The notes under the pieces are model-generated. The model worked only from the letters and a program-made list of their open reading frames with translations. It ran no database searches and was not told the origin of the DNA. DNA of 64,000 nt from Burkholderiaceae bacterium (GTDB lineage Bacteria > Pseudomonadota > Gammaproteobacteria > Burkholderiales > Burkholderiaceae_E), in NCBI GenBank assembly GCA_024637395.1, contig JAGXFG010000038.1, positions 1-64,000 on the forward strand, read 5' to 3'. Below, one piece after another: positions 1 through 64,000 of the stretch; the first letter of the stretch is position 1; each line of letters opens with the position of its first letter. Both the position numbers and the translations under genes were made by a program.

Positions 1-284
1 AACGGCATACCGAAGCTCACTGTTTGCGAACCGACCGTACCCGGAGCGCAACTCAACTCGATCGGCACGACTTCCCCAGGCTGCCCTTTATTTGGTTTGC
101 CGGACGGCTTACCTGATGGGTTGCCGGGCGAGGTCGGCTTCTTCGCCTCCGCGAGAGCTGCGAAGGCGTTGGTGCCGAGGTCGCCTCCACCGCAGGCTGC
201 TAAACCGGTAGCCAACGCAAAGGCGGAGAGCATTAAGAGCGCACGTTTCCGGGTTTCCCGAGAGGTATGGACAACAAATTTCAT
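1..284 (-). CDS. Lipoprotein, cut by the left window edge
   Basis: The ATG at 284 is preceded by AAGGGG at good spacing. The first 94 codons are open to the edge, so the 3' part is missing. The protein begins with basic residues, then a hydrophobic stretch ending in the lipobox LAAC followed by GGG, so an exported, lipid-anchored protein is expected. After the anchor comes a linker rich in Lys, Pro, Gly and Ser with repeated SGKP-like units, and then the start of a folded domain. The domain is not recognisable from this much. The phrase VSFGMP resembles the start of RIFT-barrel (PcRGLX/YetA-like) proteins, but that is only a hint. Confidence 0.7.
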   Translation of the reverse strand, partial: MKFVVHTSRETRKRALLMLSAFALATGLAACGGGDLGTNAFAALAEAKKPTSPGNPSGKPSGKPNKGQPGEVVPIELSCAPGTVGSQTVSFGMP

Positions 285-559
285 ACTATTCCCCTTGTCT
301 TGGCGTCTGGTCCGATGCTTCAGATTCTTTCTTGTTCGGTCCTAGTTAGACTTTAGCCAGCGTGTTTGCGTGATATTTGTCACATTTTGGGTCTGTGTTA
401 ACGCGAGACTCGAGGGCCGCAGCGGGGCGGCAAGCCAGGCCCGACGGACGGCGAATGACGACGACGCAATCAACACACTAATGGGGGAGCAGATCGTTCA
501 GATACCGTCAGACGGAAAATGAATGCGAATGATCCGAGCAAATCACCCAGCCGTGAATA

Positions 560-2227
560 TCAACGCCCCATTTCCCGATCCTGCAGCATCCGCCATTGCA
601 CCTTGCCAGCGCCAGACTTGGGGATGCTTTCGGCGAACTCGATGACCCGCGGCACCTTGTAGGCGGCCATGTTCTCCCGCGCCCAGGCGATGATGTCCGC
701 CCCGCTCACCTGCCCGGCTTGCCCCGCGCGCAGCACGACGATGGCCTTGACGGTCTCGCCGCGCTTCTCGTCGAGCGCCGAGATCACGCAGGCCTCCTGG
801 ATCGCCGGGTGATGGTAGAGCAGCGACTCGACTTCGGCCGGCCAGACCTTGTAGCCGGAGGCGTTGATCATCCGCTTGAGCCGGTCGACCATGAAGAAGT
901 AACCGTCTTCGTCGATGGTGCCCAGGTCCCCGGTGCGGAGGAACCTCTTGCCCTCGATCGTGACGAAACTCGCTTCGGTGGCGGCCTCGTTGTTCCAGTA
1001 GCCGGTCATCACCTGCGGGCCATTGACGACTATTTCGCCCACTTCGCCGGGAGGCAGTTCCTTCATGGTCTCGGGATCGACGACCCGGGAGTCGACGTCG
1101 AACATCGGGATGCCGAGGCACTGTTTCTTGGGATTCTGCGGCGGGTTGAGGTGCGTCGGCGCGATGGTCTCCGACATTCCGTAGCCCTCGTAATACGCCA
1201 GGCCAAGGAGCTCCTGCATGCGCTGGGCCACGGCCTCGGGCATGGCCGCACCGCCACCGCTGATGCGCCTCACGCTCGAGAGGTCGTGGTGTTCGATGTC
1301 GGGAGTCGCCAGCAGATCCATCACCATCGCGGCGATCATGTGCAGGCTGGTCACGCGGTGGCGCTCGATCATCTCGACCACCGCGGTGCGATCCCAGCGC
1401 GGCAAGACCACCACGGTGGCGCCGATGTAGAGCGGCCCGCTCATGCTGCCCTGCATCGCGGTTACGTGGAAGAACGGCAGCGTGGCGAGGAACACTGCAT
1501 CCTGCTGCGCGCCGAACCAGTTCATCGCGGCGAGGGTGTTGTACATCACGCTGCGGTGCGTGTGCATGCAACCCTTGGGGTGCCCGGTGGTACCGGAAGT
1601 GTATTGCAGCAGGCACAGGTCCAGGGGGCCGTTCTCGAGCGGCCCGGGCGTGAATCCTGCGGCCAGCGCGGCGCTCCAGAGGCTCACCCGCGAGTCGGCG
1701 AACGACTGGTGGGGCTCGGCGATAAATGCCGGCGGGACAGGACTGTCTGCGGATGCTTCCCCAAGATAGTCGCTGTAGGCCGCGACGATCACGCGCTCGA
1801 GCCCGCCCTCCAGCAGCGGCTCCCATTGCGCAAATAGTTCCTGCGCGACGAGCGCCACCTTTGCCCCGCTGTCGTTGACGAAGTGCTCCAGCTCGAGCGT
1901 CAGGTTCATCGGATTGACCGGCACCACCACCGCATCGGCGCGCAGGATCGCGTAATAACCAATCGTGAACTGTGGGCTGCTCTGCATGTCGAGCAGCACC
2001 CGGTCGCCGCGCCCCACCCCGCACTCGTGCTGGAGATAGCCGGCCAGCTGTTCGGTTTCGGCCTGGAAACGCGCGTAACTGATTTCCGCGCCGTAGAAGA
2101 CCAGGAACGGCTTGTCCGGATAGCGCAGCGCCGATACCTCGACGTTGCGGTAGAGATTGGTCTTGGGCAGCGTCAGGTGGTGGCTCGGCAGGTGCGCGGG
2201 CCAGTGGGCGTAGTGGCGATCCGACAA
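560..2227 (-). CDS. AMP-binding acyl-CoA ligase (long-chain fatty acid type)
   Basis: 555 residues, a normal length for the ANL adenylate-forming superfamily, which activates a carboxylic acid to acyl-AMP and then acyl-CoA. Visible motifs are the P-loop YTSGTTGHPKG (about 209-219), YEGYGMSE in the middle, the TGD motif in FLRTGDLG, the hinge region around RLKRMINASGYK, and a C-terminal lysine in PKSGAGK. The start is taken as TTG because GGAGGAA lies just upstream and no early ATG exists. It is the last gene of a minus-strand group with an acyl-CoA dehydrogenase and an SDR, which fits fatty-acid or related acyl-CoA oxidation. The exact substrate cannot be read from the sequence. Confidence 0.88.
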   Translation of the reverse strand: MSDRHYAHWPAHLPSHHLTLPKTNLYRNVEVSALRYPDKPFLVFYGAEISYARFQAETEQLAGYLQHECGVGRGDRVLLDMQSSPQFTIGYYAILRADAVVVPVNPMNLTLELEHFVNDSGAKVALVAQELFAQWEPLLEGGLERVIVAAYSDYLGEASADSPVPPAFIAEPHQSFADSRVSLWSAALAAGFTPGPLENGPLDLCLLQYTSGTTGHPKGCMHTHRSVMYNTLAAMNWFGAQQDAVFLATLPFFHVTAMQGSMSGPLYIGATVVVLPRWDRTAVVEMIERHRVTSLHMIAAMVMDLLATPDIEHHDLSSVRRISGGGAAMPEAVAQRMQELLGLAYYEGYGMSETIAPTHLNPPQNPKKQCLGIPMFDVDSRVVDPETMKELPPGEVGEIVVNGPQVMTGYWNNEAATEASFVTIEGKRFLRTGDLGTIDEDGYFFMVDRLKRMINASGYKVWPAEVESLLYHHPAIQEACVISALDEKRGETVKAIVVLRAGQAGQVSGADIIAWARENMAAYKVPRVIEFAESIPKSGAGKVQWRMLQDREMGR

Positions 2228-2257
2228 GGTTCCTCCGTCAGTTTCCGGCGAGTGCGC

Positions 2258-3481
<1,224 letters not shown>

Positions 3482-3569
3482 TGCTGCGCTCCTTGTTCTT
3501 CTCGATGTAGGGGCCGGGGTTGCTGCCCCGGCGCTGCGAATGATGCTGTCGCCGTCGACTGACCGGCGA

Positions 3570-4343
3570 CTATACGATGCTGCTGCCGCCGTCGACCACC
3601 AGCCCGTGGCCGGTGATGTGGCGAGCGGCTTCGGAAGCGAGGAACACGACCGCGCCCTTGAGGTCTTCCTCGCCGCCGATCCGACGCAGCGGCATGCGCG
3701 CGAGCAGCGTCTCGCCGAACTGCCCGATCAGCCCGCTTGCCATCTTGCTCGGGAAAAACCCCGGCAGGATTGCGTTGACGTTGATGTTGTACTGGCCCCA
3801 CTCGGAGGCCAGCGCCTTGGTGAAGTTGATCGCCGCCGCCTTGGAGGTGCTGTACGAGATGGTGTTCATGCCCGGCGGCGTCCCGCGCAGCCCGGCAATC
3901 GAGGCGATGTTGATGATCTTGCCCGAGCGCGCCGGGATCATCACCCGCTTGCCGACTTCGCGCGACAGGAAGAACATCGCGTCTATGTTGAGTGCCATCA
4001 CCTTGCGCCAGGCCGCGTCGGGGTGGTCCTCGGCGGGGGCGCCCCAGGTGGCGCCGGCGTTGTTGACCAGGATGTCGATAGTGCCGAAGCGCGCCAGCAC
4101 CTGGTCGACCAGTCCCGGAATCCCCTCCGGTTTGGAGAGGTCGTTGACCACGGTGAGCACCTCGACACCGAGCGCTTCCAGATGGGTCTTGGCCTGCGCC
4201 AGTTCGTCGGCCTTGCGCGCCGAAATCGCCACCTTGCAGCCCATCTCGCCCAGCGCCTCGGCCATCTGCAGGCCCAGCCCGCGCGACCCGCCGGTGATCA
4301 AGGCAACCTTGCCGTCCAGTTCGAATAGCTTGCGCACGCTCAT
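3570..4343 (-). CDS. SDR family oxidoreductase (3-oxoacyl reductase-like)
   Basis: 257 residues, classical short-chain dehydrogenase. The NAD(P)-binding TGGSRGLG motif is near residue 17, the NNAG motif lies in the centre, and the catalytic Tyr-x-x-x-Lys occurs as YSTSK. The C-terminus ends in [11 protein letters not shown], as in many FabG-like members. It is the first gene of the SDR, acyl-CoA dehydrogenase, acyl-CoA ligase group and could reduce or oxidise the 3-hydroxy/3-oxo intermediate. The substrate is not determined. Confidence 0.88.
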
Positions 4344-4400
4344 CTTGGCAACTCCGTTTTTGCTCGGTTATGTGCTCAGTTATGTGTCTTGATCAGGCCG

Positions 4401-5231
4401 CTACTTCAGCCCGAAGTGAATATTGGCCGTCAGGAAGCCGCGCTTGTCGCCGCAGTCGAAGCGCTTGCCACCGAACCGATAGCCATAAAGCCCCGGCGAC
4501 TCGATCTGCCCGACCAACGCATCGGTGAGCTGGATCTCGCCGCCCGCGCCAGCCTGCTGCGTGGCCAGGGTCTCGAGCACGCTCGAGTGCAGGATGTAGC
4601 GACCGACCACGGCACTGGTCGACGGTGCCTTGTCGATTGCCGGCTTCTCGACGATGCCGCGCAGCTTCATCACCGGCCCGTCCTCGGAGGCCGCCTCGAC
4701 GATCCCATACTTGCTGACGTCCTCGCGTGTGACCTGCTCGATCGCCACCACCGACGCCCGGTGCTCGAGCGCCACGGGCCACATCTGGCTCAGCACCCCT
4801 TCGGGATAGCCGTCGATCAGGTCGTCGGGCAACAATACCGCGAAGAACTCGTCGTGGCCGATCATCGGCGCCGCGCACAGCACCGCGTGGCCCAGCCCGA
4901 GCGGCGCCGACTGGCGCACGAACAGCACTCGCACATGCGGCGGAATGATGTTGCGGATGGCCGCCAGCGCCTCGGTCTTGCCCTTGGCCTCGAGCTCGGC
5001 CTCAAGCTCGGGGCTGCGGTCGAAGTAATCCTCGACCGCGCGCTTCGAGCGCCCGGTGATGAAGATCAGCGTGTCGCAGCCGGCCTCGATTGCCTCGTCG
5101 ACCGCGTACTGGATGATCGGCCGATCGACGATCGGCAGCATCTCCTTGGGGATCGACTTGGTGGCGGGCAGGAATCGCGTTCCCAGCCCGGCGACCGGGA
5201 AAACAGCCTTGCGGAGTTTCACGTTGGACAT
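4401..5231 (-). CDS. galU: UTP--glucose-1-phosphate uridylyltransferase
   Basis: 276 residues, typical for bacterial GalU, which makes UDP-glucose from UTP and glucose-1-phosphate for envelope and exopolysaccharide synthesis. The N-terminal nucleotidyltransferase motif GLGTRFLPATKS and the following PKEMLPIVDRP are nearly canonical, and the conserved blocks around VRQSAPLGLGHA and GYRFGGKRFDCG are present. The gene ends 57 bp before the SDR start, on the same strand, and may be read with it. The hydrolase pair on the other side is divergent. Confidence 0.95.
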   Translation of the reverse strand: MSNVKLRKAVFPVAGLGTRFLPATKSIPKEMLPIVDRPIIQYAVDEAIEAGCDTLIFITGRSKRAVEDYFDRSPELEAELEAKGKTEALAAIRNIIPPHVRVLFVRQSAPLGLGHAVLCAAPMIGHDEFFAVLLPDDLIDGYPEGVLSQMWPVALEHRASVVAIEQVTREDVSKYGIVEAASEDGPVMKLRGIVEKPAIDKAPSTSAVVGRYILHSSVLETLATQQAGAGGEIQLTDALVGQIESPGLYGYRFGGKRFDCGDKRGFLTANIHFGLK

Positions 5232-5460
5232 CCCTCTGGTTGCGCACTGCTGAGAGTCAAGTCAGTATCGGGCCATTCTATTCGTTCTTGCGGAACAGGC
5301 GCCCGTGCGGCGGTAGGGTCCCGTTGCCAACCCGGCCGAGCGCGATTATTACTGGTTCGGACGCCGCGGACACTGTTCCCCGACTACAACCCAGTGTCTA
5401 CAATGCACTGCAACCAACTGGCGAGAATCAAGCGGTGCGCCACCAAGCCACAGGGAACCA

Positions 5461-6474
5461 ATGAACGAAGGCATCACGATCAAGCCAGAGTTCCTGGAAG
5501 GATTCGCCAACGGTCCGCGCTTTGCCGTCTGGCTGACTCCCAGCGATTCCGAGCCGATCGGTGCGGTGCTGTGCCTGCAGCCGATGGGCGAGGAGATGGG
5601 CCACTCGCGCCGGGTGTTGGCTTTGCAGGCACGCCGCCTTGCACGGCTGGGCTGGGCGGTGCTGATGATCGACCTCTATGGCTGTGGCGATTCCCCGGGC
5701 GACATCGACGACGCGACCCTGGGGCGCTGGCGCGCCGACCTGTTGCGCGCGACCATGCACGTGCGCGAGCGCGCGAACGGGCCGACGATCCTCTGGGGAA
5801 CCAGGGTCGGGGCCCTGCTTGCGGTCGACATCAGCGCGGCGCTGGTGCAGCTCGTGGATGCGCTGATTCTTTGGGCGCCGCCGCCACTGGGACGCACCTG
5901 GCTGGCAAGCTGGCGCCGGCTCGGCGGCCAGGAGAACATGGTGCGCGCTCACGCGCGGGAAAGGGCCAGGAGCGCTGATGCCCGTCGTGGAAGTGGCGGT
6001 GCGGCTGTAACCAGCTCCGACATTTCGGGCCCGCCAACCGACTGGCCAAGTACCAGGCTCGAGACCGAACCCACCCCGGAGACGGTAATCGCCGCCTTCA
6101 CCGGGCCGGAAGCGGTCCGCACCGCACCAATCCTTTCCGTGGGCGATCCCGACGACGAATTCGAGGTGATCGGTGGCGCGCGCTATCTCAAGTCGCTGCT
6201 CAACGATATCGGCGAGCTGTCGCTGGCCCCCAACCGCCACTCCGAGGCGGCCGGCGATCCACCAGCGGTGTTGATGGTGGAGATGCGCGCCGAGTCGCAA
6301 CGCTCGATGGTGCCCTCCAAGACGCTCTCGGTCGTGGCCGAAAGATGGCTCGACGCCGGCTACCTGCTGACGGCCCGCACGGTTCACGCCCGGCCGTTCT
6401 GGTCGAGGGTCATGGCCGACATTCCGGTCGAGGTCTTCGAGACCACCGAGCAGTTCATCGAGGGCCTGCGATGA
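5461..6474 (+). CDS. Alpha/beta hydrolase-fold protein (exosortase A system-associated hydrolase 2-like)
   Basis: 337 residues. The N-terminal half follows the pattern of the hydrolase 2 genes found in exosortase A/PEP-CTERM exopolysaccharide loci: LQPMGEEM, then LMIDLYGCGDSPGD. At the usual nucleophile elbow the sequence is GTRVG rather than GxSxG, so an ordinary serine hydrolase mechanism is doubtful. AGGGA precedes the ATG. The stop overlaps the start of the next hydrolase gene (ATGA), showing translational coupling. No exosortase or PEP-CTERM substrate is visible in this window, so the family assignment is moderate. Confidence 0.7.
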   Translation: MNEGITIKPEFLEGFANGPRFAVWLTPSDSEPIGAVLCLQPMGEEMGHSRRVLALQARRLARLGWAVLMIDLYGCGDSPGDIDDATLGRWRADLLRATMHVRERANGPTILWGTRVGALLAVDISAALVQLVDALILWAPPPLGRTWLASWRRLGGQENMVRAHARERARSADARRGSGGAAVTSSDISGPPTDWPSTRLETEPTPETVIAAFTGPEAVRTAPILSVGDPDDEFEVIGGARYLKSLLNDIGELSLAPNRHSEAAGDPPAVLMVEMRAESQRSMVPSKTLSVVAERWLDAGYLLTARTVHARPFWSRVMADIPVEVFETTEQFIEGLR

Positions 6475-7280
6475 GCTGGGGATTCGACGAGCAGGCGGTC
6501 AGCGTCACCGGGCCAAATGGCCAGCTGATCGGCGTCTTTCGGCCCTCGCCGATACCGACCGGTCCGATCGCCCTGATCGCCGCCGGCCGGCCATTCACCC
6601 GCTACGGGCCGCACCGGATGTTTCATCAGCTCGCCCGCTGGCTTGCCGATCGCGGCATCTCGTCGCTACGGATCGACTGCGGCGGCTGGGGCGACAGCCC
6701 CGGTCAGAGCGGCATCCTTGAACACAGCGTGGACGACATAGTCGCTGCGCTGCATTACCTGGCCCGAGAGCATCCGGAGCGGCCGCTGGTGCTCATCGGT
6801 CTAAACGAGGGAGCGGCGGCGGCGATCCTGGCGGTGGCATCGACCGAGCTGCAGCTGGACGCTGAACGGATTGCCGATATCGCCCTGATCAACCCCTGGG
6901 TGCGCTCGGAACGGATCATGACGGCACCGGCGCTGCGCAGCGAGAAGACGCCAGGCTTCTTCTCGCGCGAATTCTGGGCACGGCTGTTCCGCCGCAAGCC
7001 CGAGCCCGTCGATGAGCACAGCCATGTCCAAACCCTGTCGGACGCCCTGCTAGCGGCGCTGCAGGTATACGACCAGCGGGTGTTGACCGTGCTTGCCGGC
7101 GACGACCCGACCGCGGACGACACCGAGGACCTGATCGGCAGCGACCCGCGCTGGCGCACCCGGCTGGGCAACAGCCGCAACCTTTTGCGCGTTCCCGGCG
7201 CCGACCACACCTTCTCGCATCCAGACCACTGGCGCCACGTCTGCGACTGGCTGTCGTCGGAACTCTCGAGGCAGTCGTAG
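6471..7280 (+). CDS. Alpha/beta hydrolase-fold protein (exosortase A system-associated hydrolase 1-like)
   Basis: 269 residues when started at the ATG that overlaps the preceding stop. The order of motifs matches the hydrolase 1 family: FTRYGPHRMFHQLARWLADRG near the start, then RIDCGGWGDSPG, an elbow, and a C-terminal GADHTFSHPDHW carrying the expected His. The elbow reads GLNEG where I recall related proteins having a Cys or Ser nucleophile, so the nucleophile seems to be replaced by Asn. The two hydrolases form a coupled pair, a common arrangement beside exopolysaccharide loci. Confidence 0.7.
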   Translation: MSWGFDEQAVSVTGPNGQLIGVFRPSPIPTGPIALIAAGRPFTRYGPHRMFHQLARWLADRGISSLRIDCGGWGDSPGQSGILEHSVDDIVAALHYLAREHPERPLVLIGLNEGAAAAILAVASTELQLDAERIADIALINPWVRSERIMTAPALRSEKTPGFFSREFWARLFRRKPEPVDEHSHVQTLSDALLAALQVYDQRVLTVLAGDDPTADDTEDLIGSDPRWRTRLGNSRNLLRVPGADHTFSHPDHWRHVCDWLSSELSRQS

Positions 7281-7369
7281 AACAGTCGTAGAGATGCTTA
7301 TCTATTCGGCCGCTGGCGTGGTTGTGGCCGATGAGTCTTAGGCAATAGAGTCAGCCCTGACCAAGTCGT

Positions 7370-7711
7370 TCACCAGCGGAGTTGCTCGGCCTCCAGACCC
7401 ATGGCCGCTGCAACCTTTTCAAGGGTGGCCCGGCGCGGCTGCTTGGCGCGTTCCATTTGTGCGTAGGCAGCCTGTGTGATGCCAATACGCGCCGCGACGT
7501 CGGCCTGGGTTAGAGCGAAGTGCTCGCGCCAGGCCGCCATGGGCGACACGCCGCGCTCAAAAGCCAGGTTGACGACTTCATTGGGTACCGTTGCGTGCGC
7601 AAAGCCACCCTTCATGCGACGGAATTGATCGTAGGGAACCACGACAAAGGCGGGCTTGCCGTCTTTCCCGACGATGACCTGAAACTCAGTACGTGCGTTC
7701 ATCGAGTTCAC
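7370..7711 (-). CDS. XRE-family helix-turn-helix protein, antitoxin-like
   Basis: 113 residues. The N-terminal part (FQVIVGKDGKPAFVVVPYDQF) resembles the short N-terminal segment of some Phd/HigA-type antitoxins, and residues about 65-112 form a Cro/C1-type HTH (LTQADVAARIGITQAAYAQME). The first possible start is a GTG at 7711; an in-frame ATG at 7702 is equally plausible. No RelE/HigB-like toxin is found on either side, so it appears orphaned or purely regulatory. An inverted repeat lies directly upstream. Confidence 0.75.
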   Translation of the reverse strand: MNSMNARTEFQVIVGKDGKPAFVVVPYDQFRRMKGGFAHATVPNEVVNLAFERGVSPMAAWREHFALTQADVAARIGITQAAYAQMERAKQPRRATLEKVAAAMGLEAEQLRW

Positions 7712-7720
7712 GCCCTGAGT

Positions 7721-7739
7721 ATAAGTCTCTAATACTTAT
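7721..7739. promoter_or_regulatory. Inverted repeat, likely autoregulatory operator of the XRE gene
   Basis: ATAAGTCTCTAATACTTAT reads as ATAAGT, seven bases, ACTTAT: perfect 6-bp arms with the size of a Cro/C1-type operator. It lies 10 bp upstream of the first possible start of the HTH gene, in an AT-rich patch of otherwise GC-rich DNA, where a promoter would be expected. Confidence 0.5.
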
Positions 7740-7765
7740 TGTCAATGGAACCGTCTCCAAGTAAT

Positions 7766-9235
7766 TCACCCGGCAGACGGTCCGCAGACCGCTGGTTCCG
7801 GGACAAGACGATCCGAGCCGATTTGCAGGAATTCGCTGCCGCGCGCGGCACTTCCGTCGCTGGTCGATCCTTCGCCGTTGGGGTTGAGGCGAGCAACGCC
7901 GGGCAGCGATTGATCGGACCAGGAGTCGAGCAGCGCGGGCGGCGTTGGGGCAGTGGAATAGTTGCCGGGCGCAATCGTGCCCACGTTGTCGCCTGAAGCG
8001 ACGGCGTCAGTTGAACCCACATCGCCGGCAACCCCTGCACCAGCGGCCGGGGTATGCGCCCAGAGGCGCGCCGGCGACTGCATCCGCATCATGGCGTGCA
8101 GGCGCACCGGCCAGCGCAACAACGCCCGCCCCTCGTCGTCGCGGGCGCGATAGTAGGTGCAGCGCCACGGCTGGCCAAGTTCGGCGCCGGCCTGATTCAT
8201 GCCCACCGCTCCGGCGGGCAGCGGCACCGCGCCGAGCATCCTGGGAGCGGCTGCGCGACAGTGATCGACAATTTCCATCCACCAGACTGCCAGCGGAGCC
8301 ACGAGCGGCACTGCCAGCGGCACGCCAACGGTAAGTTCGAGCTTTAGCAGGTTGGCATCGGCCAGCGTCTGCCGGGAGCTTGTCCCGATGGCACGGGTGC
8401 GGTAGCGCAGGTTGTCGTTCGGTATTTCGATAGCGCCCGCCACCGGATCACCCATGGCATCGCGGGCTGGCTCTCCCCAGTCGTCGAAACTTGCCCGCGT
8501 CGGTGACAGTTGCCGCCAATTGAGCCAACCCGCAGCCTTGCCGCTCTGGACCCTTGCCAGCGCCGCCGGCAGGGACGCCGACACCGGTTGCCCGGCTTCG
8601 GTGCCGCCGAAATAAGGCAGCATTCCATGAGCCAGGCCGCGTTCAATCGAGGCGGCGCTGGCGGCGCTCACCGCCCCGGCCCGGGTGGCCTGCTGCAATG
8701 CGTAATCGAGCGCCTGGCGGGCATTGAAGAGGAGCCCCCACTGCAAAGTCCCCAGTCCGAGCAGGAGCACGAACGGTGCCGCGAGCAACCACTCGACGGT
8801 GCCGCTGCCCGCCATTCGACTGCGACTTGCTGTGCCTGGTGATCTTGCCGGTGGCGAGCGCCTGGCTTCGACGATACAAACCCGAGAGCCGCGCCGATCG
8901 CCGCCTTCCCAACTCAATCTCAACCCGGGACTGATGCCCGCCTGGCTGGCGAAACCGGGGGCCAGCTCGAGCGCGCCACGTCCACCCCAGCAGACGCGCA
9001 GGCGGCGCGGCGGCAACTGCTCGTGCACCGCCACCACGCAGCCGTCGGAGTCGACGAACACCACGTCGATCGGGTGAGTCATGCCGAAGGTATGGATCGC
9101 GCAGCAGGGCTCGATCCATAGCCCCTGCCAGGCAGTCAGCGGCGGTCTCGCTATCAGCCCCCGCAATCTGGTCAAGAATGTCGCAGCCACGCGCACCTCG
9201 ACGGTGCGTTTGAGAGGTTCAATTTCGCGCCTCAC
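7766..9235 (-). CDS. DUF192-TadE fusion, last gene of the Tad locus
   Basis: One open frame of 489 codons holds two parts. Residues about 12-108 are a DUF192 domain (TRLRGLIAR, IHTFGMTHPIDVVFVD, ending in AGISPGLRLSW). After an Arg/Ser/Pro-rich linker (110-140), a TadE-like pseudopilin segment begins at MAGSGTVEWLLAAPF, with one membrane helix and a long periplasmic part. The tail is low in complexity (Gly, Ala, Ser, Asp). No stop separates the parts, and the internal ATG at 8815 has no clear ribosome-binding site, so a fusion is the simplest reading; a frameshift error joining two genes is the alternative. The start overlaps the tadC stop. Confidence 0.7.
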   Translation of the reverse strand: MRREIEPLKRTVEVRVAATFLTRLRGLIARPPLTAWQGLWIEPCCAIHTFGMTHPIDVVFVDSDGCVVAVHEQLPPRRLRVCWGGRGALELAPGFASQAGISPGLRLSWEGGDRRGSRVCIVEARRSPPARSPGTASRSRMAGSGTVEWLLAAPFVLLLGLGTLQWGLLFNARQALDYALQQATRAGAVSAASAASIERGLAHGMLPYFGGTEAGQPVSASLPAALARVQSGKAAGWLNWRQLSPTRASFDDWGEPARDAMGDPVAGAIEIPNDNLRYRTRAIGTSSRQTLADANLLKLELTVGVPLAVPLVAPLAVWWMEIVDHCRAAAPRMLGAVPLPAGAVGMNQAGAELGQPWRCTYYRARDDEGRALLRWPVRLHAMMRMQSPARLWAHTPAAGAGVAGDVGSTDAVASGDNVGTIAPGNYSTAPTPPALLDSWSDQSLPGVARLNPNGEGSTSDGSAARGSEFLQIGSDRLVPEPAVCGPSAG

Positions 9236-10107
9236 TGGAGCAGCCCCTGTTCAAGCAGTTGCACCACCACCGGGAACAGCAGGATCGCGAAGGTTCCCGG
9301 AAAAATGAACACCACCAGCGGCAGGAGCATCTTCACCGGTGCCTCGGCGGCCTGCTTTTCGGCACGCAGGAAGCGTTCGCTGCGCCGCTGCTCGGCTTGC
9401 GCGCGCAAGGTGGGCGCGAGGTCCGCGCCCTGGCGTTCGGCACCGCGCAGGCTCGCGACCATGCTGGTTACCGCCGGCAAGTCGAGCCGCTCGGCGACCT
9501 GGCGCAAGGCCTCGTTGCGCGGCCTGCCGGCCTTGACATCACGCAGCGCGCGCTCCAGTTCGTCGCGCAACGCGCCGGCAGGACCGCGTTCCACTGCCTG
9601 GGCGATCGCCGCCGGCAGATGCAGCCCACCTTCGACGGCCAGGGCGATCAGGTCGAGCGTGAAGGCCAGTTGACGCAGGGTCTGGGCGCGCCGGCGGGCG
9701 ATCCGGTCGCGCAACGCCGCTGCCGGCAGGATCGCGCCCAGCAACCCTCCCGCGAATGCCGCCGGCAGCCATGCGGTCGCGACCATCAGGGCCAGGGCAG
9801 TTGCCGTGGCCGCACCGATGGCTGCCGCGACAATCCGCCCGGCAAGGAACTGCTCTGGGCGCATCGTGAAGTCCAGTCCGGCCAGAGCCAGTTGCCGGCG
9901 GCAGCGCTCCTGCGCAGCGTCACCCGGCAGTCTCCCAAACTGATGCGCCACCAGATCGATGAGCGGCCATCCCAGTCGCCACAGCAGCGGTGGCGGATCG
10001 CGATGGCGGCGATCCTCGTTGGGCACCTCGGCGACGGCACTCAGCACCGATCCGGCCGTGAGCACGATCGCGGCAAACATCAGGGCCAACGCCACATTGA
10101 GCATCAT
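9232..10107 (-). CDS. tadC: Tad pilus inner-membrane platform protein TadC
   Basis: About 291 residues, type II secretion F-family protein. It has an N-terminal membrane helix, a central pair of helices (FLAGRIVAAAIGAATATALAL and neighbours), the typical cytosolic ERALRDVKAGRPRNEAL block, and a C-terminal helix (LLPLVVFIFPGTFAILLF). With TadB it forms the inner-membrane base of the pilus machine. I chose the ATG at 10107 because it follows GAGG at the right spacing and starts 2 bp after the tadB stop. An upstream in-frame start would overlap tadB by about 70 bp. Confidence 0.88.
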   Translation of the reverse strand: MMLNVALALMFAAIVLTAGSVLSAVAEVPNEDRRHRDPPPLLWRLGWPLIDLVAHQFGRLPGDAAQERCRRQLALAGLDFTMRPEQFLAGRIVAAAIGAATATALALMVATAWLPAAFAGGLLGAILPAAALRDRIARRRAQTLRQLAFTLDLIALAVEGGLHLPAAIAQAVERGPAGALRDELERALRDVKAGRPRNEALRQVAERLDLPAVTSMVASLRGAERQGADLAPTLRAQAEQRRSERFLRAEKQAAEAPVKMLLPLVVFIFPGTFAILLFPVVVQLLEQGLLQ

Positions 10108-10109
10108 TC

Positions 10110-10991
10110 TCAGACCTCGATGGCGACGATACGCCGTATCAGATAGATCCCGGCGGCCTGCGAGACCAGCACGAACGAGCACACCGCCAGGCCGATGCCG
10201 GTGCCAAACAACGCGCGCATCGACTCCGGATCGATGGCGAACAACACGCCGGCCAGAGCGAAAGGCAGCAGCCCCATGACGAGCGCCTGCAGGCGCCCCT
10301 GCGCGGTAAGCGCGCGAATCCGGCCTTCGAGGGCGATCTTGCGGCGCGTGGTCTCGGCGAGCGAGTCGAGCGCCCCGGCGACGCTGCCACCGGTGGCCGC
10401 ACCGATGCGCAGCGCCGCCACCAGCAGCCGCGTTTCCTCCAGCGGCATGCGAACCTCGAGGTTGGTCAGGCAGCGCTCGAGGCTTGCGCCGAGATGCTGT
10501 TCGCGCAGCAACAATTGCAGTTCCTGGCCAGCCGGTGGCGGGATTTCAGCGGCTGCCTGGGCCAGCGCCTGAGACAGCCCATTGCCCGCGCGCAGGCCAC
10601 CGGCCACCAGCCCGATCAGGTCCGGGACCTGATCTCGAAAGCGCCCTTCGCGCCGACGGCGCAGGCGCCGCAGCAACAACCTGGGCAGGAACCCGCAGGC
10701 CAGCGCCGCGGCAACCCCCGCCAGGACGTTGCCGCTGAGCAGTATGACCACGGTGGCAGTCGCACTGGCCAGCACCGCACCAACGCCCAGCAGGCGGCCG
10801 GAGTCGACGAATACGAACGCGCGCCGCAGACCGGACCCTACCTCGGTCGCAAAGCGGCGCCGGTAGCCAGCAGCGGCACGCATGCCGACGAGCGCCAGCA
10901 CCGCGAAACCGAGCGCCGCAGCTGCAAACACTGCTGCCAGCACCCAGGCAGGCCCGCTCGATGTTCCCGGCAACGACCACAGGCTGTTCAT
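10110..10991 (-). CDS. tadB: Tad pilus inner-membrane platform protein TadB
   Basis: 293 residues, type II secretion F-family. There is an N-terminal membrane segment ([19 protein letters not shown]), a second hydrophobic pair near residues 65-105, the cytosolic region with [19 protein letters not shown] and the [21 protein letters not shown] signature, and C-terminal helices. It is the partner of TadC. The start codon overlaps the end of the ATPase gene (ATGA), as expected for this operon. Confidence 0.9.
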
Positions 10992-12663
10992 GGCGTGCCC
11001 GCGAAGACGCTCAGATCGGGGAGCCTGCCGCCCGAGCGCAGCCCTTCAAAGAAATCGGGCACGTTGTCGCAGGCGACGAAACGGCCCGCCTCACCGTCGC
11101 AATCGCGATCGCCCCGGTCGAAGCGAAATATCGGCTGCATCAGTACCCGCGAGCCCTCGATGCCCGTGACCTCGGCGATCTCGACTATCCGGCGGCAACC
11201 GTCGGGCATCCGGGCCTGCTGCACGATGATGTCGATCGCCGCGGCGATCTGCTCGCGGATGGCCTGCACCGGCATCTCGACCCCGGCCATCAGCACCATT
11301 ACCTCCAGGCGCGAGATCGCGTCACGAGCGCTGTTGGCGTGGATCGTGGTCAGCGATCCGTCGTGCCCGGTATTCATCGCCTGCAGCATGTCGAGCGCCT
11401 CGCGGCCGCGGCACTCGCCGACCACGATGCGATCGGGGCGCATGCGCAGCGCGTTGCGCACCAGTTCGCGAATGGGCACTTCACCGCGCCCCTCGGCATT
11501 GGCCGGCCGGGCCTCGAGCGACACCAGATGAGGATGGCGCAGCTGCAGTTCGGCGGCGTCCTCGATGGTGATCAGGCGTTCGTCGGCTCCGATCAGGGCC
11601 GAGAGCACATTCAGGAGCGTCGTCTTGCCGGCACCGGTGCCGCCGGAGACCACGATGTGCGCCTGGTCTCGACGCATAGCTTGAGGAACGCCAGCATCTC
11701 GCGCGAGGCGCTGCCGAACGCCACCAGGTCGGCGAAATCGAAGGCGCGCCGATGGAAGCGCCGGATCGTGATGGTCGGGCCGTTGATGGCCAGCGGGTCG
11801 AGCACCGCGTGAACCCGCGATCCATCCGGCAGGCGGGCGTCGACCATCGGCGAGGCGTCGTCGATGCGGCGGCCGATCGGCGTGACGATGCGCTCGATCA
11901 CGGCCCGAATCGCCTCGGTGCTGCTGAACCGCAAGCTGGTGCGCTCGAGCTTCCCCGCTCGCTCGACGAAGATCGCCGAGGTGCCGTTGACCATGATTTC
12001 GCTCACCTCGCCGTCACCGAGCAGGCGATCGATCGGGCCGAGCCCGATCGCTTCGTCGAGAACCTCATCGAACATCGCCTCGCGCGCCTCGGCTGCGACC
12101 AGTGCCGGGTCCTCGTCGGCTATTTCCGCGAGCAAGTGGCGGGTCAGGACGCGCAATTCGCTGGCGCCGAGGTGGCGAATTTCATGGCGCTGGAGATCGA
12201 TGCGAGCGAGCAGGCGGCGATGCAGCTGCCGGTGGCTTTCGAACGAACCATTGCCACAGGCACTGGCATTGGCTGGGCTCGGTTGCGCTGGGCGCTGGTC
12301 ATCGGGCGTGGCTACGATACCAGCCGAGGACCCGGCTGCCGGCAACTCGCTGGTACCACCTTCGCCGCCAGCGCCGCGCCTCTCGAAGCGCAGCCGAAAG
12401 CCCGCGATCTGAACGACATCGTTTTCCGACAACGGCCCGAACTCGACGAAGCGTTCGCCGTTTATGGTGCTGCCCCCGAGGCTGCCGCAATCGACGATCT
12501 TGACGCCGTGTTCCAGCCGATGGAGTTCGGCATGGGCCCTGGCGACACGCCAGTTGGCAAGCATCACCGCGCAATTGCGCTCGCGCCCGATGCGACACGG
12601 GAAGCCGGTGAGCTGGACGATTCGTGCCGGTTCCCCGGCTGATTCGATGATGACGGTGTCCAT
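10988..12663 (-). pseudogene. cpaF: FHA-CpaF/TadA pilus assembly ATPase, split by a -1 frameshift
   Basis: The ATG at 12663 lies 1 bp after the cpaC stop. Residues about 20-95 form a forkhead-associated domain (FPCRIGRERNC, RAHAELHRLE, GGSTINGERF); a linker leads into a CpaF/TadA secretion ATPase. The first frame runs through [22 protein letters not shown] and MLAFLKLCV and then loses homology. The Walker A ([12 protein letters not shown]), Walker B/Asp-box and the rest continue in the -1 frame from about 11677 to 10988. One missing base near 11660-11680 explains this. No slippery heptamer is visible, so an assembly error or a recent mutation is more likely than programmed shifting. If intact, it would power Flp pilus assembly. 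Confidence 0.85.
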
Positions 12664-12664
12664 T

Positions 12665-14041
12665 TCAGTTCTCCGCGCGCACCCGCTCACGACCGGCGAC
12701 GATTCGTTCCTCAACCGCGCCCAACTCGGCCCGGCTTGCGGCGCTGCCGGCGTTGACGAAGCGCGGCGTGATGAAGACGTACAGGTCGCTGACCTGTTCG
12801 CGAAACTGCCGGGAGCGAAACAGCGCACCGAGGATCGGCAGGTCGCCAAGGCCCGGGACCTTGTCGATGCTGCGCGCGCTCTCGTCACTGACCAGCCCGG
12901 CGATCACCAGGGTCTCGTTCTCGCGCAGGTTGACTTCGGTCTCGGCGCGGCGCTTCAGAAGCCCCGGAACCTCGCGCACCATCACCTCGAAGTTGACCGC
13001 CGAAATCTCGGCAGCGATCTTGGCGGCGATCACGCCGCTGGCACTGGCCTGCGGACTGATTTCGAACTTGACGCCATATTCCTTGAACATCACCGACACC
13101 GCGCCATTGCCGCCGGTGTAGGGGATCGGCAATTCGCCACCGGCGACGAAGCGCGCCGAGCCACCGCTGCGGCACGACAGGCGCGGTTCGGCGAGGATCA
13201 CCGCATCGCCGTTCTGGACCATGAACTGGAGCATCGAGCTGACCGAGCTAGCGATGCCCAGCCCGGTGGAGAAAGCCGGCACCCGGGGCCGCAGTTCGTA
13301 ACCACTCGCGCCACCGGCGCCATCGGGCAGGAAAGTTGCACCGCGTTGCAGATCACCGATCAGTCCGAAGGCCGGGCCGGCGGCGCTGGTGCTCCACTTG
13401 ACTCCGATGCTGTCCATGGCGCTGCGCTTGACCTCGACCATGCGCACGTCCATCTCGATCATCCGCTCGACGCCCAGCTTGCTCACCAGGTTGACGATCT
13501 GGGGCACGCGCTTGGCGATCTCGGCGAGTCGCGCGGACTGCTCCTCGGAGATGTTGCCGCCGTCGACCACCACCCGATCGCCCACCAGTCGCGCGCTGAC
13601 CCCGGAGTGCTCGCCGAGCATCGCCCTCACTTCGCCGAGCAGTCGCTCGCCATCGGCTGCGCCGACGTTGATCACGTAAGCTCGTTCCTCGCCGCTCTTG
13701 GTCCAGACGTGCAGCGTGCTCTGGCCAGGCTGCTCGGCAATCACCAGGATCTGGCGCTCGTCGAGCGCGGTGGCCTGGATGACGCGACCATTGCCGACCG
13801 CGATGCGCCGCACGGCGCCTTCGTCGAGCACCCGCGCCTGCCCGACGTAGAGATTGAGCGTGCGCTTGAGCTGCCCAGTTCCCGCCGCAACAGTTTCGGC
13901 CGACAACTCGGGCAGGAAGCTGGCTTCCGGAATTTCCGGAACTCCCTGGGCCAGGGCACTTGCGCCAAGGACGGTGGTCATGGCCAGCGCCAGGATCTTC
14001 CCGGCTGATCGGGCGCAGTGGCGCGACGCTATTGAGCTCAT
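12665..14041 (-). CDS. cpaC: Tad pilus secretin CpaC/RcpA
   Basis: 458 residues with an N-terminal signal peptide (ILALAMTTVLGASALA). The N-terminal periplasmic domains include LNLYVGQARVLD and a BON-like section (LVGDRVVVDGGNISEEQ). The C-terminal secretin domain holds VPGLLKRRAETEV, NLRENETLVIAGL, and VPGLGDLPILGALFRSR, followed by LYVFITPRFV. It forms the outer-membrane pore of the Flp pilus. The start overlaps the cpaB stop, and its stop lies 1 bp before the ATPase start. Confidence 0.92.
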   Translation of the reverse strand: MSSIASRHCARSAGKILALAMTTVLGASALAQGVPEIPEASFLPELSAETVAAGTGQLKRTLNLYVGQARVLDEGAVRRIAVGNGRVIQATALDERQILVIAEQPGQSTLHVWTKSGEERAYVINVGAADGERLLGEVRAMLGEHSGVSARLVGDRVVVDGGNISEEQSARLAEIAKRVPQIVNLVSKLGVERMIEMDVRMVEVKRSAMDSIGVKWSTSAAGPAFGLIGDLQRGATFLPDGAGGASGYELRPRVPAFSTGLGIASSVSSMLQFMVQNGDAVILAEPRLSCRSGGSARFVAGGELPIPYTGGNGAVSVMFKEYGVKFEISPQASASGVIAAKIAAEISAVNFEVMVREVPGLLKRRAETEVNLRENETLVIAGLVSDESARSIDKVPGLGDLPILGALFRSRQFREQVSDLYVFITPRFVNAGSAASRAELGAVEERIVAGRERVRAEN

Positions 14042-15063
14042 TTCGAATCCTTTGGCTGGGGAGCGATGACAGGCGTGGAAGTGGGCACAGTGGCGGTCGG
14101 CGTGGCCGCGAGCGTGGGCGTGGGCGTGGGCGTAGGCGTGGCCGCGAGCGTGGCCGCGAGCGTGGCCGCGAGCGTGGCCGTGGGCGTTGGCGTTGGCGTT
14201 GGCACCGTGGCGGTAACCGGGAACGAAGCCTGAAGCGTCCCGCGACCGCCGATGATGATTTCCGGACCCGGCTCCAGCGGCGCGAGCGGCTTGGCCGGCG
14301 CCAGCCCAAGCAGCCCCGGAAGGTCGAGCACGCGCCGCGTCAGGGGAGCGCGATCCTCAGGGTTGCGCAGCATCGCGGTGAGCTTGCCGCCGCGTTGGGC
14401 CACGATCAGGCGCTGGGCTTCTGCCGGAGAGGCCTCGACCGTGATGGTCGTGAAGCTGCGTCCGAGCCGCGGATCATCACCGCCAGGCCGGACCTGGCGG
14501 CCGGTCGCCAGCACCAGCAAGTCCTGCATCAATGGCGCGGTCGCTTCTGGGAGCAGTTGTGCCGGGCCCTGCCCTGGCGGCCGGACCGAAAGGAACAGGT
14601 CGATCCGGTCCCCTGGCTGGAGCATCCCCGAGACCGAATTGATCTCGTCGACCGCGATGGTCAGCGCCCGGATTCCGGGACGAATTTTCGACGAGAAGGT
14701 CGCCACGTCGGCGCCGGCAATCGCTCCCTGGATCAGCACCTCGCCGGCGCGCAGCGGCACTGTCAGACGCGCCCCGACGAAACCCTCGAACTGTCCCGGT
14801 TGCAGCGCCGTACTGGCGACATATTCGGCCGGGATCCGGCGCAGCGCCATCGAATCGGCACTGACAATCTCACCAGCGTCGAGATTGCGCTTGGCGACCA
14901 CCACCTCGGCCATGTCCTGGGTCGGCCGCAGCAACTCGCGCTCGCGCTCGAGGTATTCGGCGATATAGCCGCGCGCGGCCAACGTCGCCAGGGCGCCGAA
15001 AGCGAGGGCCGCGCCAAAGAGCAGTGCGGTGCGATGACGCTGGAGAAAAGCGAGCGCTTTCAT
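14038..15063 (-). CDS. cpaB: Tad pilus assembly protein CpaB/RcpC with a repetitive Thr-Pro/Ala tail
   Basis: 341 residues from the ATG at 15063, which overlaps the stop of the small pilin-like gene (ATGA). The N-terminus has a membrane anchor. Residues about 40-105 form an SAF domain (VVVAKRNLDAGEIV, and PLRAGEVLI). The Flp assembly domain follows, with RALTIAVDEINSVSGMLQPGDRIDL, a near-perfect CpaB signature. The last 60 residues are odd: runs of Thr-Pro and Leu-Ala-Ala-Thr encoded by short tandem DNA repeats. Such a tail could span peptidoglycan, but that is inference. Confidence 0.92.
   Translation of the reverse strand: MKALAFLQRHRTALLFGAALAFGALATLAARGYIAEYLERERELLRPTQDMAEVVVAKRNLDAGEIVSADSMALRRIPAEYVASTALQPGQFEGFVGARLTVPLRAGEVLIQGAIAGADVATFSSKIRPGIRALTIAVDEINSVSGMLQPGDRIDLFLSVRPPGQGPAQLLPEATAPLMQDLLVLATGRQVRPGGDDPRLGRSFTTITVEASPAEAQRLIVAQRGGKLTAMLRNPEDRAPLTRRVLDLPGLLGLAPAKPLAPLEPGPEIIIGGRGTLQASFPVTATVPTPTPTPTATLAATLAATLAATPTPTPTPTLAATPTATVPTSTPVIAPQPKDSK
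14091..14206. repeat. Short tandem repeats encoding the CpaB tail
   Basis: On the plus strand the motifs GTGGGC, GTGGCCGCGAGC and GCGTTG recur back to back. On the coding strand they give Thr-Pro dipeptides and Leu-Ala-Ala-Thr units. Units of 6 and 12 bases keep the frame, so gain or loss of copies would change tail length without breaking the gene. Confidence 0.8.
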
Positions 15064-15221
15064 GGTCGGGACATAGCCTCCGTGTAGGACTGGTAACGCT
15101 GCCCGAGTGCATCGAAAACACGCTGCAGCGGACTGCTGGGGCCCACGGCCAGAACCATGACCGTAAGAGCGACGATGAGCAGGTACTCGACCAGCGACTG
15201 GCCGCGTTGGTGAGCCCTCAT
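15060..15221 (-). CDS. 53-residue pilin-like protein of the Tad operon
   Basis: This short gene is squeezed between its neighbours: its ATG at 15221 overlaps the upstream stop (ATGA) and its TGA overlaps the cpaB ATG (ATGA). GAGGAAAAG precedes the start. The product begins MRAHQRGQSLVEYLLIV, which has the prepilin pattern of Gly-Gln before a hydrophobic helix with Glu at position +5 and Tyr at +6, as in Flp and TadE N-termini. The rest (about 25 residues) is hydrophilic. It is probably a minor Flp-type pilin processed by the prepilin peptidase, which is not in this window. Confidence 0.75.
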   Translation of the reverse strand: MRAHQRGQSLVEYLLIVALTVMVLAVGPSSPLQRVFDALGQRYQSYTEAMSRP

Positions 15222-15982
15222 GGCTTTTCCTCGCTGAGGTGGAGCACGATCGCGCTCTTGGCTGCACGCCGCTCGATGGTGACCACCAGTTCGGCAGCGC
15301 CCGCCCTGTCCTCTCCGCCGGCACTGGCCCCGCGGCTGGCACTGGCCCGGTCGTTGCCAGGCGTTGAATCGCGGCGTCCGCTCTTGCGATAAAAGGCCAC
15401 GTCGAGTTCACCGTTCGAGCGCGCTGCTTCCATCACCGGCCGGCGGGTGAACCCCAGTGCCTTGGCGCGGACCGCCACCTCGCTGGCCAGCTCGCCCACC
15501 GCACTTGCCGACAAGGCGACGGTGGTGACCACGACCCGCGCGCCGTCGCGACTGATCAGCTGATCGATGGTGGTAGCGTCAGCGGGCAGCAGTCGCCTGG
15601 GGTGGTTGGCGATCCTGACGACCACCGGCTGCAGGCTCCAGCGGCTGATCAACCCCGTGCTCGACCCGTCGGGGTCATCACGCAACTGGATCGTCTCGAC
15701 CTGACCGGTGACGATGCGCGACACTATCTGCCAGGACCCACTGTCGCGTCGCACCACGTCGCGGGTGCCGGCGGTCCGCCAGGCGCCGGCGATTCTCTCG
15801 GCAGCTTGCCGCGCATTGCCACTGGCAGCGAAGCGCGCGGTGCTGACCTCTCGCCCGCCCATCACGGCGCCAGGCAGCACCAGTTCGAGGCCGGTCACCG
15901 CGATCGGCGGACGGAGCAACTCGGCCGCGGTTGACGGCAAGGACAGCGAAAACGCCAGCAGCAACGCAGCGCGGTTCATCAT
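15218..15982 (-). CDS. Exported protein of unknown function in the Tad operon
   Basis: 254 residues with a clear signal peptide (ALLLAFSLSLPSTAA). The remainder has no domain I recognise. It contains a central VVVRIANHPRR / VVVTTVALSASAVGELASEV section and a charged, Ser/Arg-rich region near residues 200-225. Both ends overlap neighbouring genes by 4 bases, so it is surely expressed with the pilus genes and probably acts in the periplasm on pilus assembly. The start could be either of two adjacent ATGs. Confidence 0.65.
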   Translation of the reverse strand: MMNRAALLLAFSLSLPSTAAELLRPPIAVTGLELVLPGAVMGGREVSTARFAASGNARQAAERIAGAWRTAGTRDVVRRDSGSWQIVSRIVTGQVETIQLRDDPDGSSTGLISRWSLQPVVVRIANHPRRLLPADATTIDQLISRDGARVVVTTVALSASAVGELASEVAVRAKALGFTRRPVMEAARSNGELDVAFYRKSGRRDSTPGNDRASASRGASAGGEDRAGAAELVVTIERRAAKSAIVLHLSEEKP

Positions 15983-16854
15983 GGCCCCACCCGATCGGGC
16001 GGCAGGAGCGAGACGTCGCTGTGGTGATAGCGGAAGCTCCCGGCCTGGGCCTCCAGGCTCAGCATCCCCATCAACTCGATCGACCAGAGCGTGAGCTGAT
16101 AGGCGAGCGGTTGCGCCGCCTCATGAAGCGGATCCAGGCGTTGGCCCAATGCCACCCGGCTCTCGAGCGTATCCGGCTCGGGACCGAGGGCGCGCGCGGC
16201 GCTCCAGTCATCAGTCAGGATCGCGGTGTGGGCGCGAAAAGTCAGCCCCATGGTCTCGAAGGCCCGCGCCGCCAACGGCGCTACACCGGGCAGGCTGGCC
16301 TCTACCCGGGTATCGACCAGGCCGGCGCGCAACGCCAGTCCGAAGCGGCCCGGCCCGGCCAGCGAATCGAGCAGGGCCGCGGCGTTGGCGAAGCGCGACT
16401 GACCCTGCCCAATTGCGACGCCGCCGCCAGCATCGAAGCTGCTCCACTCGAAGCCCGCCCTAACCGCCCCGAGATCGGGCAACAGCTGTTGACCTCCGGC
16501 GGCGGTCCAAAGTGGCTGCGACTGGTCGGTCGGGACGAGGCCGGCCACGGCCGGTGCGCTGGTGATCGGACGATCGCCGCGCGTGAAATGACGGTCGCGA
16601 ATTTCGGCCACCAGTCGTTCCTGACCGGCCCGCTCGGCGCACTCCGGCATGCGCACCGTGCACTCGAAGGCCAGGGTCCGTGAGGCCGAGATTGCGGCCA
16701 TCTGAAGCGACTGGTACTTGCCCAGCATGACGATCAGAGCCGCGAGCGGAACCAGGACCAGCACCGCGACCAGCGTCTCGGTCAGCGCCTGGCCGCGGCT
16801 TCGCCGTGCCACCCCCAGGCGGGCCGCTCGGGCGGGTGATCGCTCAGTGAACAT
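15979..16854 (-). CDS. TadE-like pseudopilin
   Basis: 291 residues from the ATG at 16854, chosen because it follows GGAA and because the upstream in-frame extension overlaps tadG deeply. The N-terminus is basic and then reads RGQALTETLVAVLVLVPLAAL, the TadE prepilin pattern with a Glu at +5 and one membrane helix. The long C-terminal part is periplasmic and not otherwise recognisable. It overlaps tadG by 11 bp upstream and the unknown exported protein by 4 bp downstream. Confidence 0.75.
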   Translation of the reverse strand: MFTERSPARAARLGVARRSRGQALTETLVAVLVLVPLAALIVMLGKYQSLQMAAISASRTLAFECTVRMPECAERAGQERLVAEIRDRHFTRGDRPITSAPAVAGLVPTDQSQPLWTAAGGQQLLPDLGAVRAGFEWSSFDAGGGVAIGQGQSRFANAAALLDSLAGPGRFGLALRAGLVDTRVEASLPGVAPLAARAFETMGLTFRAHTAILTDDWSAARALGPEPDTLESRVALGQRLDPLHEAAQPLAYQLTLWSIELMGMLSLEAQAGSFRYHHSDVSLLPPDRVGP

Positions 16855-18199
16855 ACGATTCCGCCGCCGAGCGCTGCGCGGCACTCGGCTCGACCAGCCG
16901 GGCCTGCCAATACGGGCTGTAGAGGCTGGCGTATTCGGTGCCCTGCCCGGCATCCGGCGGCCGCCGGAAATAGACTTCCGCCGCGGCGAGAGCCCAGATC
17001 CGTTCGCCGGCAAAGCGTTCGAACAGTCGCAACCGGCCGGTGCCCAGGTTGAGGGTATTGGCCGTGCGCACCGCCTTGTGTTCCACCCGCGCCAGCACCG
17101 CCAACGGGCTGGTCGGGAAGCGCCGGTTGGCAAGCCCTTCGTAATTCAGTTCCCGCACCCGGGAGATGCCGCCGTAGCTGTCCAGGCCGGGCAGTCCTGC
17201 CCCGCCGATCTCTGCCACCGCGGCTGCCAGGGCGGCCGGGTTGGCTGCGACATTGCCGGGATTGGCGAGAATGGCGCCCGCCTTGGGCGACCCGGACTCG
17301 ACTGCTCCCCAGCCGAGCGGCACGAGTTCCCGGCGGCGGCAACTGAGGCCCAGGAAGCCGCTGCGACGGTTGTCGTGCATCGAACCGGTGTCCGCTGCCT
17401 CCCAGCGCTCGAGCCCGGGGGTAAGCGCCGTGCCACCGCGCTTGCGAAACAGCTGGAACCAGGCGCTCAGGTCGTTGAACGAGAGCACGCAACTCGAGGG
17501 CAACAGCCACAGGATCTGGTCTTCGCTGCGCGGCCCGGCGGTGAACGGGTCGAGCGAACGCAGCACGATGTCGCGAATCCGCGCTCGGTCGGGGTCGCTC
17601 GCGTAGCGGCGGGTGAAGCGCTCGAATTCGCCGGCGTCGGTGAGCGCGTAGGCAAAGAACGAGGGGTCGTTGGCACGGGCGATTTCGTTGGCCACCGCGC
17701 CGGCGCCAAATACGCCCGCCGAGAGTTGCAGCATCTCCTGGCTCGCCTGCAGTATCTCCTTGTAGCCGGTGCCGGCGGCGGCACGCCAGAACACCTCGTC
17801 GGCGGCCGCCACCTCGGTCATGGTGCGTGCCTGGGTCGCGACCTTAGCCGCAGCGTCGAGCACCGGGGCCAGCGGCGGATAAGCGGCCGCGAGAACCGCG
17901 GCGTTCTGGGTGAAATGTTCGAAGTACTTGGACCAGGAAACCAGCGTAAGGGCCTGCGCCACCGCTACTTCCTGGGCGACGATCGCGCGGTTGGCGTAGG
18001 CGTCGAAGTTGAGCACCCGGGCACGCCACAGCGCGGCGCTGTAGGCGGCCGCATCCGCGGCATTGGTCAGGCGTGCCTTGGTCGCCGCCACCTGACCGGC
18101 GCTGAACACGAAGAACAGCGCGAGCAGGCCGATGAACACCAGCAGCAGCGCCAGCACGAGCGCCTGCCCCAGTTCCCGCCGCTGCCCGCGCCAGTTCAT
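16844..18199 (-). CDS. TadG-like pilus assembly protein
   Basis: 451 residues. The start RRELGQALVLALLLVFIGLLALFFVFSAG is the typical hydrophobic N-terminal helix of TadE/TadG-like proteins, followed by KARLTNAADAAAYSAALWRAR, the classic TadG phrase. The remainder is a large periplasmic domain with many Ala-rich helices and, unusually, several Cys residues in the second half (SSCVLSF, LSCRRREL). It lies just downstream of flp and starts the minor pseudopilin part of the operon. Confidence 0.82.
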   Translation of the reverse strand: MNWRGQRRELGQALVLALLLVFIGLLALFFVFSAGQVAATKARLTNAADAAAYSAALWRARVLNFDAYANRAIVAQEVAVAQALTLVSWSKYFEHFTQNAAVLAAAYPPLAPVLDAAAKVATQARTMTEVAAADEVFWRAAAGTGYKEILQASQEMLQLSAGVFGAGAVANEIARANDPSFFAYALTDAGEFERFTRRYASDPDRARIRDIVLRSLDPFTAGPRSEDQILWLLPSSCVLSFNDLSAWFQLFRKRGGTALTPGLERWEAADTGSMHDNRRSGFLGLSCRRRELVPLGWGAVESGSPKAGAILANPGNVAANPAALAAAVAEIGGAGLPGLDSYGGISRVRELNYEGLANRRFPTSPLAVLARVEHKAVRTANTLNLGTGRLRLFERFAGERIWALAAAEVYFRRPPDAGQGTEYASLYSPYWQARLVEPSAAQRSAAESYVH

Positions 18200-18232
18200 G
18201 GCTGCCGTGCCCGGTCCAAGGTTCCGCTGCGA

Positions 18233-18490
18233 TCAGCGGTTGTCGAGGTTGTAGTTGTCCAGACCCTTGCGCTGGTTGGCATTGGTCTGCGAAGTGCTGG
18301 CGTTGCCCTGGGCCTGCCCGATCGCAGTCGCCGCGTTCTGTCCGGAAACCTCCATTGCCAGCCCGGCGGTCTGGTTGCGAATGGTCTGGCCGAACAGGGT
18401 GTAGGTGCCGATCGCGGCGACCGAGATCAGGGCGACGATCACGATGTATTCCGTCATTCCCTGGCCGAACTGGGAGGGGCGCTTGCTCAT
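18233..18490 (-). CDS. flp: Flp-type major pilin
   Basis: 85 residues. The short leader is followed by FGQGMTEYIVIVALISVAAIG, a class III/Flp prepilin cleavage and assembly motif with the Glu-Tyr pair. The C-terminal half is Gln/Asn/Ala/Thr-rich with no Cys. AAAGGAGA precedes the ATG. It is the first gene of the minus-strand locus, which continues uninterrupted for 10.7 kb. The C-terminus is longer than that of classical Flp1 (about 50-75 residues). Confidence 0.85.
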   Translation of the reverse strand: MSKRPSQFGQGMTEYIVIVALISVAAIGTYTLFGQTIRNQTAGLAMEVSGQNAATAIGQAQGNASTSQTNANQRKGLDNYNLDNR

Positions 18491-18661
18491 GTCTTCTCCT
18501 TTGATGGAGTGGTTGGGATGAGCAACACGTTAGCCCTGCGAAATGGAGTCCTCAATTGCACATCGCGCCTAGATCATGGCGCTCGACCCGAGGCCCCGGC
18601 GCTGCTCATCAACCGAACGATCGAGGACACTCTTGCGGTTCTGATCCTGGGCGCGTGATCA

Positions 18662-18826
18662 TTGACGAGCGAAGACCTTGACCCTCACCGCATATCTCCT
18701 ACTGGACCTAGCGACATCCCCCGCCCACCCGAGGACTGGAGCGAATTGCTGGCCGAGGCTCGCCACGAGAGCGAACGCCTGCAAATCTTTGCCGCCGGTC
18801 ATAATCGCGATCAGCCGCCCATGTAA
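18662..18826 (+). CDS. Possible 54-residue ORF in the flp-mazE gap
   Basis: The gap between flp and mazE (18491-18910) holds one open stretch with codon use like real genes: from a TTG at 18662 to TAA, with the central phrase PPEDWSELLAEARHESERL. It has no convincing ribosome-binding site and no family I recognise. It may be a real small gene or the remnant of a longer one. Nothing else in this gap is recognised apart from the inverted repeat before mazE. Confidence 0.25.
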   Translation: MTSEDLDPHRISPTGPSDIPRPPEDWSELLAEARHESERLQIFAAGHNRDQPPM

Positions 18827-18830
18827 TCTG

Positions 18831-18885
18831 GTAGATACTATTGTTGATACTTAGAAGCTGACCGACCATACTGTTGAATATCTAC
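18831..18885. promoter_or_regulatory. Inverted repeat in the mazEF promoter region
   Basis: GTAGATA at 18831-18837 is mirrored by TATCTAC at 18879-18885 in an AT-rich stretch ending 25 bp before the mazE start. MazE-type antitoxins bind inverted repeats in their own promoter, so this is a candidate operator. The arms are short and far apart, so confidence is limited. Confidence 0.35.
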
Positions 18886-18910
18886 ATTTGTTTCAACTCA
18901 GGAGGATTTC

Positions 18911-19153
18911 GTGGCACTTCAACTGGTCAAGAAATGGGGCAACAGCCCGGCGGTTCGTTTGCCTGCCGCCATCATGGAAGCGGCCCATCTGTCTGTGGAT
19001 CAGCAAGTCGAAGTCCGTGCGGAGCGGGGGCGAGTCATCATCGAACCGGCGGCGCCGGTGTATTCCCTGGATGATTTGCTGGCCGGCATCACGGCCAAGA
19101 ACCGGCATACAGGGCAGGACTTCGGCATGCCGCAGGGGCAGGAGTTGCTCTGA
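18911..19153 (+). CDS. mazE: MazE-like antitoxin (AbrB/MazE/SpoVT fold)
   Basis: 80 residues. The swapped-hairpin DNA-binding domain is clear: LVKKWGNSPAVRLPAAIMEAAHL, then DQQVEVRAERGRVIIEP. The C-terminal 30 residues (DDLLAGITAKNRH) are the toxin-binding tail. AGGAGG lies at ideal spacing before the ATG at 18911. The stop overlaps the toxin start by one base (TGATG), giving coupled translation with antitoxin first. Confidence 0.9.
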   Translation: MALQLVKKWGNSPAVRLPAAIMEAAHLSVDQQVEVRAERGRVIIEPAAPVYSLDDLLAGITAKNRHTGQDFGMPQGQELL

Positions 19154-19494
19154 TGGCAGCGGTATATGTCCCTGATGAAGGGGACATCATCTGGTTGAAC
19201 TTCACGCCCCAGAGCGGGCACAAGCAAGCCGGACGGCGACCTGCCGTCGTCCTGAGCCCCAAGGCGTACAACCGGCGGACGGGACTGTTGATCTGTGTCC
19301 CGATCACCAACCAGATCAAGGGCTACCCCTTCGAAGTCTTGCTCTCCGGCAGTGGCGCGTCAGGCGCGGCGCTTGCCGACCAGATCAAGAGTCTCGACTG
19401 GAAAGTCCGCCAGGCAGAAAGCAAAGGTCGCGCCACGCCGACCGAGATCGCCGACATCAAAGCCAAGGTCAGGTCCCTGCTCAAGCTCGCCTGA
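19153..19494 (+). CDS. mazF: MazF/PemK-type endoribonuclease toxin
   Basis: 113 residues, the usual length. The N-terminal motif YVPDEGDIIWLNFTPQSGHKQAGRRPAVVLSP contains the conserved Gly-Asp and the GHKQAGRRPAVVLS block of ChpB/MazF. The Thr/Ser-rich ICVPITNQIKGYPFEV and the DQIKSLDWK motif with the conserved Lys-Ser follow. It cleaves mRNA when MazE is lost. It lies immediately upstream of the repeat-flanked Fic module. Confidence 0.92.
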   Translation: MAAVYVPDEGDIIWLNFTPQSGHKQAGRRPAVVLSPKAYNRRTGLLICVPITNQIKGYPFEVLLSGSGASGAALADQIKSLDWKVRQAESKGRATPTEIADIKAKVRSLLKLA

Positions 19495-19520
19495 TCGCGC
19501 GCCTGAAACCTGACGGAAAA

Positions 19521-19560
19521 GCCCCCGGCCCATAACACAAGCCACTAACTTAACCTGTTG
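19521..19560. repeat. Left inverted repeat of the Fic module
   Basis: A 23-bp block (19538-19560, beginning CAAGCCACTAAC) recurs exactly as its reverse complement at 21527-21549. Outside it, GCCCCCGGCC at 19521-19530 also recurs inverted at 21559-21568. The stretch inside the left repeat (around 19580) and that inside the right repeat share a further loose CCCCGAAG/CTC similarity. Together these look like the ends of an inserted unit of about 2 kb. Confidence 0.7.
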
Positions 19561-19597
19561 GGCTTGACTGTCTCTGCCCCCCGAAGCTCTCACGAGC

Positions 19598-19620
19598 CAA
19601 GCCACTAACTTAAGCTGTCG
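19598..19620. repeat. Second, direct copy of the left repeat core
   Basis: CAAGCCACTAACTTAA is repeated 60 bp inside the first copy, and the following bases differ at two of seven positions, so 21 of 23 bases match. It faces the same way as the left copy. Doubling at one end may reflect nested insertion or a binding-site array. Confidence 0.65.
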
Positions 19621-19703
19621 ATAACACGGCGAGACAAGGGCCGGTGGCTGACTTGGCGTGTTACATCTAAAATTGGTAAACACGACATAAAATAGCTATA
19701 GAC

Positions 19704-19817
19704 TATAATTGTGGCGACAAGACAGGGGCTTGATGGTCATCTAACCATCGAAACTTGCGACCAGCAGACGGCTGGAAGTAGTCAGGCCTCAGCCTCGTTA
19801 CAGCGCAAGTTTGCGAC
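19704..19817 (+). promoter_or_regulatory. Putative promoter and structured leader of the AbiEi-Fic gene
   Basis: TATAAT at 19704-19709 is a good -10 element, but no convincing -35 box was found. Downstream are a small hairpin (GATGGT/ACCATC, about 19731-19750) and a perfect 9-bp inverted repeat, AAACTTGCG at 19751-19759 and CGCAAGTTT at 19804-19812. TTGCGAC also occurs as a direct repeat at 19755 and 19811. AbiEi-type proteins repress their own promoters through inverted repeats, so this is a reasonable operator candidate. Confidence 0.4.
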
Positions 19818-19865
19818 AAACCCGACATTTAAGCACCAAGTTTGACGACAGAAACGAGGTTGCGT

Positions 19866-21386
19866 ATGCACAAACTACAAAAGAACACGACAAGGGACGA
19901 CATCCTCATTCTCTACGCTGAGCTGAGCAAAGCGGACATTCGCGCCGTGCAGCGTCGGCTGCAAGACGGCAACCTGACTCGCATCTTGCCCGGCATTGTC
20001 ACGAGCCGACCCATTGATGAATGGCCGGCTCTCATCGCCCGAGAACGGACCCGTGTCTTGGCCGCGCTGTGCCCGGGTGCCATCATCGGCTACCGTAGCG
20101 CCTTCGAGGGAGGAGTGCCGGTCGAAGGGGTGATGTACTTAACGTACACGTACCCGCGAAAAGTGCTCCTGCCGGGCTTGACGGTTCAGCTGTTCAAAGG
20201 TCCCGGCAAAGCGCCTGGCGATGCCCCAATAATGGGCCGAGAGCTCTACTTCCCATCGCTTCCCCGCCTCTTGATGGAGAATCTCGCCATCAGCAGGGGG
20301 GGGGTCCGCAAGTCGGCTGGACGAGCGGCGGTAGAAGCGCGTCTCATAAGCGTCTGCGAAGCGCGTGGCGAAGACGTGCTGTCGACGCTGCGGGAAGAAG
20401 CACGGATCTTGGCACCAACTCTTGGTCTGGAGCGTGAATTCGTCGTCCTGGACGGTCTCGTCGGAGGCATTCTTGGCACGCGCAGGAACGCTATGGCGAC
20501 CTCGGTCGGCAAGGCCATGGCCGCGACCATCCCGTACGACTTCAACCGGCTTGAGCTGTTCGAAAAGTTAGCCGCGAAATTGCGTGTCGCACCACTTCGG
20601 CAACCCGCTGCTGTGGTCAAAACGCAAAGGGCCCGAACCCACTTTGCTTTCCTTGAGGCCTACTTCAGCAATTTTATCGAGGGCACCGAGTTCGATGTCA
20701 AGGAAGCGCGCGGTTTCGTCCTTGAGGGCAAGGCCATTGTCGAACGTCCCAAGGACTCGCACGACATCCTTGGGGTATTTCGACAGGCACTGCACCCGGG
20801 CTGGGCCAACCAGACGCTAGCCACCGGCGAAGCCGTATTGAACCAATTGCGATCTCGTCACGCGGACCAGATGAGGGAGCGACCAGAGGTCGGACCAGGC
20901 GAATTCAAAACATTGGCCAACCGTGCGGGCAACACGGAGTTTGTGGCGCCACGGTTGGTTCGCGGCACGCTCGTCGAGGGCTCGAAGTTGCTACCCTCGG
21001 TGCCGTCGGGCGTGGCCAGGGCGCTCATGGTGATGTTTCTTGTCTCCGAGCTGCACCCTTTCGCAGACGGGAATGGGCGCTTAGCCCGTTTGGTCATGAA
21101 CGCTGAGCTGTCGGTCGTCAATAGCAGTCGCATTATTGTGCCGACGCTGTTTCGCGAGGAATACTTGGACTGTTTGCGCGTGCTAAGCCGCGAGGGCGAC
21201 CCGAAGCCATTCCTCGACGCGATGCAGAAAATTCACGAATGGACGGCAGCCTTCGACTACGAAGAGCTCGATACGGTGATTGTGGACATGACGGCTTGCA
21301 ATGCCTTCGAAAAATCCCGGACGCATTTCAAACTGCTAAGTCCGCGGAGTCGTGAAAATGGCACACCAATCGAGACGAAGCCGTAG
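19866..21386 (+). CDS. Fic-domain AMP-transferase fused to an AbiEi-like N-terminal region
   Basis: 506 residues from the ATG at 19866, preferred over an upstream TTG because GAGG precedes it. Residues 1-220 resemble AbiEi-type (type IV antitoxin/regulator) proteins: an N-terminal winged-helix (LSKADIRAVQRRLQDGNL) and the ALCPGAIIGYRSAFEGG block. The C-terminal half is a Fic domain with the full active-site motif HPFADGNGRLAR at residues 397-408, so transfer of AMP or another nucleotide to a target protein is expected. An inhibitory helix motif SxxxEG (SNFIEG, 268-273) precedes it, as in self-inhibited Fic proteins. The gene lies alone between inverted repeats and contains a 9-G tract. Confidence 0.82.
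   Translation: MHKLQKNTTRDDILILYAELSKADIRAVQRRLQDGNLTRILPGIVTSRPIDEWPALIARERTRVLAALCPGAIIGYRSAFEGGVPVEGVMYLTYTYPRKVLLPGLTVQLFKGPGKAPGDAPIMGRELYFPSLPRLLMENLAISRGGVRKSAGRAAVEARLISVCEARGEDVLSTLREEARILAPTLGLEREFVVLDGLVGGILGTRRNAMATSVGKAMAATIPYDFNRLELFEKLAAKLRVAPLRQPAAVVKTQRARTHFAFLEAYFSNFIEGTEFDVKEARGFVLEGKAIVERPKDSHDILGVFRQALHPGWANQTLATGEAVLNQLRSRHADQMRERPEVGPGEFKTLANRAGNTEFVAPRLVRGTLVEGSKLLPSVPSGVARALMVMFLVSELHPFADGNGRLARLVMNAELSVVNSSRIIVPTLFREEYLDCLRVLSREGDPKPFLDAMQKIHEWTAAFDYEELDTVIVDMTACNAFEKSRTHFKLLSPRSRENGTPIETKP
20296..20304. repeat. 9-G homopolymer inside the fic coding sequence
   Basis: Nine consecutive G at the codons for Ser-Arg-Gly-Gly-Val, about residues 143-147 of the Fic protein. 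Slippage by one base would abolish the downstream Fic domain. Tracts of this length are rare in coding sequence and are typical of phase-variable genes. It is also a spot where sequencing can go wrong. Confidence 0.75.
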
Positions 21387-21470
21387 ATCCGGGTCACTCG
21401 GCGCCCGCCGGGGTCTTGGAATGGAGCATGAACCGCTGCAACAGCCGGCCGTCGGTGCGGACATGAAAGA

Positions 21471-21520
21471 GGCCCCGCAAGTCGTTGAGACTTCGGGGCC
21501 GGTGTGCCCTGTGAGAGGGC
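21471..21520 (+). terminator. Two consecutive hairpins downstream of fic
   Basis: GGCCCCGCAAGTC at 21471-21483 pairs with GACTTCGGGGCC at 21489-21500 (12-bp stem with one bulged base). A second hairpin, GCCCT/AGGGC, follows at 21506-21520. There is no U-tract, so the structures may terminate transcription, protect the mRNA end, or belong to the right end of the repeat-flanked unit. Confidence 0.55.
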
Positions 21521-21526
21521 AGATAT

Positions 21527-21568
21527 CAACAGGTTAAGTTAGTGGCTTGCCCATGCCAGGCCGGGGGC
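21527..21568. repeat. Right inverted repeat of the Fic module
   Basis: 21527-21549 is the exact reverse complement of 19538-19560, and GGCCGGGGGC at 21559-21568 is the reverse complement of 19521-19530. The repeat ends just before the aceA stop codon at 21590. No transposase lies inside, so the unit would be non-autonomous if it is mobile. Confidence 0.7.
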
Positions 21569-21589
21569 ATTCACACTTCTGTCGGTAAA

Positions 21590-22906
<1,317 letters not shown>

Positions 22907-23085
22907 GTCGACTCCTCGGTTATCGATAATTAAGTAGGCTTGCTGGGTAACTGCCTGGCGACGCTTTTGGCATCGCTGAAATCAGATTCGGTGATTCAGA
23001 CTAACTTTTTCGTATTGCACGGCATCAAAAAAGCCTACTACGAACAAGGTCGTTTTTCCCGTTATAAAACAATTACTTGGAGTAT

Positions 23086-23099
23086 CGTATCGCGATACG
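23086..23099. promoter_or_regulatory. 14-bp perfect palindrome between aceA and rraA
   Basis: CGTATCGCGATACG is fully self-complementary and sits in an AT-rich part of the 418-bp divergent gap (22907-23324), 180 bp upstream of aceA and 226 bp upstream of rraA. Its size and symmetry suit a dimeric regulator. No other feature is recognised in the gap. Confidence 0.45.
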
Positions 23100-23324
23100 G
23101 AATGAAATACAGCCCTCTGAAATACTCCATTGATGCGCCGCAGCGCCCATATTTCACATCGTGCAACATGAATCCCGCTCCGCGAATTTGCGGGCAGTGC
23201 TGGCCATTCAACTTCCCGTCCCGGCGACTCCCCCGATCTGCGCGCGCCCCAGTGACGAGCCGGGCGGGATGGGCGATACTCGGCTCTCCCACCGACCTGT
23301 TTCCCTACCAACGGATTCAAGAAC

Positions 23325-23804
23325 ATGGCCATCGTCACCTGCGATCTCTTCGACGCCCACCCGCGCGCCCAGTCCTGCGACCTGCAATTCCGCTCCCTGG
23401 GGCGGCGCAAATCATTTGCCGGCAAGATCCGGACGATCCGCTGCCACGAGGACAACCAGCTGGTCAAGGAAACGCTGGCCAAGCCCTCGGATGGCGAGGT
23501 CCTGGTGGTCGATGGCGGCGGCTCGCTGCACACCGCGCTGATGGGCGACATGATTGCCAAGAGCGGCATGAACAACGGTTGGGCCGGAGTGATCATCAAC
23601 GGCGCGGTGCGCGACAGCGAGACTCTGGACACGCTTGATTTCGGCGCCAAGGCGCTGGGCAGTAATCCGCGCAAGAGCGCCAAGGACGGCACCGGCGAGC
23701 GCGACGTCGCGGTTACCTTCGGCGGGGTCACCTTCATGCCCGGCCACTACCTCTACAGCGACGCCGACGGCATCCTGGTTTCCGAGTACCCGCTGGGGAC
23801 CTGA
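23325..23804 (+). CDS. rraA: Regulator of ribonuclease activity A
   Basis: 159 residues, full length. Characteristic phrases are [20 protein letters not shown] near the start, [41 protein letters not shown], and the Gly-rich [11 protein letters not shown]. In enterobacteria RraA binds RNase E and lowers its activity. Members outside that group are related to class II aldolases (HMG/CHA aldolase), so enzymatic activity cannot be excluded. It is 21 bp upstream of the nitroreductase gene on the same strand. Confidence 0.93.
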
Positions 23805-23825
23805 GAACGCGCGCGGGAAACAACG

Positions 23826-24419
23826 ATGAGCGACGACGATGCGCTGGCCTTCACCGAGTCGCTGATCCACCTGCGCCAGCACGTTTCGCCCAAGCGACTG
23901 GTTGAACCGGGACCGAGCGCACAGCAGCTCAAGCTGATCTTCGAAGCCGCTGCCGCGGCGCCCGACCATGGGCTGCTGGTGCCCTGGCGTTTCGTGCTGA
24001 TCCCCGCCGCGCAACGCCCCACCCTCGGGGAGATGTTCGCCGCCGCGCTGACCGAACGTGACCCCACGGCGAGCGCAGAGCAGGTCGCCGATGCCCGGGC
24101 CAAGGCCCAGCGCGGCGCGGTGCTGCTGCTCTGCGTTGCCGATCTCTCGGAGCGCGACCCCGATACCCCGTCCCATGAACGCCTGGTCTCACTGGGCTGC
24201 GCGATCCAGAACATGATGCTGACCGCGCAGGCGATGGGCTTTGGCGCGGGGCTAAGCAGCGGCCAGGGGCTGGCCTCGGAGGCATTGCGCCACGGCTTCC
24301 GGCTGGGCAACGGGGAGATCGCGGTGTGCTTCGTCAGCTTCGGCACCGTGGTGAGCGCCAAGCCCCGGCGCGAGCGCCCTGCCCCGGATCAGTTCGTCAC
24401 CACCCTGGGCGGCGCCTGA
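23826..24419 (+). CDS. Nitroreductase-family flavoprotein
   Basis: 197 residues, a short member of the FMN-dependent nitroreductase family (YdjA-like). The N-terminal basic motif is LRQHVSPKRLVEPGPS, followed by AAAAAPDHGLLVPWRFVLI, which is the standard FMN-binding phrase with Pro-Asp-His-Gly. The LGCAIQNMMLTAQAMGFGAG helix and the C-terminal FGTV are typical. The physiological substrate is unknown. It is probably co-transcribed with rraA. Confidence 0.85.
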   Translation: MSDDDALAFTESLIHLRQHVSPKRLVEPGPSAQQLKLIFEAAAAAPDHGLLVPWRFVLIPAAQRPTLGEMFAAALTERDPTASAEQVADARAKAQRGAVLLLCVADLSERDPDTPSHERLVSLGCAIQNMMLTAQAMGFGAGLSSGQGLASEALRHGFRLGNGEIAVCFVSFGTVVSAKPRRERPAPDQFVTTLGGA

Positions 24420-24451
24420 TCAATCCTGGAGGTATTGCTGCCCCTCACTCG

Positions 24452-24470
24452 GGGCCGGAGTTTCCGGCCC
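24452..24470. terminator. Bidirectional hairpin between nitroreductase and rmuC
   Basis: GGGCCGGA and TCCGGCCC form a perfect 8-bp stem around a 3-base loop, exactly in the convergent gap between the two genes. There is no T-run on either side. A shared terminator is the likely role. Confidence 0.5.
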
Positions 24471-25972
24471 TAGCCGGCCGCTTCAGGATCGCTGTCGGCG
24501 AGGTCTTCCTCATCGAACGGCTGGTCGAACTCCGGCAGCAGGCGGCGACTGTCGGTCTCGGGCAATGATTCCACATCGCGCAACTTGCGCTCGATGGCGC
24601 GGGTGCGGGTGCGGGCGCTGCCGATCGTGTTGGCCGCCCGCTCGAGCTGGGTGCGAGTCTTGTCGAGCACGTCGCCGAACTTGCCGAACTCGCTCTTGAC
24701 CGCGCCCAACAGCCGCCAGACTTCGCTCGAGCGTTGCTCGACCGCCAGGGTGCGAAAGCCCATCTGCAGGCTCGAGAGGATGGCGGCGAGCGTGGTCGGG
24801 CCGGCGATCACCACGCGGCTGTCGCGCTGCAGCCCGTCGACCAGTCCCGGACGGCGCAGCACCTCGGCATAGAGCCCCTCGGTGGGCAGGAACAGGATCG
24901 CGAAGTCGGTGGTCTGGGGCGGTGACAGGTACTTCTGGGCAATGGTCTTGGCCTCGGCCCGCAGCCGGACTTCGAGCTGGCGCGCCGCCGTCTCGGCAGC
25001 CACCGGGTCGGCACGCTCCAGGGCCTGCACCAGCCGCTCGTAATCCTCGCGCGGAAACTTGGCGTCGATTGGCAGCCACACCGGCAGATCGCCGCCCTGC
25101 CCGGGCAGTCGGATCGCATACTCGACCCGTTCACCAGAACCGGCGACTACCTCGACATTGAGCTCATATTGCTCGCGCACCAGGATCTGCTCGAGAATCG
25201 CGCCGAGCTGGACTTCGCCCCAGGTGCCGCGGCTCTTGACGTTGGTCAGCACCCGCTTGAGGTCGCCGACGTCGGAAGCCAGAGCCTGCATCTCGCCCAG
25301 CCCCTTGTGGACCTGTTCGAGCCGCTCCGAGACCATCTGGAACGACTGCCCGAGGCGCTGCTCGAGCGTGGCGTGGAGCTTCTCGTCGACGGTGCGGCGC
25401 ATCTCCTCGAGCTTGACGGTGTTGTCGGCCTGGAGTTCGCGCAGCCTGGTCTCGAGGGTCTCGCGGATCTCCTGCATCCGGCGGTCGTTGCGCTGACCGA
25501 GTTCGGCCAGCGCCAGCTGCACGCTGGTCGAGAAATCCTTGAGGCTCTTGGCGCCTTCCTCGCGGTTGCGCTGGGAGTCGATAGTCGCGGCTTCGCGCGC
25601 GGCGTTCAGGCGCTGCTCGTTGGATTCGGTGAGCGTCACCAGCTGGCGCGCGAAGGCGTCGATCTGGGTGTTCTGGAGCTGGGCGATCGACGCGGTCTGC
25701 TGCATCAGGCTGCGGCCGAGGTCGTTGAGCGTGGTGGCCATCTCGGCACGATTATCACGCGCCTGCGACGCGACTTCGCCGCGCAACTCGCGCTGCTGCT
25801 GGGCTTGCTCCGCGGAGAGCGTGCTCAGCTCGGCGAGCAGCGCGGCGGTCGGATCGCTACGCCGCCGCAGCAGCACCGCCACCACCACGACCACCACCAC
25901 GACCAGCACCAGCACCAGCAGCGCGACCACGGCGGTCTCCGGCAACCAGGGAAGGCTCATCAGTTCACTCAC
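24470..25972 (-). CDS. rmuC: DNA recombination protein RmuC
   Basis: About 500 residues from the GTG at 25972, which follows GGAAGAAGAG; further upstream in-frame codons have no such signal. The N-terminal membrane helix is very Val-rich, a long coiled coil (Glu/Gln/Arg-rich, about residues 50-230) follows, and then the conserved RmuC nuclease-like domain with SRGTWGEVQLGAILEQIL, LPIDAKFPREDY and FAILFLPTEGLYAEVLRRPGL. RmuC limits inversions at short repeats. The C-terminal tail is acidic. Confidence 0.93.
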   Translation of the reverse strand: MSELMSLPWLPETAVVALLVLVLVVVVVVVVAVLLRRRSDPTAALLAELSTLSAEQAQQQRELRGEVASQARDNRAEMATTLNDLGRSLMQQTASIAQLQNTQIDAFARQLVTLTESNEQRLNAAREAATIDSQRNREEGAKSLKDFSTSVQLALAELGQRNDRRMQEIRETLETRLRELQADNTVKLEEMRRTVDEKLHATLEQRLGQSFQMVSERLEQVHKGLGEMQALASDVGDLKRVLTNVKSRGTWGEVQLGAILEQILVREQYELNVEVVAGSGERVEYAIRLPGQGGDLPVWLPIDAKFPREDYERLVQALERADPVAAETAARQLEVRLRAEAKTIAQKYLSPPQTTDFAILFLPTEGLYAEVLRRPGLVDGLQRDSRVVIAGPTTLAAILSSLQMGFRTLAVEQRSSEVWRLLGAVKSEFGKFGDVLDKTRTQLERAANTIGSARTRTRAIERKLRDVESLPETDSRRLLPEFDQPFDEEDLADSDPEAAG

Positions 25973-26078
25973 GTCGTCTCTTCTTCCAGCACTGGGGTTG
26001 GCAGCGGCACAGCCGCGGCGGGCGTGATGTGCAGCATACACAAGCTGCCCGGTTGCTGCTCACCGCAAACGGCCAGAT

Positions 26079-28574
26079 TCAGAGTTCGCGCAGGGTCGCT
26101 CCGGGCGGCGTTGAGACCACGCCCCGAAACTCGAAATAACCGGCCACCAGAGTCAGCAACGCGCCGGCGAGCGCCGCTAGCGGCACCGTGGCCCAGCGCA
26201 GCGTCATCGTGAAGTCGAATACCTGCGCCGCGAGCGCCCAGCCGATCGCCAACGCGCCCAGCCCCGCCAGGGTGCCGGCCAGGGCGCCGGTGAAAGCCAG
26301 TTCCCAGAGCTGCGCAGTGGCGAGCTGGCGGCGCGAGGCTCCCAGCGCGCGCATCAGCGCGGACTCGCGCACCCGCTCGTCGCGGGTGCTGGCAAGCGCG
26401 CCGTAGAGCACGATCACGCCGGCCACCAACGTGAGCACGAACAGAAACTGCACCGCGCGCACCACCTGATCGAGCATGGTCTGGATCTGGCGCAGGATGT
26501 TGCCGGTGTCGATCACGGTCAGGTTGGGAAAGGCGCGCACCAGTTCGGTGTCGAGCGCCGGCGCCGACGCCGGCTGATGGTAGGCGGTGATCAGCGATTG
26601 CGGCATGTCTGCCACCGCCGCCGGCGACAGGATCATGAAGAAATTCACCTTCATCGAATCCCACGCGACCTTGCGCGCGCCGGTAAGACGCACATCGACA
26701 TGGCTGCCGCCGATGTCGAACCGCAGTTCATCGCCGAGCGCCAGGCCCAGGGTCTGCATGATGCCGATCTCGGCCGACGCTTCCATGGCTTTGGGGTTCA
26801 GCCAGCGGCCGGCCGCGAGCCGGTTGTGGCTCGGCATCTGGTCCATGTACGAGAGATTGAACTCGCGCTCGACCAGGCGCCGGGCGCGATCGTCTTGATA
26901 ACGCTGCGAGTCAATGGGCTGGCCGTTGATCGCCACCAGCCGGCCGCGAATCATCGGCGACAGTTCGGCACCAGTGACGCCGCCGGCGCTCAGCGCCGCC
27001 GCCACCGCATCTCTTTGGTCGGGCTGGATATTGATCAGGAAGCGGTTGGGGGCATCCGCCGGGGCGGCCTTGCGCCAGCCGTCGATCAGGTCGGTGCGCG
27101 TCACCGCCAGCAGGGTGAGCGCCATCAGTCCGATCGCCAATGCCGCGGTCTGGATTACCGTTGACGCGCGCCGCCTGGTCCAGGACGCGAACGCCAGGCG
27201 GAGCGCGGCATTGCGCGCCACTCCCGCGAACAAGCGCAGGCGCGCGACCAGCATGACGACCGCGAAACCGACCCCCAGAAATATGACGCTGCCGAGCGCG
27301 AAACCGCCCAGCGCGATGCTGGCCAGCTTGGCGTTCCCCGCGAACCAGAACAGCAATGCGGCAAAGCAGGCCAGCGCGATGATTGCCCCGAACCACGCCG
27401 AGGCCGGCGGCACTCCCAGCTCGCGGCGCAGCGCACGCAACGGTGGCACGCCCGCCAGTCGCACGAACGGCCACGCCCCGAAACCTCCCACCAGCGCCAG
27501 CGACACCAGCAGCGCCTGCAGCCCCGGATAGAGCGAGGGCAGCGGCAGCGGCATCGCCAGCAACGGCGCGAAAGCCGCTGCCAGCACGTAATGCAGGATC
27601 CAGCCCAGCACGGCACCGAGCAGTCCTCCCGCCAGCGCAAGCAGCGCCAGTTCAACCAGCAGGATGGCCAGCAGCCGACGCTGCGACAGCCCGATCGCCT
27701 TGATGACCGCGCAGCCATCGACGTGACGGCCGGCAAAGCGGCGCGCCGCCAGCGCTACCGCCACCGCCGCGATCAGCGCCGAGAGCAGCGCCACCAGCGA
27801 CAGGAACTGTTCGGCGCGATCGAGCGTCATGCGCAGGTCGGGACGCCCGGCCTCCAGGGTCTCGAGGCGCTGGCCGCGTTCCAGGCGCGGCTTCAGCCAG
27901 CTGCTGAAATCGGCCACGGCACCTGGCTGGCCGGCGACGATCATCCGGTAGTTGATGCGACTCGCCGGCTGGATCAGCCCGGTGGCAGCGAGATCGTCGA
28001 GCGCAATCATGGCCCGCGGCGCCAGGCTCGCAAACCCGCTGCCGCGGTCGGATTCGAGTCGGATCACCCGCGCGATTCGCAGCTTGATGTCGCCAATGCC
28101 AACTTCGTCGCCCTGGCCGAGCGAGAGAGAGCGCAGCAGTTGCGGATCGCCCCAGATCTCGCCGCGCTCGGGCGCCCGCACGGCATCGCGCTCCGCATCC
28201 TGCAGTCCATCGGCAACCCTCATCCGGCCACGCAGCGGATAGTTGGCGCTGACCGCCTTGACCGAGACCAACTGGGCCCGATCGTTGGCCAGGATCATGC
28301 TGGGGAACTCGACGGTGCGGCCGGCATCCAGTCCGCGATCCTTGGCCGCCGCCAGGAACTCGGGCGGGATCGGCTGGTGCGAGGCAATAACCAGGTCGCC
28401 ACCGAGCAGCTGGACCGCCTGGAGCGAAAGCGCCAGGCGCATCCGGTCGACGAAGAATCCGACCGACGAAATTGCCGCCACCGCGACCACCAGTGCGGCG
28501 ATCAGAAGGTTGAGTTCGCCCGCACGCCAGTCGCGTCGGGCAAACGAAACCGCGGTCTTGATGATTTCCGACAT
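26079..28574 (-). CDS. FtsX-like ABC transporter permease (YbbP type)
   Basis: About 831 residues from the ATG at 28574. It has an N-terminal membrane helix, a large periplasmic domain, and three blocks of membrane helices with two FtsX domains (LVALLSALIAAVAVALAARRFAG and VLTLVAGVIVLYGALASTRDERV). The length and order match YbbP-type permeases, which usually work with a LolD-like ATPase. No ATP-binding subunit is present next to it, so its partner must lie elsewhere or be absent. The neighbouring VOC gene is divergent. Confidence 0.88.
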   Translation of the reverse strand: MSEIIKTAVSFARRDWRAGELNLLIAALVVAVAAISSVGFFVDRMRLALSLQAVQLLGGDLVIASHQPIPPEFLAAAKDRGLDAGRTVEFPSMILANDRAQLVSVKAVSANYPLRGRMRVADGLQDAERDAVRAPERGEIWGDPQLLRSLSLGQGDEVGIGDIKLRIARVIRLESDRGSGFASLAPRAMIALDDLAATGLIQPASRINYRMIVAGQPGAVADFSSWLKPRLERGQRLETLEAGRPDLRMTLDRAEQFLSLVALLSALIAAVAVALAARRFAGRHVDGCAVIKAIGLSQRRLLAILLVELALLALAGGLLGAVLGWILHYVLAAAFAPLLAMPLPLPSLYPGLQALLVSLALVGGFGAWPFVRLAGVPPLRALRRELGVPPASAWFGAIIALACFAALLFWFAGNAKLASIALGGFALGSVIFLGVGFAVVMLVARLRLFAGVARNAALRLAFASWTRRRASTVIQTAALAIGLMALTLLAVTRTDLIDGWRKAAPADAPNRFLINIQPDQRDAVAAALSAGGVTGAELSPMIRGRLVAINGQPIDSQRYQDDRARRLVEREFNLSYMDQMPSHNRLAAGRWLNPKAMEASAEIGIMQTLGLALGDELRFDIGGSHVDVRLTGARKVAWDSMKVNFFMILSPAAVADMPQSLITAYHQPASAPALDTELVRAFPNLTVIDTGNILRQIQTMLDQVVRAVQFLFVLTLVAGVIVLYGALASTRDERVRESALMRALGASRRQLATAQLWELAFTGALAGTLAGLGALAIGWALAAQVFDFTMTLRWATVPLAALAGALLTLVAGYFEFRGVVSTPPGATLREL

Positions 28575-28700
28575 GGGTTTCACCGGCTCATTGTAGCGAC
28601 AAGTCTTTTTGCTGGTAATGAGAGTTGTTATCGTTTGGAAAAAGGTATAACGTTCCCAGGTCGGCTTCGCGGCCTCACTCGCGGGCCCATTCGAAACGGT

Positions 28701-29201
28701 ATGAACATGATCAAGAAACTGCACCACAACGCCTACCGCTGCCGCGACTCCGAGGAGACGCGGCGCTTCTACGAGGGTTTCCTCGGCCTGCCGCTGGCCG
28801 GCACGCTGGAGATCAAGGAAACCAAGAGCGGCCGCAAGACCGAGACCCTGCACACCTTCTACGAACTGGACGATGGCTCGTACCTGGCCTTCTTTGAAGC
28901 GCCCGACATGCCCTTCGAATTCAAGGACCAGCACGACTTCGACCTGCATATCGCGCTCGAAGTGGAACTGCCCGTACTCGAGCAGATGCTGGCCAAGGGC
29001 AAGGCCGCCGGGATCGAAACCCGCGGGGTTTCGGATCACCGGTTCATCCACTCGATATACTTCCGGGATCCCAACGGGTACGTGATCGAGCTGACTGCGA
29101 AGATGCCCGGCCACGACCAGGCGATGGATCCAGGCACCAACGAAGCGCGCGCCAAGCTGGACCGGTGGCAAGCCGCCAAGGAGCGGGCTGCGACGTCCTG
29201 A
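28701..29201 (+). CDS. VOC-family (glyoxalase/dioxygenase fold) protein
   Basis: 166 residues from the ATG at 28701. The fold pattern is clear: KLHHNAYRCRDSEETRRFYEGFLGLPLAG for the first module, FDLHIALEV in the middle, and SIYFRDPNGYVIELT for the second, with His, His and Glu in the places of the metal ligands. The reaction is unknown. It precedes a dienoyl-CoA isomerase and a CMD protein on the same strand, which suggests handling of a CoA-bound or aromatic-derived intermediate. Confidence 0.85.
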   Translation: MNMIKKLHHNAYRCRDSEETRRFYEGFLGLPLAGTLEIKETKSGRKTETLHTFYELDDGSYLAFFEAPDMPFEFKDQHDFDLHIALEVELPVLEQMLAKGKAAGIETRGVSDHRFIHSIYFRDPNGYVIELTAKMPGHDQAMDPGTNEARAKLDRWQAAKERAATS

Positions 29202-29247
29202 TCCTGGTTTCCCGGCAGGCGGCCGCGGACAAATCAGGAGAGTTCCA

Positions 29248-30087
29248 ATGGACATGAAGTGCTTTACCTTCTCGGTCAGCGAACGGATCGCACGGCTGAC
29301 GATGAGCCGTCCCGATGAGCTCAACACCATCAACCCGGACTTCTGGCGCGAGCTCGACATGGTGCTCGATCACCTGCAGCGCGAGGCTCCGGCACGCGCA
29401 CTGGTGATCTCCTCGACCGGCAAGCACTTCAGCGCCGGCATGGCACTGGAAATGTTCGGCGGCTCAATCTCGATCAACGAGGCCAGCGCCGCGTCGCGGG
29501 CCAACATCGCAGCGGTGCTCGCCGACATGCAGCGCGTGCTCGACAAGCTGGCGGCGCTGCGCATGCCGGTGATCGCGGTCATCCAGGGCGGTTGCATCGG
29601 CGGCGGCGTCGACCTCGTGAGCGCCTGCGACCTGCGCTACTGCAGTGCCGACGCGTTCTTCTGCATCCAGGAAATCAACATCGGCATGACGGCCGATCTG
29701 GGCACACTTCAGCGCCTGCCCAAGCTGATTCCCGACGCGGTGGTACGCGAACTGGCGTTCACCGGACGCCGCCTCCCGGCCGAACGGGCAATGGCGGTCG
29801 GACTGGTCAACGAGGTCGCGCCGGACGCCGACGCGGCGCTAAAGGCAGCGCTGGCAACGGCAAGCGAGATTGCCGCCAAGCCGCCGGTGGCGATATGGGG
29901 CAGCAAGCAGGCGATCGACTACGCGCGCGATCACCCGGTAGCCGACGGCCTGCGCCAGATGGGCTGGCTGCAGTCGGCGATCTGGGACACCAGCGCCATC
30001 GCCGAGAGCATGGCGGCGCGCCAGGAACGCCGCGCCCCCGACTACCACGATCTGGACAAACTGCGCTTCTTCGGCGACGAGGACTGA
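29248..30087 (+). CDS. Crotonase-fold protein, dienoyl-CoA isomerase (ECH1) type
   Basis: 279 residues. The oxyanion-hole segments are SSTGKHFSAGMAL and QGGCIGGGVDLVSACDLRYC. The following IQEINIGMTADLGTLQRLPK closely matches the delta3,5-delta2,4-dienoyl-CoA isomerase signature, with Glu and Asp in the catalytic positions of that enzyme rather than the Glu pair of enoyl-CoA hydratases. It probably moves double bonds during oxidation of unsaturated fatty acids. AGGAGAG precedes the ATG. Confidence 0.85.
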   Translation: MDMKCFTFSVSERIARLTMSRPDELNTINPDFWRELDMVLDHLQREAPARALVISSTGKHFSAGMALEMFGGSISINEASAASRANIAAVLADMQRVLDKLAALRMPVIAVIQGGCIGGGVDLVSACDLRYCSADAFFCIQEINIGMTADLGTLQRLPKLIPDAVVRELAFTGRRLPAERAMAVGLVNEVAPDADAALKAALATASEIAAKPPVAIWGSKQAIDYARDHPVADGLRQMGWLQSAIWDTSAIAESMAARQERRAPDYHDLDKLRFFGDED

Positions 30088-30146
30088 AGCCGCCGGCAGG
30101 TTCGTGCGATCATGGTCTGATATCACCAACCGCAAGAGGACCTGCC

Positions 30147-30680
30147 ATGTCACGCATTCCATATGTTCCAGCTGACATCCAGGAGCCGGCAGCAATAGTC
30201 GACGCGGTGCGCGCGCGCCGCGGCGGCGAGCTGATCAATCTCGACCGCGTCCTGCTGCACAGCCCCGAGCTGGCGCTGGGCTGGAACCATCTGCTCGGCG
30301 CGGTGCGCACCCGCCTGTCGCTCAATCCACGGCTGCGCGAACTGGCGATGTGCATCGTCGCGGTGCTCAACAACGCCGAATACGAGTTCGTCCACCATGC
30401 TCCGGAGTTCATCAAGGCCGGCGGCGGCGAGAACCAGGTCAGGAGAATGCGCTCGCCCGAGGAGGCGAGCCTCGACATGGAACTGTTCGACGAAACCGAG
30501 CGGGCGACGATCTCGCTGGCGATCGAGATGACGCGCCACGTCAAGGTATCGGATACGACTTTTGCCCGCATCAGTGTCCTGCTCGATCGCCAGTCGCTGG
30601 TCGAGCTGATCGCCACGATCGCCGCCTACAACATGGTGTCGCGCTTCCTGGTTGCGGTCGGGGTGACGCCCGAAGACTGA
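30147..30680 (+). CDS. Carboxymuconolactone decarboxylase-family (AhpD-like) protein
   Basis: 177 residues from the ATG at 30147, preceded by AAGAGGA. The helix pattern LNPRLRELAMCIVAVLNNAEYEFVHHAPEF is typical of the family, but the AhpD redox pair CxxC is absent; only Cys in AMCIV is present, followed by YEFVHH. A CMD-like lyase or non-redox role is therefore more likely than peroxidase function. It follows the dienoyl-CoA isomerase by 59 bp. Confidence 0.82.
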   Translation: MSRIPYVPADIQEPAAIVDAVRARRGGELINLDRVLLHSPELALGWNHLLGAVRTRLSLNPRLRELAMCIVAVLNNAEYEFVHHAPEFIKAGGGENQVRRMRSPEEASLDMELFDETERATISLAIEMTRHVKVSDTTFARISVLLDRQSLVELIATIAAYNMVSRFLVAVGVTPED

Positions 30681-30683
30681 AGC

Positions 30684-31691
30684 CTAGGTCGGTGGCGCCA
30701 GGTCAGCGGCGTTGACCACCCTGATCGGTGAGCCCTCGAGCCAGGCGCTCAGTGCCTCGACCATCCCGTTGAAGTGGGCGTGAAAGACCTGTTCGGTCGC
30801 GTAGCCCAGATGCGGCGAGAACGTCACGTTGGGCAACTCCAGCAGCGGGTCAGAGGCGGGCAGCGGCTCGGTAGCAAAAACGTCGAGCGCCGCATGAGCC
30901 GGGCGGCCGTTGCGCAGCGCCGTCACCAGCGCCCCGTCCTCGATCAGCCCGGAGCGTGAGGTATTGACCAGCAAGGAATCGGGGGCCATGCGCGCGAGAT
31001 CGGCGGCGCCAACTATTGCCCGCGTCCGTTGCGAGAGCACCAGGTGCAGCGTGACCACCCGGCAAGCCGAGAAGAGTTCCTCGCGCGACACCCGCCGGAC
31101 CCCGACCTCGGCGGCACGCTCTTCGCTGAGGTTGGTGCTCCAGGCGAGCACCTCCATGCCGAAAGCCTGGCCGATGCGCGCGACCCGCTCGCCGATCGCG
31201 CCCAGTCCGACCACTCCGAGCCGCGCGCCTTCGAGGCAGAACGGCAACGCGTAACGCGCGCCCCGCGCATCACCGCGCCAATGGCCGGCGCGCACGCCGG
31301 CGTCAGCTGCTGCCAGGCGCTTGGCGCCGGCGAGGATCAGCGCCCAGGTCTGTTCGGCAGTGCAGGCCTTGACCGGCCCGCCGGGGGTGTTCGAAACCAC
31401 CACGCCTTGCCGGCCGGCTGCCACGTGATCGACCGCGGCGTTGCTCTGCCCGGTGAACACGATGAAGCGCAAGCGCGGCAGGCGCTCGAGCAGCGCCGCC
31501 GGAAAGGCCTGGCGCTCGCGCATCAGGCAGAGCGCGTCGAAGTCGCGCAGCGCTTCGGCGGCGGCCTCGAGGCTCGCGAACGGTTGGTCGAACACCACGA
31601 CCTCGGCGCGCTCGCGCACCGCCGACCAGTCGGCGCCAGCAAGTGCCGCGACTTCGTAATCGTCACAGATGGCAATGCGAATCTTGTTCAC
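30684..31691 (-). CDS. D-2-hydroxyacid dehydrogenase (NAD-dependent)
   Basis: 335 residues from a GTG preceded by GGAGAAGAG. The Rossmann motif GVVGLGAIGERVARIGQAFG is clear, and the catalytic Arg, Glu and His fall in NTSRSGLIEDGALV, the following segment and SPHLGY. It resembles the 2-hydroxyacid dehydrogenases that act on phosphoglycerate or small 2-oxo acids; the substrate is not clear. It faces the CMD gene with only a 3-bp gap and is divergent from the TPP enzyme. Confidence 0.88.
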   Translation of the reverse strand: MNKIRIAICDDYEVAALAGADWSAVRERAEVVVFDQPFASLEAAAEALRDFDALCLMRERQAFPAALLERLPRLRFIVFTGQSNAAVDHVAAGRQGVVVSNTPGGPVKACTAEQTWALILAGAKRLAAADAGVRAGHWRGDARGARYALPFCLEGARLGVVGLGAIGERVARIGQAFGMEVLAWSTNLSEERAAEVGVRRVSREELFSACRVVTLHLVLSQRTRAIVGAADLARMAPDSLLVNTSRSGLIEDGALVTALRNGRPAHAALDVFATEPLPASDPLLELPNVTFSPHLGYATEQVFHAHFNGMVEALSAWLEGSPIRVVNAADLAPPT

Positions 31692-31846
31692 CTCTTCTCC
31701 GTCATCAACGCTCGGCTTCGATGCTCAGGGCGACGCGCCTGGAACTGCCGCGGCGCACTGCGGCAAAAGCCTGCAACGTTGCGCCCTGCGCGGTAGCATA
31801 CTACCGAACCCAGCACCACACCGCCCACAACTAAAGAGGCCCGCCG

Positions 31847-33523
31847 ATGACGCGACGCTGTGCAGACCTGCTGATCGATTGCCTGGTGGCCCACGACGTC
31901 CAGCGGGTCTTCTGCGTCCCGGGCGAAAGCTTTCTCAGTGTGCTCGACGCCCTGCACCAACGCGACGAAATCGCCACCATCACCTGCCGCCACGAAAGCG
32001 GCGCGGCAATGATGGCGCTGGGCCACGCGAAGCTCACGTCGAGTCCGGGCGTCGCGTTTGTCAGCCGTGGTCCGGGCGCCACCAATGCCGCGATCGGCGT
32101 GCACCTGGCCGAGCAGGATGCGGAGCCGCTGGTGCTGTTTGTCGGGCACGTGCCGCGCCACGAAATCGGCCGCGGCGCGTTCCAGGAAGTCGACTACGGC
32201 AAGACCTTCGCCGACATGGCCAAGTGGGTTGCGGTGGTGCACGACGCCGGCCGCATTCCCGAGATCGTCGCCCAGGCTTTCGCCATCGCGCTCAGCCCCA
32301 CGCCGGGACCGGTGGTCGTGGTGCTGCCCGAGGACGTCCTTGACGAACTCACCGCTGCTGCGGTGGTGGCGCCTCACCCGCAACTGGGCTGTGGCAGTGC
32401 GCCGGAACTGGCTGCCGCCATCGCGCCTCTGCTGGCGCTCGCCGAACGCCCGCTGCTGGTGGCCGGAGGCGCCTTTGCCAGCGCAGCCGCACGCGCGGTG
32501 CTGCAGAGCGCCGCCGAAGCCCTGCAGGTGCCGGTCGTGCTCACCTTCAAGCGCCAGGACCAGTTTCCGAACGCTCATCCGCTCTACGGTGGGCACCTCG
32601 GCTTCAAGATCGCGCGCGACCAGATCGAACTCTACGAGGAAGCCGACCTGGTGCTGGCCGTCGGCACCCGGTTGGGCGAAGTCAGCACCCAGGGTTACCG
32701 CTTCCCGCGCGCGCCCGATCCGCGCCAGACACTGGTCCATGTCCACGACGATCCCCGGGTGTTGGGGCGGGTTATCGCCGCCCACCATCCGGTGCTCGCC
32801 GATCCGGTGGGGTTCCTGGCCGAACTGGCGGCACTCAAGGCCGCGGCCGCCCTCCCTGCTGTTTCCGGAGCGCGCACCGACTGGATCGAACGCATCCATG
32901 GCCATGTCAGCGCCCGCCAGCCGTGGCAGCCACCGGCGAATGGGTCGCTCGACATGGGCGCGATCGTTGCAGCGCTGGGCGAACACCTCGACGACGATGC
33001 GGTGCTGATCACCGACGCCGGCAACTTCTCGGGCTGGCTCCACCGTCACTTCGTCTTCTCCGGCCGCCATCGGCTGGTGGGTGCGGTCGGCGGCGCGATG
33101 GGACTGGCGATGCCGGCGACGGTCGCGGCCGGGCTGCTCTACCCGCAGCGCCAGGTGGTGGCAATGATCGGCGACGGCGGTTTCCTGATGACCGGTTCGG
33201 AACTGGCCACGGCGATCCAGTACGGCGTGCCGGTCAAGGTGTTTATCTGCAACAACGGCAGCTACGGAACCATCAGGATGCACCAGGAACGCAGCTACCC
33301 GGGACGCAACCACGGCACCGACCTGCACAACCCTGATTTCGCACTGTTGGCCCGCGCCTTTGGTGCAACAGGGCTGCGCATCGAGCGCCTCGAAGACGCG
33401 CTGCCGGTAACCCGCGAGGCGCTGGCGTGCCCGGGACCGGTGGTGGTCGAGGTGGTCTGCGCGCTCGAACACATCAGCGCGTTCTCGACCATCACCGATT
33501 TGCAGCGCTCGGCCCGCGCCTAG
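31847..33523 (+). CDS. Thiamine-diphosphate enzyme, acetolactate synthase-like
   Basis: 558 residues with the three domains of the family. The catalytic Glu lies in TCRHESGAAMMALGHA, and the ThDP/Mg motif runs from GDGGFLMTGSE to NNGSYGTI. The substrate-specific loop differs from known acetolactate synthases, and there is no small regulatory subunit nearby, so a decarboxylase or carboligase of another 2-oxo acid is likely. Its divergent neighbour is a D-2-hydroxyacid dehydrogenase that could make or use such a 2-oxo acid. Confidence 0.85.
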   Translation: MTRRCADLLIDCLVAHDVQRVFCVPGESFLSVLDALHQRDEIATITCRHESGAAMMALGHAKLTSSPGVAFVSRGPGATNAAIGVHLAEQDAEPLVLFVGHVPRHEIGRGAFQEVDYGKTFADMAKWVAVVHDAGRIPEIVAQAFAIALSPTPGPVVVVLPEDVLDELTAAAVVAPHPQLGCGSAPELAAAIAPLLALAERPLLVAGGAFASAAARAVLQSAAEALQVPVVLTFKRQDQFPNAHPLYGGHLGFKIARDQIELYEEADLVLAVGTRLGEVSTQGYRFPRAPDPRQTLVHVHDDPRVLGRVIAAHHPVLADPVGFLAELAALKAAAALPAVSGARTDWIERIHGHVSARQPWQPPANGSLDMGAIVAALGEHLDDDAVLITDAGNFSGWLHRHFVFSGRHRLVGAVGGAMGLAMPATVAAGLLYPQRQVVAMIGDGGFLMTGSELATAIQYGVPVKVFICNNGSYGTIRMHQERSYPGRNHGTDLHNPDFALLARAFGATGLRIERLEDALPVTREALACPGPVVVEVVCALEHISAFSTITDLQRSARA

Positions 33524-33526
33524 GAA

Positions 33527-33979
33527 TCAGGTCCTGGCGCCGGGCCTGGCGACGACCTCCCAGTTCCGCACGCCGCCCGGCACCAGAGTGAACAGGGGGT
33601 GGGGATCGGGCCGCTCGATCGCGCGGTAACTTGCCAGGCGCTCGGGATCGCGCAGCGCGAGCTTGGCACGCAGGTGTTGCCACTCGTAGTCGAGCTGCCC
33701 GCTGGTCTCCGCTATCGCCGCTACCGGCTCCGGCTGCGCGGGGATCTTGGTCGCGTCGAAGCTGTAGCCGCGTCGTGTTGCCTCAGCGAGCACGCAGCGC
33801 AGGTACTCGCACACCGCTGCCACTGGTTGCTGGTGGGCGCGAAAGCGCACCAGTTGGGGATGATTGCGATAGCCCTTGGTCTTGCCTTCGAGAACCGCCT
33901 TGGCGAGCAGCGCCTCACGCCACAACGCCACCAAGCCCTTGGCGTCGAGGTAACGGGGATGAACCGTCCAGAGTCGCAT
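33527..33979 (-). CDS. Pyrimidine-dimer DNA glycosylase (endonuclease V-like)
   Basis: 150 residues, similar to the bacterial proteins of the phage T4 endonuclease V family: RLWTVHPRYLDAKGLVALWREALLAKAVL, then GYRNHPQLVRF, and RLASYRAIERPDPHPLF near the end. It would excise UV-induced cyclobutane dimers and nick the abasic site. It is convergent with the TPP enzyme, with a 3-bp gap. Confidence 0.85.
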   Translation of the reverse strand: MRLWTVHPRYLDAKGLVALWREALLAKAVLEGKTKGYRNHPQLVRFRAHQQPVAAVCEYLRCVLAEATRRGYSFDATKIPAQPEPVAAIAETSGQLDYEWQHLRAKLALRDPERLASYRAIERPDPHPLFTLVPGGVRNWEVVARPGART

Positions 33980-34008
33980 CGAGTCTCCTGCTGCCCGGCC
34001 GCGCGCTC

Positions 34009-34119
34009 TCAGATCTCGGTGGGGTAATCACCGCGGGTCTTGACGATCTCGTCGTCAGCCAGCATCGCCATGATCGCCGCCAGATCGGATTTCAGCGCCA
34101 GGCGGAAGGTGGTTGCCAT
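34009..34119 (-). pseudogene. N-terminal stub of a GNAT-type acetyltransferase
   Basis: 36 codons from the ATG at 34119: ATTFRLALKSDLAAIMAMLADDE, then KTRGDY and a stop. This is how many GNAT N-acetyltransferases begin (beta1, then helix alpha1), but the remaining 100 or more residues are missing. It lies between the glycosylase and the aldo/keto reductase and is probably a deletion remnant. Confidence 0.5.
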
Positions 34120-34156
34120 CTTCGTGCCCTCGGAAACGATGCCCGCTGCCAGGCAC

Positions 34157-35128
34157 TCAGTCGAAGTTGTCGCCAACGATCGCGTCGATCCGCTTCAGCA
34201 CTTCGGGCGTGAGCTTGGGCACCACGGAGAGCGCCTTCATGTTCTCGCTTACCTGCGCCACGCTGGTGGCCCCGGTGATCACGGTCGACACCCGCGGGTT
34301 CTTCACGCACCAGGCGAGCGCCAGCTGCCCGAGGGTACAGCCGAGGTCCTGCGCCACCGGTTCGAGCAGCCCGGCAATCTCGTTGCCCCGGACGTCGGTG
34401 AGGCGCGCGCGCAGGAATTCGTAACTCGCGAGCGTGCCGCGGCTGCCCGTCGGAATGCCCTGGCGATATTTTCCAGTCAGCAAGCCGCTGGCGAGCGGAC
34501 TCCAGGTCGTCAGTCCGAGACAGAGGTCGTCGTAGAGCCGGGCGTATTCCTGCTCGACCCGCTTGCGGTGCAGCAGGTTGTACTGCGGCTGCTCCATCAC
34601 CGGTTTGTGGAGGTGATGCTGGTCGGCGATGTGCCAGGCGCTGCTGATCTCGCCCGCGCTCCACTCGCTGGTTCCCCAGTACAGGGCCTGTCCCCGCGCG
34701 ATCATCTCGTGCATCGCCCACACTGTTTCCTCGATCGGGGTTTCGGGGTCAGGTCGGTGGCAGAACACCAGGTCGACGTAGTCGAGCTGCATGCGCTTGA
34801 GTGACGCGTCGATGGCGTGGCGCAGGTACTTGCGATTGAGCGTGTTGCGCTCGTTTGGCCCGTCGGTGATGCCCCAGAAAAACTTGGTCGACACGACGTA
34901 TTTCTGGCGCGGCCAGGCCAGCGCCTTCAGCGCCGCGCCCATCATCTCCTCGCTCTTGCCGCGGGCGTAGGCTTCGGCGTTGTCAAAGAAGTTGACCCCC
35001 GCGTCCCAGGCCGCCGCCATGATCTCGCGGGCCTCGCCGCCATCGATCTGGTTGCCGTACGTAACCCAGGAACCGAGCGAGAGTGCGCTGACCTTCAGTC
35101 CGGCCTTGCCGATGCGGCGATATTCCAT
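34157..35128 (-). CDS. Aldo/keto reductase (Kv-beta/YghZ-like)
   Basis: 323 residues, TIM-barrel NADPH oxidoreductase. The catalytic tetrad is Asp and Tyr in [15 protein letters not shown], Lys in VVSTKFF, and His in [14 protein letters not shown]. Cofactor-binding phrases include the [14 protein letters not shown] loop and the C-terminal VITGATS. The same pattern occurs in potassium-channel beta-like bacterial members. Its physiological substrate is unknown. Confidence 0.92.
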
Positions 35129-35276
35129 GTTGGAGCCCTCTCCTGTTGGTGCCGAAATGTCGGGGCGGCGGCCGCAAACGGGCGCCGTCCCCGGGGATGA
35201 CGCGGATCACCCGACACGCCGTTGGATTTCCGCGCCACTGATAGTATGACAAACCTGATCCAAACTCCGATCCACC

Positions 35277-36731
35277 GTGAAACAAGGTTCCCGCCTCGCC
35301 GCCCTGCGCTATCCAAGATCATTCCTCGAGCTCCTGGTACTAGGTTTTGGTCTGGTCGCACTGCCCCTGATCCTGGCGCTGTTGAACGCCGCGGCGGACG
35401 TCGATCGCCTCACCTCCCGGAGCCAGAGCGCAGTCGACAACGCGGCGGCGGCGGTGCGTAACAGTCGGGTGCTGATGGAGCAGGTCACGGCGATGGAGCG
35501 GCTGGCGCGGCAGTTCCTGATCCTGCATGACGCTGCCTTGCTCAATGATTACGCGAAAGTACGCGGCAATTTTGAACGCACTGCGAGTGAGCTGCTGCTC
35601 TTGCCCATCGACCCCCAGCAATTGCAGGCGATCAGCCAGACCGTCGAGCAGGAGGCAGTGGCGTTCGCGCAGTTGGGTAGCGCACCGGCTGCGGGTGATG
35701 GGCAGCAGCGTCTGATCCAGGCGTATGGTGCCTTGTCAGAATTTGCTGCCGAAGTGCAGACCCAGAGCAATCTGCTCATTGACCGCGAGGTCATGGCCAT
35801 GGGTGAAGCAGCGCGGCACGCCCAGCGTTCGATGTTGTGGCAACTGGTGGCCTCGTTCGCGTTCGGGGTGCTGATTGCCTGGCTGTTTGCGTATCTGCTG
35901 GCCAGGCCGATCCGCCAGCTTGACCGTGCCATCCGCCAGCTCGGCGGCGCCGATCTGGCGGCGCCGATTCAGGTGCGCGGTCCGGCCGATCTGGAACTGC
36001 TTGGCGATCGCCTCGAGTGGCTGCGCCAGAGACTGCAAGAGTTGCAGGAGCAAAAGAGCCGCTTCCTGCATACGGTCTCGCATGAACTGAAAACGCCGCT
36101 CACCGCGCTACGCGAGGGATCCGAGCTGCTGGCCGACGGAACGAGCGGCGCGCTGAATGCGCAACAGAGCGAAATCGCCGGCATCCTGCGCAGCAACAGC
36201 GTCCAGCTGCAGCGTCTCATCGAGGGTCTTCTCGGCTACCAGCAGGCGCTCAACAGCGTCGATCACCTGACGCTCGCAACCCTCGACCTGGCGGAGCTGG
36301 CACGCGAGGTTGCAGCAGCTCACAAGCTCGCCAGCGCCGCCCGCGACGTCAAGATCGAGCTGCGCCTCAAGCGCGCGGTGCTGAGCGCGGATCGCGACAA
36401 GCTGCGCGTCGTGCTCGATAACCTTTTATCCAACGCGGTCAAATTTTCACCCCACTCCGGCACGGTATCCTTGAGCGTCAAAACTCTTGCCGAGAGGGCT
36501 GTGGTCGACGTTCGCGACGACGGCCCCGGCATCCCCCCTGGCGACCGCGAACGGGTGTTCGACTGGTTCTTCCAGGGTAAGCTAGGTCATGAAGGGCGTA
36601 TCAAGAGCAGCGGATTGGGCTTGGCAATCGCACGCGAATTCGTGCAGGCACACCACGGCAGTATCGAGGTGATCGCCGGATCTGGTTCGGGGGCGCATTT
36701 GCGCGTGATCCTGCCGCTTCGGCATGCCTGA
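35277..36731 (+). CDS. glrK: Sensor histidine kinase GlrK (QseE)
   Basis: 484 residues from a GTG start. It has an N-terminal helix, a periplasmic helical sensor (about 30-175), a second helix (ASFAFGVLIAWLFAYLLA), a HAMP linker, and a HisKA motif SHELKTPLTALREG with the phosphorylated His at 269. The ATPase boxes follow: DNLLSNAVKFS (N), DDGPGIPPGDRERVF (G1) and SGLGLAIAREF (G2). It is followed directly by a QseG-like lipoprotein and by GlrR, the same order as the enterobacterial operon that responds to envelope state. Confidence 0.9.
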   Translation: MKQGSRLAALRYPRSFLELLVLGFGLVALPLILALLNAAADVDRLTSRSQSAVDNAAAAVRNSRVLMEQVTAMERLARQFLILHDAALLNDYAKVRGNFERTASELLLLPIDPQQLQAISQTVEQEAVAFAQLGSAPAAGDGQQRLIQAYGALSEFAAEVQTQSNLLIDREVMAMGEAARHAQRSMLWQLVASFAFGVLIAWLFAYLLARPIRQLDRAIRQLGGADLAAPIQVRGPADLELLGDRLEWLRQRLQELQEQKSRFLHTVSHELKTPLTALREGSELLADGTSGALNAQQSEIAGILRSNSVQLQRLIEGLLGYQQALNSVDHLTLATLDLAELAREVAAAHKLASAARDVKIELRLKRAVLSADRDKLRVVLDNLLSNAVKFSPHSGTVSLSVKTLAERAVVDVRDDGPGIPPGDRERVFDWFFQGKLGHEGRIKSSGLGLAIAREFVQAHHGSIEVIAGSGSGAHLRVILPLRHA

Positions 36732-36744
36732 GGAGCAGCAGAAC

Positions 36745-37305
36745 GTGATCCGCATCAGCCGTTACGCCGCCATCGCAATGATCCTCGCCGGGTGCGCCAC
36801 CAGCCAGCAGCCGGCCCCGACCGTCGTACTCGGCTCGGCCCCGCCGCCGCCGCCGCTTGCGCTTCCGGTGCCACTGCCGCGGATCGAACCGGCGCCCGTC
36901 ATCAGTGCCGAGGAGCGCGAAGTCATCGGATTGATTGAGTACGCGCAACGCGTGGCAGCGATGTCGCCCGAACAGAGACGTGCCGAACAAACCGTCCGCA
37001 ATCAGGCCTTTTCCCGGGACAAGGATGTCGCCAGCCGGTTGCGCCTAGCCCTCGTGCTGGCCACACCCGAGGCTGGTGTCGAGGACACGGCCCGCGCCGA
37101 GAGCCTGTTGCGACCCGTGGCCAGCTCCGGCGGTGACACGAGCCTGCCTCTGCGTTTGTTCGCCAAACTCCTCCATGGCCTGATCCACGAGAGCGCGGGC
37201 GAGAAGCAACGCGCCAACCAACTGCGCCATCAACTCGAGGCGCTCAAGGAGGTCGAGCGTTCGATGCTGCAGCGCAAACAGGACAACGAGCCACCACGAA
37301 AATGA
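36745..37305 (+). CDS. qseG: QseG-like outer-membrane lipoprotein
   Basis: 186 residues if started at the GTG at 36745, which follows GAGGAGCAG; an ATG at 36724 inside the glrK end is the alternative. The lipobox is ILAGC and the mature protein would begin CATS. A Pro-rich linker is followed by a helical domain that ends in a Glu/Arg/Gln-rich coiled region (LRHQLEALKEVERSML). In E. coli QseG sits in the outer membrane and controls GlrK. Its stop overlaps the glrR start. Confidence 0.78.
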   Translation: MIRISRYAAIAMILAGCATSQQPAPTVVLGSAPPPPPLALPVPLPRIEPAPVISAEEREVIGLIEYAQRVAAMSPEQRRAEQTVRNQAFSRDKDVASRLRLALVLATPEAGVEDTARAESLLRPVASSGGDTSLPLRLFAKLLHGLIHESAGEKQRANQLRHQLEALKEVERSMLQRKQDNEPPRK

Positions 37306-38666
37306 GCACACCCGGGCCTTTGATCCTGCTGGTCGACGATGACCCCGATATTCTCAAGCTGGTGGCGATGCGCCTGCACGCCGCCGGCTACGCGGTCGAA
37401 GCCGTCGACAGTGGCGCGCTCGCGCTGGCGGCACTGGCGCGTTCACGCCCCCGGTTGGTGATTACCGACCTGAAAATGGACGGGATGGACGGGATGGCGC
37501 TCTTTGAGGCGGTTCACAACGCGGCGCCAACGCTGCCGGTGATCATCCTGACCGCGCATGGCAACATCCCGGACGCGGTCGCGGCTACCCAGCGCGGCGT
37601 CTTCGGCTTCCTCCCCAAACCCTTCGACCAGCAGGCGCTGCTCGAGCAGGTCGCCCAAGCGATCAAGCTCTCGGCGGGCAACAACAACCCGCTCGCGCCA
37701 TCGGCGCCGGGCGAATGGCGCGACGGCATCGTCGCGGTCAGTGCGGTGATGGAAGACCTGCTCAGCCGGGCCCGGCTGGTGGCCCGCTCGGATGTCAGCG
37801 TGCTGATCTACGGTGCCAGCGGCACCGGCAAGGAATTGCTGGCTCGTGCGATCCATCGTGCCAGCGCCCGCGCCGCTGGGCCCTTCGTGGCGGTGAATTG
37901 CGCCGCGATCCCCGAGCCACTGATGGAATCAGAGCTCTTCGGACACCGCAAAGGAGCCTTTACCGGCGCGGCTCACGATCACAAGGGACTGCTGCAGCAC
38001 GCCGACGGCGGCACCCTGCTGCTCGATGAAATCGGCGACATGCCGGTGGCGATGCAGGCCAAGCTGTTGCGAGCTCTGCAGGAGCGGCAGGTGCGTCCGG
38101 TCGGGGCCAGCCAGTCGGTCGCCGTGACCATGCGGGTGATCTGCGCGACCCATCAGAGCCTGGAGGAAGGCATCGCCAACGGGCAGTTCCGGGAAGATCT
38201 TTATTACCGCCTGAACGTGGTGGCCCTGACCATCCCGTCGCTGGCGGAACGTCCGGAAGACATCCTCCCGCTTGCGACGTATTTCCTGCGCCAGGTGGCG
38301 CGGCATTATCACAAGAAGATCAGCAGCTTCGCCCCGGAAGCGCTTGAGCTGTTGGTCTCGGCCCAGTGGCCGGGCAACGTCAGGCAATTGCAGAACGTGG
38401 TCGAGCAAACCGTGGCGCTCGCCACCAACTCGATCATTCCGGCATCGCTGGTGCGCAGCGCGTTGGACGATCGTTCGCGCGGCCTGATTCCGCTCGATGA
38501 GGCGAGACGGGCGTTCGAGCTCGACTATCTGGTGAGCGTGCTCAAGATCACGCAGGGCAACGTCGCCCAGGCCGCCAAGCTCGCTCAACGCAACCGCACC
38601 GAGTTCTACCGCCTGCTCGAGCGTCATCAACTCGTGCCCGGGATGTTCAAGCCCGAAGACCAATAG
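37302..38666 (+). CDS. glrR: Sigma-54-dependent response regulator GlrR (QseF)
   Basis: 454 residues. Receiver domain with phospho-acceptor Asp56 in VITDLKMDG; AAA+ domain with Walker A (GASGTGKELLARAIH), the sigma-54 loop GAFTGA and Walker B (GGTLLLDEIGDM); C-terminal Fis-type HTH (GNVAQAAKLAQRNRTEFYRLLER). All motifs are intact. In enterobacteria GlrR binds TGTC-N10-GACA and activates sigma-54 promoters such as that of glmY. Two perfect such sites and a sigma-54 promoter lie right after this gene. Confidence 0.93.
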   Translation: MSTPGPLILLVDDDPDILKLVAMRLHAAGYAVEAVDSGALALAALARSRPRLVITDLKMDGMDGMALFEAVHNAAPTLPVIILTAHGNIPDAVAATQRGVFGFLPKPFDQQALLEQVAQAIKLSAGNNNPLAPSAPGEWRDGIVAVSAVMEDLLSRARLVARSDVSVLIYGASGTGKELLARAIHRASARAAGPFVAVNCAAIPEPLMESELFGHRKGAFTGAAHDHKGLLQHADGGTLLLDEIGDMPVAMQAKLLRALQERQVRPVGASQSVAVTMRVICATHQSLEEGIANGQFREDLYYRLNVVALTIPSLAERPEDILPLATYFLRQVARHYHKKISSFAPEALELLVSAQWPGNVRQLQNVVEQTVALATNSIIPASLVRSALDDRSRGLIPLDEARRAFELDYLVSVLKITQGNVAQAAKLAQRNRTEFYRLLERHQLVPGMFKPEDQ

Positions 38667-38695
38667 GCGCCGGCGCTCATCAGCGGCCGCAGCGC

Positions 38696-38713
38696 TGTCG
38701 GGCACCGGCGACA
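38696..38713. promoter_or_regulatory. GlrR-type binding site 1
   Basis: TGTCGGGCACCGGCGACA has the form TGTC-N10-GACA, the inverted repeat recognised by GlrR in enterobacteria. It lies about 150 bp upstream of the sigma-54 promoter, a usual distance for an enhancer. Confidence 0.75.
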
Positions 38714-38761
38714 GCACTTTTCGCTTGCCATCAGGCACTTAGCGCGCGGCGCCTGTTCGGG

Positions 38762-38779
38762 TGTCGGGAAGCGGCGACA
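38762..38779. promoter_or_regulatory. GlrR-type binding site 2
   Basis: TGTCGGGAAGCGGCGACA is a second exact TGTC-N10-GACA site, 66 bp from the first (about six helical turns, so on the same face). The spacers of the two sites also share GGG near the left and CGGC at the right end. Confidence 0.75.
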
Positions 38780-38854
38780 AATCCGTCCTCCAAGGCGCCT
38801 GCAGAGGCCTGCCCTCCAAGTTCTCACCATTGATTTATAAGGACAAAATCGCTC

Positions 38855-38870
38855 TGGCCCGCCACTTGCT
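38855..38870 (+). promoter_or_regulatory. Sigma-54 promoter in front of the fibronectin-cytochrome lipoprotein
   Basis: TGGCCC, five bases, TTGCT fits the sigma-54 consensus TGGCAC-N5-TTGCA with one mismatch in each block; the invariant GG and GC are present at correct spacing. Transcription would start near 38882, about 60 bases before the ATG at 38944. Together with the two GlrR sites this gives a complete enhancer-promoter arrangement. Confidence 0.78.
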
Positions 38871-38943
38871 TTAGACCTTGTTGCTAGCGCTGTGCGCCTT
38901 CCCGGGCGACGGCATGTTGGTACAACAAAACAGAGGAGCGGAT

Positions 38944-41055
38944 ATGAGAGCACAGACCATCCACCGATTCGGCAGTCCCCCGCGATTGCGGGATCTGGCG
39001 GGCGCGTTGCTGAAGCGAGGAAGTTCCGTCGTCGCGACACTCGGCCTGCTACTAGTCGGGGCCGTGCTGTCGGGCTGCGGCGGCGACGTCGACAGCCCCG
39101 TTTCACCCCTAGTCGTCGCCGGTGTGGCTGCAACCGGGGCGCCGTTGGCCGGACAGGTCAGCCTGCGGGACTCGTCGACGATCCGCAAGGAAAAGTCCAC
39201 CGTCATTGGCGGTGATGGTTCATTTGCAATTGACGTCGCCGATATGAAAGCGCCGTTCATTCTGAAGGCGACCGGCGTCGTCGATGGTGTCAGCCGTACG
39301 ATGTATTCGTTTGCGAAAGGGCCGGGGGTAGCGAACATCAACCCACTCTCATCCGCGGCGGTTGCCAGCGCGGCTGGGATCGACAATCCGGCCTCGGCGT
39401 ATGAAGAGACCGATGCGGTGACCATGGAGAGAGTTCGGCTCGCGCTGCCAATGAACGTCGAAGCGCTGCAAACCCAGCTCAAACCCCTGCTTGACGTCTT
39501 CAGCGCCGCCGCCACCAACCCGGTCACGGGCGACTACAAGGCCGATCACCAGGGCCTCGACGGCGTCTTCGACCACATCAAGGTGGTGGTCATCGACGGC
39601 GTTCTGAACATCACCAACGCCGAGACCGGAGCGATCCTGTTCACCGCCCCGGCCAGCAACGTCCGCAAAGGTCACTTCACCGACCGCGACGACGACATCC
39701 CGAAGTACGGTTCCCGTCTGGCGGCTCCGACCGAGGTTCAGGCCGTGGCCGGTGATGCCAAGGTGACGATTTCCTGGACTCCGGTCACCAATGCCACCTC
39801 CTACAACATCTCCTGGTCAACCAAGTCGGCAGTCACGACCGAAGAGGACGAGCATCACGCACAATCAATCAGCAATGCCACCAGCCCCTATGTTCATACC
39901 GGGTTGGACACCGGCACGACCTACCATTACGTCGTGCGCGCGGTGAAGGGCGGTCGCAGTGGTTACGCGTCGGCCGAAGTTTCGGCGACTACCAGCTCGA
40001 CGACGCCGGTCGTAACCATTCCGGGTGCGCCGATCAACGTGAGCGCCACCGGCGGAACCAGTCAGACGACGGTTTCATGGGCGCAGGTTACGGGTGCCAC
40101 GTCGTACAACCTGTATTGGTCGAACACGCCCGAGGTAACCACCCTCAACGGCACCTTGGTCACCGCAGCGACGAGTCCGGCGGTGCTTACCGGGTTGCCC
40201 GACAGCACGGCGTTCTACTACATCGTCACCGCCGTAAACAGCGCGGGCGAGAGCACAGCCTCGGTGCAGGTTGCGGCAACCACTTTGGCTGGCGCTCCGC
40301 CGCCGCCAGCCGTTCCGACTGCGCCGACCGGCGTGGCAGCTACCGGTGGCGACAATCAGGTGACGCTTAGCTGGGCGCCAGTCGACGGTGCGGCTTCGTA
40401 CAACGTGTACTGGGCCAGCACTTCAGGAGTTAGCACGGGGTCGACCAAGGTTGCCGCTCTTTCCAGCCCGTTCATCCATACCGGACTGGGTGCCAGCAGC
40501 ACCTACCACTACATCGTCACCGCGGTGAACGCGACCGGCGAGAGCAGTGCTTCAGCTGAGGTCGCAGCGACGACCAACGCGCCCGCAGCAGTGTTTCCGG
40601 CGACACCGACGGGAGTCGCGGCGACCGGCGGCAGCAAGCAGGTCAGTGTTTCCTGGAACACAGTCACAGACGCAACCTCGTACAACGTGTACGAGTCGAC
40701 CACGAGCGGCTTTACGCCGGGGCCGTCGACACTGGTGCGCACCGGCGTGACCAGTCTGCCCTATGTTCAGACCGGCCTAGCCGATAGCACGACCTATTAC
40801 TACAAGGTCACTGCGGTAAATACCACTGGGGAAGGTCCGGCATCGACCCAGGCCAGTGCGACCACAAGCACTCCCGCACCGGTGATTGATGGTGCAGCGT
40901 TGTACACGCAGTACTGCAGCGGTTGCCATGGTAATGGCAAGAAGGGCAAGTCGGTGACGGCAATCAACAACGCGATCTCTAGCAACCGCGGAGGCATGGG
41001 ATTCCTCAGCACCCTGACGCAAGCGCAGATCGCGGCGATTTCGGCCGCTCCGTAA
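38944..41055 (+). CDS. Lipoprotein with four fibronectin III domains and a minimal c-type cytochrome domain
   Basis: 703 residues from the ATG at 38944 (GAGGAG upstream). A long basic start precedes a hydrophobic segment and the lipobox LSGC-GG. Residues about 60-255 are a region without recognised family, possibly an Ig-like or carboxypeptidase-regulatory-type fold. Four FnIII repeats start near 260, 360, 460 and 554, each with the TxVSW ... TSYNxY ... TTYHYxVTAVN pattern. The last 50 residues hold one heme motif CSGCH (658-662) and a possible Met ligand in GGMGFL. An outer-membrane or surface role with electron transfer is inferred. Its control region points to GlrR. Confidence 0.8.
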   Translation: MRAQTIHRFGSPPRLRDLAGALLKRGSSVVATLGLLLVGAVLSGCGGDVDSPVSPLVVAGVAATGAPLAGQVSLRDSSTIRKEKSTVIGGDGSFAIDVADMKAPFILKATGVVDGVSRTMYSFAKGPGVANINPLSSAAVASAAGIDNPASAYEETDAVTMERVRLALPMNVEALQTQLKPLLDVFSAAATNPVTGDYKADHQGLDGVFDHIKVVVIDGVLNITNAETGAILFTAPASNVRKGHFTDRDDDIPKYGSRLAAPTEVQAVAGDAKVTISWTPVTNATSYNISWSTKSAVTTEEDEHHAQSISNATSPYVHTGLDTGTTYHYVVRAVKGGRSGYASAEVSATTSSTTPVVTIPGAPINVSATGGTSQTTVSWAQVTGATSYNLYWSNTPEVTTLNGTLVTAATSPAVLTGLPDSTAFYYIVTAVNSAGESTASVQVAATTLAGAPPPPAVPTAPTGVAATGGDNQVTLSWAPVDGAASYNVYWASTSGVSTGSTKVAALSSPFIHTGLGASSTYHYIVTAVNATGESSASAEVAATTNAPAAVFPATPTGVAATGGSKQVSVSWNTVTDATSYNVYESTTSGFTPGPSTLVRTGVTSLPYVQTGLADSTTYYYKVTAVNTTGEGPASTQASATTSTPAPVIDGAALYTQYCSGCHGNGKKGKSVTAINNAISSNRGGMGFLSTLTQAQIAAISAAP

Positions 41056-41338
41056 TCCGGCAGTAAGCAGTTGACTGGTGAAGGGCCCCGCAAGGGGTCC
41101 TTTTCTTTGTGGTGTGGCTAGCGCGCCGCCCGATCTCTCGACCAGCCGCTAACGCGCGCCGAGCTCGATCCGTGTAGCCCTCGTACAAGAAGATTTCGCT
41201 CCGATCGTCCGCGACGACGCAAACATCGAACTGCCGGCAACCCGGCTCAAGTTCGCACGACATCCGCGCATTGGCGACGATCTCGGAACGAAACGCCGCG
41301 GCGTGCTCCGGCTTGGTGACGAATTCGACCACGACCAC
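41006..41338 (-). pseudogene. Truncated ABM-type monooxygenase
   Basis: The first 57 residues (VVVEFVTKPEHAAAFRSEIVANARMSCELEPGCRQFDVCV to LYEGYTDRA) are a good N-terminal half of an antibiotic-biosynthesis-monooxygenase (quinol monooxygenase type) protein. The C-terminal half then turns into unrelated Arg/Ala-rich sequence that runs back into the 3' end of the opposite gene. The usual ATG seems missing; only GTG codons are available. It is probably a deletion remnant facing the sugar cluster, which contains an intact ABM gene. Confidence 0.55.
41083..41107 (+). terminator. Rho-independent terminator after the lipoprotein gene
   Basis: GGGCCCC and GGGGTCC form a stem around GCAA, followed by TTTTCTTT. 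It lies 30 bp after the stop codon and is the clearest intrinsic terminator in the window. Confidence 0.85.
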
Positions 41339-41428
41339 GTGAACGGTACATTATTTCCGCCTCATTGCTGTGTAAAATTGCACAGCGACGCACGGACAGC
41401 CAAGGCCTGAAAGGCCTGCTGCTGAATA

Positions 41429-41447
41429 GACTAAAGTATTATTAGTC
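41429..41447. promoter_or_regulatory. Inverted repeat in front of the sugar cluster
   Basis: GACTAAAGTATTATTAGTC has perfect 6-bp arms (GACTAA/TTAGTC) around 7 bases. It ends 22 bp before the ATG of the isomerase gene, in AT-rich sequence, where a repressor could block the promoter. No regulator gene is present in the cluster itself. Confidence 0.45.
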
Positions 41448-41469
41448 GATAACCATCGCCGGACAAATC

Positions 41470-42015
41470 ATGCTCACGCGAAAAGAATTTGAAGAAGCAA
41501 AACAAGCTGCTTTCAGAATGATCAGTGATTCAGGTGTTCATATCTTGCCGGAAGAAATCGACAAGATTAATGTTGCTGATTTCGGGCTTAGCGATCTGGC
41601 CAACCAGGGCATCGAGGTTTTCACCATGTTTGCCACTGAAAGGATCAGCGCCAAGGTTTTGGTTCTATTTCCAAACCAGACCGAGCCCGAGCACTGGCAT
41701 CCGCCTGTAGATAGCGATCCGGGCAAGGAAGAAATAATCAGGGCCATAAAGGGAAAGGTCAGATTTTATATTCCGGGGGAAGATAATATGAAGGAAGGCT
41801 TCATTCCCAAGGGCAAGGACGCGTTCTATACCTGCCGGAACGAGATCGTCCTGCAACCCGGTGACCAATTAACCTTGCCACCGGGAACCCCGCACTGGTT
41901 TCAAACGGATCAGGAAGGCGCTGTCATGTACAGCTTTTCGACCTGTGTCAGGGATGTTCTGGATGGTTTCACCGATCCGAATATCGTCCGCACAACGCAA
42001 ATTGTCGAAGGGTAA
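41470..42015 (+). CDS. D-lyxose isomerase-type cupin sugar isomerase
   Basis: 181 residues, cupin fold. The metal ligands of the D-lyxose/D-mannose isomerase family are visible: His and His in EHWHPP, Glu in KEEIIRA, and His in PPGTPHWF. The enzyme would convert D-lyxose to D-xylulose (or D-mannose to D-fructose). An FGGY kinase of the xylulokinase type 2 kb downstream could phosphorylate the product, which supports the lyxose/xylulose reading. Codon use is visibly less GC-rich than that of the neighbours upstream. Confidence 0.82.
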   Translation: MLTRKEFEEAKQAAFRMISDSGVHILPEEIDKINVADFGLSDLANQGIEVFTMFATERISAKVLVLFPNQTEPEHWHPPVDSDPGKEEIIRAIKGKVRFYIPGEDNMKEGFIPKGKDAFYTCRNEIVLQPGDQLTLPPGTPHWFQTDQEGAVMYSFSTCVRDVLDGFTDPNIVRTTQIVEG

Positions 42016-42171
42016 GAGTCCCCGGCACAGCCGGCGGGCCTCCCTTGGTAGCTAGCTAGCCGTCATGTTTTTGCAGAATGAATGGAATTGCCCGGGCGGT
42101 GCGACGACGTGTAATCAACCCAGCGTCTGATCCACGGTTGTTTTAATCATTAATCAAGAGGAAGCTTTGCT

Positions 42172-42486
42172 ATGATTCATGTAATTGCTTATGTCAAAAT
42201 GAAGCCGGGCATGATTCCGAAGGCGCTCGACTGCTATCGCGTTCTGCTGCCGCAAATTTTTGCCGCCGAGAAAAGTTGTCTCGAATATAGCCCGACGATC
42301 GACTTTGACATCGGCGCCGTCAATCAGAACAAGGATGCCAATATGATCGTCGTGCACGAGCGCTGGGCAGCGATCGACGACTTCAAGGCACATCTCACCA
42401 TGCCGCACTCGGCCGAGTTCCGCGCCAGTATCAAGGATTTTCTCGAAGAGCGCATCACCGTCACGATTACCCAGGACGCCCTCTGA
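42172..42486 (+). CDS. ABM-domain protein (putative quinol monooxygenase type)
   Basis: 104 residues, a ferredoxin-like alpha/beta fold. The pattern IHVIAYVKMKPGMIPKALDCY, SCLEYSPTID, NMIVVHERWAAIDDFKAHLTMPHSAEF is standard for the family, including the conserved His. Many such small proteins sit in sugar or aromatic operons with unproven roles. It lies 50 bp upstream of the TIM-barrel isomerase and is likely in the same operon as the lyxose isomerase. Confidence 0.82.
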   Translation: MIHVIAYVKMKPGMIPKALDCYRVLLPQIFAAEKSCLEYSPTIDFDIGAVNQNKDANMIVVHERWAAIDDFKAHLTMPHSAEFRASIKDFLEERITVTITQDAL

Positions 42487-42535
42487 GCCGCCCGGCAAGT
42501 CCTGAACAACCACATCGCATAGAAGGAAAAGTCAC

Positions 42536-43495
42536 ATGAAACAAAGTGTCATCCTCGCCTTCATGGCCAACACCCAAGACCGCTTTTGCAATTACCACAG
42601 CGCCAAGAGCACTTATGAAAAACTGCAATTGATTCAGCAGATCAAAGGCCTTGACGGCGTGGAATTGGTATACCCGCACGATACTTCCACCCCGGAAGAA
42701 ACCAGCGCAATGATGAAGGAACTTGGCCTGAATTTCGCCGCCATCAACGCCAATATCAAGAAAGACCCGAAATTTCACGCCGGCAGCCTGTCGCGACCGA
42801 ACAAGGAAATTCGTGACGAGGCGGTCAACATCATCAAGCGCGCCAAGGATTTTGCCAAAGCGGTCGGTGCGCCTCACGTGACCACCTGCCCGTTGACCGA
42901 CGGTTACGATATGCTGTTCCAGATCGACTACAAGGCAGCATGGCGGTACATGATCGAAACGGTGGCCGAGGCCGCCGATTACCTGCCGGAAATCCCGCTC
43001 TTCCTCGAACCGAAGTTTTCCGAAACGCGCGTCCATTGCCAGCTTGACAGCACGTCCAAAGCGTTGCTGCTGCTCAAGGAAGTCGGCAACAAGCATACCG
43101 GTGTCACGCTAGATGTCGGGCATTCGATGCAGAGCCAGGAGAATCCGGCGCAGATGCTGGTGACCACGCTGGAATCGGGGTTTGACGTCTATATCCACAC
43201 CAACGACAACGACACCAAGGCCGACTGGGATCTGGTCGGCGGCAGCCGGCATTTCCTCAACTACGTCGAACTGCTGTTCTGGGCCAAGGAATACGGCTAC
43301 GACAAGTATTACACGGCCGATGCTTCGCCGAGAATTTTCAATGTCGTCGATTTCTTCGAGCGTCATACCGAAGTCAGCCTGGGAATCTGGAATCTGGTCA
43401 ACACGCTGGACCCGAAGAAATATCGCAAGCTGATGGCTGAGGAAAACTACAACGAATTGATGCGCTTGGTGAACAAGGAAATATATCGGGTTTGA
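42536..43495 (+). CDS. Sugar isomerase/epimerase, TIM barrel (xylose isomerase-like fold)
   Basis: 319 residues. The barrel pattern is visible: GLDGVELVYPHD, NFAAINANI, APHVTTCPLTDGYD, PLFLEPKFSE (metal Glu), GVTLDVGHS (metal Asp/His), VYIHTNDND and the final acidic strand YYTADASPR. It is a member of the AP-endonuclease-2-like superfamily, and the substrate is a sugar or sugar phosphate not identifiable here. GAAGGAAAAG precedes the ATG. Its 3' end abuts the IS30 remnant. Confidence 0.82.
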   Translation: MKQSVILAFMANTQDRFCNYHSAKSTYEKLQLIQQIKGLDGVELVYPHDTSTPEETSAMMKELGLNFAAINANIKKDPKFHAGSLSRPNKEIRDEAVNIIKRAKDFAKAVGAPHVTTCPLTDGYDMLFQIDYKAAWRYMIETVAEAADYLPEIPLFLEPKFSETRVHCQLDSTSKALLLLKEVGNKHTGVTLDVGHSMQSQENPAQMLVTTLESGFDVYIHTNDNDTKADWDLVGGSRHFLNYVELLFWAKEYGYDKYYTADASPRIFNVVDFFERHTEVSLGIWNLVNTLDPKKYRKLMAEENYNELMRLVNKEIYRV

Positions 43496-43498
43496 AAA

Positions 43499-44082
43499 GC
43501 CTGACGGATGAGGCCATTCATATTCTCGTTGGCGGCGCGTGCTTTTGACCCGCACCGATGACCAAATCGCCCTCCCAATCACCGAAGCGGGACCGCTCGG
43601 CGACGTACACCGGGCGCAGGTCGATGGATCCTGGTTGGGAATCGTGACTCGCCGCTCGCGTCCGCCATAGCGTTTTCGTCGGATCTTCTGGCAGCGCAAG
43701 GCGCGGTGTAAGGTGCCGCCCGCACGCTTGCCGACATAGATGCGCTGACAGATAGCCTCGTGGCTGACTGGGGGTTGGCCCGCGACTTTGAGGTGGCCGG
43801 TGATTTGTTCCGGACTCCAGGTCTCGGCCAGCTTGACCTCGACGATCGCCCAGGTTTCGGCGGCAAACACGTGGGCCGTTCTCACAGGCTCGCATGCGGG
43901 CCTGTGAGAACGCCTGCGCTTGCTTAGGTCGGTAGCCGCGCTCCGCAATTGCGCCGCATTTCTCGGCCAATGGTCGATTTGTGGCGATTCATCATGCGGG
44001 CAATGTCACTTTGGTCATGTCCAGCCTTGTTAAGGATGGCAATCTGGTAACGTTCGTCTTGGCTGAGATGTGTGTAATTCAT
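43499..44082 (-). mobile_element. IS30-family transposase remnant with internal deletion and frameshifts
   Basis: Starting at the ATG at 44082 the minus strand encodes MNYTHLSQDERYQIAIL and an HTH (DQSDIARMMNRHKSTIGREMRRN), which is the IS30 N-terminus. The reading then shifts frame several times through PVSHEAICQRIYVGKRAGGTLH, RRKRYGGRERR and SRFGDWEGDLVIGAGQKHA, which carries the first catalytic Asp. From there it jumps to ANENMNGLIRQAF, the IS30 C-terminal motif. The core with the other catalytic residues is missing, so the element is dead. It lies between the isomerase and kinase genes. Confidence 0.85.
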
Positions 44083-44194
44083 TCTAGACAACTTTGACTT
44101 AGCGGTCTAGGGGCCGGATGTTCTCACATCTCGCCCACTCAACCAGTTAATCAGAGTTGCACTTCGAGTTTGAACTCGCGCTATTCGTTAGAAA

Positions 44195-45865
44195 ATGGTT
44201 ATGCAACATAACTTCCGAACTGTCCTTGGCATAGATGCCAGCACCCAGAGTATGAGTGCTGTATTACTGCACATCAGCTCCGGAAAAATCCTCTGGAGCC
44301 ATTCGTTGGCTTACCGTGACGATCCCCGCCTGCTCGGCTTCGGTTTCGAACACGACACCCTGATTATCCCGGCTCGTGAGTCCGGAGAAGCCGAACAACC
44401 ACCGCGCCTGTTTATCGCTGCCCTTGAAGCCTTGCTCAGCGACATGAAAGACGCCGGATTCGACACGTCGACCATCGCCGCCATCAATACTTCCGGGCAG
44501 CAACACGGCCATGTCTACCTGAACGGTCATGCCAAGGCGGCCTTTGCCCGATTGCGGGAGCCCTCCAGCGCCAACGACAATCTACTGAGTACACTGACCG
44601 ACTGCTTCGCCTACGGTGGCGCTCCGATCTGGAAAACCGCCAACACTGCGGCTGAAGCCGCCCATATCCGTGCCGCCGTCGGTGGCAAGGCGGCGATTAT
44701 CCAGCGTATCGGGAGCGATATCCCCCTGCGATTTGCGGCCACCGTCCACCGCAAGCTAGCCGGCCGTTACCCGGAAAGCTACGCGGCCACTCGCCATATC
44801 GTGCAAATCTCCAGCTTGATTCCGGCCATCCTGGCAGGCGACTGCACCATTCCGATTGATTTCGGCAATGCCTGCGGCACCGGCCTGATGAATTACCAGG
44901 CACGGGCTTGGGACGACACTGTTCTGCAAGCAGTAGCCGGCGACCTTCCCGGAGGTTCGGCTGCACTGGCCAGCAAACTGGCCCCCATAGCCCATCCCCT
45001 GGCCGTGTGCGGTACCGTAGCCGCTTACTTTCAGGTCAATTATGGTCTTTCACCCGATTGCCGGATTATCGCAGGCTCAGGCGACAACCCTCAATCGAAG
45101 GTTCTGGCCAGTGGCGATCTGTTAAGTCTGGGCACCAGTTTTGTCTATATGATCTCCAGCCCGGATGGCAGCGTAGATGTCACCGGAACGGCCAACGCCA
45201 TGTATGACGGTCTCGGCCGCCCCTTCAACTTCGTTTGCCGCACCAACGGGGCGCTGGTTTGGGATCGACTGCGACTCCGGCACGGACTGGGCGCCAAAGA
45301 TTATGCTGCTTGCGACGCAGCACTGCACGGCACTCTGCCGGGAGGCCTGCTGCGTTTCTGGCATCCCGACACTGAAACCTTCCCGACCGTGGCATCCAAG
45401 TCCGAACAGGTGCGACTAGATCAGGAACCGGTCAACTTCGCCAGCGATTTTAGCGCCGTGGTCGATAGTTCGCTCGGCCTGGTCTACCGCTATGGGATGA
45501 AGATCGCCGATACTGCTGCCAGTACGCGCCAACGCACCATGGGCATCTGCGTCTGCGGCGGGCCATCCACCAGCCCGGGAATCATGAGCCGTATTGCCGC
45601 CATCTGGAACCGACCGGCCATACAAGCTGGGCAAGCCGGAGCAGCGCTCGGGGCAGCAGTCGCGGCGGCAGTGGCGATGGTTCGTAAAAACGAGCGCGAC
45701 GCCACGGCCGAAAAACTTCGTCAGGCCATTTTCACCGGCAAGGCTATCATTCATCCTGATCCGGCCATGGTTCAAGCCTACCACGCTCCAGGTGGCTACC
45801 TCGACCAACTGGAAGTCGCCTTTGAAAAGCTTCGGATTTATACCAATAGGGAATGGGGGAAATGA
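44195..45865 (+). CDS. FGGY-family carbohydrate kinase (xylulokinase-like)
   Basis: 556 residues. The phosphate-1 motif is GIDASTQSMSAVLL, the ADP-binding region includes GSGDNPQSKV and LGTSFVYMISS, and the C-terminal GICVCGGPSTSPGIMSRIAAI is the FGGY signature. It would phosphorylate a ketopentose such as D-xylulose, the product of the lyxose isomerase upstream. The family also covers ribulose and glycerol kinases, so the sugar is inferred from context. No transporter gene is in this cluster. Confidence 0.88.
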   Translation: MVMQHNFRTVLGIDASTQSMSAVLLHISSGKILWSHSLAYRDDPRLLGFGFEHDTLIIPARESGEAEQPPRLFIAALEALLSDMKDAGFDTSTIAAINTSGQQHGHVYLNGHAKAAFARLREPSSANDNLLSTLTDCFAYGGAPIWKTANTAAEAAHIRAAVGGKAAIIQRIGSDIPLRFAATVHRKLAGRYPESYAATRHIVQISSLIPAILAGDCTIPIDFGNACGTGLMNYQARAWDDTVLQAVAGDLPGGSAALASKLAPIAHPLAVCGTVAAYFQVNYGLSPDCRIIAGSGDNPQSKVLASGDLLSLGTSFVYMISSPDGSVDVTGTANAMYDGLGRPFNFVCRTNGALVWDRLRLRHGLGAKDYAACDAALHGTLPGGLLRFWHPDTETFPTVASKSEQVRLDQEPVNFASDFSAVVDSSLGLVYRYGMKIADTAASTRQRTMGICVCGGPSTSPGIMSRIAAIWNRPAIQAGQAGAALGAAVAAAVAMVRKNERDATAEKLRQAIFTGKAIIHPDPAMVQAYHAPGGYLDQLEVAFEKLRIYTNREWGK

Positions 45866-45957
45866 GTTTTAACATCAGAACATTTCCCCCAGGGCTAATA
45901 TTCAGTTGGTGATCTTCGCCCCAGTAAATCGAACACGGGGATAAGTGATAGCATTGC

Positions 45958-46349
<392 letters not shown>

Positions 46350-46360
46350 CTATGGCTGTG

Positions 46361-47260
46361 TCAATTCGCATCGCAACTTGCTTCCAGATGTTCAACAAAA
46401 GCTCGAGCGGTAAATGGCAAATTGGCTCGGCCTCGGAACATGATGCAAATTAGAGGGTGCGCCCAAGAGTCCGTGAGTGGCACAAAGCGCAGGTTATAGG
46501 CCGGCCCATAAGCTTTCGCCAAAAATAACGGTACTATACCAATGCCCATACCGATTCCAATCATATGGCATACGCCTTCAAAGCCTCTCACTCGTATAAG
46601 TGTCTTCTTGACGAGAGAGCTTTGCTTGGCGGCATAATCGAGCAGTTGGGCAAGAGCACTAGATTGAGGTTGCTCTACATGCTCGTAATTTAAGGTTTCT
46701 TCATATCGCAACGACGCGTAACTGCTCAATTCATGACCGTCTGGTACCGCAACGGCAAGGTCATAATGTTTGTAGGGAATCAATTCAAGTTCATTGTTCA
46801 ATAAAAGGTTTGGCGCGATTCCAACATCAGCTCGACCTTCGATTACATCGCGAACAATTAGAGGCGTCTCACGCTCCTCGAATTCCAGCTTGATGTCACT
46901 ATGTTTTGTTTTGAAGACCATTATTTGTTCCGACACACCCGCTGCCAGCGCTGACGCACTGACGCGTACGCGCAAATGGCCACGCACGCCCTTCACGTAA
47001 TCATCCATCTCTGACTGCATCTGATTGAACGCTAGGATGACTTGGCGCGCATGGTGGGCCATGGCCTCACCAGCCGATGTTAGGCGGACGCCTTGCTGAC
47101 TGCGTTCTAACAGTGCAACACCGACCGACGCCTCCAATTCCTGCAATCGCTTGCTAATCGCAGAACTTACCAAGTGCTCACGTAACGCCGTTTTGGCGAT
47201 GCTGCCTTCCTCGGCAACAGTCAGAAAGATTTGTGCTGATCGAATGTCCAAGCGTCGCAT
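46361..47260 (-). CDS. LysR-family transcriptional regulator
   Basis: 299 residues. The N-terminal winged HTH (LDIRSAQIFLTVAEEGSIAKTALREHLVSSAISKRLQELEASVGVALLERS) is typical, followed by a two-lobed effector domain (FKTKHSDIKLEFEER, GRADVGIAPNLL, GIGMGIGIVPLFLA). It is divergent from the HMG-CoA-lyase gene and probably controls that island in response to its substrate. Codon use is AT-richer than in the flanking chromosome. Confidence 0.9.
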   Translation of the reverse strand: MRRLDIRSAQIFLTVAEEGSIAKTALREHLVSSAISKRLQELEASVGVALLERSQQGVRLTSAGEAMAHHARQVILAFNQMQSEMDDYVKGVRGHLRVRVSASALAAGVSEQIMVFKTKHSDIKLEFEERETPLIVRDVIEGRADVGIAPNLLLNNELELIPYKHYDLAVAVPDGHELSSYASLRYEETLNYEHVEQPQSSALAQLLDYAAKQSSLVKKTLIRVRGFEGVCHMIGIGMGIGIVPLFLAKAYGPAYNLRFVPLTDSWAHPLICIMFRGRANLPFTARAFVEHLEASCDAN

Positions 47261-47419
47261 CGTGAAGATCCATCACTATTGAAGAGGGGGGGGGCCTCAG
47301 ATGTTCAGTTTCCACGATGGCTGCAAGTGGCGATGATATTAATCAACGAATCAGCCGCATCAATGGTCAGTTCTCATTAGCTCGATAGAGTTCAATTAAA
47401 ACCAGGAAGCTAGACACTT
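47261..47419. promoter_or_regulatory. Divergent promoter region with a 9-G tract
   Basis: This 159-bp gap separates the LysR gene from the catabolic genes and should hold both promoters and the LysR site. A run of nine G occurs at 47286-47294, about 26 bp upstream of the LysR start. No -10/-35 pair or clear T-N11-A pair stands out. Confidence 0.45.
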
Positions 47420-48397
47420 ATGCAAAACCAGAACATTGCGCCTTCCTCCACTAGTAGGGACAAACCATTTGTGATCGTAACTGAGGTCGGAACACGGGAT
47501 GGTCTACAAATCGAGAAAACCTTTGTTCCGACCGAGAAGAAAATTGAACTGATCAACGATATGATCGCTGCGGGGATACGCAGTATTGAGGTGACGTCAT
47601 TTGTGTCACCGAAGGCCGTCCCCCAGATGGCCGATGCCGAAGAAGTATTGGCCGGTATAGCCAAACGCTCCGACACGCGCCTATCAGCCTTGGTTCCGAA
47701 TTTGCGCGCGGCCGAGCGAGCAGTGCGTACCCCGGCGGACGCGCTAGTACTGCTTTGCTCCGCCTCGAACACCCACAACCGCAAGAACCTCAATCGTAGC
47801 GTCGATGAAACGATTGCGAGATTTCCGGAAGTAGCAAGTTGTCTTCTGGCGGGTGCCAACCCCAAAAAAGTGATTGGCGCAGTCGCTACGGCGTTTGGTT
47901 GCCCGTTCGAAGGTGACATTGCGATTTCCCAAGTGCTAAAGATCGCCACCGGTTATGTGAAAGCCGGCGCAACCGAGATTACTCTTTCGGACACAACAGG
48001 CATGGCAACGCCGGTCAATATTCGTGCTTTGGTTCGCGCGGTTCGTGCTGAGTTACCCAATGTTGATCTAGCACTACATCTCCATAACACGCGTGGCATT
48101 GGCCTGGCAAACGTCTTAGTGGGACTGGGAGAAGGTATCACACGGTACGACTCCTCGATGGGTGAGCTCGGCGGATGCCCATTTGCAGCCGGAGCGACCG
48201 GGAACATCTGCACGGAAGATCTTCTATATCTGCTTGCCGAGTCCGGCTACGAGACCGGAGTCGACCTTGAAAAAGCGATTGCAATCGCACTTAAGGCCGA
48301 AACAATTCTGGGCAGGCGTCTGACCGGACAGGTCATGCGTTCCGGACCACGGCTCCGCTTGCACGCCGCCGACGCAGTCGCCACTGCAGCGGGGTGA
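47420..48397 (+). CDS. HMG-CoA lyase family protein
   Basis: 325 residues, TIM barrel of the DRE-TIM family. The motif VGTRDGLQ carries the catalytic Arg-Asp, LALHLHNTRG the metal His pair, and GGCPFAAGATGNICTEDLLYLL the conserved active-site Cys loop. The enzymes cleave 3-hydroxy-3-methylglutaryl-CoA or a similar tertiary 3-hydroxyacyl-CoA to acetyl-CoA and a keto acid. It is followed at 4 bp by a CoA-transferase that could make the CoA ester. Confidence 0.9.
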   Translation: MQNQNIAPSSTSRDKPFVIVTEVGTRDGLQIEKTFVPTEKKIELINDMIAAGIRSIEVTSFVSPKAVPQMADAEEVLAGIAKRSDTRLSALVPNLRAAERAVRTPADALVLLCSASNTHNRKNLNRSVDETIARFPEVASCLLAGANPKKVIGAVATAFGCPFEGDIAISQVLKIATGYVKAGATEITLSDTTGMATPVNIRALVRAVRAELPNVDLALHLHNTRGIGLANVLVGLGEGITRYDSSMGELGGCPFAAGATGNICTEDLLYLLAESGYETGVDLEKAIAIALKAETILGRRLTGQVMRSGPRLRLHAADAVATAAG

Positions 48398-48401
48398 TCA
48401 A

Positions 48402-49589
48402 ATGGTAGCTCCACTAGCAAACATCAAGGTTGTTGACCTGACCCGCATTCTTTCCGGTCCGTTCTGCACGATGCTTCTCGGCGATATGGGCGCCGATGTG
48501 GTCAAAATTGAAGGACCGGACGATGGCGATCCCATCCGCCAATTGGGAACTATCGTCAATGGGTTCTCGACGTACTTCGCGTCATTCAACCGCAATAAGC
48601 GTTCCATAACGCTCGACCTGCGTAGCACTGCCGGCAAGGAAGTGCTCAGCGAACTTATTCAAAAGGCGGACGTGCTGGTTGAGAATTTCCGGCCTGGTGT
48701 GCTTGACGCGATGGGTCTCACGGCCGAACGTCTGGAGTCGCTCAATCCGCGCCTGATCGTCGCGTCAATCAACGGCTATGGTTCGTCTGGACCATACTCG
48801 CAGCGGCCAGCCTTTGACTTCATCGCGCAGGCGATGAGCGGATTTATGAGTTTGAACGGCGGGCCGAACGATGGGCCGACCCGCTCTGGCGTTCCAATCA
48901 CCGACTTGGTGGCAGGGCTCTACTCCGCATACGGCATTGTTAACGCACTGCGCGTGCGTGACTTGACGGGACGTGGTCAGCGCATCGAGGCGGCGATGGT
49001 TGATTCCATCATGAGCATGTTCGCCTGGTATGCGTCGGACCATCTGGCAACCGGCAATCCCCCCGTTCGCAGCGGCAATAGACATCCAATCGCGGCGCCA
49101 TACGGCATGTTTGCTGCAAGCGACGGTGGCATCGCGGTAGCTCCTAGCACCGAGGCCGTGCTGGACAAGTTCCTCGCTGAAATCGGACTTTCTAACCTTC
49201 GAGATGATCCCCGCTTCGCAAGCAATGCTTTACGCATGAAGCATCGGGCCGAGCTTGATGTGATCATCAATGAGCGCGTTGCTACCGATACTCAGGCGAA
49301 CTGGATCTCTCGACTCAACCGCGCCGGAGTGCCATGCGGTGTCGTCCAGGAACTGAAGGAAGCCTTTACGGATCCTCAGACGCTACATCAGGAGATGGTT
49401 ATATCGGTCGAGCATCCGGGACACGGAGCAATTCGTATGCTTGGTTTCCCTGTAAAACTCTCCGATACGCCCTGCTGCGTTCGACTCCCCGCCCCCGAAC
49501 ATGGCGCGCATAACGCCGAGATCGCTGAAGACTGGCAACTCGCATGTCGGGATCTAATTGTGTCCGCAATGCCCAAGATTACCGCCTGA
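48402..49589 (+). CDS. CaiB/BaiF family CoA-transferase
   Basis: 395 residues. The N-terminal motif KVVDLTRILSGPFCTMLLGDMGADVVKIE and the catalytic Asp in GVPITDLVAGLYSAYGIV (family III) are present. It moves CoA to a carboxylic acid. The pairing with an HMG-CoA-lyase relative suggests that it activates a hydroxy- or methyl-substituted dicarboxylate before cleavage. The stop overlaps the next leader region by nothing; the isomerase starts 13 bp later. Confidence 0.9.
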   Translation: MVAPLANIKVVDLTRILSGPFCTMLLGDMGADVVKIEGPDDGDPIRQLGTIVNGFSTYFASFNRNKRSITLDLRSTAGKEVLSELIQKADVLVENFRPGVLDAMGLTAERLESLNPRLIVASINGYGSSGPYSQRPAFDFIAQAMSGFMSLNGGPNDGPTRSGVPITDLVAGLYSAYGIVNALRVRDLTGRGQRIEAAMVDSIMSMFAWYASDHLATGNPPVRSGNRHPIAAPYGMFAASDGGIAVAPSTEAVLDKFLAEIGLSNLRDDPRFASNALRMKHRAELDVIINERVATDTQANWISRLNRAGVPCGVVQELKEAFTDPQTLHQEMVISVEHPGHGAIRMLGFPVKLSDTPCCVRLPAPEHGAHNAEIAEDWQLACRDLIVSAMPKITA

Positions 49590-49602
49590 GCAGGAAATCT
49601 CC

Positions 49603-50388
49603 ATGTTCAAATTTTCTGCAAATCTTTCCACCCTGTTCCAGGAAGTATCTCTTGCACAGCGTTTTGAGTCGGCAGCTCGGGCCGGATTCGATACGGTTGA
49701 GATATGGTTCCCTTATGAATTGCCTACGCAGGATGTTCGCGAATTGCTGCATGTTAATCGACTTAAATGCATCGGCATTAACACGCCAGCAGGAGATGTC
49801 ACCAGGGGTGATTGGGGGCTCGCTGCCGATCCGGCCCATCGCACGCAGTTCGACGTCAGCCTCGATGTGGCTTTTCGTTATGCACAGCAAATCGAATGTT
49901 CGAACGTCCACGTAATGGCGGGGCATCGAAGCGAGTCGGTCTCTTTACAGGCTGCATGGGAAAACTACCTGCACTGCATCGGAACAGCCTGCGATCGTGC
50001 GAGCGACTATGGCTTGACGGTCATGATAGAGCCGCTCAATGCCATTGATCGTCCACTTTATTTGTTGCAAACCCAAGCACAGGCAATTGAAGCCGTTTTA
50101 ACGCTCAATAGGAACAATCTGAAAATTATGCTCGACATCTATCACCTGCAGCGCGGTGAGGGAAATCTGATCGAGAGAATGCGGGCATCTATTCCATACG
50201 CCGCACACATTCAGATTGCCGACAATCCAGGGAGACATGAGCCTGGAACAGGTGAAATTAATTTTTCATCGGTTTTCGCGGCTATCCAAACAAGCGGATA
50301 CGCCGGCCATATCGGGTGCGAATACTCGCCCACGGGGAATAGCTGCGACAGCTTTGCGTGGCTTCTTCCCTATGCGGACAAGAAATAG
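49603..50388 (+). CDS. Hydroxypyruvate isomerase family protein (Hyi/OtnI)
   Basis: 261 residues from the ATG at 49603, after AGGAAA. The family signature is strong: MIEPLNAIDRPLYLL (metal Glu), LKIMLDIYHLQRGEGNL (Asp, His), and AHIQIADNPGRHEPGTGEINF near the end. Hyi converts hydroxypyruvate to tartronate semialdehyde, and OtnI converts 2-oxo-tetronate to 3-oxo-tetronate. The actual substrate here is unknown. Confidence 0.88.
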   Translation: MFKFSANLSTLFQEVSLAQRFESAARAGFDTVEIWFPYELPTQDVRELLHVNRLKCIGINTPAGDVTRGDWGLAADPAHRTQFDVSLDVAFRYAQQIECSNVHVMAGHRSESVSLQAAWENYLHCIGTACDRASDYGLTVMIEPLNAIDRPLYLLQTQAQAIEAVLTLNRNNLKIMLDIYHLQRGEGNLIERMRASIPYAAHIQIADNPGRHEPGTGEINFSSVFAAIQTSGYAGHIGCEYSPTGNSCDSFAWLLPYADKK

Positions 50389-50457
50389 TCACCAGAATAG
50401 GCACAGGCCTATGCAAGCCAAGAACCACAAAACAAGCTAATAAGTGAGTCAATACCA

Positions 50458-51465
50458 ATGACATACCAATTACCCCGTGATTTTCAGATTAAGTTCGAGG
50501 ATCTTCGTATTGTCGCGGATGGTCTCACTCGGCCAGAGTGCGTTCTAGCGTTATCAAATGGCCGTCTCGTCGCTGCGAACGGCTCCGGCGGTTACTCAGT
50601 TATTGAGTCGAACGGCAAGGTCCGACACGTTATGCTTAAGGCTGGTAGTGACAGGAAATATGTGCCTAATGGCATTGCTCTGGTTCCGTCTGGGCATGTT
50701 CTCTTTGCGGATCTCGGCGCCCAGGCAGGCGGTATCTTTTCGATCGATGGCTCCGGCAACCTCGCTACCGTGCACGACACATTGAATGGAGAACCGATTC
50801 CACCGAGCAACTTTGTTGTAAATGATAGAGAAGGACGACTATGGTTCACTGTCAGCACACGTCTCCAACCCCGTACTAAAGCATGGAGTCACGATATTGC
50901 AGATGGCTACGTTGCCGTGGTTGATTCGAAAGGCGTAAGAATCGTCGCCGATGGGATTGGCTATGCCAATGAAGTTGCTTTCTCTCCTGACGGCCAATGG
51001 GTATATGTCAACGAGACGTACAACCAGCGCACCAGCCGCTATCCGTTGCGAGCCGATGCATCGCTAGGCCCAAAGGAGGTTGTTGCTTCATATGAGGGCG
51101 CAGATTTTCCGGATGGTCTGACCTTCGACACGCACGGTGGAGCTTGGGTTACCTGTATCGGTAGTAATCGGCTTATCGTGCTTCGCCCCGACGGTTTGCA
51201 ACAGACCGTTCTTGAGGACACCGACACGGAATACGCGCAAATCCTCGCGCAGAAACTTCGCACAAAGACGCTGACGCAAGTTGATATGAGCACGGCTGGG
51301 CGTACGCGCCTAGGCAACATTTCTAGTCTTGCATTCGGTGGCCCGTCGCTTAAGACGGCATATCTTGGCTGCCTGCTGGGGACGTGTATCAGGGCATTCG
51401 ATAGTCCAGTGCCCGGTATGAAACCGATTCACTGGGACCGTGATGTACTGCTGCCGGCTTCCTAA
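50458..51465 (+). CDS. SMP-30/gluconolactonase-like protein
   Basis: 335 residues, six-bladed propeller of the SMP-30/LRE family. Metal-ligand phrases include TRPECVLALSNG (Glu near the start), VPNGIAL, GYANEVAFSPDGQWVYVNET and FPDGLTFDTHGG. It is expected to hydrolyse a sugar lactone. A decayed close relative lies at 58509-59272 in the second cluster. ATG chosen; no strong alternative. Confidence 0.85.
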   Translation: MTYQLPRDFQIKFEDLRIVADGLTRPECVLALSNGRLVAANGSGGYSVIESNGKVRHVMLKAGSDRKYVPNGIALVPSGHVLFADLGAQAGGIFSIDGSGNLATVHDTLNGEPIPPSNFVVNDREGRLWFTVSTRLQPRTKAWSHDIADGYVAVVDSKGVRIVADGIGYANEVAFSPDGQWVYVNETYNQRTSRYPLRADASLGPKEVVASYEGADFPDGLTFDTHGGAWVTCIGSNRLIVLRPDGLQQTVLEDTDTEYAQILAQKLRTKTLTQVDMSTAGRTRLGNISSLAFGGPSLKTAYLGCLLGTCIRAFDSPVPGMKPIHWDRDVLLPAS

Positions 51466-51666
51466 CGGTGCTGGACGAGCATTTGATTAGACGTAAAATG
51501 GAGGCTCAATTTAACATTCAACGAACTCAGGCCATCGGTAGGTCACGTTGAACGCATGTACGACTCATCATCTTTATTAGAAATCTTGGCGCGTTCGGGG
51601 AACGCACCAGCCAAAGCTTAAGCTGTTACGCATATTTATCTCGTTAATAGAAAATCTGGAGAAAAC

Positions 51667-52464
51667 ATGAGTAATGAAACGATCCCCCAACGCTCCCGTA
51701 GCGATCAAACGAAGGGCAACGGACTCGCCGACGCCCGCGTCGTGGTCACGGGCGGTTCCGCCGGCATCGGCCTTGCTGTGGCGAAACACTTCGCTGCTTT
51801 GGGTGCACGCGTCGCCGTGCTCGACAGGAACCTGCCAGTCGGATTGGAAGGGGTCGAAGGCTATCGTGCGGATGTCACCGATCAGGAGCAAGTGAACACG
51901 GCCATGCGTCAAATCGCCGAAAATTTTGGCGGGATTGACGTACTGGTCAACAACGCCGGCGTGAGCTTTGTCGGCACCGTCGAAGACGGCAGCATGGAAG
52001 ATTGGCACCGGCTTTTCGATCTTAATGTATTGGGCTACGTGCGGACCACGCGCGCCGCTTTACCCTATCTGCGCAAGTCCGGCCAGCCTGCGATCGTTAA
52101 TGTCTCATCGTGCTCGGCCACCAACGGCATTCCGAAGCGTGCCTTATATTCCGCCACAAAAGGTGGCGTGCAATCCCTGACGCTGGCCATGGCGGCCGAT
52201 CTCATCAGCGAAGGTATTCGCGTTAACAGTGTCATCCCGGGCACGGTTAACACACCATTCATGGATAAGATTGTGGCTGCCGACGCCGATCCCGCTGCCA
52301 AGCGCCGCGAGTTTGAGGCACGACAGCCCACCGGCCACATGGTTGAGGCCGACGAAGTCGCAGCGGCAGTTGCCTTCCTCGCCAGCCCGGCATCGCGCTC
52401 GACGGTCGGTGCGAGTCTCGTCATTGACGGTGGTATGGCCACCATACGCTTGCCCAAAGAATGA
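51667..52464 (+). CDS. SDR family oxidoreductase
   Basis: 265 residues, classical SDR with TGGSAGIGLAVAKHF, NNAGVSFVG, the active Ser in NVSSCS and YSATKGG with catalytic Tyr and Lys. The C-terminus ends in SLVIDGGMAT. It probably oxidises or reduces a hydroxyl on the pathway intermediate. GGAGAAA precedes the ATG; 201 bp separate it from the lactonase and hold nothing recognised. Confidence 0.88.
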   Translation: MSNETIPQRSRSDQTKGNGLADARVVVTGGSAGIGLAVAKHFAALGARVAVLDRNLPVGLEGVEGYRADVTDQEQVNTAMRQIAENFGGIDVLVNNAGVSFVGTVEDGSMEDWHRLFDLNVLGYVRTTRAALPYLRKSGQPAIVNVSSCSATNGIPKRALYSATKGGVQSLTLAMAADLISEGIRVNSVIPGTVNTPFMDKIVAADADPAAKRREFEARQPTGHMVEADEVAAAVAFLASPASRSTVGASLVIDGGMATIRLPKE

Positions 52465-52593
52465 CTTTCAACCAACGGCATCTTCACTTAACGGGACTCG
52501 CCACACGATGCGATCGAGGTTACCCTCGCATAGTAGTATTTTTTTATCTCCGCAATTACAGCGGATTCCCTAACTTCCGATCCGAACACTTTC

Positions 52594-53069
52594 ATGAACA
52601 ACGTCATTGAAACCACCGTTGCGACTGAGATTGCATCGACGTTTAAGAAGTCTGGAGTTGATCGCCTCTTTCTACTGACTGGCGGCGACCAGCACTATAG
52701 ATTGCCTTGCGTGATGCCGGGACCCAAATGATCCTTGGCCGCAGAGAACCCCGCGCTGTCCACATGGCCGACGGTTACGCACGAGCGGCTAGCGTGGTTG
52801 CAGCGATCCATGGCCAAGCTGGTCCAGGTACCGCCAACGTGGATGCTGCCCTTGCCGATGCGTACTGGGCTCAATCCCAGGTGTTTGCATTGACAGGTCC
52901 GACCGACTCTAACGCAATGTACGCGACCGAATACCAGGACATCGATCTATACACGATGTTTGGGCCTGTTACCAGGGGGAATGGGCGGGCGGAACCCAAA
53001 GGAGCCTCCCGGCAGCTCCGGAAGTTTACCTCAGTGAATTATGATTCCTTGCTGTTAACCTTTGCATAA
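52594..53069 (+). pseudogene. Truncated and frameshifted thiamine-diphosphate enzyme
   Basis: The start ATG at 52594 gives STFKKSGVDRLFLLTGGDQ, the N-terminus of a ThDP enzyme, and soon meets a stop. The homologous reading resumes in another frame near 52707 with ALRDAG, HMADGYARAASVVAA, HGQAGPGTANVDAALADAYW and MFGPVTRGNGRAE, then ends after about 150 residues where more than 540 are usual. The catalytic ThDP-binding C-terminal domain is missing. It was probably once part of the island's pathway. Confidence 0.8.
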
Positions 53070-53320
53070 TAATATCCAAAATAATCAATTGCCCTAACTA
53101 TATACACGTTATATACTGTTTCAGCTTAACAAGCTTGTCGCCCCAAGCTTCCATCAAGAGTTCAGGGCGCTATTTCTTTGAGCGATTATTTCTGGCACAG
53201 GAAGATTTTGAGTCAAGAGTAATTTTGACGGGACTGGAAAGCAATTTTGATATTCCGTAAGCTGTTTTATTATTAGTTAAATCAAGGATTTTCTTACAAG
53301 CAACCTTCAGGAGGTTAAAC

Positions 53321-54340
53321 ATGGTTAGCAACAATACCGGCTTCTCACGTTTTCTTATGGCCTTAATGGCAATGTTCGCCTTCACGTTTTTCGCAGGCAT
53401 GACAAGCATTTCCAATGCAGCAGAACCAGTTATCAAGATCAGAATTGGTACTGTCGTCAACGGCGATCATCCCGAGAACATTGGGGCACGGAAAATCAAG
53501 GAGATTGTTGAAGCGCGATCTGGAGGCAGGGTCAGTGTTCAAGTTGCGACAAGTGGGACGCTTGGTGACCAACGAACAATGGTCGAGAATCTGCGCAACG
53601 GTGTGTTGGAAATGACCTGGGTCACAACCGGATTCTTCGGGTCTTACGTGCCAATATTGAATGTTCTTGAAACCGGGTTTCTCTTCCGGGATAGCCAGCA
53701 TTCATACAAAGTTTTTGACGGTCCGCTTGGCGACGAAGTCAAAGAAATGATCGGCAAACATGGTGTCAAGGCACTCGGCTACTTTGAAGCGGGGATGCGT
53801 CATATTACAACAACAAATAAGGCGATCAACAGCCCAGAGGATCTCACGGGTCTGAAAATTCGCACTCCTCAAAGTAAGTATCATTTGCAGACGCTGAAAT
53901 ACATGGGCGCGAATCCGGTTGCCATGTCTTTTACCGAACTATATACCGCAATGCAAACAGGTGTTATTGACGGCCAGGAAAATCCTATTTCGAATATTTA
54001 CAGTTCAAAATTCTATGAAGTAAACAAATACATCGCAATGACCGGCCATCTGCATCTTACCCATGTGGTAATGTACAGCGACAAGTTGTGGAAAAAGCTG
54101 CCTCCTGATATCCAAGCAATTGTTCAAGCCGCCGTAATTGAAGCTCAGATAGTTCAGCGCGCCGCAGTCCGGAAAGACGATTCAACTTTGCTTGAAGAAT
54201 TAAAAGCCCACGGGATGCAAGTAACATACCCAGACCGGGCTGCATTTCGTAAGCTGGTCCTTCCTCTCAGAGAAGAAGCTATCCGTGAATATGGCCCCAA
54301 AGCCAAGGAATGGATTGACCGGATTGAAGCTACAAAATAG
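53321..54340 (+). CDS. dctP: TRAP transporter solute-binding protein (DctP)
   Basis: 339 residues with a signal peptide (LMALMAMFAFTFFAG). The mature part follows the DctP family: IRIGTVVNGDHPENIGARKIKEIVEARSGGR, TSGTLGDQRTMVENL, DLTGLKIRTPQSKYHL and GVIDGQENPISNIYSSKFYEV, with the Arg in KIRTP that pairs with the carboxylate of the ligand. It binds an organic acid in the periplasm. AGGAGG precedes the ATG. The dctQ and dctM genes follow. Confidence 0.93.
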   Translation: MVSNNTGFSRFLMALMAMFAFTFFAGMTSISNAAEPVIKIRIGTVVNGDHPENIGARKIKEIVEARSGGRVSVQVATSGTLGDQRTMVENLRNGVLEMTWVTTGFFGSYVPILNVLETGFLFRDSQHSYKVFDGPLGDEVKEMIGKHGVKALGYFEAGMRHITTTNKAINSPEDLTGLKIRTPQSKYHLQTLKYMGANPVAMSFTELYTAMQTGVIDGQENPISNIYSSKFYEVNKYIAMTGHLHLTHVVMYSDKLWKKLPPDIQAIVQAAVIEAQIVQRAAVRKDDSTLLEELKAHGMQVTYPDRAAFRKLVLPLREEAIREYGPKAKEWIDRIEATK

Positions 54341-54453
54341 TGCTGTGGCGCAACACTATATTCTTTGATTTTACGGTTGCTGGCGGTCGGCTAGAGGATG
54401 TTAAGCGTATAAACTCCTCTACCGACCCCGTATAAAATAGCTGGGACAGACCC

Positions 54454-54945
54454 TTGAACATATTGTTGTCAATTGATCGTTATATCCGTCTTGGATTGCG
54501 TTCAACCATTATCGCGTTAATGGTAACAATGACGGTACTTGTTTTTATGCAGGTTGTTTTTCGATATGTCTGGGACTCTCCACTAGCGTGGTCCGAGGAG
54601 ATTTCCAGATTTCTTTTTGTGTGGTTAACTTTTATTTCCGCAGCGAATCTTGTGCGGGTTGGCCAACATGTTGCGGTAAAAACCTTTGTTGAAATGCTAC
54701 CGCCTGTTCCGAGGCTTTTCTCAGAGGTTGTCGGTCACCTGATTGTCATTTCTTGTTGCATCATGTTCTTTGTTGGAGGTTTAGGAATAACGACCAAGGA
54801 ATGGATTCAACGCTCTCCTGCATTGCAAATCGAAATGGGTTGGATCTATCTCGTTATTCCAATATCGGCAGCATTGATGACCGTCTGGGCTGTAGTTGGT
54901 TTGGTATCAACGGTTTGCGAGAGAAAGACAAGGGGCGAGCTGTGA
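54454..54945 (+). CDS. dctQ: TRAP transporter small permease (DctQ)
   Basis: 163 residues from a TTG start, four membrane helices. The family phrase VFMQVVFRYVWDSPLAWSEEISRFLFVWLTFISAA is nearly canonical. It pairs with DctM in the membrane. The gene overlaps the dctM start by four bases (GTGA). The ribosome-binding site is weak, so a slightly later start cannot be excluded. Confidence 0.9.
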   Translation: MNILLSIDRYIRLGLRSTIIALMVTMTVLVFMQVVFRYVWDSPLAWSEEISRFLFVWLTFISAANLVRVGQHVAVKTFVEMLPPVPRLFSEVVGHLIVISCCIMFFVGGLGITTKEWIQRSPALQIEMGWIYLVIPISAALMTVWAVVGLVSTVCERKTRGEL

Positions 54946-56228
54946 CCTCATTGATTATTCTTTTCGGCGCCTTTTTTTTAGCGCTGTTCATCGGTGTTCC
55001 GATTGTATTCAGCTTGGCAATCGCTGCGTTGGGAATGCTATGGCAAATGGATATGTTCGTGCCTGAACTTGTTATCCAGCAAATGTATAGCGGAGCCGAT
55101 TCCTTCCCGATGATGGCTATCCCGTTTTTCATGCTTGCTGGCGCATTTATGGACACTGGAGGCATATCGGTCCGCTTGGTACGGTTTTCCAACGTCCTTG
55201 TCGGTTGGATATCAGGCGGGCTTGCACATGTTTCGATAATGGCGTCGATCTTTTTTGCTGGAATCAGCGGTTCTGCCGTCGCAGATACCACTGCAATAGG
55301 ATCTACGTTAATCCCGATGATGACGCGGCGGAAGTTCGATCCTGAATTTGCGGCGGCCGTTGTGGCGGCCGGTGGCGTCATCGGGCCAATCATACCGCCT
55401 AGCATCCCGATGATTTTGTACGGCGCCATTGCTGGCCAATCAATCGGTCAGTTGTTTCTTGGAGGGATCGTCCCTGGCTTGCTTATGGGTATCGGCTTGA
55501 TGGTGCTGATTTATTTCATGGCGAAAAAGCGCGGCTATCCGTGCGAGATAGTTGATTTATCCTTCTCGACCCTACTGAAGACCACCACCGAGGCTTCTGG
55601 TGCATTAGTGATGCCTTTGATAATTGTTGGTGGAATTCTCGGTGGAGCCTTTACCGCCACAGAAGCGGCTGTCGTTGCGGCAGTATATGCATTTGTTCTG
55701 GGAATGTTCGTTTATCGGGAATTGACCTGGAAGGCGTTGCCTGATCTGATATTTCAGGCTGGTATGAACACAGGCATGATTCTCATCATAGTTGGCGTTG
55801 CCAATCTGATTGGATTTATCCTTGCGGCAGAACAAATTCCATTGGCACTTGCCGATTGGTTCCAGGTTACTTTCGTTAGTAAGACTATGGTGTTGATGGT
55901 CATCAACGCGGCGCTGCTGTTTGTCGGCTGCTTTATTGATGGCGGTTCGGCAATGATTATTTTTGCGCCGGTCCTAGTCCCAGTCATATTAAAGTTTGGT
56001 ATTGATCCTATCTTTTTTGGCGTGATTATGACTGTCAATTTAATGATAGGTACGATCACACCCCCGGTAGGATTATCACTTTACATCGCTGGGGGGATCG
56101 CTAAAGTACCGCTCGCTAAGCTTAGCCGAGCGATTGTTCCATTTCTTTTGATCGAAGCCGCAGTGCTAATGTTGATCACATACGTGCCGGAACTGGTCCT
56201 TTATCTTCCGAGATTATTTGGGAAATAG
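54942..56228 (+). CDS. dctM: TRAP transporter large permease (DctM)
   Basis: 428 residues from a GTG at 54942 overlapping the dctQ stop and preceded by AGGGGCGAG. About 11-12 membrane helices are seen. Signatures are FPMMAIPFFMLAGAFMDTGGIS, the AGISGSAVADTTAIGSTLIPMM loop, and GPIIPPSIPMILYGAIAG. It would use the sodium or proton gradient to import the acid delivered by DctP. Confidence 0.94.
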   Translation: MTSLIILFGAFFLALFIGVPIVFSLAIAALGMLWQMDMFVPELVIQQMYSGADSFPMMAIPFFMLAGAFMDTGGISVRLVRFSNVLVGWISGGLAHVSIMASIFFAGISGSAVADTTAIGSTLIPMMTRRKFDPEFAAAVVAAGGVIGPIIPPSIPMILYGAIAGQSIGQLFLGGIVPGLLMGIGLMVLIYFMAKKRGYPCEIVDLSFSTLLKTTTEASGALVMPLIIVGGILGGAFTATEAAVVAAVYAFVLGMFVYRELTWKALPDLIFQAGMNTGMILIIVGVANLIGFILAAEQIPLALADWFQVTFVSKTMVLMVINAALLFVGCFIDGGSAMIIFAPVLVPVILKFGIDPIFFGVIMTVNLMIGTITPPVGLSLYIAGGIAKVPLAKLSRAIVPFLLIEAAVLMLITYVPELVLYLPRLFGK

Positions 56229-56546
56229 TACTCAACCGGCACTGAACTCGCGACGCAATCACAAACGGAGAGACTCGACGCTCCAGCCAGTCTGCCGGTT
56301 TGTACTAGTCTGCGAGCGGCAGCTGTTACAGTGGCCGTTGGGGAGCAGCGAAGTCTGATTGATGTATTTTTCGTTTGAGACTATACAGCCCAAGAAGGTA
56401 GGGTAAGCAGATGCCGGCAATGCTGCCCGATGCCGTGCATTATGCAGTCTCGGTTGAACCGGACACGCAATTCGCGAACAACCGTTGCGCTGATATGGGC
56501 AGTGAGTAGCAGAGGCAAGATTGGAATTCTCACGAGCGGGGCGCGA
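56229..56546. other. Gap without a recognised gene
   Basis: 318 bp between dctM and the AEC fragment. Short open stretches exist on both strands but none resembles a known family or has a ribosome-binding site. No clear terminator was seen after dctM. Confidence 0.5.
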
Positions 56547-56811
56547 ATGCTAACCTTATTCAATAAAGTGGATTGCCCGGCCTGGAGCTGTCTCTATTTC
56601 AGTATCGCTGTGGGATACGTTGTTACCCGTAGCGGCCTTTTTGCCAAGACAGACAGGCATGTTTCTAGGTGAATTGGTCGTCATCCTTGCGGTACCGGCG
56701 CTACTTTTAAAGGCGTTGGCAGAGAGTTCCATTGGGGAACTTATCAATTCTGAGTATATGCTGGCCTATCTGCTCGGCGCGTTCGTCGTGATCAGCGTTG
56801 GGGCGCTTTGA
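56547..56811 (+). pseudogene. N-terminal fragment of an AEC-family transporter
   Basis: One frame gives AVGYVVTRSGLFAKTDRHV; the continuation is one frame over: LGELVVILAVPALLLKALAESSIGELINSEYMLAYLLGAFVV. Together this is the first two membrane helices of an auxin-efflux-carrier/malonate-type transporter. The protein stops after about 85 residues where more than 300 are expected. It is a truncated and frameshifted remnant. Confidence 0.65.
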
Positions 56812-56893
56812 TTTCGCCGTTCTGTGGAGTAGAAGCAGACGACCAGTGCGTGAAGGGAAGTTCTTTAAACATACATAGAGGAGAAAGTAGACA

Positions 56894-57268
56894 ATGGATA
56901 TCATCAGAAGATCAGAGGTAGAAAAGACAATTCTTCCGGGACGAGTAGCGCAAACGGCCGTTGGCAAGACGGCTGTGTCTAAAAGCGTTAGAATGACTTT
57001 GGGATATGGACGTTTTGATATTGGAAGCGGCCATGCTGAGCCACATTTTCACGCTGAAGAAAGTGTTTATATTGTAAGCGCCAAGAATAGCTGGATTGAT
57101 TTTGGCGGCAGCAAGGATAATTTGGATAAGAGGGTCACGTTGGAGCCTGGCATGATTCTCCATATTGCTGAGAACGAATGGCATCGTTTTGACTTTGGCG
57201 AAGAGGGGCACATAGATATAGTGTTTTTCTATGCACAGATCGATAACATCCGGCCTGAGGAAAAGTAG
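56894..57268 (+). CDS. Cupin-domain protein
   Basis: 124 residues. The first cupin motif is HAEPHFHAEESVYIV (His, His, Glu) and the second is AENEWHRFDF (His), so a metal centre is possible. AGAGGAGAAAG precedes the ATG, which supports real expression. Proteins of this size in TRAP/sugar-acid islands include isomerases and sensor proteins. The function cannot be assigned. Confidence 0.75.
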   Translation: MDIIRRSEVEKTILPGRVAQTAVGKTAVSKSVRMTLGYGRFDIGSGHAEPHFHAEESVYIVSAKNSWIDFGGSKDNLDKRVTLEPGMILHIAENEWHRFDFGEEGHIDIVFFYAQIDNIRPEEK

Positions 57269-57348
57269 GATCCGACGTTTGCAGTAGCTGGGGAACTAGC
57301 GCAGATGCAAGAAGAGTTCGACGCGCGGTGGAAGAATCGCTGTTCATA

Positions 57349-57429
57349 TTACGCGACGGCCTTGGTGAATCGATCTTCGTAGAGTATAGCTAATTGGTTC
57401 AAGGCGCTTTCCCAGTTGCTGGTGAGGCT
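57349..57429 (-). mobile_element. Possible C-terminal scrap of an IS256-type transposase
   Basis: The minus strand encodes SNWESALNQLAILYEDRF, which resembles the C-terminal end of IS256-family transposases (typically NWK-ALNQFAILY-DR). Only about 25 codons remain. It lies in the 383-bp gap between the cupin and the dehydrogenase stub, where nothing else was recognised. It would explain the rearrangement here. Confidence 0.35.
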
Positions 57430-57651
57430 GTACCCGTATCAATACAGGTCTAAAGTTGGAATTTCCAGCCACTCATTAAGTTCCGTCAGACCAGGCGTAG
57501 ACGATACTTTTATCAATTTACAAGCAGAGAGTACCCCGCTCTCCGAATTCGCTTTTTTCTGACCGATACTGTCATTCTGCTTGTCAGATTGATGGGCGCC
57601 CCCGGTTTCGACAGTTAATCGCGTAACTATCTGATTTCGTTGAGCACGACT

Positions 57652-57789
57652 TCAAAACGCTAGCCTACAACAGCGTCCACTATGATGACGCGGTGGGTTT
57701 CTCACGGTGGCCTCGATCACCTCCGGACCGATTCCGTCTCCGGGCAGTACGGCGATGTCGATGATGCGGGGTACGGCTGCGGTCGTCAT
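57652..57789 (-). pseudogene. N-terminal stub of an isocitrate/isopropylmalate dehydrogenase-type enzyme
   Basis: 45 codons from the ATG at 57789: RIIDIAVLPGDGIGPEVIEATV is the classic start of the isocitrate/isopropylmalate/tartrate dehydrogenase family. After this the sequence diverges and stops, so more than 300 residues are missing. It is the last gene of the minus-strand cluster, 7 bp after the GntR regulator, and was probably cut by the same event that left the transposase scrap. Confidence 0.65.
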
Positions 57790-57796
57790 GAAGTTG

Positions 57797-58512
57797 TCAC
57801 AGGGTCTTGAGTCGGTATTGGTCGGGGATCGCGAGTAGTTCTCGGCTGCCACGTTGGCGGTGGGCGCGATCGGCTTCGGCTGCGGCCCGCGCGTCGCCGG
57901 CGCGGATTCGGTCGACGACCTCCATGTGCTCGCGCGTCGAATGCGTGGGCTTGGGTCGCACCCGCAGCGTGACCATCCGGGCGCGGTGGGCACGATCCCA
58001 ACAGTTCTGCACTGCGTCGATCACCAGACGGTTTCCCGACAAGGCAACCAGATGGCGATGGAAGCTCTCGTCCGCGGCCGCCCACGCGTCGAGATCATCG
58101 GCTTCGATGGTACACCCCATGTCACGGGAGGCGTCGACCAGCGGCAGAAGTTGCTCCGCGCTCGGCTGGCGCGAGACGGCAAGCTCGGCCGCCGCCGATT
58201 CGAGCGCAGTCAACATCTCGTAGATGTCCCGCATATCGTCCGATGAAACCGGCAGGACGCGCATACCATGGCGCGGCACGACCTCGATCAGGCCCTCTTT
58301 ATGCAGCCGGATCAACGCCTCGCGCACCGGCGTGCGGCTCATGCCGAGTTCGACAGCGACTTCCTGCTCCAACGCGCATAACCTGGCGACCACACGTTGT
58401 CGAGAATGCGCTGGCGCATCGTCTGATAGGCCGATTCGACCCGCGAGACGCCGGTTCCGGCAGCGTCGCTCGAAGCATCATTGACTGCCGACGCTGCGTG
58501 CTCGGGTTTCAT
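57797..58512 (-). pseudogene. GntR/FCD-family regulator, split by a frameshift
   Basis: The ATG at 58512 overlaps the stop of the SMP-30 gene. The first frame gives VESAYQTMRQRILDNVWSPGY; the winged helix then continues one frame over with ALEQEVAVELGMSRTPVREALIRLHKEGLIEV, followed by a full FCD ligand domain (DIYEMLTALESAAAELA, ADESFHRHLVALSGN, STREHMEVVDRIRAGDA). A single missing base near 58387 explains it. As an FCD protein it would sense an organic acid and repress the cluster. Confidence 0.8.
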
Positions 58513-59272
58513 GCAGGCCAGTTCCAGTGCGCCGGGGCGAGCCCGGCCATGGTTGAGGGAAACGCGTAGATAGCGTCGTCGAGCAGGCAACCAAGGTAGA
58601 CGGTGAGTCGATCGCGGCCGCCAAAGACAATGCTCGAAATGTTGCGCAGCACGCGGCTCTTCACCGTGTCGAGGCGCGGACGGTCGATCTCGCCCGCGAC
58701 GTACGCGCGCTCGACCCAATCCAGGTGCTGCCCATCGGCATCCTCGACGATCGTCGCGATCGCGCGGTCCGGGGCGACGCGCAACACCCTGTTGCTGATG
58801 ATGGACACCACCCACAAATGACCCGCTTCGTCGAAGGCCAGGCCATCCGGGAACGTGCCCGGGCCATACTCGACAAACACTTCACGGTGATCCAGACCCG
58901 TCCGTGGGCGTCCTCCACCACGAAATTCGAAGGCGGCAGTGCGACGCCCTCCACCTCCTCCAGGAAGGGCTGAACCGCGCCGTCGCCGGACAACGCGAAC
59001 ACGCCACCAAGATTGGCGCCAAGGCCGGCAAAGAGGAATAACCCGTCGCGCCGTAGCGCGATGCCGTTCGGGCGCGCCTGGCGTTGGCCCGGCAATTCGC
59101 AACGGTAAAGCGTCTGCGTCCCGTCGGGACGAATGTGCGCGACGCTGCCCCGCCAATCAGCGGTGAAGAGATCGCCTCGTGAATTCGCGAGCACGCATTC
59201 GGATCGCATCAAGCCCGAGCCAATACGCCGGATCGAAGCGAGATCCATCGCGTCGTTGCTGGCGACCGGCAT
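58509..59272 (-). pseudogene. SMP-30/gluconolactonase-like gene with an internal deletion
   Basis: The ATG at 59272 follows AGGAGGAG. The first half (SECVLANSRGDLFTADW, RPNGIALRRDGLFLFAG, PPSNFVVEDAHGRVWITV) matches the intact homologue at 50458-51465. It then jumps, in another frame, to REVFVEYGPGTFPDGLAFDEAGHLWVV and runs on to the C-terminus. About 70 residues of the homologue, including a metal-ligand strand, are absent at the junction near 58885. The gene is therefore broken by a deletion that also shifted the frame. Confidence 0.8.
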
Positions 59273-59378
59273 TGGCTGACTCCTCCTGGCGCTTGTCTGC
59301 ACATTTTCAGCGCAGAATTCTTGTACGCGTACGTTAACGTATACGTTCAATCACCGACCAGAGGCTGTCAAACAAGCG

Positions 59379-61076
59379 TCAGACTTCTGACGGGACGCGC
59401 AAGTTCACGTTGCCAAACCCGTCTTCAACGACGACTTCGAGCAGATTCGGCGCACCGCTGGCGATGGCCTCGCGCAGGGCAATTTCGATCTCCGCAGGTT
59501 CGATGACACGGCGCGCCGTCATGCCGAATCCTTGCGCCAGCTGCACGAAATCGAGCGCCGGATCACGCAAATCCATGCCGATGAATTGGTCCGACTTGCG
59601 GTTGGACACCAGCCGCTCCTTGATGATCCGATAGCTGCGGTTGTTGATGATCACGTAGGTGATCGGCAGCTTGAGGTGCGCAGCACTCCAGAGCGCCTGG
59701 ATGCAATAGAGCGCGCTGCCATCGCCCAGCGCCGCCACCACCGGCCGCCCGGGCTGCGCCAGGCTGATCCCGATCGCGCCGGCCACGGCAAAACCCAGTC
59801 CGCCGCTGGCCAGCCCGTAAAAGCTGTGTGGGTCGTTCATCGGCAGCATGCTCGAGAGCGCCGCCGCCGCGGTGAGCGCTTCCTCAACCACGATGGCGTT
59901 ATCCGGCAACGAATCAACCAGGGCCGCCATCAGGAAGCGCGGTTCAATGGGCTTGGACAAGGCTGCCCCACGGGCGTTGTCGCGTGCCACTGTGCTGCGC
60001 GCCGACCAGTTCAGCGGCTGCAAGGCACGCAGTCGCTGGCTGGCCAGTTCCGCGTACTCGGGCGAACGACTGGTGCGCAACACCGGCAGCACGGCGCGCA
60101 GGGTCTCGCCGACATCGGCACGCAGCGCCAGTTCAGTGGGATAGTTCTTGCCCAGTTCCCAGTCCCGCTCGGTGATGTGGACCACGGCGAGGTCATCGGG
60201 GAGCGGGTCAACCGCGCTGTAGGGCGACATCCGCAGCAGGTCGGCGCCCAGGCACAACAGCAGGTCATGTTGCTGCAGGGTCTCGCGCACCTGTTGCTGG
60301 TTTCTGGTCAGATCACCCATGCAGGCGGGATGCCGCGATGGAAAGCGGGCGTTGTAGGGAACCGGCTCCTGGTAGACGGAGGCACCGAGCAGCGTCGCCA
60401 GCTCACCGGCCTCCTCAAAGAGGCCATGGGCGGCCAGTTCGCGGCCGGCAACGATTGCCGGTCGGCGTGCCGCCAAAAGGCGAGCGACCAGCAGATCGAT
60501 GGTTGCATCCGACGGCCGGGTCGCGGCATCAACGCGAGTTGGACTGCCGAAGTTAAGATCCGCTTCGTCATCCAGGATGCTGCCCGGCAGGCTGATGAAG
60601 ACCGGGCCGGTTGGTGGCGTCAGCGCGATCTTGGCCGCGCGCCGGATGATGCGAGGCAGATCCTCGACCCGTGTCACCTCGACCGCCCATTTCACCAGTG
60701 GCTGAGCGATCGGCACCAGCGGTTCGTAGAGCAGCGGCTCCTGCAGTCCATAGCCGATCTCATACTGCCCCGCAGTGATGATCAGCGGCGATCCCGAGAA
60801 TTTAGCGCTGTAGAGCGCACCCATCGCATGACCCAGGCCCGGGGTGCAGTGCAGATTCACCGCCGCCAGCCGGCCCGACGCCCGCGCGAAGCCATCGGCC
60901 ATGCCGAGCACCACCGATTCCTGCAGGCCGAGGACGTATTTGAGCTGCGGGAATTGCGGGACCATCTCCATGATCGGCAACTCGGTCGTACCCGGATTGC
61001 CGAAGAGGTGGGTTACCCCTTCGTCGAGCAACAACTGCAGGAAGGCGGAGCGTCCGGTCAACCTGCGTTTTGCCAT
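59379..61076 (-). CDS. Thiamine-diphosphate enzyme, benzoylformate decarboxylase-like
   Basis: 565 residues from the ATG at 61076. The N-terminal GNPGTTELPIMEMV and catalytic Glu in LGLQESVVLGMADGFARASGR are present, along with the central NAD-like domain and the ThDP motif from GDGSALYCIQALWSAAHL to NNRSYRIIKERL. The start GNPGTTE resembles benzoylformate decarboxylase and relatives. It is the first gene of the minus-strand cluster and the only clearly intact one. A 2-oxo acid decarboxylation is expected. Confidence 0.87.
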   Translation of the reverse strand: MAKRRLTGRSAFLQLLLDEGVTHLFGNPGTTELPIMEMVPQFPQLKYVLGLQESVVLGMADGFARASGRLAAVNLHCTPGLGHAMGALYSAKFSGSPLIITAGQYEIGYGLQEPLLYEPLVPIAQPLVKWAVEVTRVEDLPRIIRRAAKIALTPPTGPVFISLPGSILDDEADLNFGSPTRVDAATRPSDATIDLLVARLLAARRPAIVAGRELAAHGLFEEAGELATLLGASVYQEPVPYNARFPSRHPACMGDLTRNQQQVRETLQQHDLLLCLGADLLRMSPYSAVDPLPDDLAVVHITERDWELGKNYPTELALRADVGETLRAVLPVLRTSRSPEYAELASQRLRALQPLNWSARSTVARDNARGAALSKPIEPRFLMAALVDSLPDNAIVVEEALTAAAALSSMLPMNDPHSFYGLASGGLGFAVAGAIGISLAQPGRPVVAALGDGSALYCIQALWSAAHLKLPITYVIINNRSYRIIKERLVSNRKSDQFIGMDLRDPALDFVQLAQGFGMTARRVIEPAEIEIALREAIASGAPNLLEVVVEDGFGNVNLRVPSEV

Positions 61077-61261
61077 GATCCAGTCACCCCCGTCACCGCC
61101 GTAGGTCAAGTCAGCGCCGGCGCGCGCCAGCCGATCACCTCGGCAACGATGATAATGGATGTCGGCTGCGCCCGGGGCTGGACACCGACAAGATCGGCCA
61201 CCCCGGCGCTATCGAAGCTGGCACCGGGCTGGCCGATATCATGCCGGCGGCTGGGACGCCG

Positions 61262-61585
61262 CTAGCAGCCGGCGGTCTTCTTGAACGACTGGCTGACGTG
61301 CGGGTCGGCCTTCATGTAGCGGGCCCGGATTTCATCGCCTTCGACGATGCGGTGGTCCTTGAACTTGTCGAGCGTGAGCTCGTCGGTGATCGTGAGGCTG
61401 ACCTCCTCGCTGGTCTTGTTGTCCTTGAGAATGGCCACCGCGGACGTGCCATCGGCAGCAACGGTAAGCCTGGTGATCGGGCCGACGATCGTCGTTTGGT
61501 CAGCGGCGGAAACATTGCTGACCGAGACCAGGCCAACGATGGCAAACAGCATGGAGAACAGAATTGCGGAGAGCTTGGTTTTCAT
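61262..61585 (-). CDS. Small exported protein of unknown function
   Basis: 107 residues with a clear signal peptide (LFSMLFAIVGLVSVSNVSAA), then an 80-residue domain with alternating strands (QTTIVGPITRLTVAADGTSAVAILKDN, DEIRARYMKADP) ending in Cys. Its start and signal peptide are unambiguous, but no family is recognised. It follows the porin gene downstream of a hairpin, so it may be expressed at a different level. Confidence 0.7.
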   Translation of the reverse strand: MKTKLSAILFSMLFAIVGLVSVSNVSAADQTTIVGPITRLTVAADGTSAVAILKDNKTSEEVSLTITDELTLDKFKDHRIVEGDEIRARYMKADPHVSQSFKKTAGC

Positions 61586-61614
61586 ATTTGACTCGTTTGA
61601 AAGTTTGATGATTG

Positions 61615-61638
61615 GCGAGCGGAGCCAGCTCCGCTCGC
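61615..61638. terminator. Strong hairpin between the porin and the small exported protein
   Basis: GCGAGCGGAGC and GCTCCGCTCGC form a perfect 11-bp stem around two bases (a 10-bp stem with a 4-base loop in practice). There is no T-run downstream on the minus strand. It may attenuate transcription or stabilise the porin mRNA. Confidence 0.6.
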
Positions 61639-61655
61639 CCTGACAGAGAGATCGC

Positions 61656-63476
61656 TCAGAACTTGACCTCGAAGGTGGCGTAGATGTCAGTGGCGCTCTT
61701 CAGCGGCGTCAGCGTCATCAGGTCGGCACCGTTGACGTCCGAGATCGCGACCGGGGCACCGACCCAGTTGTTGCTGCCGGTGTACTTGAAGCTGTAATGC
61801 CTGACGCCGAAGCGCACGAAGGCGGTGCTGAAGTAGGACGAGATCGCCTTGCCGCCCAGTTCCTGGATCACGTAGGCCTCGTAGACGTTGCCACGGGTGC
61901 CCAGCTTGGAGGTCCAGACGTCGTCGGCCGCCGGAGCAAAGGTGATCCAGTTCTTCGAGCCGTGGTTGAACTCGAGGCCGAGCTTGGTCTTCGATGGCAG
62001 GTCATAGCGCACGCCCAGCGAGATCGCGGTGCCGGTCTTCTTCTCGGGCGCCTCGGGCGCGAAGAAGCCGCCGGTCAGCAAGCCCTGGAAGCCGAACTGC
62101 GCCGAGACATTGTTGTTCGGGCTGGTGCGGCTCAGGCCCCAGTCGGCGAACAGCTGCAGCTTGCCGGGACCGATACCCTTGATGGTGCTCATGGCGCCAA
62201 TGCCGAACCAGTCGATATCACCGAGATTGGCCTTGGGTGAGGTATCGCCGAAATAGGTGCCGTTCATCACCGGGGCATCGAAGATGTTCATGCCACGGTT
62301 CCACTGCAGCCAGACGCGCAGCGGATCGGTGTCGATCGGCACCACCGCGATTCCCAGCATGGTGGTGTCGGCAATCGAGTTCGACGGGGTGTCGCGAAAA
62401 CCGCTCTCGAAACCGACGCCGTAGCAGACCTTGGCATAGGCGCCGGGCCAGCCGTCGATATCGGGCGCATAGCCGAGCGTCAAGCCGTCGAAGGCGTAGT
62501 CAACCAGCAGCGAGGGCACGCCGCCGGTACCAGGTCGACCGTCGTTGGTGCGGACGTTGGTCGAGGCGCCGGCCGTGGACGGGCGACGACCGACCGAGAA
62601 CCAGACCGGTTCGTCGGCGATGTTGTGCCAGGTCGCGTAGACGCGATCGACGTTGAGCCGACTGTCAGACGGAACATGGCTGACCGTGCCATCGAAGACC
62701 CCGACGCGATCAGCGGCAAACGGCGCCGAACCGGCGTTGGTCAGCGCGGCCTCGGTCTGCGAGCCAAAGACCTTGTACATCGACAGCCGCGCCGTGACGC
62801 TGACGGCCTGGGTCGCCTTGGCACCGAGATCGAGGTTGAACAGATTGGTCATCAGGTTCGAGTTCTTCGGCTTGTAGCTCGGCACCGGCACGGCAAATGC
62901 GCCAATGCCCTGCACCATGCCGGCATTCATCGGGTCGCTGAGGAAGGCCTGCGCGTCGGTATAGGTGGCCACACCGGACATGCCTTGCGCGAAGCCCATC
63001 AGGCTGGTCAGGGCACTGGAGGTCGACATGCCCATCGAGCCGAAGTAGCTGGAACTGCCCGGCACCGTGCTCGGATTGGCGAAGAAGTCGGTCTGCAACG
63101 ACTGCTGGGCGTTGGCGAAGGTGGCGTTGACATCAACGAATGGCTTGGTCTCGCCGCTCAGCCGGTCGAAGCGGAACTGATAGCTGCCCCCGACGTCCAG
63201 CCATTTGGCGAGCGACTTGTCCTCGAGCTTCTTGACCTGGCGCTTGAGGTCGCTGACCGCGGCACTATCGGCCTTGGTCGATTTGCCGCTCACCTGCTCC
63301 AGTGCCTTGGCGGACTTCTCTTCGTTGGCCTTGACCTGGGCGCGCAGGGCTTCGAGTTCGCTCGAGAGCGCTTCGATTCTCTGCAACAGGTCGACATCGG
63401 CCGCGCTCACCGCCAGTGGCACCATCAACCCGGCCAACAGCGTGACGAGCAGCTTCTTCCGGAACTTGCCGTGCAT
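61656..63476 (-). CDS. DUF3373-type outer-membrane porin
   Basis: 606 residues with a signal peptide (LLVTLLAGLMVPLAVSAAD), then a coiled-coil periplasmic segment (about 26-85, rich in Glu/Lys/Leu), and a long beta-strand-rich barrel ending in ATFEVKF, with the terminal Phe typical of outer-membrane proteins. Phrases such as PVWFSVGRRPSTAG and DGLTLGYAPDIDGWPGAYAKV fit the DUF3373 family of putative porins. It lies 32 bp after the rhodanese gene and probably shares its transcript. Confidence 0.82.
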   Translation of the reverse strand: MHGKFRKKLLVTLLAGLMVPLAVSAADVDLLQRIEALSSELEALRAQVKANEEKSAKALEQVSGKSTKADSAAVSDLKRQVKKLEDKSLAKWLDVGGSYQFRFDRLSGETKPFVDVNATFANAQQSLQTDFFANPSTVPGSSSYFGSMGMSTSSALTSLMGFAQGMSGVATYTDAQAFLSDPMNAGMVQGIGAFAVPVPSYKPKNSNLMTNLFNLDLGAKATQAVSVTARLSMYKVFGSQTEAALTNAGSAPFAADRVGVFDGTVSHVPSDSRLNVDRVYATWHNIADEPVWFSVGRRPSTAGASTNVRTNDGRPGTGGVPSLLVDYAFDGLTLGYAPDIDGWPGAYAKVCYGVGFESGFRDTPSNSIADTTMLGIAVVPIDTDPLRVWLQWNRGMNIFDAPVMNGTYFGDTSPKANLGDIDWFGIGAMSTIKGIGPGKLQLFADWGLSRTSPNNNVSAQFGFQGLLTGGFFAPEAPEKKTGTAISLGVRYDLPSKTKLGLEFNHGSKNWITFAPAADDVWTSKLGTRGNVYEAYVIQELGGKAISSYFSTAFVRFGVRHYSFKYTGSNNWVGAPVAISDVNGADLMTLTPLKSATDIYATFEVKF

Positions 63477-63508
63477 TTCCTTCTCCTGTGTGTGTCAGCT
63501 CTGACGGT

Positions 63509-64000
63509 TTACTTGGCCTTGGCCACGAACGAGCCGTCGACCAGGTAGGTAACGTTTGCGTCCAGGAACCAGACCTTGAGTTCCTCGCGCAGAATCTGGG
63601 CGGTGTCGTAGGCTTCGCCCGAGCGCCCTCCAGTGGCGCAGACGAATACGATCGGCTTGTCCGTCGGCAGCTTGGCAAGCCCCGCCTCGAGATCATCGAT
63701 CGGGATGTTGATCGCGCCCTTGATCGTCGCCACCGCGAATTCCTTGGGCGAGCGCACGTCGACAACCACGATCGCCTCAGGCTGGCTTCTCATGATCCGT
63801 TCAAAGGACGCGATGCTGACGCTGCCCTTCTCCTTGCCGGGCTCGAGGCCGGCCGCCGACTTGGCGGCTGGGGCCGGCGCGGCGACAGCGACGGGGGCGG
63901 CACCGGCGTTGCCGAACAGCTTCGTCCATTCCGGCTCACCTTCCGGATAGGTCTTGACGTTGGTGTAACCAAGCGCTACCGCCTTGTCGGCCGCCTGGTC
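63509..64000 (-). CDS. Rhodanese-domain protein, cut by the right window edge
   Basis: 164 codons are open to the edge, with no start in the window. The last 95 residues are a rhodanese domain with VVDVRSPKEFAVATIKGAINIP and an active-site loop CATGGRS holding the catalytic Cys. Before it come an Ala/Pro-rich linker and KAVALGYTNVKTYPEGEPEWTKL, which looks like the end of another rhodanese domain. A tandem rhodanese exported together with the porin is likely; the signal peptide would lie outside. Confidence 0.78.
   Translation of the reverse strand, partial: DQAADKAVALGYTNVKTYPEGEPEWTKLFGNAGAAPVAVAAPAPAAKSAAGLEPGKEKGSVSIASFERIMRSQPEAIVVVDVRSPKEFAVATIKGAINIPIDDLEAGLAKLPTDKPIVFVCATGGRSGEAYDTAQILREELKVWFLDANVTYLVDGSFVAKAK

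Follow-up and report, generated by a model that had tools for sequence, protein, structure and literature searches.

A predicted GlrR-dependent sigma-54 promoter for a lipoprotein gene directly behind glrK-qseG-glrR in a Burkholderiaceae bacterium

The intergenic region between glrR and a lipoprotein gene was analysed in the window, the whole 64-kb stretch of DNA under study. The region was read as a GlrR-dependent sigma-54 promoter for the lipoprotein gene, operating with GlrK/QseG signalling and IHF bending and having a heme-lipoprotein as its output; a probability of about 0.83 was assigned to this reading. The analysis established the anatomy of the region, its conservation, its co-occurrence with glrR, the same control of an orthologous lipoprotein gene in another family, the intact reading frames and the presence of the rpoN gene in the window's genome.

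Results

The intergenic gap is 277 bp long, as read from the window, and extends from the glrR stop codon (38666) to the ATG of the lipoprotein gene (38944). Two predicted upstream activating sites of the exact form TGTC-N10-GACA were located at 38696-38713 (site 1, TGTCGGGCACCGGCGACA, with conserved position and spacing) and 38762-38779 (site 2, TGTCGGGAAGCGGCGACA), 66 bp apart from start to start, and no other such sequence occurs in the window. A sigma-54 -24/-12 element follows on the forward strand at 38855-38870 (TGGCCCGCCACTTGCT) with GG and GC intact, scoring 0.95 of the maximum of our own consensus. Its bases 4-6 are CCC against the usual CAC, giving a -24 half of TGGCCC against TGGCAC. 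The distance from the start of site 2 to the -24 element is 93 bp, and a palindrome is found at the same distance in genomes G346 (with one mismatch), G424 and G458. The sequence-only reading had described two exact palindromes behind glrK-qseG-glrR and a sigma-54 promoter with intact GG and GC, and both were recovered here.

The transcript is expected to start near 38881, and the predicted 5' leader of about 63 nt (38881-38943, forward strand) carries a ribosome-binding site GAGGAG at 38933-38938. The folding of this leader was no better than that of shuffled sequences and no Rfam family scored above threshold in it. A GlmY/GlmZ match in Rfam was absent from the 34-43 kb interval, and a protein gene with a ribosome-binding site was found under the promoter instead. 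A small RNA as the product of the promoter was ruled out on the basis of the Rfam result and the unremarkable leader fold. A terminator-like stem-loop lies 3' of the lipoprotein gene (41080-41103, forward strand).

A candidate IHF-like site was present on the minus strand at 38823-38835 (AATCAATGGTGAG), offset 32 bp upstream of the -24 element and agreeing with 7 of 9 consensus positions; its left half fits well and its right half poorly. The loci scanned for this element were not chosen for the IHF consensus, and a match was taken as at least 7 of 9 positions on the minus strand. Of 45 loci, 32 had such a match 31-33 bp upstream of the sigma-54 element, with the offset exactly 32 in 23 of them; other offsets were seen in at most 4 of the 45. 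The loci without an exact palindrome also showed an IHF-like match at 31-32 bp (12 of 19).

The frequency of the palindrome was compared with chance expectation. Two were observed in the window against 0.85 expected, and at least two occurred in 18 of 100 shuffles. The whole genome (G000) contains 31 copies of TGTC-N10-GACA against 10 of the mirrored pattern, and with 31 in the genome the palindrome count alone was dropped as evidence. The combination of palindrome and promoter is far above chance and conserved. A composite pattern, defined as a good sigma-54 element preceded at 60-260 bp by an exact palindrome, was present 3' of glrR in 43 of 88 loci (the window, which is counted, and 87 others from the same order, Burkholderiales), compared with 17 of 3144 segments taken from these loci as controls. 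The exact site with promoter was absent from 45 of the 88; some of these have near matches and some may have other layouts. The spacing was 65-67 bp for 18 of the 23 neighbouring palindrome pairs in the glrR loci compared, and the site consensus across loci was near TGTCGCC-N4-GGCGACA.

A stricter pattern (palindrome, 60-90 bp, TGGCMY-N5-TTGC) was scanned in 399 genomes of the order, a check already suggested by the sequence-only reading. It was found in 63 genomes at 75 places, with a single place for the mirrored control. The pattern tracks glrR, occurring in 52 of 152 genomes with the gene and 11 of 247 without it (odds ratio 11, p 4e-15), where the counts are per genome rather than per independent origin and many of the genomes are MAGs. 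In the window's own genome the only match was the 38696-38870 region, and a search there for further GlrR targets gave no other palindrome with a strong sigma-54 element suitably placed. Distant GlrR-like loci (Salinisphaerales, Desulfocapsa and Hahella; 48-56%) showed no comparable region behind the gene. The GlrR query against wider genome contigs returned the G346 record (JAJZPQ010000030.1) and otherwise mostly other activators. Palindromes of the form TGTCA...TGACA were also seen before sigma-54 elements at loci L220 and L221 and at places in G127, G201, G231 and G215, some of them genomes without glrR; this form may be the site of another activator.

The genes preceding the control region lie on the forward strand, and all four reading frames of the cassette are open. 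The glrK (qseE)-like sensor kinase gene (35277-36731, GTG start) encodes HAMP, HisKA and HATPase_c domains with 33% identity to E. coli GlrK over 453 amino acids. Two of its arginines, Arg75 and Arg78, correspond in the alignment to Arg70 and Arg73 of enteric QseE, which PMC12691602 gives as QseG-contact residues. The qseG-like accessory lipoprotein gene (36724-37305) sits between glrK and glrR and has a lipoprotein signal. E. coli QseG gave no match to its product by BLAST; a profile of the syntenic homologues and the window protein matched E. coli QseG weakly (E 1.7e-6; the best of 200 shuffles gave 4e-4). The glrR (qseF)-like gene (37302-38666) encodes a sigma-54 activator with receiver, AAA+ and Fis-type HTH domains, 55% identical to E. 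coli GlrR over 450 amino acids, in which the receiver Asp and the GAFTGA loop are present. The recognition helix reads NRTEFYRLL in the window and NRTEFYKLL in E. coli GlrR. The NCBIfam GlrR equivalog PRK15115 was the best of 107 families (584.8 bits; next NtrC, 407.7), and since this score is below the cut-off of 763 the regulator is named GlrR-like and not an enterobacterial equivalog. In family f10 an extra small lipoprotein-like gene was noticed between glrR and the control region (L037, L072, L073, L190), which the window does not have.

The target gene (38944-41055, forward strand) encodes a lipoprotein of 703 amino acids with a lipobox LSGC (Cys45), four FN3 domains and a C-terminal CSGCH (DNA 40915-40929). 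The fibronectin and cytochrome domains of the sequence-only reading were confirmed in part: Pfam returned four fn3 stretches and the CXXCH motif CSGCH is present, but the cytochrome domain scored 24.8 bits, below the 27-bit cut-off. Orthologues were found in the genomes of four species (G346, G424, G458 and G459) of family f10, genera g157 and g181, and three of them keep both lipobox and CSGCH. The G346 orthologue is full length, 58% identical and preceded by the same kind of promoter. In G459 the orthologue is not beside glrR and its neighbour is a methylenetetrahydrofolate reductase gene (judged by eye), yet two sites are present with a promoter-like element 92 bp on. Thus the site and promoter, whose retention upstream of orthologues had been proposed as a check, are kept in all four genomes, and this conservation supports the earlier claim that a putative GlrR/sigma-54 control region is aimed at the lipoprotein gene. 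Remote homologues (27-39%) elsewhere in the order were rejected as further controlled copies, as none had site and promoter. The lipoprotein query against wider genome contigs gave no matches.

A second set of sites with a sigma-54 promoter follows the lipoprotein gene in G346 and G424, leading to a glycine-zipper 2TM protein. It lies at about 7720-7900 of L190 (G424) and about 2.9-3.06 kb behind glrR in L072 (G346); in the window, this second control region and its glycine-zipper target are absent after the lipoprotein gene.

The slot behind glrR is filled by varied genes in the order. Pfam analysis of representatives revealed glycine-zipper 2TM, EF-hand with BON, BON, CsbD, MdoG (OpgG) and OpgH-like glycosyltransferase proteins, and others without a family; the FN3-heme lipoprotein is shared by the window only with the four f10 genomes. 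As these are varied protein genes, a protein target is the norm in the order and the enteric sRNA is the exception. On the GlrR tree at least 26 changes were required for 11 target labels, of which 'other' and 'no promoter' partly reflect detection rules, and the labels were more clustered than shuffled ones. The two results together indicate that targets are passed on by descent inside a clade and swapped from one clade to another. Two further arrangements were observed. The opgG/opgH genes of periplasmic glucan synthesis lie behind a GlrR-type promoter at L133, L138, L142, L146, L147 and L216-L218, mostly directly behind glrR, and a conserved small protein of 50-57 amino acids is encoded directly behind a GlrR-type promoter in family f38 (L075, L077, L089).

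The cassette lies at the left end of an island of 24.3 kb (35134-59416) that is missing in three congeners. These genomes (G001, G002, G003) show the empty site: sequence that matches the window up to about 35.13 kb is followed at a short distance by sequence that matches from about 59.4 kb, so that the aldo-keto reductase gene at window 35.13 kb is closely followed in them by the gene at window 59.4 kb. Contamination of the MAG contig was ruled out, as the 21.5-35.1 kb DNA left of the island matches the congeners by up to 92% and synteny is kept on either side of the island. The sample of the window's family comprised 24 further genomes, the three congeners included, and in none of them was GlrR detected at the threshold used. 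The glrK-to-lipoprotein DNA gave good matches in f10 genomes only (64-77%), and the window's GlrR groups with those of G346, G424 and G458 with support 100/100. Because the three congeners show the empty site and GlrR groups with another family, the self-contained cassette of kinase, accessory lipoprotein, regulator, promoter and target was probably imported as one unit; a history in which only this genome has kept it is less likely. The rest of the island (41000-57500) has a G+C of 0.47-0.58 against about 0.65, and its genes resemble sugar or organic-acid catabolism and a TRAP-type transporter. An IS30-type transposase-like fragment was noted by eye inside the island (43109-43948, minus strand).

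Discussion

From these features a route of control can be proposed, in which we infer the signal, the phosphorylation and binding steps, the part played by IHF, the start of the transcript, and both heme attachment and role of the lipoprotein. An envelope signal would reach GlrK, helped by QseG, and GlrK would phosphorylate GlrR. GlrR would then bind both palindromes, whose centres lie near positions -176 and -110 relative to the predicted start. IHF would bend the DNA at about -58 to -46, such that GlrR meets the sigma-54 RNA polymerase at 38855-38870, and ATP hydrolysis by GlrR would open the promoter. The output would be a secreted heme-carrying FN3 lipoprotein, probably acting in an envelope-stress response.

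The known E. coli glmY region supports the assignment of the sites. Its control region has three GlrR/QseF sites, IHF and sigma-54, with IHF assisting GlrR and a site consensus TGTN12ACA (PMC6075780); the GlrR site consensus is also given as TGTCN10GACA (PMC8745638). In E. coli glmY, TGTCGCTTTCTGGCGACA and TGTCTCTTTTTAGCGACA are separated by 63 bp and a third site is also present, in agreement with the earlier reading of the inverted repeat as the form of the glmY GlrR site. The two regions share the extended TGTCG...CGACA palindrome, similar pair spacing (63 bp in E. coli, 66 bp in the window), a sigma-54 element and the glrKGR neighbourhood. They differ in that the window has two sites and not three, lies behind glrR whereas the E. 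coli region lies before glrK, drives a protein and not an sRNA, has the -24 half TGGCCC, and shows no sigma-70 promoter. The gene order kinase-lipoprotein-regulator and the contact arginines conserved in the window are in accordance with the qseEGF three-component systems of Pseudomonadota, as far as these are described in the accessible text of PMC12691602. The GlrR loci of the order with glycine-zipper, BON, EF-hand-BON, CsbD or OpgG/OpgH genes likewise have paired sites, an IHF-like site and a sigma-54 element directly behind glrR; their target genes are different from the FN3-heme lipoprotein of the window.

Other explanations of the region were weighed against GlrR control. The palindromes could be intrinsic terminators of the glrK-qseG-glrR transcript and not protein sites, since a terminator-like hairpin is scored for site 1 together with its flanking bases, and the outermost of the ten inner positions are mostly complementary (0.87, 0.75, 0.65). 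However, complementarity drops to 0.44 and 0.32 towards the palindrome centre, at least five T in the next 10 bases occur at only 12 of 68 sites, and neither the 65-67 bp pairing with a kept distance to the sigma-54 element nor the sites preceding the lipoprotein gene away from glrR in G459 favours termination, which was given only a very slight chance. Use of the promoter by another sigma-54 activator, with GlrR linked by neighbourhood only, would account for the 11 genomes that have the pattern and no glrR, several of the TGTCA...TGACA type. The association with glrR across the 399 genomes makes this very improbable, as does the glmY-like extended form, which is kept at the unlinked orthologue promoter in G459.

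It was also considered that expression of the lipoprotein depends chiefly on a sigma-70 promoter or on read-through out of glrR. No sigma-70-like site was found on the forward strand in 38600-41500 and the intergenic gap carries the conserved sigma-54 layout, leaving this route little probability. An imported relic, with sites and genes intact but silent or uncoupled in the host, is unlikely: the absence of glrR from the congeners and the rest of the sampled family, the deviating -24 half and the missing second target of related cassettes point towards it, whereas the four open frames, the rpoN gene and a site-to-promoter distance identical to the base with G346, G424 and G458 speak against it.

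The sequence-only reading had also suggested a different regulon output in this lineage. The predicted output is indeed a protein gene and not a small RNA; as a protein target is the rule in the order, the enterobacterial sRNA is the wrong yardstick, and the genomic comparison indicates that the genus did not inherit this output vertically. A wider account appears reasonably likely, in which a slot behind glrR with two GlrR sites, IHF and sigma-54 is conserved across the order and has had envelope genes swapped in many times. Here kinase, accessory lipoprotein, regulator, slot and target would have been transferred together from one family to another, as a single plug-in unit; at an earlier stage the FN3-heme lipoprotein, bringing a slot copy of its own, would have been inserted ahead of the older glycine-zipper target.

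To our knowledge, the targets of the GlrR system are known mainly from enterics (glmY, rpoE), and the open-access literature yielded no description of comparable GlrR targets in non-enteric bacteria. According to PMC12691602, the GlrK-QseG-GlrR system is known across Pseudomonadota; the accessible text deals with qseEGF distribution and the QseG-QseE contact, and non-enteric targets or binding sites are not among its subjects. Through the conserved slot, probable direct targets of GlrR can be named in numerous other genera, and many of these are envelope genes (glycine-zipper, BON, OpgG/OpgH, heme lipoprotein). In this way the question of GlrR-system targets outside enterics becomes testable with one reporter design. 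On this view the theme that unites the system would be envelope quality control, with the sRNA an enteric special case.
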